From Branchiostoma floridae (Eukaryota; Chordata; Leptocardii; Amphioxiformes; Branchiostomatidae), in assembly GCF_000003815.2 (NCBI RefSeq), contig NC_049981.1:2408010-2472009 (forward strand): a stretch of DNA of 64,000 nucleotides, in the 5' to 3' direction. The notes under the pieces are model-generated. The model did no database searches. It saw only the letters and a program-made list of their open reading frames with translations, and was not told where the DNA came from. Numbering within the stretch: the stretch's first letter is position 1; each line of letters opens with the position of its first letter. Position numbers and translations under genes: made by a program. Of the stretch, positions 1 through 64,000 are shown one piece after another.

Positions 1-267
1 ACAGACTCCAGTTTACGTCAAGGAAGGTCAGACATCCAGGTAATGAAATATACCAAGTAGCGCAGCAACTACATGTACACAAACAACTTGATATGAGTTT
101 CCAATGTCATGTCCAGTTGCTTTAACGTTTAAGTAATTGCTACTTGGTGAGATTTCAGATTGTCTTCTAGACAGCTAGTTTACATGTCTGACTGAGTCTG
201 TGAGGATGCATAGATATAGATGTATCCGTAAATAGTGTCATCAGGTTGGTAAATTACTTATATACTA

Positions 268-909
268 ATATAGTAAGGTTCTTTGTTACACAACCAAATT
301 TGTACTCACTTCCAACGTTTTGATGTCTGTCAGACACCATCATCAGGATTAGAATGACTAGGACAGCATTCTATAAGTAGCAGCAAGAACCAGACCTAGT
401 CATTCTAACCCTGATGATGGTGTCTAACAGTAACAGACATCAAAACGTTGGAAGTGAGTACAAACAGGGTTAGACAAGTTTTCAAAAATTCACTTGTCCT
501 ATCGGGCAAGTACATTAAAAATTTACTTGCCCGTACCAGATTTTCACTTGCCCGAAATTTTAATTACATTTTTCTATGTGTTTTCCCTTTCATAAATTTT
601 CTCTTTTGTTAAGAGACCATGTCTAGCGAAATAATAGACGTTAAACGAGGACAACAACAACAACAAAATCCATGTCTCTGATGGCTTAAAAATGACATGG
701 TCAATATAGGCAGGCATTCAGCCCCATGTGCTGTCACACTCAGTGGTAATTTGAGCGGGTCACATCTGGAAATTTTTACTTGCCCATCGGGCAAGTGGGG
801 AAGCACTTCTGCTTGCCCGAACAGCACTTTTACTTTCCCGGGACAATCGGGCTAATGGACTTGTTTATCCCTGACAAATTTGGTTGTGTAACAAAGAACC
901 TTACTATAT
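268..909. mobile_element. Long foldback element, interrupted by a nested insertion
   Basis: The two ends are inverted copies of each other: the left arm begins ATATAGTAAGGTTCTTTG and the right arm ends with its complement, CAAAGAACCTTACTATAT. The left arm (268 to about 348) continues pairing with 398-464, so the whole is a palindrome with arms of about 100 bp and a short loop near 350-395. A second element (465-873) sits inside the right arm. No coding capacity is seen. This is a non-autonomous foldback or MITE-type element; superfamily unknown. Confidence 0.75.
465..873. mobile_element. Nested MITE with CAGGG ends and 5-bp target duplication
   Basis: The ends are CAGGGTTAGACAAG and CTTGTTTATCCCTG, imperfect inverted repeats. 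The element is flanked by ACAAA at 460-464 and 874-878. The interior carries repeated ACTTGCCCG / CGGGCAAGT motifs in both orientations. The uninterrupted left arm of the host foldback supplies the pre-insertion sequence (complement GAGTACAAATTTGG), which confirms that ACAAA was duplicated on insertion. No reading frame of note. Confidence 0.75.
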
Positions 910-2669
910 GAGATATAGATGTATCTTGTAAACTGCTATATTAAAAGGTTGCAGTCACTAGTAAGATATTATTGAACAGCTACGTATGATCATGACTGGT
1001 TAAGCTTGAATGTTGAACATTACACGTATGATGATTTGCTGGTTGGATTGCATGGGGCAAACAACAGCACATTGAGCTAAGGCCCAATAGGTCAGGAGTT
1101 CAAATCCTGCTGTGTCACTGATCTTGTGCCCTTGGGAAAGGCACTTTGCACAACTTTCCTGACTTCACTCAGGTGAAAATGAGTACCTAGCATTGCTTAG
1201 GACATTAAAGGGAGGTCCCGTGTTTGGGAAGAGTAGGGGCATGCCCCGGTGTGCGTTGGTGGAAATCCTTCTGTCTGGAGTTAGTGATTCACTTCAAATC
1301 ACCCGGATGGAGGTCTGGCAAACCTTCTTCTCGTATCAACCATACCTTGATTTACACCATTCACCCAAACAGGAGACCTGGCGCATCCATGTCTTGTAAT
1401 CAGCCAGCGAAAGGGTATGCCACCCTGTATGTGTAAGGGGCAGCATAACTATGTTGTGCGTAAGCACGCCGATCAATGATGATCGTGATCATCATCATGA
1501 TTCTCTTGTGCAGGAAAGTTTTCATGTCATCTATTGCTAGAATGTGTAAAAGATAAAATCTACATTGTGAAACCTTTCTGTAGATATCTGAGGTGCTGCT
1601 CCTTCTTTACACACTTACACAGCCTTCTTGGCCTGAGGAGTGATTGAACTGTGACTATAGATGCTTCATAGTCATACATACACCGCTCATGATGGTTACA
1701 TGCTGGATGTGTGATTGTCATGCACTGAGCACATGTTAGCAACATGATGTTGATATGCTCTTCAAATGAGAATCACATGCACAGCACATGGCCATCATTG
1801 GACCTGCTATGTCCCGTCCAATATTAGGTATATAGGCTTCTAACTTTGTGTTCTGCATTTGCTTTGCAGGTGTTTTATTGCAGTGGTTCAGATGTCTCAG
1901 TCATGGCGAATCATGTGAACATCACGTCATTGTGTGCTGGGTACATGATAGCCCATGCTTAAAGCCTACGTCACCCTTCCAAACCTGGGCCCGGCTAGGC
2001 AGCTTTTGGGAACAAAAAGTATGATATAAAAGATACCAAGCTATCATTTGTGTATATCTTTATGTATACATATCTATTTTTTGTTTCCACAAACAGCCCA
2101 TCCAAGCCCCGGTTTGAGATAACTGTCCCTGCCGTATGCACTCCTCAACCCATTCTGCCTTCGCTTTGCAGGTGCTGCTGGAAGGCATTTTCTCTCGGCG
2201 AACTTTCAACTGCTGCCAAGGACTTCTTCGCTGACAAAAGGCGTCATCCTTGACCAAAGTTGTCACAAAGAAGGCAATCCACAACCAGCACAGCAGCAAC
2301 AGTGAACTTCAATCTCCTGTGAGCTGTGTGTGCAGTGATTGACAGCTGTCCACCAGTGATTGACAGATGTCTACATGGCAGTACCCCCAGATAGTAGGGG
2401 GAGTTGAGGTCCTGAGCTAGTGCAGGGAGGCCTCCAGTCTGGCACAGAATTACCCAACTGTGAGGGCTGTCACGACCGTGCAATCACTAAGTTGAGAGTC
2501 ATATGACTCAGAACTTTAGTGATAAAGTCTACACATGTACTGCCTACAGTAAAGCTGACAACAGATACATTTTATAGAATATATAGTATTGTCTCTGCCT
2601 TCTGAAAAAGGTTGAAGACACTGGTTCCTCCTGTCACAAGGTAGGAAGGGTGGGGCTGTGAGTGCCACC
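910..2669. other. Upstream region of the 2,900-residue-protein gene
   Basis: Apart from the SINE I see no protein-like reading frame here. Two CTTTGCAG/GTG strings (near 1865 and 2165) could be splice acceptors of 5' UTR exons, but nothing proves it. No confident TATA box or CpG-rich promoter was recognised. Confidence 0.4.
1040..1300 (+). mobile_element. tRNA-derived SINE
   Basis: There is a B-box-like stretch (GGAGTTCAAATCCTGC), then a tail GGGAAAGGCACTTTGCACAA..CTTTCCTGACTTCACTCAGG and AGGTCCCGTGTTTGGG. The same body follows a B-box at 13990-14230, so this is a dispersed tRNA-derived SINE family. Short ORFs over it are noise. Ends are approximate. Confidence 0.6.
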
Positions 2670-5600
2670 ATGGGAGATGTGGAAAGAGAGCAGGAACAGG
2701 AAAGTGGGGAGGACAACAGGCCGGTTTCGATAATGTCAGAGTCGACCAGACCTAGGACTAGGAGCATGACTAATAACAGCAATTCAGAACTGGATAGTTC
2801 CTGCCAGAAAACTCAGCAAGAGAAGAGCGGCACAGGCCAGAATGGGCTATTCAGTACTAACCCAGGTCAGAATGATAAAGGCCAAACTGACCCAGGTCAG
2901 CATGAGCAAGGCCAAACTGACACAGATCAGCCTGAGCAAAGCCAAGCTGACCCTGGTCAGAATGACCAAAGCCAAACTGATGACCCAGGTCAGCACGAGC
3001 AAAGCCAAACTGACCCAGGTCAGCATGAGCAAGGCCAAACTGACCCTGGTCAGAGTGACCAAAGTCAAACCCACTCATCTCAGAATGATGAGGATCAAAC
3101 TGACCCAGGTGATGAAAATGCTCAGAGCATCCCAGAAATGAAGACAATAGAGATGTCTGGGCCTACCAGAGACCCCCAGAGCTTGGAGAGTTCCAGGGAG
3201 TGCCAGCTGGAAAAAGATGAGGAGGGACACATTCAGGAGGCGGTACACGGTGATGCATCGCAGGACACTCAGCCTGGTATGGCTGCAAGTTCAGCTGTAA
3301 GTCAGGCTGAATCTCCAACTGTTAAGGGTTGCATTGCCCTTTCCTCTGCTGAAAACCCAGCCTCACCCAAACTGACTACAGTTTCAGATCAAACTGGTCA
3401 GGAGTCATGTCACAATGAGCAAGGGCAAATGGACCCAGGTCAGAGTGAAACAGAGCAAACTGACCCAGTTCAGAGTGAGCCAGGGCAAGCCGACCTAGTT
3501 CAGAGTGAGGAAGGCCAAACTGACGCAGTTCAGAGTGAGTATGGTCAAACTTACCTAGTTCTGAGTGATGAAGGCCAAACTGACCCAGTTCCGATTGAGC
3601 ATGGGCAAACTGACCCAGGTCAGATTGAGCAAGATCAAACTGACCCAGTTGAGAGTGAGCAAGGTCAAACTTACCTAGTTCTGAGTGAGGAAGGCCAAAC
3701 TGACCCAGTTCCGATTGAGCATGGGCAAACTGACCCAGGTCAGATCGAGCAAGGTCCAACTGACCCAGTTCAAAGTGAACAAGGTCCAACTGACCCAGTT
3801 CAAAGTGAGCAAGGTCAAACTGACCCAGGTCAGAGTCAAAATGCCCAAAGCAACGCAGTAAGAAAGCCTGTTGAAGACTGTGAGGGTTTAGAGAGTCCCA
3901 TGGCAGAAGATGAGGGACAAATCCAGGTTCAAGGTGAGGCATCAAAGGACAGTCAGTCAGACATGGCTGTAAGTCAGGCTGGAATTGTTTCCTCCACTGC
4001 AAACCCAGGCACACCAGAACTATCTGAAGATGCAGGTCAAACCAGTCAGGAAGCACAGCCATTCCTGCCTGGTTCGTCCTCACAGGGAACCGCCCAACAG
4101 CCTGCTCAGGTGCAGTCTCAACCCACTAGAGGCACTTTGATACGAGAACATTTCTGTAAAAAGCTGCTTGCATTTGTGAGGAAAAACTACCCTGTAAAAA
4201 CAAGGCAGAATGTTGAAAATCGGATCAACTCCTTTGAAATAGAGCTGGCAAGTGATGCTGGGTTTGTCTGGATGCACAAGGATAACAACGACAAAATGAT
4301 CCATCAGCTGGTGGAGCATTTGCACCTGCATCCCACGTCTACCTGGAAACTCCGGCTCTTACGTAGGGTTGTGATAAATTCGTTGCCAAAGTGGAGTCCC
4401 AGCATGAAGATGCAAGTCAATCGCCTGTGTAAACAACTCCTGATGGGGGAAGGTGCTAATGCTAGAGCCAACATCTCGCAACTTATGAAAGTCATGACAG
4501 TCCGATTACCCAGAGGTAATAAGCAGAGACGTGGTAAGTCTCAAGTGGAGCAGAGTCAGACTGGGGGGCAAGAAAGAGACTTTCCAATTTCACGCAAACT
4601 TTCCAAGATACTTTCCAAGATAGAGTGGAGACTAGCGCAAGGCCTTTTTATAAATCAGAAAGACCTGAAGATGTATGAGAAGTATAGGGAGGAGCTGAGA
4701 AAACGGGAAGGAGAAATTCAGCAGCAAAGGAGGGAGGGAAAAGATGTGTCATCTCAGGGCACTCAGCCAGCTCTAGCAGCAAGCTCAACCGTAAGTCATG
4801 TGGCAAGTTCAACAGCAAGTCAGGAGGCAAATTCAGCTGTACAGGCTGTGGGAAGTTCAGATTCGTCCAGCAAAAACCCAGTCCTACCAAAACTTGCTAC
4901 AGATTCAAATCAAACCAGTCAGGAACCACAACCAACCCTGCCTGGTCCGTCTTCACAAGACACCACTCAAGAACCTGCCAGGGCACAGAAAGGAACCACA
5001 GGAGGGACTTTAGTCTCAGAACCGTTTTGTAAGATGTTGCTTGCGTCGGTGCAGCAGCACTTCACTGAATGGAAAAAGGAGACTACTAAACAGTTCATCA
5101 ACAACTTTGAAGAAGAGCTGAAGGGAAATGCTGAGTTTTTGTGGGGCCGCCATGACAAGACGATTGAGGAGCTGGCAGAGCGCCTGCAACTGCCTCCTGG
5201 ATCTGTCTGGAAACTGCAACTCTTACGGAAGCTAAATCTTAGAGGCCTTGCCAAATCAAATCCCAGCCAATTAGAGCGAAACATGCAGATGTTTCTGCAG
5301 ATCTTACGTGAGGAATTTAACTCGGAAGTGGTGGACATCTCTGAACTGATGAAAGTCATTTATCTCCCAGTGTTAAAAAGCATCAAACAGGAAAGTGAAC
5401 AGTCAGACTTAACAAAACCAGACCGAGTTTCTGATCAAACCAGTCAGCAGTCACAACCAGACCTGCCTGGTGTGTCCTCACAAGGAGCCACCCAACAACC
5501 TGCTGGGTCACAGGAAGAAGGCTGGAGAGGGTCTTTGAGCTTAAATAAATTTTCGCAGAACTTGATAGCCTTGGTGGAACACAGATACAGCAACGAAAAG

Positions 5601-8600
5601 GTCAAGAAGAAGGTTGAGCACAGAATCAACAAATTTGAAGAGGAGTTGCACACGGCATGTGAGTGGAAAAGCGTGCATAACAACGACGAGGAGATTGTGA
5701 AGTTAGCAGCACGCTTGAAGCTACTTCCTGGGTCTGTCTGGAACTCCGGCTGTTACGGAGAGTGGTGATGGGCTGTCTGCCCAAGAGAAGGGACAATGAG
5801 ATCTTAAAAGCCCAACATTTTTGCAGATACATTCTACTGGGTGAAAAATCCACTTGCTTTAAGCCAAGTAATGCCACAACTGATGAAAGTGATGATGCCC
5901 ACAATGCAGGCACATGCGGAGAAGGGAAGGATGGAGCACCAGACAGCAGGTCGTAAGGAGCAGGAGTGGCTGAGTGCAGGAGCAAAGGAACAGGAATACT
6001 TCTCAGATCGACATAAAAGATTACTTTGGCATCTACAGTCAAAACAAGCTAAAGGCCAGCATATGTCCAAGAAGGAGCTGAATTCATTAAAGTGGCTGAA
6101 GAAGCGGCAGCGGAGAGCAACCCAGATGGAACGACAGAAGTTGCAAGTACAGGAGCAGCGAAGTACTCGGAGCAGAAAGGACCAGCGTCAAAGTGAGGAG
6201 AGGAGAGGAATGAAGCGAGGGAGCAGGGAGCGATACCTTCCAGACCAAAGGAAAGTTTCCAAACAGTCACCAAGTCGGCAGGTGGCGAGATTAGAACGGG
6301 TTGGGGGGCAGCAGCGGAAAAGGCGTGATAGTGGCCGAGAGGAGCAGCAGCCAGTTGAAGATGGACAATCTGAGGCAAGACACAGCAAGTCTCACCAGTT
6401 GGCCGTTGATGTCGAGAAAATGCTGCTGCAGAAAGAGTGGGAGCGTCTAGCGGGGGAGAGAAAGGCATTAGACTACGAGCTGGCTCTGCGAGAGGCAGCC
6501 GTCCAGGAACACGTCTTCCAGATGCAGCACGCTGTCTACACCCACAAGGTCACACGGGAGGTCACACAGGTTACCCAGCATTCCAAACACCTCCCCCTGG
6601 AGGCTGGTACCCATGGCGACCACAGTGAGCAGCTGATGTCAGCCAATCATGACGTGGATTACAGACATGTTCAGGTGACGTCAGAGAGCAGCAGCCTGAG
6701 TGGCGACAGGAGCCATAAGCATTTCCCAGGAGACCCTCACCTTGATGACAGAAGTCTACTCCCGTATGACCACAAGCGTTTACACGGAGATCCTGTCCTT
6801 GACGACAGAAGTCTAATCCCGTATGACCAAGACCACGGGCGTTTCCACACAGACCTCCTCCATGGCGACAGTTCCTTAATGTGCCCTGATGACACGGCAC
6901 CACGCGATTGGTCACCTGAAAGAGATGCAAAGATTCCGTACTACAGGCGGCAGCCCCAGTACGAGGAGGATTGGCAGGGGAGAAGCTACTCCTTTAAAAG
7001 TGATGAGGAAGATGAGTTCCTCCATGATCCATACAGGAGAGATGCTTTAGCAGACCGATATGGAGAACCGTACAGACCCAAGCAGGCTGTAGGAAGTTAC
7101 AGAGATGACCCACCCTTCCTTGTGCCTGGGTCACTGCCCTACGATAACTCTGTCTTTTCAGCTGAACCTCCCCCAGACATACGTGATGCTCCGTACATCA
7201 GGAACGATAGAAGGCAGGAACAGACACTCCGACAAGCCAGTCACGTTGACTTCGTCAGGAGTTTGCAACCGGGCCAGAGTCCTTACTATGACCTAGACGA
7301 ATTTGGTTGGCCGGTTGCCCCTTCACCACATGAAGGGTATAAGAGTCCACCTGTCGTCCCAGGTTTCCATGGCAACCTTCGCCATGGCAACCGTCAGTCT
7401 CAAGGCCACAGCCAAATGCCCGGCAAGATGAAGAACAAAGCAGGCAAAAGGAATAAAAGTCGCAGAGATCAACATAGAAATCCCAGATCCAACAGTCAGA
7501 GTTGGGGCAGAGATCCAAGATCCAACAGTCAGAATCAGGGGAGAGATCCAAGATCCAACAGTCAGGGTAGAGATCACAGATCCAGCAGTCAGAGTTTCGA
7601 TAGAGATCACAGATCCAACAGTCAGAGTTTTGACACAAATCAAAGGTCCAACAACCGAAGAGAAGATCAGAGATCCAGCAGTGAAAGCCAATGGGAAAGA
7701 AATAACAGATCCAGCAGAAGAGGCCAGGGTAGGGATCACAGATCCAGAAGCCAGAGTCGGGGTAGAGATTCCAGATCCAACAGTCAGAGTCAGGGGAGAG
7801 ATTCCAGATCCAACAGTCAGAGTCAGAGTAGAGATTCCAGATCCAACAGCCAGAGTCAGGGTAGAGATTCCAGATCCAACAGTCAGGGCCAGGGTATCAG
7901 TGGTGATCACAGTTCCATTAGTCAGAGGCAGGGAGGTCACAGATTCACTCAGAGTTTTGATCCTGGTCAGTCAAGGGATCGTTCTCAATACAACTCGCAG
8001 CCCGGCCAAAACAACATCCAACAAAAACCAGCACAAACTGGCAGAAACAGCCAAAACAGTGCAAAGCGACAGAGAAGCGGCAGTCCAAGTCCCAGAGGAA
8101 CCAAAAAGGGGCCAGGAGAGATGGGAGCCCCCAAATGTCCCCCCAAACAACAGCAGACTGTAGATACCCAGATGTGGCCCCTACAGGCCCCTGGTACTGT
8201 GATGCAGCAAAATGTTCAAATCCCAAACAGCCAGGCCATGCAGTCTCAGGACTTTGGTCTAATCCAGGACAACCAGACCATGCAGTCTCAGGACTTTGGT
8301 CAAATCCAGGACAACCAGACCATGCAGTCTCAGGACTTTGGTCAAATCCAGGACAACCAGACCATGCAGTCTCAGGACTTTGGTCAAATCCAGGACAACC
8401 AGACCATGCAGTCTCAGGACTTTGGTCAAATCCAGGACAACCAGACCATGCAGTCTCAGGACTTTGGTCAAATCCAGGACAACCAGACCATGCAGTCTCA
8501 GGACTTTGGTCAAATCCAGGACAACCAGACCATGCAGTCTCAGGACTTTGGTCAAATCCAGGATAACCAGACCATGCAGTCTCAAGTCTTTGGTCAACTC

Positions 8601-11372
8601 CCAACCAAAGAGGCCACCAGACCACAAGAGATAAGCCAAAGAGTCCAATCCTCTTGGCATGATGACTGTTTGGAAGGAGACTTCTTAGACTTTGGGAAGG
8701 AAAGTGCTGTCTCTTTCCAAGGCAGCATCCAGCAGACTGTTCTGCCAGCTGCTTCTGCCACACGAGAGACCAGCACCTTTTCTGGTGGGGATGTCGGACT
8801 CCTTTCCCCCACTGGGAAGACAACTGATAGGCCAGAATCAGAGCAAGTGGCATGCCTGCCCCCCGTGGTGATTCCCCCTGGTTTGAGCTTCACAGAGAAA
8901 CTGCTTGTCGTGGTAGAAACCTTCGGCCCCATCACAAAGCAGGAAGTGCAGAAAAGACTCCCCAAGTTTGAGTTGGAGGTGAAGAAAGAGGTAGTAAACA
9001 GGAGGAGGACCTACGATGATCTACTGATAGACCAATTGGGCGACAGCATTCCAGAACAACATCGCTGGAAGCTCAAGTTGCTGCGCAGAATCATTGTTGA
9101 CACCATGTCCCAGACAACCCCAGAAGGAAGAGAAAAAGTCTCGTGGCTGTGCCACCAGTTGTTGCCCCAGGAGGGGATAGAACTCACAGATGAGGTTTTG
9201 AAAGCGCTGATGGCTAAGAGAATGTTGGTGAATCCGCTCCTGAAGCCGATGGTCATTACAGGAATGGGAGCAGGGATAGGGACTACAGCTAAGAGAAGCA
9301 GGAAGTCAGTGGTTACGGCCTACCTGCAGCAGCAGGGCATACGTCCCACCGAGGAGACGGTTCGTGACATAGTGCAGAATGAGCAGATGGTAGACAAGAT
9401 CTTGAAAACACTAGGCCATCAACAACAGCTCTTTGGGGCAGAGGCAGAGGCATCACAGGACACACACCAGGGCGCAGGTGTGTCACAGGGCACACACAAG
9501 GACACACTACTGGGTGCAACAGTAAACACAGCTGTAAGTCAGGCAGGTATTCTGCCCTCTGAAGGAAATGCAGCTTTGTCCTCAAACAGGGAATCACAGC
9601 CACTGCCCTGTTTGTCCTCAGAAAGAACTGGGCCTGAGTGCATGCCAAACGAAGAAAAAGGAGGAAACACAGCTTTGTCCTCAAACCGGGAATCACAGTC
9701 ACTGCCTGGTCCGTCCTCAGAAAGAAAAGGGCCCAAAAAAGGGCCTAGGCGGATGCCAAACGAAGAAAGAGGAGGAACCTTAATCTTAACGCCATTTGCT
9801 CAAAAGTTGGCTGCTTTTGTGGAAAAAACTTACGGGAAAGAAAAGAAGATAAAGATTGTCAACAGGATCAACACGTTTGAAGAGGAGCTGAAGGGAAACG
9901 CTGAATTTTTCTGGAAACGCGGACAGAATAACGACAAGATGATCGAGCAGCTTGCAGAGCGCCTGCAACTACCTCATGGGTCTGTCTGGAAACTCCAACT
10001 CTTACGGAGAGTTAGCGTAGACTGTCTGCCCAAGAAAACCGTGCCCGCGAGGGAAAGAATCCTGGAGATGTGCCAGCATGTTCTGTTTGATGAAGGTATC
10101 AAGGTTACAGATGAGATTTTCAAAGTCATCCTTGCAATAGTACCGAGACACCTTCAGGGATCTTTGGCGACGACGACTAGAGACCCAACATCATCTGTGG
10201 CAAGCATTCGGGAATCTTCGGGATTGACGTCTGGAAAACCGACATCATTTGTGGAGAATCTTCGGGAATCTTCAGGAATGACGTCTGGAAACCCAACACC
10301 GTTTGTGGAGAACCTTCGAGAATCTTCAGGAATGACGACTGGATACCCGATACCGTTTGCGGAAGAGACGCTCGAGATTGTACCAAGTACCTCCACAGGG
10401 GGTAACATGGCTTTGCCCTCTAATAGGGAACCACAGTCACTGCCCAGTTCATCCTTACAAGGACCTATTTATGATGGGCCGATGCCAAAAGAATTAAGAG
10501 GAGGAACTTTAATCTTAACGCCATTTGCTCAGAAGTTGGTTGCTTTTGTGAAAAAAACTTACGGGAAGAAGATAGAAACAAGGGTTGTCGATAGGATCAA
10601 CACGTTTGAAGAGGAGCGGAAGGGGAACCCTGATTTTTTCTGGACACGCATACAGAATAACGACATGGTAATCAAACAGATAGCAGAGCGCAGGAATTTA
10701 CCTCCTGAGTCTTTCTGGAAACTCCAACTCTTACGAAGAGTCACGATGGACTGTCTGCCCAAGACAAACCTGCCGCAGAGAGTCCTTCAGATGTGTCAGC
10801 ATCTTCTGTTCAACGAAGGTGTAGCGGTTACGGATGAGATTTTCAAAGTCATTGTCACCAGAATATCGAAAAACCCTCAGCCACCGACACCATTTGTGGA
10901 GAACCTCCAGGATTCTTCGGCAATGACGACTGGATACTCGATACCGTTTGTGAAGGGAGAGATGCTCCGGACGGTACCAAGTACTTCCACAGGGGGGCAG
11001 TCTTCAAGTACCTCCACAGGGGGGCAGTCTTCTGTGCCGAACACCCATAGCCAGACATTAGAGCAGGTTTCAGATAAACATCAGATGGTCGTGGCGTACC
11101 TGATGAGCATGGGTGTGCATGTGACAACCGAGGCTGTGGAAGGGATACTGCAGAACCAACAGGCTCTAGACAGCATCGAGAGGATCTTCTGGACCCCCAT
11201 TCAGGACCGTCAACTGGTGCAGGAGTACCTACAAATGATAAACATCCCCGTCACTCCCGATGCTGTCAACAAGATAATGGAGAATCCAGAACTGATGCGG
11301 AGGATTAAGAACACACTCGGGGCCCCAGGGGCTAATGTCGGGCCCCCGGGGACTAGCCGAGGGGGTCAGTAA
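2670..11372 (+). CDS. Giant single-exon repeat protein, function unknown (frame broken by compensating indels)
   Basis: I do not recognise this gene. The start is the ATG at 2670 in a textbook Kozak context (GCCACCATGG); a GTG 12 nt upstream is not a likely eukaryotic start. The frame runs to TGA at 5766 and the same frame reopens and runs to TAA at 11370. Between them, homology to sister repeats shows one missing base near 5742 and one extra base in the A run at 5844-5848, so the repaired frame would give about 2,900 residues. Order of parts: Gln/Asp-rich decapeptides (about residues 62-145 and 250-390), helical domains 1-3 (about 488-610, 779-904, from 954), a basic Lys/Arg/Gln-rich stretch (about 1090-1260), SR-like repeats (about 1590-1745), a 14-residue tandem array (1857-1973), domains 4-6 (about 2069-2190, 2368-2490, 2611-2733) and 35-residue helical hairpins. 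The composition suggests a nuclear, largely disordered scaffold; this is inference. Confidence 0.75.
2853..3840 (+). repeat. Degenerate decapeptide coding repeats (Gln/Asp-rich)
   Basis: Two blocks (about 2853-3110 and 3415-3840) encode units of about ten residues resembling DPGQxEQGQT, with variants such as DPVQSEQGQT and LVLSEEGQT. They are separated by a non-repetitive acidic stretch of 300 bp. The repeat keeps all three + frames and several - frames open, which explains the many overlapping shadow ORFs. Confidence 0.8.
4131..5846 (+). other. Helical domain copies 1-3 of the unknown protein
   Basis: Copies begin near 4131, 5004 and 5529. Shared positions are FCKxLLA(F/S)V near the start, INxFExEL about 25 residues on, W then NND(K/E)xI, LxLxPxSxWKLxLLR, and LMKV at the end. 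Copy 3 is split by the stop at 5766; its second half (GCLPK...CRYILLGE) is readable one frame over at 5762-5843 and its end (QLMKVM) back in the original frame at 5883-5900. Spacing between copies is filled by Ser/Thr/Gln-rich linkers with a recurrent QTSQ(E/Q)xQPxLPG motif. Confidence 0.75.
5741..5848 (+). pseudogene. Frameshifted segment inside domain copy 3
   Basis: Sister copies read TGG AAA CTC CGG where this copy reads TGG AAC TCC GGC, one A short. About 100 nt later the A run at 5844-5848 holds one base too many, restoring the original frame. The intervening stretch is out of frame and supplies the TGA at 5766. Both lesions lie in A-rich strings, so a sequencing or assembly error is as likely as genuine decay. 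I see no good intron that would remove it: the GTGATG donor with TTTTGCAG acceptor would itself create a stop. Confidence 0.7.
7444..7900 (+). repeat. SR-like coding repeats (RDxRSNSQSQG units)
   Basis: Units of about 11 residues of the form (G)RD(S/H/P)RSNSQSQ recur about a dozen times, rich in Arg, Ser and Gln. RS-rich tracts are typical of nuclear RNA-processing or transcription-linked proteins. Here they follow a basic Lys/Arg stretch and precede the 42-bp array. Confidence 0.75.
8238..8587 (+). repeat. 42-bp coding tandem array (14-residue units)
   Basis: Eight complete 42-bp units (starts 8238, 8280 ... 8532) and a partial ninth at 8574 encode MQSQDFGQIQDNQT. Units 2-8 are nearly identical at the DNA level (one GAC/GAT change near the end); unit 1 has L for Q. 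Such homogeneity means recent expansion or ongoing homogenisation. Confidence 0.95.
8875..10860 (+). other. Helical domain copies 4-6 of the unknown protein
   Basis: Copies start near 8875, 9772 and 10501. Copies 5 and 6 are close relatives (both GGTLILTPFAQKL, then KTYGK, RINTFEEE, NNDxxI, AER, WKLQLLRRV, DCLPK, MCQHxLFxEG, VTDEIFKVI). Copy 4 is divergent but keeps WKLKLLRRI, GIELTDEVLKALM. The linkers (Ser/Pro/Thr-rich) between 5 and 6 hold three near repeats of FVENLRESSGMTSG at about 10240-10350. Confidence 0.8.
9304..11333 (+). other. Three 35-residue helical hairpins at the C-terminal side
   Basis: Segments at about 9307-9417, 11086-11195 and 11212-11325 share V.AYL...GI.VT.EAV..I..N..L...I...LG (VTAYLQQQGIRPTEETV; VAYLMSMGVHVTTEAV; VQEYLQMINIPVTPDAV). 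The last two are adjacent and end just before the stop. They resemble small helical interaction modules, but I cannot assign them to UBA or another named fold by eye. Confidence 0.6.
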
Positions 11373-12060
11373 CAGCCTTTGGTCTCACAGGGCCAACTTA
11401 GGAGGGACTCACAGAGCCAGCTGACCTAGGGTAAATCTTGGAACATGCTACTTTTGTTGACCAATTTTGTTACCAGAAAAGGAGAGACATTAGATGAAAT
11501 ACTCTTTAGATACCACAGGACTTGAGTAATATCTCAATGTGATCAATTGTAGTCTCTGAGTGGAACGTTATGCTTTAAGGAAGGTAGCCCATTTTTGTCA
11601 TGTAGTTTCATTCTAAGTTTACATTTTCAGGATGGTTTGAATTATGTTTTGAAGTTCAACATCAGATCAATGTGAAGTTATGTTGTCTGGACTTCAAGGA
11701 AATATTAAGAACTAGTGATATATTTTGTTCTGTACTTTTCACTTCTGTCACTAATCTGCTGTTACTAGGACTTTCAATGAGAAGTAGATTTATATATAGA
11801 ATGAGATGTACGTATTCTTGAATCGGTTTATATATGACTACAAAAATGAGGCTGCCAGATTTTGTTTCAATTTATTTTTACTTAGTTTGCATTACAGTTC
11901 GAATTTTGCATTTAATACTTTACAGATATGTTATGCGAGATGTAAAAACATTTACAAACCAGTTTTCAATGAAGATTTGGCACTCATGATGTCAAAGACA
12001 TGCTGATTCTTGTTGCTAGATTGGAATAGATTTGTTGTAAAAAGGCATTAAAGTCACAGA
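11373..12060 (+). terminator. 3' UTR with ATTAAA polyadenylation signal
   Basis: AT-rich sequence with no protein-like frame follows the TAA. ATTAAA at 12048-12053 is the best poly(A) signal, about 680 bp after the stop. Cleavage site inferred only. Confidence 0.45.
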
Positions 12061-12141
12061 GAAAGTAAATGGTTTGTTATGACTGTGTTGCTTATTCTGT
12101 AGACTTATTGAACTCTTCTTTAGGATCAACCTAGCAAAGCA

Positions 12142-12210
12142 AAATTGAGTCAGTGAGTGAGCGAGCGAGTGATTGAGAGAGTGGGTGAGTGTGAGTGAGT
12201 GAGTGAGTAG
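12142..12210. repeat. GAGT/GAGC microsatellite
   Basis: Imperfect (GAGT)n with GAGC and GATT variants, directly before the 43-bp minisatellite. Confidence 0.8.
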
Positions 12211-12239
12211 AGAAAGGACTGTGCTAACGGTGGGCTGGA

Positions 12240-13160
12240 CCTATATTAAATACAGTCCTAAAGTCAGCCCTTTGGGAAGGGTTACCTGGCTAGTACAGTC
12301 AGAGTTGACTTACTGCCCTTTGGGAAGGGTTACCAGGCTAGCCAGGGATGACTTACAGCCCTTTGTGAATGGTTACCAGGCTAGCCAGTGATGACTTACT
12401 GCCCTTTGGGAAGGGTTACCTGGCTAGTACATAGTCAGAGTTGACTTAATGCACTTTGGAAATGGTTACCAGGCTAGTCAAAGTTGATTTACTGCCCTTT
12501 GGGAATGGTAGCCAGGTTAGTCAGGGATGACTTACTGTCCTTTGGGAATGGTTACCGGGCTAGTCAAAGTTGACTTACTGCCCTTTGGGAATGGTTACCA
12601 GGCTAGCCAGGGATGACTTACTGCCCCTTGGGAATGGGTACCAGGCTAGTCAGGGATGACTTTCGGCCCTTTGGAAATGGGTACCAGGCTAGTCAGGGAT
12701 GACTTACGGCCCTTTGGGAATGGGTACCAGGCTAATCAGGGATGACTTACGGCCCTTTGTGAATGGGTACCAGGCTAGTCAGGGATGACTTACGGCCCGT
12801 TGGGAATGGTTACCAGGCTAGTCAGGGATGACTTACGGCCCTTTGGGAATGGGTACCAGGCTAGTCAGGGATGACTTACGGCCCTTTGGGAATGGGTACC
12901 AGGCTAATCAGGGATGACTTACTGCCCTTTGGGAATGGTTACCAGGCTAGTCAGGGATGACTTACGGCCCTTTGGGAATGGTTACCAGGCTAGTCAGGGA
13001 TGACTTACGGCCCTTTGGGAATGGTTACCAGGCTAGTCAGGGATGACTTACGGCCCTTTGGGAATGGTTACCAGGCTAGTCAGGGATGACTTACGGCCCT
13101 TTGGGAATGGTTACCAGGCTAGTCAGGGATGACTTACGGACCTTTGGGAATGGTTACCAG
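12240..13160. repeat. 43-bp minisatellite, about 21 units
   Basis: Consensus pieces are TTACCAGGCTAGTCAGGGA then TGACTTACGGCCCTTTGGGA. The period is 43 bp (successive CTTACGG at 12961 and 13004). Units at the left edge are more divergent (AGTTGACTTACTG, GGGAAGGG) and those at the right almost identical, as expected if growth happens on one side. No coding role. Confidence 0.95.
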
Positions 13161-13164
13161 ACCA

Positions 13165-13985
13165 ATCAGGTAGAATTAGAAAGGTAGCATTTGAGGGTAA
13201 TAACATAAATTTACCTTCACATGGTCTAGCTACTCTGTTTATTCCTACCCAACCACGCAGTGTATATGGTAACCTAGTTACTCCAGCTCAGTCCTGCCAC
13301 TTGCTATATTATATACATGTACTACGTTACCAACATGTTGTCTGCTACTTAACCAGTAGCGATGGCGACAGTCGCCTGGTCCAGTTCATTGACCGTACTA
13401 GTTTGTTAAAAATGGGTGAAGAGGAAGGAGAAACCGGACTAAAACGTAAACATAAGTCATAACGAGAATCACATACGCCAAGAAAATTTTGTTTTTATTT
13501 CCTTTCACAACGTTAAGCTTCTGAGTACCAAACGACATTACATTCTTACATCGCGTAGATAAAAAAAATCATGACGGCAGCACAATTTAATAACACATAT
13601 GTTCGATACGATATAACCAACAACTTGATGGCTTTCAATGAAACAAAGGTTAGTCAAAAAGAAAACAGAAAATGTCAACATATAGAACGCCTTCATTGAA
13701 GAGAACGACTGAGCATCATTTCACTTGGGCTCCAAGTCTTATAACAAGTTCGAAAACGTTACAAAAATGAAAAATAAAAAGTTGAAAAGATATGAAAATA
13801 GATAAAACAGATGAAATGAGGTGTAGTATATACATATAATACCCCGAAAAAACACTTTTACGCAATATCTAAATCATAAAAAGTCGGCAAAAGTAACACA
13901 ACAGCGAACGAACCCCGCAGTGCCGCACCTGTGCCCCAATTGCACCTTTACTAGGCTTTAGTGGTACGATTCGAATACGTTACTT
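13165..13985. other. Non-coding stretch
   Basis: AT-rich sequence with only short frames. A 17-codon ATG frame at 13411 (MGEEEGETG...) is too short to support. Nothing recognised. Confidence 0.4.
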
Positions 13986-13989
13986 TACT

Positions 13990-14235
13990 TATGCATATAT
14001 GATCAAGACTGCGTTAGGTTGAGTTGCGCCTCGTAACTGCTGAGTGTTGGGCCATAATCCAGAAGTCCCGGGTTCAAACCCAACCTTGCTGCGCCACCGG
14101 TGCACCGACCTTGTGCCAATGGGAAGACACTTTGCACGACTTTCCTCACTTCACTCAGGCTGTTGCAAACATTATATGGCCTGAGGTCCCGTGTTTGAGT
14201 AGAGCGGGAGTGAAAGAGCTCACCACATCATGACA
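13990..14235 (+). mobile_element. tRNA-derived SINE, second copy
   Basis: B box GGGTTCAAACCCAACC near 14070, then CTTGTGCCAATGGGAAGACACTTTGCACGAC and CTTTCCTCACTTCACTCAGG, AGGTCCCGTGTTTGAG, matching the body of the copy at 1040-1300. Confidence 0.65.
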
Positions 14236-15075
14236 TTTGTAGCCAGCCTGAAATCATTTTCAGTCCCCTTGATTTTGAATGGGAATCCTATCGAGCACCG
14301 AGGGCATAGCGTGACGTTGCGCGTCATTTCTAGGGGGTCTGGGTCCCAGAAAATTTTTAAATCAAGACCCTCTGAAACACTATTTCCTGCATTTTGAGGT
14401 GCAAATTTTGCTTGTAGACTAAGCTGTTCAATGACATCTGTTTTGGTGAAGAAGAACACATGGGTTTCAGTTTTTTTATATCTTTACTAATTTTTGTCTG
14501 TCCCAGGGGACGGAATGGGGAAAACTTTTTTCAGTCCCCAGCTGCAAAATTCCTTCAAAGGACTGAAGGACAGGTGCTGGCTACAACCCTGGTTCAAATT
14601 TTAGTAAAGACAAAAGAGCAGGGGGCGATCCTTCCCTGTGTGATGAGTGGATCTGTATATGTAGCTTGTACTCTTCAATACAGACATGAGGCGGTATATC
14701 GAATAGGACACCCCTTCGGCGTATTAAACACACCAGCTTCACGGACACATGTGCACGGCGCGGCAGCAGCTGGTTATATTACACTGAACAACCCGTTACA
14801 CCTATCCTTTGCACATCTATCTGCAATCGTTCTTGAAATCTATTCAGAGAAGATGCCCCAATATAGCTGCTGTGCTTGGTGATAACAATGATTCCACTCT
14901 ACGATAGTTCTGTGAAAATACGAATTTTTAACACTATTCTACATTGTAGGTTGGTAACTCTGGTGACCCCTCTCTGGTACTTGAAGGCAATACAATACAA
15001 ACAAACAAACAAAATTATGGCCCATCTACAATAATGTTGTTGTCAATGACAATGAGTATCAAACAGAACTTTTAA

Positions 15076-15862
15076 AGAAGGTGTACAGCGTCGGGCATCT
15101 AGGTATATACTGGGTGCTGGACTTGAACATCCCGACTACAAATCCAGGTTGACGTCTCTGGGTATGCTACCACTCTCATATAGGAGAGAAGCTGCCGACG
15201 TTCTACTCTTTGTAAAGTCTATTGGGAACATATATGACTCAGACATAGTGAAATATGTTTCTTTCTCATCTAGAGGCACTAGAAGCTTTAGGGCCAACAT
15301 GGCAACACCCTTTAGAACCAAAACCCAACAGTTTGCTACCTCATACATCCCAAGACTCATTAGTATTTGGAATGGGCTAGATGGAAACCTTAGAGCCATG
15401 GGCCGCTGTGTCTCTCAGTCCTCACACATATCCACCTTCAAACGACAGCTGTTAAAACACCTACACAACCGATTCACACACCTCTACGATACAGACACCC
15501 CATGTACCTGGACCTCGTTCTGCTCCTGTTCGACGTGGCTTCGCAACGAGAGCACGTTAATCGTTTCAGTTTGTATTTAGTCATTGTGCATTTTGTATTT
15601 TGTGCAAGTTATCTTTTGTTTCCGATTATCACTGTATATGCCATTTTGTGATTCTTATTATTTACTTGTATATGTACTTGTATATAAGTTATCTTTTGCT
15701 TCCGATTATGTTTGTATATACCTTTGTTGATTATTATTATTCACTTGAATGTGTATTTTGTTTCGGGGAGACAACTTGCAGAGGTGGTATCACCTGTTTT
15801 GTCTCCCCACCATTTTTTTATGGGAAGTACAATAAATAAATAAATAAATAAATAAATAAAAC
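15076..15862 (+). mobile_element. 5'-truncated LINE, reverse-transcriptase C-terminal fragment
   Basis: The frame from about 15081 (VQRRASRYILGAGL...SRLTSLGMLPLSYRREAADV) to a stop at 15580 is the conserved region after the RT palm and thumb of CR1/Jockey-type LINE ORF2 proteins, ending ...WNGLDGNLRAMG...FKRQLLKHLH. The 3' end at about 15831-15862 is an AATAAATAAATAAATA tail, the simple-repeat terminus typical of these LINEs. The RT catalytic part is missing, so it is dead. Confidence 0.8.
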
Positions 15863-16080
15863 AGAAGATACGGATACCGTTGCAGTGGATGTTGGTGACG
15901 CCAACCAAAGCGTTTTAGTACCTAAAACGGAACTACGGCGGAATGATGATGTTCTCTCTGATCCGAACTCATAAGTCATATCTACATACTTAGACATTGT
16001 TCTCTTCTCAGTTACATATGCGACAAGTTTGACAGTCCTATCATGGCATGCAGTGAATGTATAAACTTTCTTCATTATTA

Positions 16081-16469
16081 AGGCCACACCAATTTTATTT
16101 GTTGTTTCTCGGATTTTTCAAAACCCTATTTTTTCCGATTTGAAAAAAAACAAACTTTTCAAATAGATGGCACACCTCGTGTTGACAAATTTTCACTGCC
16201 CCTCCTTTCTCAAATTAACTATGGGCCTCAAATTCCAGTAGCTGTACGTGCCTATTTTGGGCAGTACGTTTATCATTTTTCTTCAAACGTTGCATGGACT
16301 TTGCTACCAGGGACCCCCTAAATGTTGAAAGTTTAGGTTTTCCTGTCCGATCCCTCCTACCCCCGACTTTTTGAAAGTTTTTTTTTTTTTTTAATTTTTT
16401 TCGACCGACCGACCCAATATTTTTTCTGAAGAAATCCGAGAAACAACAAATACAATTGGTGTGACCTAA
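16081..16469. mobile_element. MITE with 37-bp terminal inverted repeats
   Basis: The left end AGGCCACACCAATTTTATTT and the complement of the right end AGGTCACACCAATTGTATTT continue into TGTTGTTTCTCGGATTT on both sides. The interior is T/A-rich with pyrimidine runs and has no frame. Short AT-rich flanks (ATTATTA / AATAATG) do not define a clear duplication. Confidence 0.75.
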
Positions 16470-16799
16470 TAATGCAAATTGTCTGTCGATTTACACAGTA
16501 CATATCCAATTATGTAAGTCATAACTTTCCCTATCTAACTGAGTAGCTTCATACCAAACATCATGACGAACCATCAACACTTTCATGAGTTATTCTCGTC
16601 GAAAGTTGGAATCGGTACCTGCAGTTCCAGAAAATGCCACGAGAGGGCAAAAGATTTGCTTCGTCTTATCACTGAGTCAGGCTTGGGTTGTCTTCAAATC
16701 CAATAGCAAAGCCACACAAAATTGTCTTCGCCCCTCTAATGAATGGAATATTCCGAATTGTGATAAATACGTCATCACAGACCACGCCTTTCACTCACA

Positions 16800-16807
16800 T
16801 GACGTCA
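16800..16807. promoter_or_regulatory. Perfect CRE palindrome upstream of the ROCO candidate first exon
   Basis: TGACGTCA, about 105 bp before the ATG at 16911. A CREB/ATF site in a promoter position is plausible, but one 8-mer is weak evidence. Confidence 0.3.
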
Positions 16808-16910
16808 GAGGTCAAAGTTCACAAGAAGCCGGAGTGTTCTGTAGTCAGTAAAAGTAACAGCTCTAAAATGATTTTTGAAATGCGGTAGTTTTGGGTTTAG
16901 TTTGGGGAGT

Positions 16911-16961
16911 ATGGAGCCCGTGTCACCGATCCTGGCATCGCCAAGTCCCACATGGGGCCAG
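16911..16961 (+). CDS. Candidate first coding exon of the ROCO gene
   Basis: ATG with A at -3 and G at +4 opens 17 codons (MEPVSPILASPSPTWGQ) that end exactly at CAG|GTGAGT, a near-ideal donor in phase 0. The next supported exon (20321) begins in phase 0. The 3.4-kb intron between them holds no better candidate that I found. No homology supports the 17 residues themselves. Confidence 0.5.
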
Positions 16962-19900
16962 GTGAGTGGATAGAACAGTCATCTAAGCCCGAGTTTTGCG
17001 GGGAAAGTGTCCAAGTTCTGGGTTTTTCTGGGGACTTGATGCGGAAGTAAGCCGATCCCGTGATATCATGGAAAGTGTCTGTGTTTGTCTAAGCAGGACT
17101 AAATTAAAAATCCAGAATTCATAACCAGGTTTTGTGTTCAGGTCAAGTCAAATTATATTTGTGTCATCAGTGTGTGATTAGGGTTGCATGACTACTTTGT
17201 AAAATCAACACAGTTTCAGAAGGATATTAATTTTTTATTTTTATGATATTGTTCTGAATTTCTTCTATCATTATAGTTTTTTCGACCTTTGACATACATT
17301 TTCGACCTAAGCCATTTTGTCAAGACTGCAAGCTTAGGGTGGAGGAGGTCAGAAGGCTTTCGTTCTGGCTAATACAGTTTATTAATAAACTAATCAACAG
17401 TTCATAATCACATCAGGGATTGTCAACACAGTCTATGATGTGGATGAGATTTGAATATACAGACAACAAATTAAATTTATCAGTAAACAAAGTCAGAGGG
17501 AGAAAATCACTGAAGAACAATGGCTCTGCAGTTGATTTTGTAAAAATTTGTTACGATTTCATATATCTGCAGTCATAATAATAATCTTTATTGCAAAACC
17601 TTAATAAATAAAATATTGACATTGACATTGAAATGATAATAGAGGGTCCAAATAGGGGAATCCTAGCAACAGTCTACGGTAAATTTAGGGGTGCCAGTAA
17701 CACTTAACAGTATTCAGAAAGGCTGACAACACCTAATGGCAAATTCGGTAGCTAATCCCAAAATATTTTGCAGGACTCACCCACATGTAGCGTCGTAACT
17801 TTTGGGTCAAAGTTGCTTATTTATGAGGTGTGGTGCCGGTGACAAAATCGTTTTGAGCCCAGAGTGTTTAGAAGTGTGATCTCCGAGGATCATCTGACAT
17901 TTACCTCCATGGGTCTACTTGTCACAAAGAATCTCAGTAACTTTTGATGACAAGTTCAGGATAAAGCGCACTACGTAAAATTAAAATGTCTAATAATGCG
18001 TCACGAATTATATACAGATCAGGCTTAACATTGCATGAGAGTGAGCCTGGGTACGATTAACGCCCGGCTATAGTAATCTGCAGTTCATCCAAGTACTACT
18101 AGTAGTACTCTGCTTTAAAAGTTTAATGATCTGCTGTTTTTGTGTCTGTCTTGCTGCAGTACTGAGTAGGTACGTGAGCTCCTTCAAATCTTTTTGGCCA
18201 AAATTGAGGGGATTGGTTTCTAATTCTCTGTTAAAAAAAAACCTGCTACGGAAATGTGTAATTGAATGTGTAGGTATGTTGATTAACCAGATATGTGTTA
18301 GTACAGTGTTTTATGCCTCCATTTTTATAGAACAAGAATTGAAGATTTAGAAAAAATATTGTTGTACTAGTATTAATTCTCTCTATATATAATATATCAC
18401 TTATCAGGCACCAAGTGGCCCTTTATAACAGCATATATATCAGCAATGGGAATACATTAAAGATAAGAGAGAAACATTTTAATACTAACTTATACATATA
18501 TTTGCAATTCAAGGTTTTTTTACTTGTTATTTAATGTTGTACAGGTTCGTTTGAATCAGAACCATGGAATTGGGTACTATACCCCTGGTAATACTACTGC
18601 GGGATAATGTTTCAAACACAAACTCAAAACACATCAAGTTCCTGCAAAACTAACCATAATCTATTGATACATCAAGCTTTTCATTCAATTGTCATAGTAC
18701 ATGATTTGAATCCCCTGGTATCCAACATGGCAAGTAATTAGATTATGCAAAAGCGTCTTTGTGGGCTTTACGCATACACTGTAATTAAACATGGCCCTGA
18801 TGACGTCAACTGAAAAGCCTGACTTATTATAGTACAGTTGTACTTATGTATAACAGTCCTGTTGAACTAGCCAGATGGAGGCTTGAGAAAAACTTTGCAT
18901 TGAACTAGACTCTGAATCTGATTTATAATAATATAACCTATATAAAATGTCCTTGATGGAAGATAGGGTGGAGTGGAGGCAACTTTCAACCTTGGCTCGA
19001 GCGGGAGCTCGACCAAAGTAAAGTTCTACATAAGTAAAATGTAAATATAGATACAGTGGAACACAGTGGACAATTCAGTTCTGTAAACTCTAACCTCTCC
19101 AATCCCTCCTAATATACTTTATAACAAATAGTTGGAATTAGATTTCACACCACAATGGAACTAAGGCTGTACTTAGCAAGGAGGTTAAACATAAGTATGT
19201 ACTATGTACCTAGTGAGGAAATGATGGGAGAACGTTTAAGTCAACACTACTAAATACTGAACAGCAGAGAGAATTAAATCTCAGCTCCCACATTTTCCGG
19301 GGTGGGAACAGAAGCCGGCTGTGGTGAGGAGGAAAATCTCATTTCAAGTCTTACAACATTAGCAGTCTAATGTTGTTAGTGGTCTAACGGTGTTTAACCA
19401 TGTTAGCAAGGGACAGCTGTGGAACGCAAGGTCAGACACAGAGGTCGTCTGATGAATTGGCCCACCTCATGTTCAGACTGACTCTAGAGGGCATCTTTAT
19501 ACTAGTAAATCTGTAATAAAGAACCTTCTAATCAATTACAAAGTTCTTATTTCAAACATAATTCAGTTCAATCTCTCATAGTATATACTCTTAGTCTTAG
19601 CTGGCATAACCACCCTTTGGTGAATGCACCAGCTTCTGTATTATGTATAGCCAGTATATCTACTCTTCTGAGTAGCACATGTGTAACACGTTTGTAACAC
19701 ACCAGCTTCTGTATTCTGTATCTACATATATAGCTCAGGTATAAAACATAATCCTATGACATGCAACCTTTGCAGGCAGGTACTAGTAAGCACCACAGAT
19801 GTTCCACAGAATGAACTGAATATGATTGACAAAAATGACATGTCATGAGTACAAGTACTCAGTTAAGTCAGTTAACATAATGATAAAGTCTATTTACTGT

Positions 19901-22900
19901 GAAGTGAGTTCTCTTTTGTGATTTATGGTGGAGTAGGAGGAAAAATGAGGTTTATGCAGTCTCTGAGGTTGAAACAATTGTGCTCAGTTCACAGTCATTT
20001 TATTCATGATGATGTACTAGTAGAGGGTCTATGCAAAGCTGCGAGAACAAAAGAACTGCGGACATTCCAAGAGTTACCGCACAGAGTTCTGTGCATGCTG
20101 TCCCATGCTCCCTTTAATATTGCACACAACGTGGCTGGTGGGTATCTAATTACAGGGCAGAAAACTTGTTCGTCAAGTCTTCCACGCCCCTCAGGTGACC
20201 TTCATGATCAGCTGGCCCCCTCAGGCAGTTACTGACAGGTGGTTATTAACAAGAGTACATATAGATTTGTTTGTTTACTTGTTTGTTTACTTGTTGACAC
20301 ATGTGCTGTTGACCCTACAGGACAGCGTGACCTTGATCCAAGCTGTCCAGCGAGGTGATCTCACAAAGGTCAACGACCTGATCAAGAGTGGCTGTGACGT
20401 CAATAAGAATGAAGAGGTGAGACAAAACATCTTCAAGACGTCTTAGAGTTCATTGAAATGGTCTGTTACTATTAAAGATGCATGGGCCTTTTTTTTTAAG
20501 ATGAAAAATAATTTCCCCAGCTAACTTACAAGGATTGTGTTCTTTGCAGACCCAGAACATGGAATGTAAACTTTAAGGTGCTGTCCAGCTCCAGTCCGTC
20601 TAGTTCCCAACTTATGACCATGTATTTTACCTGCCCCACAGACCTTCCTTGGCACTTCACCAGTTTGTTTGCTGGTGAGGAATACAAAGGTGCTATGCAG
20701 CTCCAGTCTGTCTAGTTCCCAGCCTATAACCATGTATTTTACCTGCCTCACAGACCTTCCTTGGCACTTCACCAGTTTTTTTGCCAGTGGGGACTACAAA
20801 GGTGCTGTCCAGCTCCAGTCCGTCTAGTTCCCAGCTTGTAACCATATATTTTCCCTGCCCCACAGACCTTCCTTGGTGCGTCAGCAGTTCATGTAGCAGC
20901 ACTGATGGGGAACACAGAGGTCCTTGACCTGCTGCTCAGCTTGGGGGCAAAGGTCAATGTGAACGATGGGGTATGCATGCTCGCCATTTTATTTTCAAGT
21001 TTGTTTCTTTCTGCTCATAACAAAATGCTTCATTGGCAAAAATTATGAGGTCTGGGCTTAGAGTTTGTTTCTTTCTGCTCATAACAAAATGCTTCATTGC
21101 CAAAAATGTGGAAGTTTTGAGTTTAGATGGCAAATATTAACAGCTCCCCCATACATGATGCTTATGGGACCCTCCTCCTATCTTGCTAACAGGGCACATA
21201 CACAGAACCCCCTCTAACTACTCTTGCATCCTCTATAGGGCACATACAGAACTCCCTCTAAGCTATTGGTGCATCCCCCTACAGGGCACATATGGAACCC
21301 CCCTAACCTACTTGTGTACCCACTACAGGGCACATACGGAACCCCCCTGACGTATGCAGTGATGAAGTCCCAGGCTGACTGTGTGCGATCACTCATCAGC
21401 CATGGAGCTGAGGTCGATGACCTCTCCACTGAGGTAGGTCCTGCTGATGTTGATTGACAGGTTTGATTGACTGGTTTGACAGATGATGGCAAGTCTGTGG
21501 TGATGTGCTGTAGATAAAGCAGGGGCTGACAGGTTTGACATGATTGACATGTTTGATTGACATGTTGACATGTTTGATGGCACATTTGATGTGCTTGATT
21601 GACAGATAATAGAGGCCTGGCCTATGGTGGTGAGCTGTAGATGAAGCAGAAGGCAGCAGGTGTGACATGCTGACATGTTTGATGTGTGAGCTGTTGACAT
21701 GTTTGATGTACACGTTTGATGTGCCACATGTTGACATGTTTGATTGACATGTTTGATGTTTGACATGTTGACATGTTTGATTGACAGATGATGGAGAGCC
21801 TGTGGAGGTGTGCTGTAGATGAAGTTGAAGGCTGCAGGAGGTGTGACATGATTGACATGTTTGAGTGACATATTGACATGTTTGATTGACATGTTTGATG
21901 TTTGACATGTTGACATGTTTGATTGACAGATGATGGAGAGCCTGTGGAGGTGTGCTGTAGATGAAGTGGAAGGCTGCAGCAGAAGTGACATGATTGACAT
22001 GTTTGATTGACATGTTGACATGTTTGATTGACATGTTTGATGTTTGAAATGATTGACATGTTTGATTGACAGATGATGGAGAGCCTGTGGAAGTTAGCTG
22101 TAGATGAAGCGGAGGGTGGCAGGTTCGACATTTTGAACCATCTCCTGGAGAACTACGAGAAACCACATGACACTAGAAAGGTCAGAGGTCACGCCCGCAT
22201 TGGCAATTTTTTTTAAAATTCAGTCAAAGCATGTTTTGACTATCTTGTAATTTCTAAAACTGTACTAGTACCGGTAAAATCACTATCATGACATTTGTAT
22301 AATCCTGTTGCTTGGGTATGCACCTTGATTTGTTAGAAATGATCACAATGTTTACCAAATTGAATAAGCAGATGAATGACTTCTGTAAAGAGTTAGTCGT
22401 CTGTGATGAACAATTCTGCCAATTCCACTAAAGGGACCAACCATAATAAGGCATTCGAGATTCATTGCAATAGAAAGATAAATAGATAAATTGCTGTCAT
22501 TGTTCTTCCCCCAGCTGGTAGAAAACATTTCCCGGATGACCAAAGCCTGCGACGTTGAGGTCCAGACCATGGAGGGTCGGATCGAGGCCGTCCAAACGGG
22601 CGGGTTCTCTGAGCTTTCCGGCGCCCTCGGTCGCGACCGGCTCGACCACGTGAAGGAGTTCCTGTCCATGCGTGTCGTGGCGCACACCTTCGAGGACGTG
22701 GCGCTCTCGGTTTGTTTGTTTATTTGAAGGATTGATACAACAGATGACTAACCTACGTCACTACATCACTGGTTGTCTGAAACCTTTAACCGTTTCCAAA
22801 ATCATATCCAGTTGCTCGAGTGTCTACTTTTTGGCGTAGCTTATTACCTGGATGTTTAATCTTCATTCACATAGATGACATGTTTTCAAGGTGTTAACTG

Positions 22901-25900
22901 TGAGACCTGACTGTAAGGTTGATCCACGCACAACGGGATGGACTCATACTCTCTGTTTGTTTGTTTGTTCATTTATGTCTATCTGTAACAGCTATTACTT
23001 TTTATAGTCCTTCTGGATTCCATGACCATGTAAATGTTTACAACATCTTGAAACATGTACAGATATAAATCTGCAACAGTTGCTTACATTTCTTTTGAAA
23101 CCTGTAGGTGCGTTCAATCTCTCGAGAAAAGCCCGTACGTACGCTGTACTTGCTGAACACCATGAAGCCGGGGTTCTTCCCGTACGAAGCGTTCGAGGAC
23201 GGGAAGTGGGCGAAGCTCTGTCTGCTGATGGGCGTCAACGGCGAGATACGCAAAGTTCCCAGCATGCCTCTTCACAGGTGGGTTAGGCAGGCAGGATAAT
23301 CGGGGGTTGTTTTAGTTTATTGGAAAACTAAGCAGAATGTACTAAAAGCAAGACTTTTTTTTTAAAACTACCGTATATTCTCGAATAAAGTACGCACTTT
23401 TTTAACTTTTCAAAATTGAAAAGGTGCTACAAGTTGTTGCCAAAGTTGGGGTGCGTACTTTATTTGAGGTAACTGCACAGATAAATGGTAAGAAAAGCCT
23501 AAAATAAAGCAAGGTGGAGCTACACTTCTAGTAATGTTTCAAAACATACACATTGTTGTTGTCTTGAAGTTGTCTAAACATGAAACAAAGAAATTGTCTT
23601 AACATGATTTACATATTAACAGTGGCATTTGCATACAATCCTTTTGAGTTAGTGACTTTGACTTGTACAACTGGTTTTGCCTGATTTCTTCTACCAGTTC
23701 TCAGTGATTTTTATAATTTGCAGTAGGCAATTCACAAGTTTATAGAGACAATGACAGTGTAAACCCAGGTTATTTTATGCAAAATGACCTGGGGAAAACA
23801 TCATAAATTCGAATTTATTTAGTTAAAGGTCTGTTCAAAACTGGTGGAGAAGGGGTGCGTACTTTATTTGAGTTGTTCCATTTTACCTTTCAGTCCCAAA
23901 GATCTGTCTAAGACTTGTCCAAAATCAGGGGTGCGTACTTTAATTGGGGTGCGTATTTTATTCGAGAATATACGGTACTCAAACAAATGAACGAGGGGGG
24001 GTTTGTAGACAGACATTTCGGACAGCATCCACTCTTCTGTCTGCAACAGATTCTCTCTGATACACCTTACAAGTTGCTTGAGTAACTTTCGTATTGAGTA
24101 TCTCAAAAGTGTACAGTCAGAATATGTGGCTATCAAAAATTCAAAGGCAAAACATCTATCAGCTTTTGTTTCATTGAATGCCGTGTATGAATACTGAAAT
24201 AGGCTCAAATATATCAGATGTTGACAATGCTGTGTGAAATCTTGAACTCTCCCCCACCCAATTCAGCTGACATGCGAAATCAACCGGTTTTGTACCAGTT
24301 TGTTATACACATAAGTTTCCTGCGCTTTGGATCCAGAGTGTGATAGAATGACGCTATGAAAGCCCATGTGATAACAGATTGACATTAAAAGACAGATTGA
24401 TAATGACATTAATTGTTACACAAATCCCCCCCCCCAGGTCCCAGCTGACTGTCCTGGTACTGCTCAACACGAGGCTCACCATGCTGCCTGATGACATCGG
24501 TGAGCTGTCGAACCTGGAGGTCCTCCGCCTCAGCTTCAACCACATCCGCACCCTCCCGCCGGGCATCGGCAAGTGCCACGCTCTACGCTACCTCGCCGCA
24601 GACCACAACGCTCTACGGGAACTCCCCCGCGAGCTCGGCCAGCTCGCTGACACCCTGGTGTCTTTGTTTGTCAACAACAACGAGATCGTCAAGCTGCCGT
24701 TCGAGCTGGGCTTGCTGCGGAATCTGCGGTACCTTTCGCTGGAGAACAACCCGATCGAGTTCCCGCAGCCCAACATCCTGCAGCAGCCTCTGCAGCACAT
24801 CCTGGCGTACCTGCGACCGTACCTGGGAGAGACGGTCGAGGACCGAACTGTCCGCGTGGTGCTCATGGGTGCGTAGAACTTGTCTGTCTGTTCTGGTGTA
24901 CATGCACCCGTACCTGGGTGAGACCGTCGAAGACCAAACCATCAGCGTGGGCTCGTGGGTGTGGAATTTGGGTCCTTTTTGTTCTGTATATGACATCTTG
25001 AATATATTCATAAATCATGAATATATTCACTTGCTTGTTTACCTTATAATCTGGGTGATCGATGATGATGTACGTGTCTTACAGGTGGAAGGGGCGCAGG
25101 GAAGACGACGCTTCTACATGGGATGCAGCGTAAGTACTGGATCGGGACCGCCCCCGACCCAGAGAAAACCGTCTACATCGACATCGCAGACGTGAACCTT
25201 ACTGAGATCCAGCTGCGAGTGTTTGACCTGGCCGGAGATGCAGACGTATTCCAGACGCAGCTTCCGTTCGTCCCGCGCCGCTGCCTCTACCTCGTCACCT
25301 TTGACCTGAGCGTGGAAGCTGTTGACCCTGACAGTGACCTGACGTTCCAGCTGGAGGCGTCGCTGTCGAAGATCTGCGAGCATGCACCAATGGCGTACGT
25401 AATTCTGGTCGGCACGCATGTGGACGACAAACGACTCACGAAGGACATTCTCGACTACACCTGGGGCAAGGTGAAGACAGTTCTGTACTTTCAATTTCTC
25501 AGAAATTACAGTGAATTAAATTATTGTACACTAGAAATTATTGTGTCACTGTCATTATTATTTTGAATAATATAAAGACCAAATACATAAATGTAGTTAT
25601 GTTCTTTATATCCTTTTTCATGGACACTAAATCTGTACTCCTGTTTTCTTTGTGCCTTGACTTAAGTCACCAGACATTCCAGACAATACTATGACTTTCA
25701 ATACATACATTAGGCAACAAAAAATGACATGCCTCCCTCAATAGATTGTAACCTTCTACCAAGTGTTTAAAATACTTTATATATACTTTATATACTTCAT
25801 ATTTTTGTGGTTGTATGTAATGTAAATGAATTGTAAGTTCAAGAACAGCATATACATGATTCAGCTAAAAGGCTGACATTTTAACGACGTAGATAAACCA

Positions 25901-28900
25901 TTGTTTCTTTCCCTTCCCTCCAGGTGAACGCCCTGTTACAGCGAGCGCGCCCGTCACACCGTGAGAACTTCAGCGGGGAGTCGTCTATCGGGAACTGCCT
26001 GCTGTGTCAGAAGGCCGATCACCTCTACCGCGTGGCAGAGACACGGAACGGGCCCGGCTACGTCACGGTCGACAGCTTTCGACAGAGGACGCAGTCCATA
26101 GACTTAGGGCGACGCTGGAGCTTTGGGAAGGCGGACGAATTTGAGTCTCCGCACATCCTGGGGTAATTTTGCAAATTCAAGATGTGTTTAGTGAAAGTCC
26201 TCCTCGGTTAGGGACACTGAATTGCATAGGATTTAGAAAGACTAAAAAGATTCAGAGACATACAATATTTGCCCATGACATTGTAGATAGTAATGTTTGA
26301 TGTTGCACTTTGTAGAACAGTCGCTTACAATGGTTAAAACAGTCATGTAACAAATGTGGGCAGTTTAAGAGACGTAAACAAACAAACAAATAAACATGTT
26401 AACAACTCCTTTTAACCGTATACTCCAAACAAATGAACATGGAAACAACCCCTCTTTAACTCGAATGTAAGTTCATCTGTGATGGTAGTCAACATTATGT
26501 TACAATTTTAAGACCATATATCTGTACCTCTTTAACTCCTCTCTGTTATAATCAGTTACTTTGAGGTGAGCGGAAAGCGACCGTGCCCCAAACCGCTCTT
26601 CAGCATCAGTAACCGGATCCACAACGAGAGCATCGAGCAGCTCAAGTACGCCATGGAAGGCTACGCGCAGCTCCTGCGTGACCCCTGCCCCAACATCCCG
26701 AAGAAATGGAGCGAGATGATCCGCTTCCTTCGCTACGAGGCGCCGCAACAGAACGCCCACCTCCAGACGCATCCCATCATGCCCTTCGACGTGTACTGCG
26801 CCATTGCAATGACTTGTGGGATACTGTCGGAAGAGGAGATCACCGTGATGACTCAGCACTTTCACCAGCAGGGCGTGTTCCTCCACTACTCCGACTCCCC
26901 CGAACTGACCAATCACGTCTTCCTCAGCACAAAGTGGCTAACCAGTCAGCTTGGAAAGCTCCTGTCACATGATCATGAACAGCCACCAATCAGTGCAGAA
27001 GGTTTCCTTGACCACGACATCCTGCCCAAGGTGAATGAGTAAATGGTTAATTTGGTATAGACATCCGGTAGCCAAAGGTGGAATCGCATACCACTGACAA
27101 TGCAGTATAAACAGTTTGTAAATAACAGCATGGAAATCTTATTGAGTAAATTGTCATCATCAATAGACATTAAGATCAAATATGCAAACAACAAACAATA
27201 GTGCCTACACAGATTGAATGTCTCCTCCTCATGTGCTATCTTTCAGTAATGGAAGATATGGGATGGGCAAGTTTGTTTGTTTGTTTATTCTGTATTTAAC
27301 CAGGGCGAAAGCACTAGCATATCACCTGGCGGCGTTTTTCAAAGCCCCTTGGGGAGAACCCAGAACATGAGTCATAGATAAAGTTCAACAAAAACAAATT
27401 AACTTCAATAACATAATCATATATCAAGTTCTATGAAACCACATTACTTATTAAGTAACATAAACATAACCAGATTTAACTGACATAACAAGTCTCTGTA
27501 TCTGTTTGCTTTCCACTTTCATAAGTCTGTCTGAGTTCCTTTTGGTCATGCTTTTGCCATCTCTTATCCTTAGGTGTGGGCAGATGTGGAGGAAAGGTAC
27601 CACGGGACGCTGCTTGCCCTCTTCCGCCATGTTGGAATCAGCGTGAAGGTCTGCGATACAGAGCGAGACGTTTTCCCTGGGCGAATCCCAGCGTGTCGTC
27701 CTGATGACGACATCTGGAATGCAGACCTGGCGCCGGAGGAGAGCCAGATTACGTCGGTTTTCAGCTTCAGTCGGTACCCGCTCTCGTTCTTCTCCTCGCT
27801 GGTTGCGGCAGTGGAGCGAGACCGCGCCCATTCCAAGCTGCTTGTGAAAAACCCAGCGGTGTACCGACAGAACTGTGTAGTGTACGTCAGCAGCAGCGTC
27901 CCCACGGGCTGCGCCGTGTGTCGTAAGCGGAACCTCTCCCACGGTGATGCCTGGCACCTACGGGAGGCAGAGATACCCGACACCACAGCCGCTGGGCAGG
28001 AGGATGATCGCGAGGATTCCCGTATTGCTCATCTCTTGGATGTACCAGAGTTTTCGGAGGAGCAAAAATCCCGATCGACATCGTCTGAGTCACTCAATGT
28101 GCAGGAGGAACCGGAGTTACCCGAGGCAGATCAGCAGAAATCGCCGGCAGTCATCTTCGACAGCTCAGATAGCGAGAGTTCGAAAACTGACTTTGTGGCC
28201 ACCCAGAAGATGCACTTCTATCTGAACCCGAAGAGTCGGAGTTTAGAGGTCATAGTTCGAGGGGAGCGGCCATGCTGCGGGATGGAGCACGTGCGGGAAA
28301 TCCTGGCAGGAATCTTCATGGGAAAACCCAGGTTGACACATCAGGAGAAGGTGGTCTGCCCCTGCTGCCTGCTAGAGGGAAAACCCGCCCCTGCATTCTT
28401 CGCTCGCGACCCAGATATGGAGCCAGACGGGGTGCGGGCCACCCACCAGAACAGCCACCAGCAGGACGGGGAGGAGATCACCTGTCGAAACAGCCATCAG
28501 CTGGGCACCTGGCGTGACCTTCTGAAAGGGACGATACCAGAGAGCTTCCGTGCCAGAATGCGATGTGGTAACCATGGTGATGCCGACTCCACGGACAGTA
28601 TTGTGTGTCCCGCCTGTGTTCTGGAGAGGCACCCAGAACCAGCGGTGTTCGAACACGACGAGGTTGGCACAGAAGAGCAGAAGCCGCTGGTGTGTCAGAA
28701 CGGCCACGAGCTGGGGACCTGGGGAGACATCGCTAACGGGAAGATCCCAGAGAAATACCTGCAGCACCGGGAGGGGACGGAGAACGGAACAGATCTCCCT
28801 CAGAAGGTCACAAACAGAAACAGCGCGGAGGTCACAGAACAGCAAGTCATACAGCACACCCCGTCGCTTACCAACCAGTCTCATGACAGGAAAGAGGAAA

Positions 28901-29349
28901 CAGCAGAAACAGCAGTAACCATGAAAACAAACTTGGAGAATATAAACGGCAACACAAACAACAACAACAACAACAAAGACGCAGTGGGTTCATTTCCATT
29001 GCTGGAACAGATGCAAAGAATGATGGGAGAGAGCCCCTCAGATGAGGCTTTGATGAACCTTGCTCAAACAGAATCACTTTCCGACCCACCAAACCCCACC
29101 TCGCGAAGTCCCGACTCACCGCGTACCTCCAAACGGAAAAGCTATTCTGAAGACTACCCCCAGGAGCAGAACCCATTCGACGAGCCCACTTGTACTTACA
29201 ACAGCCCCTCCCAGCAGTATCCAGAGGAACTGAACCCATTTGAGGAAGTGGAGGAGCGAGTGGCGACAATCCAGGTCGATGAAATGTACATAAGCAGTCC
29301 CCTTGCCAACTCCAGTGTGCTGGGTCCTGAGGACAGTGCTGTGCAGTAG
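16911..29349 (+). CDS. ROCO-family protein: ankyrin, LRR, Roc-COR, no kinase
   Basis: Twelve exons join with matching phases: 16911-16961 (candidate first exon), 20321-20416, 20866-20970, 21329-21433, 22073-22180, 22515-22709, 23108-23277, 24438-24868, 25085-25470, 25924-26162, 26556-27030, 27574-29349. The product is 1,378 residues: ankyrin-like repeats (about 18-150), a linker helix region (156-276), LRRs (about 279-390), Roc GTPase (about 415-560) with P-loop G421..GKT428, switch-II DLAG (468-471) and THVD (531-534), COR (about 560-890), then a Cys/His-rich tail and NPF motifs. ROCO proteins are GTP-regulated signalling scaffolds, often at membranes and the cytoskeleton. The order resembles LRRK1, but no kinase follows COR. 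First exon is the least certain (0.5); the others are firm. Confidence 0.88.
17570..17640. mobile_element. LINE 3'-tail remnant
   Basis: AATAATAATCTTTATTGCAA followed by AATAAATAAAATATTGACATTGACATTGA: an A/T-rich tail with ATTGAC repeats, like the tail of the LINE at 35245-37043. No coding part remains. Confidence 0.4.
17641..20320. other. Presumed first intron of the ROCO gene
   Basis: AT-rich and without a supported exon. A 105-codon frame at 19918-20235 has no recognisable protein and is judged chance. Nothing else seen. Confidence 0.4.
20321..22709 (+). CDS. ROCO exons 2-6: ankyrin repeats and linker
   Basis: Exons 20321-20416, 20866-20970 and 21329-21433 each encode about one ankyrin repeat (LIQAVQRGDLTKVNDLIKSG; AVHVAALMGNTEVLDLLLSLG; PLTYAVMKSQADCVRSLISHG), all in phase 0 so that exons equal repeats. 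Exon 22073-22180 gives a degenerate fourth (KLAVDEAEGGRFDILNHLLEN) and 22515-22709 a linker. Three of these exons have decoy copies of their own 5' boundary in the preceding intron. Confidence 0.85.
20525..20865 (+). repeat. 112-bp tandem repeat copying an ankyrin-exon acceptor
   Basis: CCCACAG|ACCTTCCTTGG occurs at 20642 and (as CTCACAG) at 20754, exactly 112 and 224 bp before the real exon start at 20866. Each unit also carries CAGCTCCAGTCCGTCTAG and TATTTT(A/C)CCTGCC. Only the last copy opens into the full ankyrin exon. Confidence 0.85.
21190..21328 (+). repeat. About 45-bp tandem copies of the third ankyrin-exon boundary
   Basis: GGCACATAC preceded by AG occurs at 21193, 21238, 21285 and finally at the true exon start 21329, each followed by a version of GGAACCCCCCT. 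Spacing is 44-47 bp. Confidence 0.8.
21460..22072 (+). repeat. Minisatellite with four decoy copies of the following exon
   Basis: GACAGATGATGGAGAGCCTG and the next 25 bp of the exon at 22073 are present in degenerate form at about 21483, 21606, 21788 and 21930. Between them lie TGTTTGATTGACATG repeats. Copies at 21788 and 21930 are nearly exact for about 40 bp. Antisense ORFs over this region are products of the repeat. Confidence 0.85.
23371..23975. mobile_element. TA-flanked MITE in a ROCO intron
   Basis: Left end CCGTATATTCTCGAATAAAG; complement of right end CCGTATATTCTCGAATAAAA, then TACGCAC on both. TA dinucleotides flank it at 23369-23370 and 23976-23977, as for Tc1/mariner-type insertions. 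GGTGCGTACTTTATTTGAG motifs repeat inside. No transposase frame. Confidence 0.85.
24438..24868 (+). CDS. ROCO exon 8: leucine-rich repeats
   Basis: Encodes about five LRRs with spacing of 23-24 residues: LPDDIGELSNLEVLRLSFN, LPPGIGKCHALRYLAADHN, LPRELGQLADTLVSLFVNN, LPFELGLLRNLRYLSLENN. It then runs through LRPYLGETVEDRTVRVVLMG into the Roc P-loop, split by a phase-1 intron. GC-rich third positions contrast with the AT-rich introns. Confidence 0.92.
24889..24970 (+). repeat. Downstream copy of the LRR exon's 3' end
   Basis: CCGTACCTGGGTGAGACCGT and the next ~40 bp repeat the last ~60 bp of the LRR exon (CCGTACCTGGGAGAGACGGT) plus its donor, about 70 bp downstream. This is the donor-side version of the boundary duplications seen elsewhere. 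Confidence 0.75.
25085..25470 (+). CDS. ROCO exon 9: Roc GTPase core
   Basis: Carries GGRGAGKTTLL (P-loop), an IDIADV segment, VFDLAGD (switch II; small GTPases usually DxxG, here DLAG), LYLVTFDLS, and VILVGTHVDD (G4, in the THxD form typical of ROCO proteins). All key GTP-binding motifs are present, so GTP binding is expected. An internal GTAAGT at about 25130 is inside the coding sequence and is not used in this model. Confidence 0.92.
25924..27030 (+). CDS. ROCO exons 10-11: end of Roc and COR domain
   Basis: Exons 25924-26162 and 26556-27030 join at a phase-2 intron (GG|T = Gly). The second contains the helical COR core (ISNRIHNESIEQLKYAMEGY; VFLSTKWLTSQLGKLL). COR mediates dimerisation in known ROCO proteins. 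Confidence 0.85.
27574..29349 (+). CDS. ROCO exon 12: COR end, Cys/His-rich repeats, NPF tail
   Basis: The terminal exon encodes 591 residues. The first ~100 finish COR (VWADVEERYHGTLLALFRHV; RYPLSFFSSLVAAVERD). An acidic Ser/Glu-rich linker follows. Then two units pair a CPxCxLExxPxPAxF segment (28356, 28605) with a C(R/Q)NxHxLGTWxD segment (28485, 28695), probably zinc-binding. The Asn/Ser/Thr-rich tail ends with QNPFDE (29170) and LNPFEE (29233), EH-domain-type NPF motifs followed by acidic residues. There is no kinase, WD40 or death domain. Confidence 0.85.
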   Translation: MWADVEERYHGTLLALFRHVGISVKVCDTERDVFPGRIPACRPDDDIWNADLAPEESQITSVFSFSRYPLSFFSSLVAAVERDRAHSKLLVKNPAVYRQNCVVYVSSSVPTGCAVCRKRNLSHGDAWHLREAEIPDTTAAGQEDDREDSRIAHLLDVPEFSEEQKSRSTSSESLNVQEEPELPEADQQKSPAVIFDSSDSESSKTDFVATQKMHFYLNPKSRSLEVIVRGERPCCGMEHVREILAGIFMGKPRLTHQEKVVCPCCLLEGKPAPAFFARDPDMEPDGVRATHQNSHQQDGEEITCRNSHQLGTWRDLLKGTIPESFRARMRCGNHGDADSTDSIVCPACVLERHPEPAVFEHDEVGTEEQKPLVCQNGHELGTWGDIANGKIPEKYLQHREGTENGTDLPQKVTNRNSAEVTEQQVIQHTPSLTNQSHDRKEETAETAVTMKTNLENINGNTNNNNNNKDAVGSFPLLEQMQRMMGESPSDEALMNLAQTESLSDPPNPTSRSPDSPRTSKRKSYSEDYPQEQNPFDEPTCTYNSPSQQYPEELNPFEEVEERVATIQVDEMYISSPLANSSVLGPEDSAVQ

Positions 29350-30970
29350 CGCCCCCCTGCAGGTCCCAGCAGAACTGAACATACTGATGCAGTAAAGTGC
29401 AGATTGTGCACATTATTTGTGACTATTGATTAAGGATCATTGATTGTATGTCATTTATTGATAGTTATAGATGACTACCAGTAGCGACTGGTCAGCACTG
29501 GGTACTTGCCTGTACTTAATAGTTATGACTATGCTAAAGAATTTCAGGTGAATGTGCATCCACAAATAGTTTCATTCAAACCCCACCAAAGCTGCTTCAA
29601 ACATTAATGCTTGAAACAGTAGACCCAGGAGTATATGCTGTATATTCTATATAGATAAAATCTAGATCTTTACATAATATATTCTGTATTCACGAATTAA
29701 AGGAGGTTAATTAAATCTATCCAGTTTTCTGGACCCACCAAACTCCTTTATATGCAGGAGGGTGACAAAACTGGCCTTAGACCCACCAATGTGTGCAGTA
29801 AAGTACTGATGAGGCCTTTTCTAATCACCCCCAAGCCAACCACCTTTGGGCACTTTGGAATAGTCCGGACCCACTTATTGCTGCTAGACCAAACCAAGTG
29901 TTTGGATATTAGGGGGTGAATGAGAGCAAAGGAAAACAAACAAAGAAACTCAACTGTTACTTGAGAAGCTCTTTAATGCTAGTATTACAAACAGATGAAG
30001 TTGTGGAGACCAAAAAGCCATTTCAGATGTTTGAATGATTCAGTGTAACAAAACTTCCCACCGACTCCGCCCAGGGGTTTATAGATTTGTATCAAAAGAG
30101 AGGAGAATAAGTTTTAAACTTTTCCCTTTTAGAATTTTGTGTTTGTTCATGTGTCTCCATGACGTGTTAATCAAAGATTTGACTCCAGTCGCGCCTTTTC
30201 TTGTTTCTGCATGTTTAAAATGATGTTCGTTAATTATTTTTGTTGTAAAGAAAGGTTCAGAACTTGGAATTTTAAGCAGTTTCCAAAATGCCCTTGTTTT
30301 AGATTGGCCATGTTGTTGGTAGTGGTTTTTATGTCATTCTATATGAGTACTTGAGTACTTTCATGACAGAAATAGATATTGATTAGAAGAACACAAAATG
30401 TCAGAAGTATCTACATCAACATATATAAGCAAACTTGTTTGTACATGTTTTTATCAGGCTAGAAAGTAAATAGATCATTGAATTACCCTTATGATATCTT
30501 TTAAAATGTTTCTGTAAGTAATGAATCATATGCAAAGGCTAGATTCTGTGCTGGATGTCAGTATTATGTGTTGTTTGTGTATTATTTATTTATAATGCCA
30601 ACAGATAATTATTGTTTTTTTTTTTCAAATGTGTATTGTATTTTATATTGTTATGGTGTTGATGGTACTTTTGTTCATTGGTTCATTCATTTTTCTTTCC
30701 ATTCTACATTTGTCCTTGCTCAAAATGCCCACCTATTTTTTATTTTTTATTTGCATGCATCATGATTGTACATGTAGGTAGACATTCATGAAGCAACTTG
30801 AAATTTTACAAGCAGAAATTTGCTGCCGCGTGAGCTAAAGTGGAAAAACATTATATTTAAAGCCCAACAACTTGAAGAAAATCTAATGAAGACTTGGAGC
30901 ATTGAAAGTTGGAAATTTACACGTTAGTTGCCACTTGGCAGCTGATAAGTTTAACTGAATTGGAGTGCTA
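29350..30970 (+). other. ROCO 3' UTR and downstream sequence
   Basis: AT-rich, with ATTAAA at 29696-29701, about 350 bp after the TAG, as the best poly(A) signal. No further coding or repeat structure recognised up to the MITE at 30971. Confidence 0.45.
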
Positions 30971-31456
30971 CAGTCAAACCTGCCCAAGACGACCACCCGG
31001 GGGACCGGAAAAAAGCGGTCGATTTGGACAGGTGGTCGCTGAGAAGAGTATCGACTCAAAACATGCCCGATGGAAAGTATAAATGGTTTCCATTGTGCTT
31101 AATGGCATAAAGCAAGCACACTGCATGCATGCAAATTAGCGAGGTCTTTAATCTCAAATACAACAGACACACTGTAAACCTGTAAATTTAACCCCAAAAT
31201 CCGACGAAAAATGGCCGATTTCAGCACAAAATCGTGCTAGTTATCATCAAAAATCGATGAAAACCTCAATTTTGAAAATGATGCGGTCGTTATGGGTCCC
31301 AATTTGAGTCCGTCGCGGTCACGTTGGCCAGGTGGTCGTTGAGAAAAGGTCGCTTAATGCTTACGTCAATGGGAAAATAAATCGGGACCGAGAAAAAGTG
31401 GTCGAAATGGCCAGGTGGTCGCTGAGAAGAGGTGGTCGCTCGGGCAGGTTTGACTG
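30971..31456 (+). mobile_element. TA-flanked MITE, CAGTCAAACCTG family, copy 1
   Basis: Ends CAGTCAAACCTGCCC and GGGCAGGTTTGACTG are perfect inverted repeats, flanked by TA on both sides. The interior repeats GACCGCT/GGTGGTCGCTGAGAAGAG motifs. A longer copy lies at 48733-49606 in the opposite orientation. Confidence 0.9.
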
Positions 31457-32292
31457 TACTTAAGTACTATGTGTAGAACTGTATAACAAGCTTTTGTGAT
31501 TTACTCTCATTGTTGTTCGCTAAAAAAATTGTAGAAAAAATTCTAACTGCTAACACTTTCCAGGGAACCGAAGTATTTTCAGCACAGTTTCTGTACCTTC
31601 AGTGTTAGTGAAGTTTGTAATTGTTGTATGCTCCAAACAGAAGTGGAAATAGATTTTTATGAATGTCACATGCTTGATTTTGGTGTCTTTTATTGTTGAC
31701 TGATTTATTGTGACGTTACAGCCATAAATGACATCATTTGGGCTCCCAAAACTGGTGCAAAAATATTAAAGTTTGTTCCCCAAAAAAAGTTGCCTATATC
31801 ATCTCATTCTCAATGCAATGGCCGTTTTGCTGGGCTGAATTCTGAGATGAAACAGCAAAACCATATTGACCTGGAATCTGAAATGGGATTTCTGACAAAA
31901 TGTTGCAGTGCAACAGCGCCCTCTATCAACTATGATATGAACTGCAGCCTCGGAGATGCACAGTCAGAAACCTGCGCGGTCTTGTCAGGTTTCTTTCCCA
32001 AAGGGCCATATAATCATTTGACCTAAGAGAATGACAATAATTTTTCACAACACGTCAAAAATGCGTTTGGGTATGAACCCTTGCTCTCTGATCTTTACAC
32101 GCGATGGAAGAAGTTAGAGTTTGTACTGAGTTACTTGTCAGTCCCACTTGTATTTCTCTAAGATTAATTCCCCTTCCCCAAAAGCAGCTCAAGTCAATTC
32201 CTAACTACAGATTCAGAATTGCGTTTCTAAGTACGCAGGCTTTCTTGGTGTACCTCACAATGTCATCATTTCCATGTTTATATATTGTAAGT
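31457..32292. other. Non-coding stretch before the inverted repeat
   Basis: No recognisable gene. Short frames at 31790 and 32104 show no family features. Confidence 0.35.
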
Positions 32293-32385
32293 AAAAACTA
32301 TAATTGATGATTGAGCCCTATCATACTGTGTTGGTTAAACAGTTTAACACAGTATGATAGGGCTCAATCATCAATTATAGTTTTT
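32293..32385. repeat. Perfect 40-bp inverted repeat (hairpin)
   Basis: Arms 32293-32332 and 32346-32385 are exact reverse complements over 40 bp (AAAAACTATAATTGATGATT... / ...AATCATCAATTATAGTTTTT) with a 13-base spacer that itself can pair AAAC/GTTT. It lies about 200 bp upstream of the BCL9-gene promoter region. No target duplication or further copies seen. Confidence 0.95.
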
Positions 32386-32582
32386 AATTCCCAGTCACTG
32401 ATATCACAGTATTTTGATTTGAACGGTTCATGATCCAGCACTTCAAATTCAGTACTTAAGATCTAAAATCCTATAGATTTTGGACTATTTTTTCAATCGG
32501 TAATCAAATTTGGCACTAAATTATCCTCCTGTCGTGAAGATTTACGACGCTCTCACACTACTACTTCTCAGCATTCCCTTGC

Positions 32583-32760
32583 ATGGATCCCGCCAAATCG
32601 CCGTCCCAGCGGACCAATCAGGGGGCGTGTAGCGGGTCACGTGAGGCGAAGTTGACCTACGTGATCAGCAACCTTCGATGTTGGCCGTGTCCAGAATGGC
32701 GGAAATCTCGGCCTTTCGCGCTTCTTTCCCCGCCCTGTCGTGATACAGCCGCGCCAGAGG
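32583..32760 (+). promoter_or_regulatory. CpG-rich promoter and 5' UTR of the CECR2-BCL9 gene
   Basis: An abrupt switch from AT-rich to CpG-rich sequence. Present are a CCAAT box (GACCAATCAGG, about 32612), a GC-box-like GGGGGCG, an E-box CACGTG (about 32639) and AGAATGGCGGAAATC near 32693, like a YY1-type initiator. An ATG in the last motif would open a short upstream frame ending before the main ATG. Start site unproven. Confidence 0.6.
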
Positions 32761-35700
32761 ATGCCGAGAGCCCGGAAGAATGCAGGTGAGGTGCCGTGCG
32801 CGGCGTGTGGGCGGCGGGGGTCGCGCGGAGGGCCGAAGAGATGCGCAGGGGGAGGGGTGAAGGGAGGGTGGGTGCCATGTTGGTCCGAGCTCAGACGGTC
32901 TGCATGCTTGCATGAGATCGTCGCTGTGGTGGAACTGGCTCCGTGTTTACGTGATCGCGTCATGTGAGAGGTAAACAGACCCTACACGCTACAAACCACG
33001 CAAACATCGCCGCTCCAGTCGGCTATTAACGGCCTCCAACCCGTCGGAATCGCTCCCCAAAACCCGGGGTGTGTAGCTCTGGCCGCCTCTGTTTACTACA
33101 GTTTGATACCTTCTGTATAGATATGCAAACGCCCCCCTCCCCCTTCTCCATTCACACTCACCCCTCCCACTGTATAGTTTACACAAACGTGTGTCACACA
33201 TTCACACACACAAACACATCATAGAGCTGATTAGTAACACGCGTCCATTCTGTTTGGGATTCTTCCCACTAAACAGTTTGTGCAGAAACTGGTTTGTTTG
33301 GGTGTGTAAGGGGGGATTCTTTAGGTTGTTTTGTTTTCATTTGCAGGACAACTTTCACCTATTTGAGTCTGACTTTGCATTTTTTTCTCCAACATCTTCT
33401 TCAGTGATAATCAGTGATATGTAGTTTGATATTCTATATTGACCAATATAGAACAATAGTCATATTGCAATCATATCCTATCAAATTTACTTTCTGTCTT
33501 GCAGGTATTTTTTGTTCACAAATGCATGCATCTTTCCCCACCCAAGTTTGAGTTTGTTGTATACTTGTTTATTTTTTTGTCTACATGTGACTTTTGGTGA
33601 AATGTTGTCACTCATTTCATTTTGAAGATTTGACATTCATTAAACTGTAGATTCATTTAATTTTTCGATGTTTTTTTTCTGGAGTATTAAGAGAATGGGG
33701 ATTTTCAAGATGTTTTTAGACACACAGTTTAAATGATTATGTAGTGCACAGTAGACAACTTATAAGACACATATTCACAGCGTTGTAAATTCACGATAAA
33801 GAAGAAACAGTAAAGATAAAACCACCGCAAACATGTCAAGATTTCCAATACTGATACTGAAAGAAAGCATGCCCCTATATTGTCCTCTACAGCACAATAC
33901 AAATTCGTCTCAAATTATCAATTCTATCAATCAGCGTCTGAAAGACATTTATTTTCAAACTTTTTTAAGAGAGATACACAATGACAACAAAGGTGGATCC
34001 GCTAAAAACAAATTGAGGTCTTACAGACTGTTCAAGTCCACTTATAATGTGGAACAATACCTGGATATTGACAATATTCGGCACAGGACGGCCGTCACAA
34101 AACTACGAGTCAGTTGCCACAAGTTACACATCGAAACCGGAAGACATAACCGCACTCCTCTAGAACAACGAATATGTAGATACTGCAATCTAGATAAGTT
34201 AGAAGACGAACATCATTTTGTAGTAGAATGTAGTTTGTACAAGTGGGTTTATGAGCTGGTGGCCTGGGTTCGGCACAGGTTTGAATCCCGAGAGCCAGTA
34301 AACTGTTCCTACTCACCTCTTCAGCTCCCACACCAGGAATCGAACCCAGGCCTTGGTGGTGAGAGCGCCAAATCCTAACCACTAGACCACTGTTTCTACT
34401 GGTCTCTTACAGTATATTGCCCCAAACACCTTCATAGACCCTAACTCTCATCAACAAGCTTTAAGTCTGATGGACTCTTTGATATTTTTTTAGACATTGC
34501 CTCCAGTGAGAGAAGTCTTATATTAACGTGTTAGCTAGTGCTGCATATCTAAACTCATATTCAGGTTCAGGCCAGGATTCAGGATCGGGTCTGGACTCGT
34601 AAATACAAGCAAATTACAGGGATATAATGTTAAAAAGAAAGCCACTGTTTTCGGTCATTTTTCTACATTATGAGTTGAGTCTACCTCGTTACACTGCATA
34701 GCAATATTTACAATGTATGGATACGACTTTGTTGCGAGGTGAGGACGTCTTGAAATATGCGCACTTCCCACCGCCGCTTGAGTTGCCCGCCATTTTATTC
34801 AACTCTCCGGTGAACCAAAGTGTGCTTTAGAACGCGTTCGGTGGTTTGCTCGAATCGTTACTGAAGTTTGTTGAAAGTCCCTGCTAAGCTCCGAAGATCT
34901 GCGACCGCAAAGGTCGATTCGGAAATCTACGGCCGTCTTACTTCCAGAAGTAAGGGCTTACTTTGGCGTTGTTGATTAGCGCTAGAAATGTGAAAAAATG
35001 ATGCAGATAAGTTTGAAAAAAGTTACAAATGTCAATCTGACTGGAGATTTTAAAGTTTGAACAGAAAATTTGAAATTTGAAGTCAGTAGTTGACACAAAG
35101 GGTCAGTAATGAACACAAAATGTTGTTGTCTTTTTTACAGTGCAAATTTCACTTACTATGGAAGGTTGTAGATGGTTTAGAACAAAAAATAGTATATAAG
35201 TAAGATTGCTTTTTGCATGTCCGGACTTGGTTTCCGACATTTAGTTGTTCAATGTTCAATGTTCAATGTTTTATTTTATTAAGGTTCTCGCGGGCAAACA
35301 CACATTCACCCGAATTTTGACCTTATTACACACGTCAGGCTTACCAAAGCCACACAAAACACATAATAACAACAGCTGCATACAAACAACGACTTGTAGA
35401 TTCCAGTTAACATTTGTATAACATACATAATAGATTAAAATCAACGTATTGGAAAACGGTACCGAGTTAACAAGCAGTACAGGAATGGCTAACAACAAGT
35501 GTTAATAGCACTACTGTGTAACCTTCTTGTTGTATAGACGGATGGCGCTATGGAGGAAGGACTTGCTGAGTCTCTTAGTACGGGCTTTTGGTAAACTGAT
35601 TGTCCTAGAGTTTCTAAGTGTGCGTCCCGTGGCCCCTGTTCTTGTGGGTGGAACCATGTCATGTAGGGGGTGGTCTTCCTTGAGCATGCGTTCAAACAGC

Positions 35701-38700
35701 TGTACCGCTGCCTCCTCCCGTCTGACCTTCAGTGTTGGCAAGTCGGGCACACTGCGTCTACCTCCAAGGGAGATGATGCGCAGGGCCCGGCGCTGTACCC
35801 TCTCGATGGCCAGTTCCTGCTCCTTACTGCACCCGACCAGTATCACATGGCCATACTCAAGTACTGGACGTACAAGTGACAGGTATATCTGTATCAGGTC
35901 CGTTATACTGGTACCTTGCTTCGTCAACAGACGCAGATAATATAGTCTGCGCGATGCTTTACTGATCATTGCAGAGATCTGTTCGTCGAAGGTGAGGTTC
36001 TTGTCCATGTAGAAACCTAGCCCCTTGGCACAGTCAACGGATGGGACTGGTTGGCCTCCAAGTGTGATCATAGGTGGAATCGGAGCAGATTTGCTGAAGC
36101 AGATCTGGAGAAGTAAACTCTTCCCACCGTTCAGCGTCATCCTGTTGTCTTCTGCCCAGGAGTTAAGATGTGTAGACTCCTCTTCAACAGTTGTATCCTG
36201 ATCGGCTAAAGGCACAGGAATAGTCCTCGACAGAGAAACGTCATCGGCATATCCAACATCCATTGTGTCGTTGTACACGGTGGAGCGTGTGCTCATGAAC
36301 AGCAGAAATAGGTACGGAGACAGCACTCCTCCCTGGGGCACCCCTGACGTTAGGGTGCGCCAGGAGCTGCTCTCCCCGTCCATAACCACTCTCTGCCGTC
36401 GGTTCTGTAAGAAGCTGAAAATCCATCTCTGCATACGAGGGCTGACGTGAATGTCAATGACACGCTGGAGAAGCAGAGCATGGTCCACGCGATCGAACGC
36501 CTTACTCATGTCAGCGAAGATGGCTCTGACGAGCGTCGGCTTGTTTGCGTCCACAGCTGTCAGCCACGTTTGCACCATGCGAACAAGAGCCAGGGTCGTT
36601 GACGAACCCTTTGCATAGGCGTACTGGTTCTTGATGACTGACTGGATGGAGGGTAGCAGCCTTTTCAAGATGCATCTCTCTAGAAGCTTTGCTAAGACTG
36701 AGAGGAGGGACACTGGTCTCATGTCACGAGCTTGACATGCACCGGGAAATTTTGGCACCGGGACCACGTTTGCAGACTTCCAGCCTACAGGAACTGTCCC
36801 CTCTGCGTATGAGGCGTTGAAAAGGTGGGTCACAATCGGAGCAAGGTCCTCTGCGAACTCAGTAAGAATCCAGTTAGGTAAACTGTCGGGCCCGCATGCC
36901 TTCTTGGGTTTGACGGACTTCAGAAGGCACTTGACCTCCCCAATGGAGCACAAGTCAGGACCTGGGTCACCTAGTGGTAGGGGGAACATGTAAAGTGGAA
37001 CACTTTGGCAACATTTGTTGTTTTTGTACTTGGACTTAAACATTTTTACAAGTCGAGTTCCAGTTCAAAGTTTTACGTACACAGCACTAGTGTGAGCACC
37101 CTTCAAAGGGAATCCATTTCTATTTTTACTATTAATTTTTGATATAGTATAATTAGATGCTTGTATGCACCTGTTCATTTGAACAATATGTTAATAATAT
37201 ACATGTCTCTCATGTACATTAACAGTATTACCCACATGAATTTTTGATGTTGCAAGCAGCACATAAGTATGATAATCAAACATATTTTCTTATTTTTGTC
37301 ATATTTTAAAACAGTCAGGAATATGACATTACCATACCATATATCTAATTTTTACTCAGGGCTCGAAATTCAATTTTGGGATTAGGTGCACTGGTGCACC
37401 CAGCTTAAGAAATTGGGTGCACCAAAAATTTTTTGAGTGCACCACTTTAAATTGAAGTAATAACCTAGTAATAAAACTTAGTTACAAGCTATCAAATTAG
37501 TTAAACAAGTACCATGATAGACATTTTTATTATCTTTCTAACACTTAGATGTCAAGAATATGATATATACTAGTATACTTTGATATCTTATACACACAAC
37601 CTAAGAAAATAATTGGGTGCACAGCTCCAAAAAAGCCCTGTTACTTTACCAATAGCTGTTGTTAATTGTAGTTTAGCATTTCATGTAAATTAGTATAGAA
37701 TTGAGGACACCAGTAATAATGTTCATGTCTTCTATTTGCTAATAAAAGGTTATCAATTTATATCTGAAAGAGTAGGGAAGAAATGATTAATGGTTTTATG
37801 ATTTGCAGAAAGTTTCATTGACTTGATAAAGGGAAATTTCTGACAACTTGCAGTTTAGAATATTATTTAATTATAAGTAAACTCAACAGAGGAGTTACAC
37901 AAGAGCTGATGTTTTGGTGACCGTCTGTCAACTTCCTCAGGCAATACTTCTGGTTCTACTCTGCACTGCAGGTATAGGTGGCGCTGCTTACAATGCAGTC
38001 CCTAACATATTGCCTTATTTACATAGTCAAGACACTTCTTAAGAATGTGATCCCACATGTGTACCATCAAATGGCTTAGAAGTAGCATTTGCAAGTTAAT
38101 TGGGCCATTTCCTTGCTTTCTACGATTTTTGATCTTAGAGTACATTTGTAGGCCTAGGCTATAGCCCAAAAGAGTCTATACCCTCCTTCAGCATAGTTCA
38201 TGACTGGAGTGGATTTTCCCCAAACTCTCGCCTCACTAGAAATTTACTGGCTTTGACAAACTCCAAAATTGCAAATACTCCTCTTCCTTCTACTCATAAC
38301 ATTAGAGGAGTAACTGCTCTGGCAGACCCTCCAAAAATAATAAACATAAGCAAAGTGAGCACTAGCTGGTTGTGCAGAAGAATTCTACAATATCCTGCTC
38401 TGGCATACAACTATCTAAGTCCTCCTTGAAACTTGTCCACATGGAGACCATTTCCTGACTTCCCTGTAGTATACACAGAGTGACAAAGCCTGTCATGGCT
38501 GTAACTTGTAACGAAGCACATATCCAGAACGTATTTGTGCATGCAATGATGCAAGTGAACATAAGGTGCACTGGAGTGTCACTGACGTTTCGAAAGTCAC
38601 ATCCAGTTGCTTGGGTAACTGCTATGTGGCATATCTGCTTATTACCTGGATGTCTTGCCTTCATGATGTATGAACTCCCTTTCCAGTTATCATCATTTTT

Positions 38701-41700
38701 TCCACCTTTATATTATAGCACTTCATCATGTTTTGCACTGTTGTAGACTAGTATATATTGACAGACGTCACAAGCAGTTTCACTCACATTGTATAAATGT
38801 CCAATGTCACAGAGATACAAACATCTCACATACAGGCAGACCAGCAAGGAGCCTGGGAGCTAGTCTCTTAATACAATTTGCCTGACTGTTTAAACTTTAG
38901 GGTTATAATTGTGTATGTATGTTTTACAGAACCAGAGGTGCAACAGGACGTGTGAGGAGCCTGGGAGCTAGTCTATTAGTATTAGCACAGTTAGCCTGGG
39001 AGCCAGACTGTTCTGGGTTATAATTGTATACAGAACCAGAGGCGCGGCAGGACCTGCAAGGAGCCTGGGAGCTAGTCTATTAGCACAGTTAGCCTGGAAG
39101 CCAGACTGTTTAGGGTTATAATTCTGTACTTGTGTTTTACAGAACTAGAGGCTCGGCAGGACTTGCGAGGAGCCTGGGAGCTAGTCCAAGTCGCCCAGTT
39201 CCTCAGGCTGTTCAGACAAAAGCTTGGGTTTGCTGACATCAACACACAGGTTTGTTTATTTGTTTGTTTATTTATTTGTTTATGTTTGGTCAAATTTGCA
39301 AATCACTGAAAATTGAACAAGAATTGGTACATAAAAATGCAGTGATAACAAAAAATGTTATGATACTTTTAATATGTATATCATCCTATTTAAACTTTTA
39401 GGTTTCAATTGCAATGAATTGAAAAACAATTTGAAAAATTTGTATATTTTTCTGTGCAGAAGTTTCTCATTTGCAAATTTTTCACACAAACAAAACCCCA
39501 ACCCACTTGAAAAACTTGTTTGGCTTTTTCAAGGTGTATGATGAAACACTACTTTAGGCTACGGTTACATGCCAGAGTCAGCATACCCTGTGGACCCCAC
39601 CAACACAAAGTGGCACATCCCGTATACACAGACTTGTTACAGGGAGCAACCATTTCAGCACCTGTAAAAGGGGTGATGCTAATACTATAGTTTGACTTAT
39701 GAAAAGCAGAACTGTGTATATTAGTAACATTAGTGAACTACTGTATGTTTTCATTCTCATCATTTTCAAGGTTCTCTTGTTATTATTGTTGAACTATTGT
39801 CATTAAATCAAAAATTGTTATTTTTAGGTTTAGTAAAGTGTTATTGGCAGACCTTTTTACATGATTAAATTTGCTATATCGTTGCATACAGTATAGGTGA
39901 CAGTATTGTTTGTGGCTTGTTGATGGTGTTAATGCCATTGTTGTTTACGTTGTTGTTGTTGTTGACGTTGTTTCCAGCGGCTGGAGGCGGAGCTGCGGCA
40001 GCGTGACAGCGCCCCCCTGGCCGACACTCTTGCTCGCCTGCTGCGATACCTCTTCACACGCACCGATATCAGGTTAGAATATATATAGGTCATAGGTCAG
40101 AGTTCGTGCGATAATGCCTCACATCAGGTGAGAATATGCAAATGTCATATGTCAGAGTTCATGCAGCAAAGCCTCACATTAGGTGAGAAGATGCATATGT
40201 CATAGGTCAGAGTTCGTGCAATTAATCCTCACATGCACTGACATCAGGTGAGAAGATGCTTATGTCAAAGGTCAGAGTTTATGCAATTCTGCATCACAGG
40301 TACTGAAAAGCACCCAAAGAAGGTGAAGTCAAAGTTTTTGTCATCTGTTCTAAAATATGCTGTATATTAGTGTACAATGGTACCAAAACAATTGAGTACA
40401 TGCATATTACCCAACACGAATTATACACCAAGCCAAATTTGGTGCACAACTACAATCTGTGATACACAAAAATGCACATTACTGTAATTCACCTTGTCTT
40501 CTCGGTACCAAACTTTCATGGTCGGAGAAAATTTAACTTGTTCTCGGAACTAAATGTTCACGGTGGTGGCAGGTGCATATAAAAAAGTATATTGTATTAT
40601 TTGTTATCAGTAATGATAAGTTCACGTTATAGTCATCACCGTGAAAACTGTGAACACAAAAGTACATTGAAAAAGTCAGGAATTACAGTATGTAACGGGG
40701 GCCGCCCTAAGACGGTCCCCGTCGTAAGACGGTACGGATTTTTTGCTGATCTTATTATCCATAAGTACACCGTGTTTGTTGCCACTGACTATGCTGATTA
40801 CAAAGGTAAATAAACCAAGTCCATGCACACAACTTTAATTTGCATTCCAAGTATACTTTAACATATTTAATTCATGTTTTTTTAAGAGCAGAATTCTAAC
40901 AGTAATGTTGACAGTGCTGAATCACTGCGGTCACCGGCCTCTGCGTATTGGCGGCTCGTGTCGCTAACTATACGAACTCATCCAAGCAGTCACACAACTG
41001 CCATGATACACATAAATAAAGCTCCATAAAACACTATGAATATGGGTCTTCAAATGTTTGTTGAGTAGAAAAGCAACCAAAAGCAAGCGACATAAACATT
41101 GCCACCATTGTACTCCCAAGGGAGTGTGGCCGTGAAGGTGGCAGACTAGAGAACGCTCCAAAGATTTATTTGACTGTAACAAATGATTCGTGCTGTCTAT
41201 GAAAATAAAACTTGACAGAGAGATGTAGACGATATTTTCATATAATCAGACAGAGTTTTGTTGATGTTGGCGGTGTCGTTTTTTCGTAATAGTTTTTTTA
41301 GTCGGGCATTCACAATCAGTGCATTCAGCCCATTGCCCGTAAAACATCAGCTTGATTGTTCTAGGTACAGCCTTCCTCATGTGAGACAAGAAGTACATAC
41401 AGTCACAATTTTATTGTCAAAAGAAAGCTAAAATATCATACTATTAATTTTTTTCTGTGTACTTAGATTTACCACTTACTTCTGAAGAGAGCAAAATATA
41501 AAAAAAGCGTACCGAGTTAGGCACACTGTCCAGCGTAGCACAAAATTGGAAGGTTACATACACGAAATTGTCTCTCAGTGTTTGCCGCTTGTAACACGCA
41601 GCGCGAAAGGTTCATGAACCACATGAATGCATTTCTTATTCAAGTATGTTGTTCAAATCTATGAGTAAAAAATTCAGTCATTAAAATTTGACCACTCTCA

Positions 41701-44700
41701 GGCAACTAGCGATGGAGCGCCATGAGTTTGAGCGCATGAAAAAGCGTACCGTGTTGGGGCACCTCCCGTTACTACCCATTTTCAGCCCTGCAAGAAAAAA
41801 GAAGGAAAAAGATTGATTTAGATAAGTAAAGCATCAGCTGATTTGACTGTTATACAACAGGAGGGGCCTTGCTGTAGATGTAGATGGAAAATATTAGTTT
41901 TAGGTCATAGGTCAGGGTTCATAGGGCAGGATGTAGACCTTTCTGAGCTAGGTACCGGATGGTGTTAATTTGTGGGGGAGTGGATATTAATGAGGTGCCG
42001 TTATCGACCGGCACACGTAATGGCTCCCCAGGGTATACTGCCCAAACCGCGCTGTTACTAATGTGCGCCGCGGGAATTTTAGCGGTCAGGGGATATGGTG
42101 TAGCTCACGACATTTAATTTGAGAACATTCGTTTTCTAGCTGGCCTTGTAGCAATCAAATAACTTTGAGATGATGAAATTTAGCATTTGATTAGTCACTA
42201 TAATTAAGTTATCATCAAATAATCAAGAATTACTGTGCAGATTGTTTCAGATTGCTGCTATATTGTTGCACGATGTATAAAAAATTGTTGCTTGCAGGTT
42301 GATATTTTGAGCCATTAGATTGTACAAGATGGATTAGACTATGAATAACTTGTTTTTATCTGAAAGATTACAGAATCATGTATAATTATATGTTAGTAAG
42401 GGAATACATAAGAGTGTTTTTTATCCATTTGTTACAACATATAGACAGAATATAGAAATGTATTTTATTATCCTATTGTTACCACATGTGACAGAATATA
42501 GAAATGTATCACATGTGCCATCGGGGCTTGAAATACCACCTGCATATGCAAGTTAGTGCAGGTAAAATTGGAGCTGTGCAGGTATTTCTAGTGTCTACTT
42601 GCACCTAACCTGCACTGGTCTATGTACTGGGTTTGCAGAAAAAAGTATTTTGAGCCCTGGCCATGTTCGAGCCTTTTGCCAAGAACATGTGACAGAATAT
42701 ACAAACTACAGAAATATGGATTTATGAGCCCAGTCCTCCACAGGAATCATGGGATACCAGGGCTTGAAATACTTTTTTCTGCATACCTGCACTGGTGCAG
42801 GTAACATTGAAAATTACCTGCACCCGACAAATTTTGCCTGCACCACTCTGAATTTAGGAATTTTAGATCATACTAAAATAGTTCAAGAACCATTGCTATT
42901 TTTTCTTTTATACTTTATAGGTAGTAACAGTCAATGCAGCTAATGACAATCTAAACTATATACAGCTACATTATAGGACGTTTATGTAGAAAACATGGAC
43001 CAGTGCAGGTTAGGTGCAGGTAGACACCAGAAATACCTGCACAGCTCCAATTTTACCTGCACTAACCTGCATATACAGGTGGTATTTCGAGCCCTGGATA
43101 CAAAGAAACGCAGTGCTCAAAATACCCACTTGCACACATGCTAATGCAAACACATTTTCAATGATTTTGCCTGGCATAGGTTAATTTCAAACTCAGGTAG
43201 CTCATTGCAACCTGAAATTTTGCAGTTTTAATACCACTTTTCCCCCACCTTTGTGCATAAGCTTTTATATTCATTTCTTGAAAAGATAAAACATAAGAAA
43301 AGATAATGGATTAGTAAATGACTTGAAGAAAATGATAACTTGAAAGTGGAACAACCTGAAATGTTGATGGCACAAACTGGCTTATGACTCAGGTTGCCGC
43401 CTCAGCAATCTGGCTGAAAAAAAAAAGTATTTTGCGCACTGAAACGTTTTGTTTAGTTCTATATGCCTCAGAATGATTGTGGATTTATAAAACATGAAAT
43501 TTCCACAACTACCAATATGTGCATCACATAGATTAGGTCTGGCAGGAGGGGGATCATATAGGGGCTGTCTCAGAAGTTCAGTTTCATTCAGTAAACAATA
43601 TTGGTAATGTACATGTAACATGACAGTTACTGTTTGTAATGCATGCTTGGTAAATTTCAGATCTGTTAATTCAAAGTTTAATTTTATAGTGGCTTCCATG
43701 TCAGATTACTAAGATTTACCTACTTTGTGAGAATTATCAATTACTTTGTAATATTTTCTTTTTGTTTGACTTTGAGCAAAGAAAGCCCTTAATGCACAAC
43801 CAATAGCACTATTTTAATGTCCTAATGAAGATTTTTGCAAATTAAAAGGTTCTTTTAGTACTGAATATTTTACCAACCAGTGGTTCTGATACATCCAGGT
43901 AAACCAGTGGCTGTATTTGGTGGCTTAACCAATCATGGAGCCTGATACATCCAGTGTAACCAATGGCTGTCTTTGGTGGTTTCAACCAGAGTGCCACTAA
44001 TCAGGTGCCTTGTTACATCCAGACTGACTAATGGCTGTCCTTTCAGACATAACCAATCAGGGAGCCTGTTACATCCAGTTTAACCAATGGCTGTCTTTGT
44101 TCCTCCAGGTTGGGCAGTTGGGAGGCTGATGTGAAGAGAGTTCTGACGGAGACTGGCAGCCAATGGAAACCCTTCGCTTCTGGCGCATCATACGCAGACA
44201 TGGACCCCTACCAACGGGTGAGTCCGGCGTTGTTGTTATTTTGTTTTTTGTTTTCATTTCTTTATTGAAGTTTGGGTGAAAAGCAAAATGCTTACATTTA
44301 AAAAGCCATCTCTTTGAAAACATTAGTAGAAACAAAAAAATATTGACTTGAGTAAGAACCCAACATATCTAAAAATGCCAGATGGATTATGAAAAGCAAT
44401 TAATGAGAAATAAAACAATGAACCACTGCAGGCAATTGCAAAAACTAACTGTTCAATCTGTATTAAAAGTGTGAACAATATGGGCTGTTACACTTTCATG
44501 GGTGGAAATGCCAAACAAACTAATGTTGGTAAGAAGCTGACCTGATGCTGATGAGCTGGTCCCCAGAATGTGTCATCTGCTGAAGTTTTTCCAGACAAAC
44601 TAGTGTTGGTAAGAGGCAGACTTTGTATTGGCAAACTTGTTCCTATTTTTTGTAATTATAAATCTACGTCAGTAAGAAGGAAAAAGGTGCTGTTGAGTCG

Positions 44701-47700
44701 CCCCCAGCGTATAATTTATTCATTACAGAAACTGCAGGAGATGAGAAATGAATATCGTTAAGATGTGACATGGTACAGCTGAGCCAGTCCCCGCAGTGTA
44801 ACATATTCATTACAAATATAGTCTCAGTTGCTGGCAAAATGATACTGATAAGTGTGTGATGTTGGACTGCTGAGCTGGTCCCCTTGCGATGTTTATGCAT
44901 TGCAAAAGTCTGAGACGGGAAATGAAACTGCTGACATCAGCAGACTCTGATTCTCCAGCCCACGGCAAAGCGCAGGGTTCGAAGCCTACGGCTGGAGACA
45001 TGTCTAGAGCATAGTCCGGCCACTTGTATCTGCGAGAGGTACCCTGCAGTCATTATTGCGTATGGGACAGGTTTCTGGAGACAAGAGATATTTCTGCATG
45101 TGAGACAAGTTTCTGGGTTCAACAGGTATTTCTGGAATGGAACAAGTTTCTGGTATCATAGATGTTTCCTCGTCGGGGACAGGTTTCTGGGTACTACAGG
45201 TATTTCTGCGTATGGGACAAGTTTCTGGGTGCAGCAAGGATTAAAGCTTATGGGACACTTTTCTGGGTATGACAGGTATTTTTGTGTATGGGACACAAGT
45301 CTCTGTTACTGTAGATATTTCTGTGTACAGGACAAGTTTCTGGGTAGGACAGATATTTCTGCATATCTGACAAGTTTCTTGGGAGGACAGATATTTCTGT
45401 GTGTACAGGACAAGTTTTCGTTACTACAGATATTTCTATGTATGGGACAACTTTCTGGTATGGCAGATATTTCTGCATAAGTTTTTGGTACTACACTACA
45501 AATATTTCTGCATATGGGACAAGTTTTTGGGTAGGACAGATACTTCTGGTTATGAGACAAGTGTCTTGTACGGCAGATATTTTTGCCAATTTTTCTGGGT
45601 AGGACAGATATTTCTGGTACAGGACAAGTTTCTGGTAGGACATCTGTGTTTCTGCGTATGGGACAAGTTTCTGGTACCCCAGATATTTCTGTGTATGGGA
45701 CAAGTTTCTGGTCCAACATTTTCTTGTGTGGGACAAGTTTCTGGGGAGGACAGATATTTCTGCGTTTGGGGCGAGTAACTACAGATATTTCTGTGTATGG
45801 GACAAGTTTCTGGTACCCCAGATATTTCTGTGTATGGGACAAGTTTCTGGTACCCCAGATATTTCTGTGTATGGGACAAGTTTCTGGTACCCCAGATATT
45901 TCTGTGTATGGGACAAGTTTCTGGTACCCCAGATATTTCTGTGTATGGGACAAGTTTCTGGTACCCCAGATATTTCTGTGTATGGGACAAGTTTCTGGTA
46001 CCCCAGATATTTCTATGTATGGGACAAGTTTTTGGTCCAACGTTTTCTTGTGTGGGACAAGTTTCTGGGGAGGACAGATATTTCTGCGTATGGGGCGAGT
46101 AACTACAGATATTTCTATATATAGGACTATTTTCTGGTACTACAGATATTTCTACGCATGGGACAAGTTTCGTCACGACAGTCTACAGATACTAACTTGA
46201 AGGGTGTTAACAAATTACAAACTGTATTACGGTACATCATCACAGTTTCAGTACAGTAACAGGATGTGTTGTTATGTACAGCTGGTGTTCCTGAAGGGCG
46301 TTGCGGACCACGTGTTCGAGCAGAAGGTGGACGAGTTGTCAGAGTATCTGGACGAGACGTACGACCCTGAAGACATGGTGAGCACTTTCACTTTTTTCTT
46401 CAAGACAAACTGAGCAAGACAAGAAATGTACTTGAGATTTTTGACATGCTGAAATGTACAGTTCTTCAAGTCAGGCTTTTAGACAGGCATGCGTCCAGGC
46501 ATCATTTGGTCACACTTTTCTTGAAATAACAAGAAATTGGACGCACTAGACATCCTTACACTGGGGAGCAGGTCCTCTGACAAGCATGAAATTCTGATTG
46601 ACCATTGATGCCACTAGGTAATTTGTGGTCGCAGTCTTCTACTGTGACCTCTCCTTACAGTAATTAAATGCTCCTTAGAATAACCTTAGAATGCACCATT
46701 TTAACTTAAAATTCTTGAAAACTCTGCACCATGGAAGGTGGAGGTTGTCCCCGATTTACCACGACTCACCAAGAAATTTGGACCCCCTATGAGAATCCTT
46801 GCTGAAAGCCTGTTTACAGTATTAACCTGTTGTTGTCTGCCATGCCCACAGAGAGCCGTTCCTATTGGCCAGGACAGTCTGAAGAACACCTACTGGTACT
46901 TCGATGGTGAGTAGGAAAGTCTCTGGATGGTTTTTGTGAAGCCTCAGCGATGTCATGTATCCACTATGGTGTCATGTTTTATGAACTTTGGGAGATAAGT
47001 AAAATACTGAGTGTTTTTTTTAATGTGTGAGGAACGAGTGGGTACTTAATCATAATGTGAAGGAGTTTGCATTTTTATGTCCTAAAACATAACCTGTCAT
47101 AAACATAACACCCCCTTCTGGAGTTCAGTGCTCATTTCCACCTCTGACCCCTTCAGGTCAGTGTAATCTGCATATTACCTCTGACCCTTCTAGGTCATGT
47201 GTACATTGACTTCTGACCCTACTGGTAATATTATCTGCATATTTACCTTTGGCCCTTCCAGGTAATATGAAATCTGCATATTGACCTCTGACACCTCCAG
47301 GTCAAGCCCAACTGCACATATCCGGTCTTTTATGTCCCTCGTAGTAGTAGGATATTGGTAAATATCCTTGCCTTCAGATTTGGTCTTTTTACACAGCTAC
47401 TTGTTTCTCCTCAGACTTGCGGCTGTACAAAGAGACAGTCGGAAGGAAGGGGGAGAAGTGGGAGTGTGTCTGCAGCAATCTTAAGGAGTGGACCTCCTTC
47501 GTCAAGAAGTTCCGCAAGTCGTCCCACCCCCAGGAGAAGGAGCTCTACGAGTTTCTGCATGGCCAGCTACTGCCGCTTATCCTGGGGCCACTTCAGACAC
47601 TGGAGGGACTGTCTCAGGTAAGAACCCCCCTCGGTACCCCCTCTCAGCTAACCCCCTCAGGTAACACCCCCTCCCCCAGCTGCTGCTGCTGCTTATCCTT

Positions 47701-48347
47701 CTTATCCTTCAGACACTGGAGGGACTCTCTCAGGTAAGCACCCACCCACCCACATACACCCACCCACCCACCCACCCATACCCCCGGCACAACCCCCCCC
47801 CCCCCCCCACGCCCCCCACACAAACACACAAACACGCAACACACACACGGTAACACCCCCCTGCCCCAGCTACTGCCCCAGATGTTGGCCATGCTTCAGA
47901 CACCGGAGAGACTCTCTCTAGTGAGAATCCCTTCATGTACTGACTCTCAGCAAACCCCTTCAGAGCCTCCTCAGGTAAGAAACCCCCTCAGGTACTGGAG
48001 GGACTCTCTTAAATAAGACCCTCCTTAGACCTGTACATGTCCTGCTATATTTATGATAAGAGGTTAAGTTAAGATGTTCCCATCCCCAGGATGCTACAAG
48101 GAGGTTTGTGGGGTTAAAAGAAACAGGTTAAGGGTTAAGATTGTTGTTCACCCCCTCCCCACCACAGGACGCTGACAGAAGGAGGTTTGAGACAGCCGAG
48201 TTCTTGAGGAGGGAAGAGCAGGAGGTGAACCAAGTCATCCACCCTGCCAGACATGATGGTAACAACATTACCAGACACCGAGGGCCCCTGACGGTTCCCA
48301 GCAGTACTGCAACCTCCACTGCCTCAGTAGCCCCACCAGAAAACATG
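32761..48347 (+). CDS. CECR2-like module, exons 1-8
   Basis: Exon 1 (ATG at 32761, MPRARKNA, A at -3) ends in phase 1 and joins exon 2 with a split Glu codon. The assembled 290 residues follow the CECR2 N-terminal order: WELVQVAQFLRLFR, LEAELRQRD..LADTLARLLRYL, then DMRAVPIGQDSLKNTYWYFD, LRLYKE, and WECVCSNLKEWTSFVKKFR..EKELYEFL. In CECR2 this region binds SNF2-type ISWI ATPases and precedes a bromodomain; here no bromodomain follows. The glycine-Asp-x-x-x..YWYF core is the WHIM signature also seen in RSF1, but the WxCx..EWxxxxxxFR..E(K/R)xLY segment is CECR2-like. Confidence 0.8.
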
Positions 48348-51300
48348 GTATGTTTACTGATGACGCAGCAAAGCTGAAAGTACTGTGTACGTGCGTACAC
48401 ACAAGAGGTGCTCCCATATCTATACAAGTGGAACTGTGCACCTAGTTGTAGACTGTAGGTGCAGCTAGATACAAAAATGTATTTGTAAAGGTTTGTGTAC
48501 GGTAAGTAGTATTATACAGCATATTCTTGACATTCAAGTATCACTCACATTCAAGTATCAGAAAAATAATAATAAGACTTTTGTGTTGTATTTGTTTAGA
48601 ATCTTTTAAGTTATTTTTTCAGATTTATGTTCTGAAGAGGGGCAGCAAGGTTTGCAATTAGGTTTTGCTGGTATGATTTCATGTTGTGCATCCAAAATGT
48701 TTTCTGTTAGGTTTGGTGCACCATTGCACCTACAGTCAAACCTGCCCGAGCGACCACCTCTTCTCAGCGACCACCTGGCCAATTCGACCGCTTTTTCTCG
48801 GTCCCGATTTTTTTCCCCATTGACGTAAGCATTAAGCAACCTTTTCTCAACGACCACCTGGCCAACGCGACCGGCCCAAATTGGGACCCATAACGACCGC
48901 GTCATTTTCAAAATTGAGGTTTTAATTGATTTTTGATGATAACTAGCGCGATTTTGTGCCGGAATCGGCCAGTTTGCGTCGGATTTTGACTGCCATTATG
49001 ATGTTATGTTTAGAATAGATAAAGATGACAGCGGTCAATGGGTGGGTCAATGGGCAGTCTACTGTAATATGGGAGGAAATTTCGTAAGAAAATCCAAATT
49101 AAGTTGTTACAGAAGTTTTTTTTTAAAAATCTATATCATTATTATAAAGTGAAACGTATATAGCCTTATACTTTTTAAGAAAGATCTGTGTAGCTCAACC
49201 TTTTTAAGAAAGATCTGTGTGAGTGCTTGTGTCCAACTGTACTGTAAATTCACCCGTGGGTGAGTACGCTATCGGGACGTACCGGGCATCGAATTCGAAA
49301 GGTGCACCGTAGTTATTTCAAATACGGCAATCAAGAACACAGCGGCGCTTAAAGGCTTGTATGGTAACTGACAGCATCAAAGGTCCCTTACTGTCTAAAA
49401 CGTTTGTGTACACATATTGAGCTTTAAAACGCTTCTTTGCGTGCGTGCAGTGTGCTTGCTATTTGCCATTTAACACAACGGAAACCATTTATACTTTGCA
49501 TCGGGCATGTTTTGAGTCGATACTCTTCTCAGCGACCACCTGTCCAAATCGACCGTTTTTTTCCGGTCCCCCAGGTGGTCGTCTTGGACAGCTGCAGGTT
49601 TGACTGTATTCCCAAACATGAATATGGATCCCTGCACAGTAGACTCTTACTTGCTAAAAGCATTCAGTTGTTGCCTAACTGTGTCTAAGAATGTTAGAAA
49701 AGTTCAAAGCCTTAAGACAAATCATGTTCTGATAATCACATTGGCTCTCCCCCTTCCCAGGCTGACATCCATGTATCTGAATCGGAGCAGAACTCGGGCC
49801 AAGATGAGCCCCTTCAAAGGGAAGCAGATGGAACCAGTTCAAACCAGTTCAGACCTGTTCCCACCCAGGATGGAACAGGCCCCAAACCGGACAGAACCAG
49901 TCCCAAACCAGACAGAACTGGTCCCAGCCACAACGTAACCAGCCCCAACCTGAATACCACCAGTCCCAACCAGGACAAAACCGGTCCAAACCAGTTTAGA
50001 ACGGGTTCTGGCCAGTCTCAGGAGGACACAGCCAGTTCTGACTGGTCCAGCTCTGACCTGCCGCCGCTCAAACCCTCAGGAAAGAAGAGGAAACGGGAAA
50101 CGTCGACGGATTCGCGAGATAGCAGCGGGACAGGACAAAGTGACACCAGCAAGGGCGACACAAGTAAGCCGTTTCTGTCACCTGTAAACAATATCAGTAT
50201 CATGCATCGCTTCTGAGGTAACACTTTGTGTTACAGTGTGGCAAGATCTGAGGATTCTGTAGTTATTCCGCAGTTGCCAAAAGAAATAGTAAGAAAACTA
50301 TATTCAAATGAGTTCCTGATGATGTGTGATGCAGCAAGTCAGGAAAAAAGTACTTTTGAGTCCTGCCCAAGCATGTCTCAAATGTTGTTCCACCCTTGAC
50401 AACAAGTATAAATGTTTCAGGAACCCCCGAGTTGATGGGCCCCCCTCTGGCACCACCCCCCTCCAGCCTGCCCCCTGCAGCTGACGCCCCCCCTCTACAG
50501 AACCCCCCTGCGAAGAAACAGCAGCAGTATGCCTACATCTTCTCCACGGAGCTGGCAAACAAGGCAAGTACTGTGGAGTTTTGTGTCACACATAAGACCT
50601 GGGAGCAATGTTGTATCCCAAACAACCATGGCATAACCATATGACAATGGACAGGACCAGATCTGTAATCCAGCTCGAGTTTGCTGTAACATGGTCTCTT
50701 CTAAAACGCGATACTTCTGTCCCCCTAGGCTGCAGAGGCGGTACTGCAGGGACGTGTGCAGTCCATCGTGGCGTTCCACATCGAGCACGTGACTCGGGCG
50801 CGACTCAGCCGCATGCGCCACAGCGAACAGGTGCGTGGACTTTTTCATTTCAGCTTCGTTAAAATTACATTCATCATGTCTTAATGACTTTGAAACTGGT
50901 CAACATATTACTCTATTCATGATGTCTACATTTCCTACTGTTGTCAGTAGTTGTCTGTTTCTGTTTTCTGCCTAGCATTTTGTTTAGTGGCAGTGCTTTG
51001 GGGTTTGTTTTTTTTAAAGCTTTGTTGAACTTATGGCACCAGCTGTATCAGTTTGGTAACCCCTGGCAACAGGTTATTAATTTGGTAACCCATGGCAACA
51101 GCTGTATCAGGTGTAGGTCGGTAACCCATGGCAACAGCTGTATCAGGTGTAGGTCGGTAACCCATGGCAACAACTGTATCAGGTGCAGCTCGGTGACGCA
51201 TGGGAACAGCTGTATTAGGTGCAGCTCGGTTACCCATGGGAACAGCTGTATCAGGTGCAGCTCGGTTACCCATGGGAACAGCTGTATCAGGTGCAGCTCA

Positions 51301-54300
51301 GTTACCCATGGGAACAGCTGTATCAGGTGCAGCTTGGTGGCCCAAGACACCTTAGCATCAGGTGTAGGTTGGATACAGCTGACAGGTGTCTTCCCTTTTC
51401 CAGGTGCAGTCCGGTAACCCATGGCAACAGATGCAGGCCAGCCAGATGGGTTATGGTTCAGACTTGGCACTGAACCCATCAGCGGGCCCGGGAGGAGCGC
51501 CGCCCCAACAGCTACCCTCCAAACCACCCCCACCATACCCGGGCAGCGCCTCCCTAGAGGCAGGGGGGACGGAGGGCCTGACACCGGAGCAGCTTCGCCA
51601 TCGCCAGGAGCGGCTGATGACCATCCAGCGCATGCACAAGCTGCTGTTCCCTGAACAGGCGCAGACGGCGCCCCCTAGTGACTCCCTAGCAGCACAGCAG
51701 CAGCTGGACCTGGCCAGCCTACAGGGGCAGCCCCTGGGGCGGGGGATGCCGGGCGGCCCACCACGACCCGTGGGCCCCGGGGGACTCAACATGCAGCAGC
51801 AGCCCAGCCCGGGCAACCTACCTCCCAATCAGATGATGTCACCGCACGGAATGATGACATCACAAGCAAACATGATGACATCACAGGGTTGGACCGACCC
51901 TTCCCAGAGTGCAGCAGCTCACAAGGTGGCCATGATGGGGCTGGGGTCGCCGGGGTCAGAGGGCATGGGTTCGCCGGGTCAGCTGGGCGATGATCAGATG
52001 TCGGCTGCGCAGATCGAGTGGCGACGGCTGGAGGAGAGTTTCTACCGCGAGAAACGGAAACGGATGCTGGAGCAGCAGATGATGCGTGGAGGGCCGTATG
52101 GGGGACAGAGGTAACTCACTCACACTCATTCACCGACTCACAGTCACTCACACTCACTCACACACTCTTTATGCGTACACTCATTCACTCTTTCACTCCG
52201 TTGATTGATGGAGGGCTGTACAGGGTACAGAGGTACACTAACTTATTCACTCTCTTACTCATTCATCAGCACTTACTCCTTCACATACTCTCTTACTTAC
52301 CAGCTAGCTGTAAATACATACTAGCTTAACATTTAACTCAGACTACAAAATGTGGAGCACACAGAGGCAGCTGCAACCTATGAACAGTGGCAAAATTTCA
52401 GCATTTTGAAAATGAATGGCTAGTAAAAGACACTTATACGCTCTAGTGTTTCAAGTTGTCAGTTTCTTTATTTGTCCTGTAAAATTTATTTTTCAATGTG
52501 TGCGGGGAACAGCATTGTCCAAGTTGTTTTCAGCCCATAATGCTTTACCCCTGCCTCCATTCTAGGTACCCTGGTCCGCAACAGTTCTTACCTCAGGACT
52601 ATGATGGCCCCCCAGACTCCCAGGGGGCCTTGCAGACTATGCAGCCGCCACCACCGTACCAGGACCTGGCGCGGTTAAACCGACAGCAAACTGGCTTCTC
52701 TACCTCATTCAGTGAGCCCTACACACTGCTGCAGTCACAGCCACAGGGGGCGCCGCAGGACAGACATCCAATGCTGCAGTCTCAGCCACAGCCACAGGGG
52801 GCGCCCCAGGAAAGACATCCAATGCTGCAGTCCCAGCCACAGCCACAGGGGGCGCCCCAGGACAGAAATCCTCTTCTGCAGCCCCAGCCACAGGGGGCAC
52901 CCCAGGACAGACATCCAATGCTGCAGTCCCAACCACAGCCACAGGGGGCGCCACTGGACGGCACCTCCCCCAACTTCAGTATTAGCCAACAGCTTCAGGA
53001 AAGGGCGCGGCTATCGGCCCAGCGGGAACAGCTTCCGCAGTATGCAGGTGGGCAGCCAGCCAGACACCCAGCCCGACCACCATTTAGACACCCAACAGGA
53101 CACCCAGCTGCACACCCAGGCGGACACCCACAACGCTTCATGTACCCCATGCAGGACCGCCCTCGCCCCCAGGTTTGTATCTCTTAAACAGGTATAACTA
53201 TGTAGTGCACCAGCTTCTGTGTCTATATATGTATGGCTGATATGAGAACCCTTAAGAACAACACACCAGCTTCTGCATCTGTATGTGTATCTGTATAGTC
53301 GTATAAAGCTCCCTTCAACATAAAATTCCAGTGTCTATATGTGGATTTATCTGTATTTGCCTTTTGCACAACACACCAGCTTCTATATCCATACAGCTAG
53401 TTACTCCCTTCAGCATAACACACCAGTTTCTATATCTGTATAGCCCTAATAGTAATAACCCCCCTTTAGCTTCTGTATCTTATCATGGAAGGTCATCTGT
53501 GAACCCTCTGGTATAACTCTCCAGCAATAGTTCTTGGAGAAAAATAATTTTGGAACACTTAAAAACTGGATTGATAAATCTGACTCATGACAGTTTCTTG
53601 TTTTGATTTTTACATCCAAACAAGGTCTCCCCATCACAACAATCTGCCATGCAGAGATTGATGATGTCACAGCAGAGTCTGATGATGTCACAGCAGGGAC
53701 CGATGACATCACCAGGTATGATGTCACCGGATGGGTCGGATGGAGGGCTGCTGATGGAGTTCCCGCGGCAACGACACCAACCTGGCAGCGATATGATGTC
53801 ACCCAACTCTGCAGCCAGCCCACAGGGTCAGATGCCACTGGGGGTCAAGGGGCAGAGTTCAGGGGGAAGTGAAGGCACCCCCCCAGATAACGGTCGGTCC
53901 AGCCAGCAGTCAAACCAGCCTGAAACCAGCCTGCCCTCGAACTCACAACCCAACTCCAGACAGCCTAGCCAGATGCCCAACCAGCCCACAACCAGCCACC
54001 TTCCCAATGAGCCCACAACCGGCCAACAGCAATTGTCTACAACAACGCAACCTTCTTCCAACCAGTCTACCACTGCCCAACCCTCAGTGAACCAGCCCTC
54101 TACCAGCCAGCAGCTGTCCAACCAGACAGTATCCAGTCCAGCCGTTACCAGCCAGCCGCCGACCTTTGCCCCCAGCTCCCTGCAACAGCTGGAGCAGCAC
54201 TTTTCCAAGAGGTTCATGCCGGGCTTCGACGAGGCGCCGTTCAGTAAAACCACCGCCATTAGCACCACTAACGCCATGACCTCCGGCTCCACCACTGTTA

Positions 54301-57015
54301 CCATGACAACCGCCGCGGTGTCCAGTCGAACCGGGACCTCGGCTTCGGACGGTTCTGTTGCCATGGCGCCCAAGTTCAAGGCTCCCCCTCCCCCGACTAA
54401 CGGCGTGAAGCCATTGGCCAGCGGTGATAACGACAATGTCGCGTCTCCACACGCTGCTGCTGAAAACAGAACTGTGTCACCTGCTGGGTCATCCCCAGCA
54501 CAGGTCAAAGGACAAGGGTCAGCAGATTCAAAGCCCATGTCCCCAGCTGTGAAGTCACCTGCAGTTCCCCAATCTGCCCAGCAGGGGTCCTCGCCAGCAC
54601 CGGTGCCCTCCCCCAAACTGAAGCGGCAGCCATCTCCAGCCCTGGCAAACTCCCCGGCCGTGCAGTCTTTACGCTCCCCCGCGCCGGGCTCGCCATTCGC
54701 TCAGCCGCTTAAGTCGCCCATGGAGAAAAAGTCGCCAAAGATTCCACCGCCATTGAAGTCACCCTCAGAGGTCAAATCTCCCATGATGCCACAGAGGCAG
54801 TCGCCAGGACTGAGGTCACCCACAATGCCTCAGGAAGCAGGCAGTGGTGTTCCGAGCTCTCCTGCTGTGCCCATCAAATCCCCCGCTGTCCTCAAGTCTC
54901 CCAGCATGCCTAGCAATTCTCCCATGATGCAGCAGGTCAAGTCGCCCATGAGGCGGCAGGAGAGTTCCCCAGTGGTTACCATGGTGAGGCAAGAAATCCC
55001 CAAAACCATGTTGCCGGAGAGGTCACAGGTCATCCCCACAACAATGCGACCTTTGTTGCCAAGGCAACCACAGCAACTGGACACCATGAGTCAAGGTCAG
55101 AGGCTGGCAATGATGGCTGGTCAAAGTGCAATGTTAGGTCAAAGTTCAATGGGACCACAGATGTCAGTGGCCTCGTCAGGACAGTTCAGCCATCAGATGG
55201 GCGGTTTCCCCCGGCAACCATCACCAGGGCAACGCCATATGATGGGCCGTGCAGCGCAGTACCTGGCCCGTCCGCCAGGTGGCGACCTGGAGAACCAGTC
55301 GAGAGGGAACATTATGTACTCCCAGTCACAACTGGTTCAGATGCAGGCACGCTATATGGCTGGGCTGAGGCAAGACACCCCCTCACCAGCAATGGTACCT
55401 CCCGGAATGAGACAGGACACCCCCGCTGCAGCAATGGTGTCATCCCAGCCCAGGCCCACCTTTGAACCCCAGACACCTGTGGAAATTGGACCAAACACGG
55501 AGTTCGCCCTGGCTTTCCAGAAACGGGGGCCCCCCTCCCCACCACAGAACAGGTTTCCCAGCCCACAGCACTCCCAGCCCCCACACCCTGGGGATCCAAG
55601 ATACTCCCACCCTGGGGACATGCAATTCAGCGAGCCTCAACAAGTAATGGATGCAAGATATCCTCACCCCGGGGACAGCAGGTTCCCCCACCCTGGGGAG
55701 AGATTTCCCCAACCTGGGGAAAATAGGATCCCCCACCCAGGGGACAGCAGGTTTCCCCACCCTGGAGACAGCAGGTTCCCCCACCCAGCAGAAAGGTTCC
55801 CCCACCCTAGGGAGGAAAGGTTTTCCCACCCAGGGGACAACAGATTTCCCCACCCTGGGGATAACCGGTTTCCACATCCTGGGGTCAGCAGGTTCCCCCA
55901 GCAAGGCAACCAGAGATACCCCCACCCTGGGGAGAGATATCCCCACCCTCACCCCTCCTTAGACAGTAGGTTTCCCCACCCAGGGGAAGGCAGGTATGGG
56001 GAGGAGAGGTACCTGGCCCAGGCGGCCGGGGATAGCCGGTTTGTGGCACAGCGGATGGCAGGGATGCTGCAGGTGGGTTGGTTTTTAACAGCCAAAAAAT
56101 GACTGAAATTCCACAACAGTTTACAACTCATAAGAAAGTACATTGTTTATTTGAGCTTTAAATTATCTATCAGCACTTCACTTGGTGCTATATGGCACTT
56201 CTAGGGCTGTTTGAGCTGTTTGTTTGGTGTGCCTTATGTTCATTGTTCACATAAGAGTGTGAAGTATTGCAGGGAACTTGACAGCCTATGTTTGTGTTGT
56301 ATTTCTGCAGGACGGTCTGGAGGAGGCGAGCTTGATGGACAGGTCAGTAGCACTACAGAACCTGCAGAACATGCTCGGTCCACCGCGATCCATGGCAGAG
56401 TCACTTAGCAACAACATGGAGGCGTTTCCAGGGCAACGACAAATGGTGGAAGAGATGAGATCGCAAGAGGCAGTGCAAAGCATGTTGGGAAGGATGATGC
56501 AGTCCCACAATGCCATGGGAAATGCTGCCATGCAAAAGTCTGGCATGCCTGCAGGTCTGTCCCATGGTGCAATGCAAGGACCAAGAATGACCACGCCCTA
56601 CAGCACAGCAGATGGGGCCATGGCAGCAGGTCAAGGGTCGGTGGGAGGTCAAATGTCAGGAGGTCAAATGTCGCCAGGGGGTTTGATGTTCAAAGCGCCG
56701 GGGCCGATGGGGGATGCTGGGATGGGCGTTCCCGTACAGGACATTCAGCAGACTAGGAAGGCACAACGGTTCGTGTTGCCAACGGAAACACCAACCAGAA
56801 CTCTGCAGTATTTTCCCGCAGGGAAACCTGCCGAGCGGGCGCCGCACCCGGGCATGATGCAGCCCGCTATGAGTGCCCCGAACCTCTCGGCCAATCAGGA
56901 GCCTCAAAAGAGGATTTCTTTCTCCGAGGAGAACCTGATGCAAGCTGGGGTCAGAGCAATGAACCCTGGGTATCCTGCAATGAACCATGGGTACTCAGGC
57001 TACCCTGGACAGTAG
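32761..57015 (+). CDS. BCL9-like: CECR2-like N-terminus fused to BCL9/Legless
   Basis: Fifteen exons join without a phase conflict: 32761-32785, 39143-39249, 39978-40072, 44109-44217, 46282-46377, 46852-46906, 47415-47617, 48168-48347, 49761-50163, 50421-50563, 50729-50830, 51404-52110, 52566-53172, 53625-56072, 56311-57015. The total is 5,985 nt, 1,994 residues. Residues 9-230 resemble the CECR2 N-terminal (DDT/WHIM-type) region. A basic NLS (KKRKR, 398-402) follows, then BCL9 HD1 (about 459-506, Pygopus-binding), HD2 (565-592, beta-catenin-binding), an HD3-like helix (708-735), long Pro/Gln/Ser-rich tracts and a conserved TLQYFP motif (about 1924). BCL9 is the nuclear adaptor linking beta-catenin to Pygopus. 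The usual BCL9 has no CECR2-like head, so this is either a true fusion or two genes joined by my model. Confidence 0.82.
33833..34270 (+). mobile_element. LINE-derived fragment with zinc knuckle
   Basis: The frame ends with HRTAVTKLRVSCHKLHIETG and ICRYCNLDKLEDEHHFVVEC, a C-x2-C...H-x4-C module found at the C-terminus of some metazoan LINE ORF2 proteins. After SLYK the frame runs into a tRNA-Glu-like sequence, so the fragment is cut there. In intron 1, same strand as the host gene. Confidence 0.6.
34327..34397 (-). pseudogene. tRNA-Glu-like pseudogene or SINE head
   Basis: On the minus strand it reads GTGGTCTAGTGGTTAGGATT, TGGCGCTCTCACCACC, GGGTTCGATTCCTGG: D arm, CTC anticodon loop and T arm of tRNA-Glu. 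The 5' bases that should form the acceptor stem do not pair with the 3' TGTGGGA, so it cannot be a normal tRNA. Confidence 0.7.
34400..35244. other. Intron 1 segment without recognised features
   Basis: Unique-looking sequence; no coding or repeat structure seen. Confidence 0.35.
35245..37043 (-). mobile_element. CR1/L2-like LINE, reverse transcriptase, 5'-truncated
   Basis: The minus-strand frame 37043-35511 (510 codons) has RT motifs in order: VVPVPKFPGA, RPVSLLSVLAKLLER, AIFADMSKAFDRVDH, SGVPQGGVLSPYLF, then VGYADDVSL with the catalytic YADD, and the thumb/C-terminal part to YNKKVTQ. The 3' end (35245-35275 on +) is an A/T-rich tail plus ATTGAAC repeats. The endonuclease domain is absent, so the copy is truncated, although this RT frame is intact. 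Inserted antisense in intron 1 of the BCL9 gene. Confidence 0.9.
37357..37640. mobile_element. MITE with CAGGGCT ends and TTACT duplication
   Basis: Starts CAGGGCTCGAAATTC and ends GGAGCTGT-like ...CTCCAAAAAAGCCCTG; TTACT precedes and follows it. GGTGCAC(C) motifs repeat inside. The 5-bp duplication and CAGGG end match the element at 465-873. Confidence 0.65.
37641..38834. other. Intron 1 segment
   Basis: No exon found. A stretch near 38590-38660 (CATCCAGTTGCTTGGGTAAC ... TTATTACCTGGATGT) recurs in degenerate form near 22800, so it is a dispersed repeat. Confidence 0.4.
38835..39142 (+). repeat. About 100-bp tandem copies of BCL9-gene exon 2 boundary
   Basis: GAGGAGCCTGGGAGCTAGTC, the start of exon 2, occurs at about 38848, 38955 and 39058 before the real copy at 39168. 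Two of the copies are also preceded by (T)ACAGAACCAGAGG, mimicking the true acceptor ACAG|AACTAGAGG. Confidence 0.85.
40073..40300 (+). repeat. Tandem copies of exon 3 donor region
   Basis: CACATCAGGTGAGAATATGC and variants follow the real donor (GATATCAG|GTTAGAATAT) at about 70-bp steps, each with GTCATAGGTCAGAGTTC. The copies have better GTGAGA donors than the real exon. Confidence 0.7.
40692..41772. mobile_element. Probable non-autonomous DNA element
   Basis: The left end GTAACGGGGGCCGCCCTAAG..ACGG and the complement of the right end GTAACGGGAGGTGCCCCAAC..ACGGTACG are similar inverted repeats. No transposase frame. Target duplication unclear. Confidence 0.45.
42524..43096. mobile_element. 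MITE with about 95-bp inverted ends
   Basis: GGGCTTGAAATACCACCTGC at the left is mirrored by GCAGGTGGTATTTCGAGCCC-type sequence at the right, and the match continues through the GTGCAGGTA and GTGTCTAC motifs. It shares the GGGCT(T/C)GAAAT start with the element at 37357. An inner partial copy starts near 42768. Confidence 0.7.
43870..44108 (+). repeat. Tandem repeat leading into exon 4 acceptor
   Basis: Units with TAACCAATCA(T/G)GGAGCCTG, TTACATCCAG and AACCAATGGCTGTCTTTG recur at about 65-70 bp steps up to the acceptor TTGTTCCTCCAG. Confidence 0.7.
45060..46180. repeat. 37-bp minisatellite in intron 4
   Basis: Units of the type GGGACAAGTTTCTGGTACCC / CAGATATTTCTGTGTAT. The period is 37 bp, with near-identical units at about 45780-46020 and degenerate flanks; roughly 1.1 kb in all. 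Six-frame ORFs of up to 244 codons here are repeat artefacts. Confidence 0.95.
47709..48010 (+). repeat. Downstream copies of exon 7 end and CCCA/poly-C tract
   Basis: CTTCAGACACTGGAGGGACT with its donor CTCAG|GTAAG recurs at about 47709 and, more degenerate, near 47895 and 47985, after the real exon end at 47617. A (CCCA)n and poly-C tract occupies 47745-47815. Confidence 0.8.
48733..49606 (-). mobile_element. TA-flanked MITE, CAGTCAAACCTG family, copy 2
   Basis: Perfect CAGTCAAACCTGC / GCAGGTTTGACTG ends and TA on both sides. Its right 100 bp is the complement of the left 100 bp of the copy at 30971. It is longer by about 390 bp in the middle. In intron 8. Confidence 0.88.
49761..57015 (+). 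CDS. BCL9 module, exons 9-15
   Basis: Exon 9 gives a low-complexity Asn/Pro/Ser/Thr stretch and the NLS. HD1 is split over exons 10 and 11 (YAYIFSTELANK | AAEAVLQGRVQSIVAFHIEH), with a GC-AG intron between. Exon 12 carries HD2 (LTPEQLRHRQERLMTIQRMH then KLLFPEQ) and an HD3-like helix (IEWRRLEESFYREKRKRM). Exons 13-14 are Pro/Gln/Met-rich with SP(A/M)(V/K) repeats and HPGDxRFP repeats. Exon 15 ends with ETPTRTLQYFP and a Gly/Met/Pro-rich tail. The match to BCL9/BCL9L is good at every known homology domain. Confidence 0.92.
50564..50728 (+). other. GC-AG intron inside the HD1 coding region
   Basis: The donor reads AAG|GCAAGT, the standard context of GC-AG introns, and the acceptor CCCCCTAG|GCTGCAG. 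Joining gives ANK|AAEAVLQG, the unbroken HD1 core. No GT within reach restores the frame. Confidence 0.85.
51055..51345 (+). repeat. 36-bp tandem copies of exon 12's first bases
   Basis: Eight copies of (CAGGTGCAGCTC)GGTTACCCATGG(G/C)AACAG at 36-bp steps (51087, 51122, 51158 ... 51299) precede the real CAG|GTGCAGTCCGGTAACCC at 51404. Each unit is 12 codons and open in the exon-type frame. Confidence 0.88.
52728..52965 (+). repeat. Coding repeat LQSQPQPQGAPQDRHPM in exon 13
   Basis: Five units of 45-54 bp encode variants of LQSQPQPQGAPQDRHPM. Unit length is always a multiple of three. A Gln/Pro-rich disordered segment between HD2 and the C-terminal region. Confidence 0.85.
55585..56000 (+). 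repeat. Coding repeat FPHPGDSR in exon 14
   Basis: About fifteen 8-residue units (HPGDSRFP, HPGERFPQ, HPGDNRFP) encoded by 21-30 bp steps. Disordered, Pro/Arg/His-rich. Confidence 0.85.
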
Positions 57016-59152
57016 GACTGATCCATTAAGTGGTTGGGGGGGGGGGGTGCAGGGTGAGAAATGTTGCCATATCCAGTGAAAATATAGAGAGCAGGACATG
57101 AGATATATTTGTACATATGTGTTTTGCAGGGCATGATGGGTGAGATGGCTCTGCTTATGACCTGTGACCTTTACAGCCCAGATGTGTACCTTGTTGTACA
57201 TTTTGCATGTACTCTGGCCGTGGTGTGGCTCTGCAGCCCTTCTTCACTGTCCTGTACTGCCAACTGTGATGTTGTGATGTACAGACTTGACCTGACCTGT
57301 CATCTGTATCTTAGTATACTTTCCGGGGAGCACACTTCACAGGAACACACTTTCTAGAAGAAACACTCAAAACATACACTACCAAACTTACCAAATTCAA
57401 AACATTTTTCTATATCACATTTTGTTGGAGAGTGAATTGAAATGAAAAACACGTAGAAAATTTGTAGGAAAACTGCTCATTAAGGAAAAAACCTGGTCTG
57501 AAAAGGATTCAGATTACACTTGTAAAGTGATTGGTCAGGTCAGGTCGGGCTATGAATTTGACACATTTGATTTTTGGCCTCCTGAAGATGCAGCTGAATT
57601 CGGAATTTTCCAGCCACCAGACCTTTTGTAGCAATGTGAGGGTCCAGTTGATTCATAAGTGGGACCGTTTTTGGCGATGCCACGGGGGCGGAGCCCTTTT
57701 GTTGTACGGGTGGTTTTGTTTAAGGTGCCTTTGTACTGACGTTTCAGGCCTCTACGAGGTCCTATCAACTGTGCCATATATGGATTGGGAGGGGTAGGTT
57801 TGTGGGTATATTGTATGATGGAATATACATGTATGTATCATTGCCAAATTCTACTGTATTCAATGAGGGGAAAATCTGTACACTGCCATATAAGGGAGCT
57901 GTTTGGAGAAGTGATTATCAGCATTTTTAAACCAGTTGGTTCAGTTGTTTCTTTTTTATTCTTTTTGTTTTGATCAGTGCCACCAACATGATTAAGTCAT
58001 GCAAATTTATTCCATGGTTCATTTTAGAATAAAAAGTTGCCAAGAGGAATAAAAGAGCTGGGGGGAAAACTTGCAGCCAACTAGATTCACCGTACACTCT
58101 ACCAGTACTGCTGCTTGCTTGTTTTCCCATGTGATTTGGTCATTTGGGAGCCACTGTAGACGCATGTTTGGGCCACCATAGGCACATATTTGGGCTACCA
58201 TAAATGCATTTTGGGTCTCTGGCTACATTTCAAGGTAACCTTAGACATGTTTTTGGTGCAAAAAAATTCTTCTACCCTTCTTTACTCCATCAGTGTTATT
58301 GTCAAGGTCAAAATTTCGCACAATGTTTTTTGAAGGTCAGCTGGACATTCATAGATTTTGGGGGTGTTCAATTGAGGGGGGGTGCTGTCAGTAGCAGACA
58401 GGCTAATTTTCAGTAACTGCAGATCCCCTTCTGTGGATTACATTGATCAGTGCACCACTTACATCCAGTCACTGCATAGTTCCTTCTTTTGTAACTTTGA
58501 TCATATGGAGTGAAACCATGAGGGGGGGGGGGGGGCTTTCTTGACAGCAGGGACAAGGGTAGGGAGGTCTATGCAATACTTGTGGGTATCACACCAGAGT
58601 GGGCTCACAGCTGAGGGTGTCACACCAGTGTGGGCTCAATGTTGAGGGTATCACACCAGTGTGGGCTCACAGCTGAGGGTATCACACCTGTGGCCTCACA
58701 GCTAAGGGTATCACACCATAGTTGGCTCGCAGCTGAACGTTTCACACCATTGTGCATTCACAGCTGACGGTATCACACCATTGTTCTGCATTGGGGCAGA
58801 TATTTTCTATTTTTGTCACTTTCTTGAGTTGTAAATGTTCATTTTATCTTTTGTGGTACAGGAGATGATTATGTACAGCGGGGTGGGGGACAGGAAGTTC
58901 CCCTAACTAGTACTAAAGTCTGTAGGTCATGTGTAGGTCTGTATGTAGAGCTAGCGGAAAATCTGCAATATATGATAGGGAACAAGTTGTGTTACATACA
59001 AACTGTTTTCATGTTGAAAATGTTCTTGTTTAAATCCTGTATAACTTTTGAGAGAAATACAACATATCTTGGAGGAAATATGCTCAACTTCAGCAATAAA
59101 AACTCTTTATATCACTTCAGATTTGACGTCTTTATTGTTTCACTCATTCAGA
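57016..59152 (+). other. Presumed 3' UTR of the CECR2-BCL9 gene
   Basis: Contains a poly-G run, a tandem repeat at about 58565-58790 (GAGGGTATCACACCAGTGTGGGCTCACAGCT-type units of about 31 bp) and AATAAA at 59095-59100 as the best poly(A) signal, 2.1 kb after the stop. Earlier AATAAAA strings occur near 58030 and 58050. Confidence 0.5.
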
Positions 59153-59488
59153 ACTCTCCAAGCAGAGGTTCGGGTTCATCTCCGGCTGATTTCTATGTCT
59201 TTTAGGGAATTTTTATCATCCTTTTTTATCAAAGTTGTTTTTGTGTGCTATAAGGATTGGGGTCAGGTAGCCTACAATACGATGGATATGTGCTTTGTAT
59301 GCAAACTGTATGTGTACCCAGGGTCCCCCTAAAAAGCAGCTCCTATGCCTCTGAGGGAGCAACCCTGAATAAAGAAAACAAAAACAGATACATAATAGAT
59401 TTTAAAAAAGGACAAGAGAAAACCTGATAAAAACACCTAAAAAATACTTGAAAAGCCAACTGGAGCCAAACCTCTGCTAGGAGTGTAC
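59153..59488. mobile_element. MITE with AGCAGAGGTT inverted ends
   Basis: Left CTCCAAGCAGAGGTTCGGGT and complement of the right end CTCCTAGCAGAGGTTTGGCT, continuing weakly inward. No frame. Confidence 0.6.
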
Positions 59489-60039
59489 TCCTGCTCAACA
59501 GACAGAATGATTCAGCCAGGCACACTCAAGGATATTCATCTTCCAAAGTCAACCATTCTTACCATCATGACACTGACTAGGTTTATATCATTAGCTTGGC
59601 TGTTTAAATGCAGCAGCCAGCGCTACCTGACTAGCCGAAGGCATAGTGTTAAACAGGGCGAGCTGAATCGCGTTCACAATAAAACACGTTCACCCTTGAT
59701 CCAGTTTCACACCAATCCACATTCGTATTCCATGTAATTCTGAAGTAAACTCAGGTCCAGTTTGTGCTCTGAATCACATTGTCATGCCAAATTCGAACCA
59801 TCTGCTGACAACAGCTCCCTCTACCGATCTGACATGTTAGTAATTGTTATCGTCGCCACATAAGGCCCTGTTACCATGGTAACTGTTTACTTGGCCAAAC
59901 GGGTGAACTCGTGTGAGTAATAAATGATTCATTAGCGCAAGGAGCTTTTATAATGTTCTGCATAACCGGTAAAACACCCACGTTGTACATTACATGTGAT
60001 CACTCTTTCAGGTATAAGCTGCTCATTCACACCTCTTCT

Positions 60040-60265
60040 TGTGTGGTGCTCCAGGTGTGGGTCTCCTCAAACACAGGACCTTCGGCTTAACGTCCGACCC
60101 GAAAGGCTCTCTCTAACCAAAGCGGCCATTTTCACTTGCTGTGTCGAGTTAGGGATTTGAAATAGGTGTAAAGCAGCTTTCCAGTCATCACTGGCACCTG
60201 CTAGGAATTCGAACCCATAACCTTTAGATTCCTAAGTCAACATCCTCATCACAAATTCGCCTTGC
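60040..60265 (-). mobile_element. tRNA-derived SINE, minus strand
   Basis: On the minus strand: a B-box-like GGTTATGGGTTCGAATTCC, then GTCGGACGTTAAGCCGAAGG and TCCTGTGTTTGAGGAG. The last string matches AGGTCCCGTGTTTGAG in the two + strand SINEs. Another tRNA-like B box (GTTCGAATCC) lies near 60838. Confidence 0.5.
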
Positions 60266-60269
60266 CACT

Positions 60270-61400
60270 GAGAGGTGCACATTTTCTCCTTGTTAATCAA
60301 TGTTTAAGCTAAGTTGTTTTTCACTCATATTTAGCTGGCATTTACCCGAACTTAGCTTGTGTATATGTGATAATGGAGGTGACGTCATTGGCGGGAAAGT
60401 TACCAAATGTGTTGGGAAGTTTGAAATGTCAAGAGGCGGTAATGCGATACAAGTGCTGTTAAGTTTTTGTTCCAACATTTGCATGTTGCTCGCCGTGCAC
60501 TTTGCATTTACGCAAAGGTGAACAATAGAATTTTGATTTGAGGCCAGTGGGTTGCTATTCTAGAAGGACACTGTATCGCTCTCCTTTCAAAACCTTTTAT
60601 CTCTCCAATTGAAGTCAAGTACCCATTCTTACACCTTGGTTGAGTGAGGAAAGTCTTGATCCCCATTGTTTGTTTTTCGTTATCTTTTTGTATTTTCATG
60701 CTTTGATGTAGTGTAGATGTAATTGTTTTACATTTGAATCAGTTTTTTATGCAAGGGCATAAAATAAAAAATGAATTAAAAGATAAGCATTAACACAAAA
60801 TGAAGCCTCAGATGTCCAAAATCGAAAGGTCACGTCGTTCGAATCCTGGCGGTCGGATATATGTTATGTCCATAGGAAACAAGGCGAGGTCGAGTTGGTG
60901 CTTTTCTAATGGGCTTGAGATTTGCTATAGAAACTAAGACGTTGATTTTGAAATCTAGTTATTAGACTCGTATATATTTTCAATTTCCTGCATGCGGTAA
61001 AAGTCTTTTCTGGAAGCTCCAACAGCAAAGTTTGAGCTCCTCGGCAACTCCAGCTCCAACGGCACCGAAGTTGCCTTGGAAACCGCCAATCACCGACCAC
61101 TCCTGAAGTTTCTCACCAACCAGCGCTCACCCTCCCGTGTTACGTCACAGGCTACACACACACACAGCTTGAAAAGAATAAAGTGAGTTCTGAAGGTGCA
61201 ACAGGTTGCTACGACGCCCAGGGCACTCCGGGGTCATGTGTCAACAGGTGTGACTCCGGTTCACCTGTGCAGCACACCTGAGGTTCCCACCTGCCGACAG
61301 GAAAGGTGTCTAAACACACCTGCCGTTCCCAACCTGCCGACAGGGGAGGTGTTTAAATCTGCGTGCAGGGGGAGAGGAGCGTCAGACGAAGCCGAGGAGT
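60270..61400. other. 5' flank of the neuropeptide gene
   Basis: No coding sequence found. A CRE-like TTACGTCA is at about 61140, followed by a short CA repeat. No clear TATA box. Confidence 0.4.
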
Positions 61401-61415
61401 CTTCCTGTCCTGACG

Positions 61416-61423
61416 TGACGTCA
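61416..61423. promoter_or_regulatory. Perfect CRE overlapping the neuropeptide start codon
   Basis: TGACGTCA, whose last A is the A of the ATG. CREs are common in peptide-hormone promoters, but this one would lie in transcribed sequence unless transcription starts very close. Confidence 0.3.
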
Positions 61424-63045
61424 TGATGATCCAAGTTGGTGTCGTGCTTGTACTGGTGGGGCTGCAGCTGGTGCAGGTAGGCGGAATGTCTCCTTAAGTC
61501 TTTACGTCTTAGATCTTAAGTCTTTACGTCTTAGACCTGCAGCTGGTGCAGGTAGGCTGAACGTCGTCTTACGTCTTTACGTCTTACATGTTAAGTCTTT
61601 ACGTCTTAGACCTACAGCTGGTGCATGTAGACTGAAAGTCTTCTTACGTCTTCCGTCGTAAGTCTTTACGTCTTAAATCTTCACGTCGTATGTGTTAGAC
61701 CTGCAGCAGGTGCAGGTAGGCAGGGCAGAATGTTTTCTTACGTCTTTACGGTCTTACGATTTAAGTCTTCAAGTTTGTACGTCCTAAGTCTTTACATGTT
61801 GAGGCAACTTGGAGCTGTACTTGTCCTGGTGGGGCTGCATCTGACGCAGTTAGGCAGGGCAGAGCGTTTTCGATAGTCAAGAACGAGCTGACTAAGGATA
61901 CAGTGAACGTTATCCAAACCTTTTGGATCTACCCAATTGTAACATGTAATATAACCTGCCGTTTCCTCCCCAGACCAGCCCGCTCCCCGTCCATCAACCC
62001 AGACAGCTTCCGGACAATCTGCGGGAGGAGCAAGGTAAGGAAAATCACTGCGATTCACTATTAGTATTACACGACAGTGACTTTATCATGTTCAGTCGGC
62101 TTTACACGTTGAAACTAATGTACTAGTGTTGATCTTTCTGCCAATTTATTTTAGTGACGCTAAAAAAGACTGATTTCAGGATGTTATTCAGTTACACAGC
62201 AGGTTGAATTGTCCTTGCATATAAATCACCGATATTGCTACACATGAGAGGAACATGTTTTAAACATTTCAGTTAAGCGTCGGCTTCAAGATCTCCAGGA
62301 GAACCTCGGCAACGGCTTTCCTAGAAAGCGACAATTCCAAGATCCCCAGGAGAACCTCGGCAACGGCTTTCCTGGAAAGCGACAATTCCAAGATCCCCAG
62401 GAGAACCTCGGCAACGGCTTTCCTGGCAAACGACAGTTTCAAGATCCCCAGGAGAGCCTCGGCAACGGCTTTCCTGGAAAGCGGCAGTTTCAAGATCCCC
62501 AGGAAAGCCTCGGCAACGGCTTTCCTGGAAAGCGACAGTTTCAGGATCTCCATGAGAACCTCGGTAACGGCTTTCCCGGCATACGGCAGTTTCAAGATCC
62601 CCAGGAGAGCCTCGGCAACGGCTTTCCCGGCAAACGGCAGGTTCAAGATCCCCAGGAGAGCCTCGGCAACGGCTTTCCCGGAAAGCGACAGTTTCAAGAT
62701 CCCCAGGAGAACCTCGGCAACGGCTTTCCTGGAAAGCGGCAATTTAAAGATCCCCAGGAGGACCTCGGCAACGGCTTTCCCGGCAAACGACAGTTTCATG
62801 ATCCCCAGGAGACCCTCGGCAACGGCTTTCCCGGCAAACGGCAGTTTCAAGATCCCCAGGAGAACCTCGGCAACGGCTTTCCCGGCAAACGGCAGGTTCA
62901 AGATCCCCAGGAGAACCTCGGCAATGGCTTTCCTGGAAAGCGGCAATTTAAAGATCCCCAGGAGGACTTCGGCAACGGCTTTCCCGGCAAACGGCAGTTT
63001 CAAGATCCCCAGGAGAGCCTCGGCAATGGCTTTCCTGGCAAGTAA
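61423..63045 (+). CDS. Multi-copy amidated neuropeptide precursor
   Basis: Three exons, 61423-61476, 61974-62034 and 62273-63045, join in frame (888 nt, 295 residues). Exon 1 is a signal-peptide core (MMIQVGVVLVLVGLQLVQ). Exon 2 gives a short spacer (TSPLPVHQPRQLPDNLREEQ). Exon 3 starts with VKR and then has 15 tandem 17-residue units, consensus QFQDPQENLGNGFPGKR, to the TAA. KR sites suit prohormone convertases; the Gly before KR is the amide donor; the N-terminal Gln can cyclise. The expected main product is pQFQDPQENLGNGFP-amide. Exon 3 contains no Met, which is why it is easy to overlook. Splice sites are CAG|GTAGG, TCCCCAG|A, CAAG|GTAAGG and CATTTCAG|T. I do not recognise the peptide; the NGF-x-amide end recalls NG-type deuterostome peptides, but no neurophysin domain is present. 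Confidence 0.92.
61480..61790 (+). repeat. Tandem repeat with copies of the signal exon's end
   Basis: GACCTGCAGCTGGTGCAGGT and variants at about 61535, 61608 and 61697 copy the last bases and donor of exon 1. They are spaced by TCTTACGTCTTTACGTCTTA repeats. Confidence 0.85.
61796..61849 (+). pseudogene. Dead duplicate of the neuropeptide signal-peptide exon
   Basis: An ATG opens exactly 18 codons (MLRQLGAVLVLVGLHLTQ) that align one for one with exon 1 (MMIQVGVVLVLVGLQLVQ) and end at CAG, but the donor is TT instead of GT (CAG|TTAGGC). The exon can thus not splice normally. Confidence 0.8.
62281..63042 (+). repeat. 51-bp tandem array encoding 15 peptides
   Basis: Units start at 62281 and every 51 bp. 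Variation: unit 1 begins RLQDL and ends PRKR (no Gly); unit 6 is QFQDLHENLGNGFPGIR (KR lost); units 8 and 13 begin QV; 10 and 14 QFKDPQED; 11 QFHDPQET; position 8 is N, S, D or T. The last unit ends GK then stop. GNGFP is invariant in all 15. Confidence 0.97.
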
Positions 63046-63600
63046 CCGCTTAAAAACCACAGGAAGGCGGCCGCAAAGGCTCCTTTCTTCCCTCACAATC
63101 GTTAGCCATGGTTGAAACCACTGTGAAGTCAAGGCAAGGTCTATCGCGCCACCTAGCGTGTAATGTAGATTTTGCATTCTCGTTCTGCTAACTTCTACAC
63201 TTCATTGGAACTGGAACAAAAGCAATGTAATAGGATCACTAGGCAGCTAAGTAGCTGGTATTGTGACCGCATACATATTTTGTACCAAAATGAACATAAC
63301 GTGTTGATAATTGAATAATACTAGCGGTAAACTTGAAGAAATGCTCCTTGTAAATCCCGCTCTGCACTTTGTACTGTGACTCCAAAAGTTGCTCACATCT
63401 CTAAACTTAGCCCCAACCCTATCCAGAACCCTAACCCTGACTCTAACCCTAAACTAATCCACAACCCCAACCCTAACTTCACGCACGCACGCGCATTCGC
63501 CTCACGTAGCCAAAAAATCTGGCTAAGCACAAAATTGGTTCCGTTATGGCAGTTTCTACTTCTTCACTTTCTCAGATGGGATGTAATAAAGCATGGCATG
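63046..63600 (+). terminator. 3' flank with AATAAA and telomere-like repeats
   Basis: AATAAA at 63595-63600 is a candidate poly(A) signal 550 bp after the stop. At about 63417-63480 degenerate CCCTAA repeats (AACCCTAACCCT, CTAACCCTAA, CCCAACCCTAA) form a short interstitial telomere-like tract. Confidence 0.4.
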
Positions 63601-63759
63601 AGCAGTGCTGGTACTGGTGGAAGTCTTCTGTTTGGCTCTGTGCGCAACGTTGTAGTATATAACAAAGTTAGGAGAGGTAGAAACGGATAGATATATAGAT
63701 ATCGATAGAGTAAGGAGCCGTTGGATAGAGATAGATAGACGGGGTTCAGATGTGTTTGT

Positions 63760-63862
63760 ATGTGAGTGAGTGAGTGTGTGTGTGTGTGCGTGTGTGTGTT
63801 TGTGTGTGTGTTTGTATTTGAATTCGTGTGTATGTGTGCCCGTGTTTTATGCCTGTGTGTGA

Positions 63863-63935
<73 letters not shown>
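63760..63935. repeat. (GT)n and (TC)n microsatellites
   Basis: An imperfect GT tract (about 63770-63815) followed by a long uninterrupted TC tract (about 63866-63924) and GT again. No gene. Confidence 0.95.
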
Positions 63936-63941
<6 letters not shown>

Positions 63942-64000
63942 CTTCAATCAACGTACTATGAAAATACTCAAACGAAAATCACATATAAATCTTAAACTTT

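Follow-up and report, generated by a model that had tools for sequence, protein, structure and literature searches.

Structure of the gene and its repeat array

Three exon-like segments on the + strand of the window (the whole 64-kb stretch of DNA that was analysed) join into a single reading frame. Exon 1 (61423-61476) supplies the initiating Met and a signal-peptide core, MMIQVGVVLVLVGLQLVQ, and ends in phase 0 at the donor CAG/GTAGGC. Exon 2 (61974-62034), which lies between the acceptor CCCCAG/ACC and the donor CAAG/GTAAGG, encodes the spacer TSPLPVHQPRQLPDNLREEQ(V) and ends in phase 1. Exon 3 (62273-63045) follows the acceptor TTTCAG/TTAAG and continues with (V)KR, then with 15 units of 17 residues, to the stop codon TAA. 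The spliced CDS of the three exons, rebuilt by script from the sequence, has compatible phases and comprises 888 nt and 295 aa, with no Cys in the 295 residues. All the parts that an earlier note on this DNA had described, namely a signal exon, a spacer exon, a repeat exon and consistent phases, are present.

Within 61423-62272, the exon 2 donor has the top simple consensus donor score, and the exon 1 donor ranks second, tied with its own two copies in intron 1. The signal exon has a hydrophobic core (maximum 11-residue Kyte-Doolittle value of 2.94), and its codon usage scores 9.5 bits in its own frame, with -8.8 and -0.3 out of frame; there is no positive charge in the n-region, and the cleavage site appears indistinct as judged by eye. 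Codon usage of exon 2 does not single out its own frame (9.0 bits versus 2.6 and 9.05).

The array in exon 3 consists of 15 units of exactly 51 nt each, without indels. Four of them (units 2, 3, 9, and 12) match the consensus QFQDPQENLGNGFPGKR exactly, all 15 contain GNGFP, and 14 of the 15 begin with Gln. The residues preceding the cleavage site are Phe-Pro in every unit, and amide-donor ends are found in 13 of the 15 (12 GKR and one terminal GK-stop in unit 15). Unit 1 (62281-62331; RLQDLQENLGNGFPRKR) ends in RKR, so that the dibasic site is retained, and lacks both the N-terminal Gln and the amide-donor Gly. Units 2-5 (62332-62535) are predicted to give four amidated 14-mers. Unit 6 (62536-62586) ends in GNGFPGIR, where Lys is replaced by Ile and no dibasic site is left; this unit probably stays joined to unit 7. 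Units 7-14 (62587-62994) carry eight amide-donor ends, and unit 15 (62995-63045) ends in GNGFPGK-stop, which would become an amide donor once the terminal Lys is removed. The 13 amide-donor ends agree with the earlier claim of up to 13 amidated peptides. However, since unit 6 lacks a dibasic site, the expected yield, unless this unit is cut at its single Arg, is 12 free amidated 14-mers and one amidated 31-mer rather than 13, where unit 2 is counted as free by taking the RKR of unit 1 as a cleavable site.

The Lys codon of the 15 units is AAG in eight, AAA in six, and ATA in one; the Arg codon is CGG in eight and CGA in six, with the stop in the remaining one; and the first codon is CAG in ten, CAA in four, and CGG in one. 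The Lys, Arg, and Gln codons therefore vary synonymously among the units, and the cleavage site and the N-terminal Gln are conserved.

Selection among the open frames of the array

Three of the six frames (+0, +1, and -0) run through the array free of stops. Besides the neuropeptide frame, they are a sense frame of 283 aa and an antisense frame of 310 aa (62269-63201). Since a stop-free 51-bp repeat stays open over an entire array, openness is weak evidence, and the neuropeptide frame might be open by chance in an array that is a non-coding tandem repeat or that codes in another frame. The two further frames, which are fully open too, speak for this reading, as does the finding that about one in ten shuffled 51-mers (501/5000) yields an open frame, in any of the six, containing G[KR][KR]; GKR occurred in such a frame in 51/5000 and G[KR][KR]Q in 22/5000. 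A G[KR][KR]-type motif in an open frame is by itself only moderately rare; the weight rests on the selection on the frame, the signal exon, and the matching phases. Among all stop-to-stop frames of the window, the neuropeptide frame contains 12 G[KR][KR] motifs, the runner-up three, and all others fewer than three.

Over units 2-14 (13 of the 15, the divergent array ends, units 1 and 15, being omitted from the selection tests), the neuropeptide frame has a pN/pS of 0.175, compared with 9.3 for the other open frame in the sense direction and 1.69 for the antisense one. Among the three open frames, purifying selection is seen in the neuropeptide frame alone. Codon usage over the array points the same way, with 117.4 bits in the neuropeptide frame versus 32.4 and 28.4 in the other two, but it serves as corroboration only, because its reference consists of six long window frames, only two of which match Pfam above cut-off (one to BCL9, the other to Cornifin on a repeat), and because exon 2 was not singled out by it. 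Moreover, the splice phases and the signal exon match the neuropeptide frame. With selection and codon usage both against them, the antisense and alternative sense frames are rejected, and it is highly improbable that the neuropeptide frame is open by chance in a non-coding repeat or in an array read in another frame. For a protein encoded on the antisense strand, the Pfam matches are all sub-threshold (MSSS at 19.7 bits with a cut-off of 26.8, and PH0730-like_N at 15.4 with a cut-off of 30.2). A further antisense frame with a pN/pS of 0.243 is no rival, as it has nine stops across the stretch of units 2-14.

Within the units, selection is unevenly distributed. Codons 10-15 (GNGFPG) of units 2-14 show no amino-acid changes (pN 0, pS 0.30); four of their 18 columns are variable, all at third positions and all synonymous (P 0.005, approximate since the units are non-independent through duplication and conversion). 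Codons 1-9 are looser, with a pN/pS of 0.38. A looser N-terminal half is the usual pattern when a receptor reads the amidated C-terminus. Over the whole unit, 18 of the 51 columns are variable: four at first, three at second, and 11 at third codon positions (P 0.0027). Of 20 column changes, 10 are synonymous, where 5.7 would be expected (P 0.019). Both P values are approximate for the same reason; units 10 and 14, for example, differ at only two of 51 bases. The earlier proposal that selection acts on the peptide, with dN/dS among the units as a check, is borne out by the low pN/pS and by the unchanged GNGFPG. Its remark that the long exon has no Met and that antisense frames may mislead was also correct, as exon 3 contains no in-frame ATG and the long antisense frame has the pN/pS of 1.69 given above.

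The chemistry of the units bears on another reading, in which the frame encodes a secreted repeat protein or a non-neural peptide (mucus, adhesive, antimicrobial, or pheromone) and the GKR separators are coincidental. Exact-length tandem repeats are also frequent in structural proteins, and Gln, Gly, and Pro are abundant in the units, which leaves room for a non-neural repeat protein. However, Gly before and Gln after nearly every Lys-Arg form the signature of amidated pyroglutamate peptides and have no evident structural role, Lys and Arg are preserved through synonymous change, and the 14-mers are not cationic. Overall, it seems very unlikely that the GKR separators are a coincidence of this kind.

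Predicted products and comparison with known peptide families

Very probably, this locus is an animal gene of three exons that encodes a multi-copy precursor of neuropeptides or peptide hormones. As predicted from its sequence, it is a well-formed neuropeptide-type precursor gene under selection. Precursors of this kind are known to undergo entry into the secretory pathway by a signal peptide, cleavage by convertases, trimming by carboxypeptidases, amidation by PAM, and cyclisation of Gln; we infer the same steps here because the corresponding motifs are present. The gene would be transcribed and the N-terminal signal would direct the precursor into the secretory pathway, where prohormone convertases would cleave after the Lys-Arg pairs. 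A carboxypeptidase would then trim the exposed basic residues, PAM would use the Gly uncovered in this way to form a C-terminal Pro-amide, and pyroglutamate would arise by cyclisation of the N-terminal Gln. The secreted GNGFP-amide would presumably act on a G-protein-coupled receptor.

The expected products are 12 free copies of pQ(F/V)xDPQEx(L/F)GNGFP-amide. The most frequent would be pQFQDPQENLGNGFPa, in four copies (units 2, 3, 9, and 12), followed by pQFQDPQESLGNGFPa in three free copies (units 4, 5, and 15), to which unit 7 would be added if it were released from unit 6. For these two peptides, [M+H]+ is calculated at 1572.708 and 1545.697, respectively. Units 8, 10, 11, 13, and 14 would each give a single variant, and the remaining products would be the unamidated unit 1 and the fused peptide of units 6-7. 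The invariant C-terminal GNGFP-amide is probably the part that contacts the receptor, and the N-terminal half, which varies, a segment that tolerates change.

In searches of databases, no Pfam family matched the precursor above cut-off (the only match, DUF5338, scored 14.9 bits against 25.9), NCBIfam, a prokaryote library, gave no matches, and solved structures gave none to the first 109 residues. The absence of domain matches is common for precursors of short peptides. Scans of viral contigs and of prokaryote genome contigs gave one and 14 pattern matches, respectively, none of them a relative, as expected for an animal gene. No Rfam or tRNA match was found in the 64-kb window.

The literature searches covered the main text of 5.39 million open-access papers and returned no title concerning this peptide. 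The string 'GNGFP' appeared in this open-access text only in two papers, on an OMV vaccine and on Nipah virus, as judged from the listing, and six repeat strings of the units were absent from it. Searches of the same text for C-terminal peptide names returned, besides Hydra LFPamide, only two papers, judged unrelated from the listing, and topic searches gave no title or abstract opening naming a GNGFP-amide peptide among the matches listed. The description of the peptide as unrecognised in the earlier note therefore holds for the open-access main text searched and is supported no further; a 2013 survey is likely to list this peptide.

For the comparison with known peptides, the family definitions were drawn from descriptions in excerpts of the papers cited, and the precursor is set apart on those descriptions. 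The general traits of multi-copy amidated precursors are present, namely repeated peptides with an amide-donor Gly before a basic site and selection concentrated in the C-terminal peptide motif (codons 10-15). Among the types tested, TRH-type, kisspeptin-type, NG peptide, calcitonin, and RFamide each fail in at least one tested defining feature. As judged from the encoded peptides, the precursor resembles TRH-style multi-copy amidated precursors in its working and fits none of the families tested.

Like TRH-type precursors, which the excerpts describe in vertebrates, echinoderms, and amphioxus, it is multi-copy, bounded by dibasic sites, and has an N-terminal Gln and a C-terminal Gly, and chordate TRH also ends in a Pro-amide. 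However, TRH in chordates is described there as the tripeptide pQHPa, and as pQSPa in B. floridae (PMC4772807), whereas the peptide here has 14 residues. Kisspeptin-type peptides of B. floridae are likewise amidated and have Asn and Phe close to their C-terminus; in the source excerpt, the type is defined by two Asn, at 7/8 and 5/6 counted from the C-terminal residue, together with Phe/Trp at 3/4, and the B. floridae system comprises four precursors and 16 receptors (PMC4062910). Counted from the C-terminus, the units here have Phe at 1 and Asn at 6 and/or 3, and the kisspeptin-type Asn/Phe spacing is matched by none of the 15.

NG peptides and neuropeptide S are alike in having Asn-Gly, found here in 15/15 units, near the amidated end, and NGFFFamide has Asn-Gly-Phe. 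However, the NG precursors of sea urchin and B. floridae, the latter with the peptide SFRNGVamide, are described as having a neurophysin domain (PMC5818035), which is absent here (the precursor has no Cys, and Pfam gave no match above cut-off). A C-terminal Pro-amide is shared with calcitonin/CGRP-type peptides, but the N-terminal Cys-Cys ring given for these in the excerpt (PMC6283891) is absent from a precursor without Cys. The RFamide families (GnIH/NPFF, QRFP, and PrRP) end in Arg-Phe- or Arg-Tyr-amide, in contrast to the Phe-Pro of all 15 units; PrRP-type peptides are RFamides or RYamides by the source excerpt, and a B. floridae candidate has already been reported (PMC7314547). The preprohormone of the Hydra vulgaris LFPamide, a cnidarian gene that its authors termed novel, also yields a C-terminal Phe-Pro-amide, with Leu preceding Phe-Pro versus Gly here (PMC8638164). 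The likeness to Hydra LFPamide is probably convergent, since Phe-Pro-amide is too little to argue kinship.

As a special case of the precursor reading, the gene may belong to a known family, with the kisspeptin-like type, which is expanded in amphioxus, or the TRH-like type as the most plausible, and have evolved fast enough for its defining motif to drift. Kisspeptin-10 has Asn-Ser-Phe close to its C-terminus, comparable to the Asn-Gly-Phe near the C-terminus here, and TRH precursors, as described in the excerpts, are multi-copy with pyroglutamate and amide ends. However, the expected motif spacing, length, neurophysin, and Cys-ring features are not found in this precursor, and drift from a known family is considered unlikely.

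It is conceivable, and put forward here tentatively, that GNGFP-amide is the ligand of a distinct and unrecognised peptide-receptor system with an orphan rhodopsin-type receptor, which either was born within the lineage or was present in the deuterostome ancestor and lost or transformed past recognition in vertebrates. Amphioxus represents the chordate lineage that branches outside vertebrates and tunicates. If the gene is an amphioxus gene, GNGFP-amide would be a clear and directly testable ligand candidate in amphioxus, as a multi-copy 14-residue peptide is open to synthesis, detection by mass, and screening against orphan receptors. A multi-copy precursor in a Met-less exon, with frames open on both strands, could escape gene finders, and the locus may reveal an uncatalogued animal hormone.

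Gene history, flanking elements and other features of the window

Intron 1 of the precursor gene contains an ungapped duplicate of exon 1 on the + strand (61796-61849), identical at 42 of 54 positions, a score that none of 2000 shuffles attained. It is open and signal-like (MLRQLGAVLVLVGLHLTQ), and it is probably a dead copy. As an alternative first exon it was rejected because its donor GT is replaced by TT, although use of a different donor is possible. The same intron and strand also contain 75-bp tandem repeats (61462-61674), which include the exon 1 tail with an extra donor (61552), and a further exon 1-type donor at 61716. When both strands of the window were scanned without gaps, matches of at least 31/51 to the unit consensus were confined to the 15 units, and matches of at least 34/54 to exon 1 were confined to exon 1 itself and its duplicate.

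A possible remnant of a 16th unit lies just past the stop on the + strand (63052-63081), with P 0.0055 for a unit-15-like query and 0.0495 for the general consensus, and is under the 31/51 threshold of the ungapped scan. If it is a decayed unit, the stop codon might have shortened a formerly longer array, although the indication is weak. Neither exon 2 nor intron 2 gave support for a decayed unit (P 0.66 and 0.70).

Around the gene, a TTTAAAT heptamer on the + strand (61352-61358), 71 bp 5' of the ATG, is a possible TATA-like element by consensus match only; seven heptamers of this type occur on the + strand of the window. The CRE palindrome TGACGTCA (61416-61423, + strand), whose final base also opens the start codon, is a possible cAMP-response element; such octamers occur six times in the window. 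The candidate poly(A) signal AATAAA (63585-63590, + strand) lies 540 bp 3' of the stop; the window has 30 of these hexamers on its + strand. Directly 5' of the putative promoter, 61273-61357 is a 43-bp duplication in two copies with 86 percent matches.

Upstream on the + strand, 51383-57015 contains a BCL9 homolog: its segment 51383-52111 matches Pfam BCL9 with E 2.6e-8, a match that supports an animal origin of the window. The frame 53607-56102, which scores as Cornifin, carries repeats of the RFPHPGD/RFPHPGE-like type near 55665-55933. The frames of 51383-57015 would appear to form one BCL9 gene, the long frame that ends at 57015, 4.4 kb upstream of the precursor gene, being its 3' part. In 24352-29349, a leucine-rich repeat frame is followed downstream by another frame, whose COR-B match is sub-threshold (19.5 bits, cut-off 27), and this region is possibly a ROC-COR type gene. 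On the - strand, 35511-37064 is the reverse transcriptase frame of a retroelement (RVT_1, E 6.7e-20 on the tested part, 36300-37064). Two very long open frames of 1050 and 1854 aa occupy 2616-11372; they have no Pfam match above cut-off and contain QTDPxQSEQ-like and SQDFGQIQDNQTMQ repeats with Ser-Arg-rich stretches. Finally, 44935-46200 has long open frames with repeated motifs on both strands and is probably a gene-like non-coding repeat.
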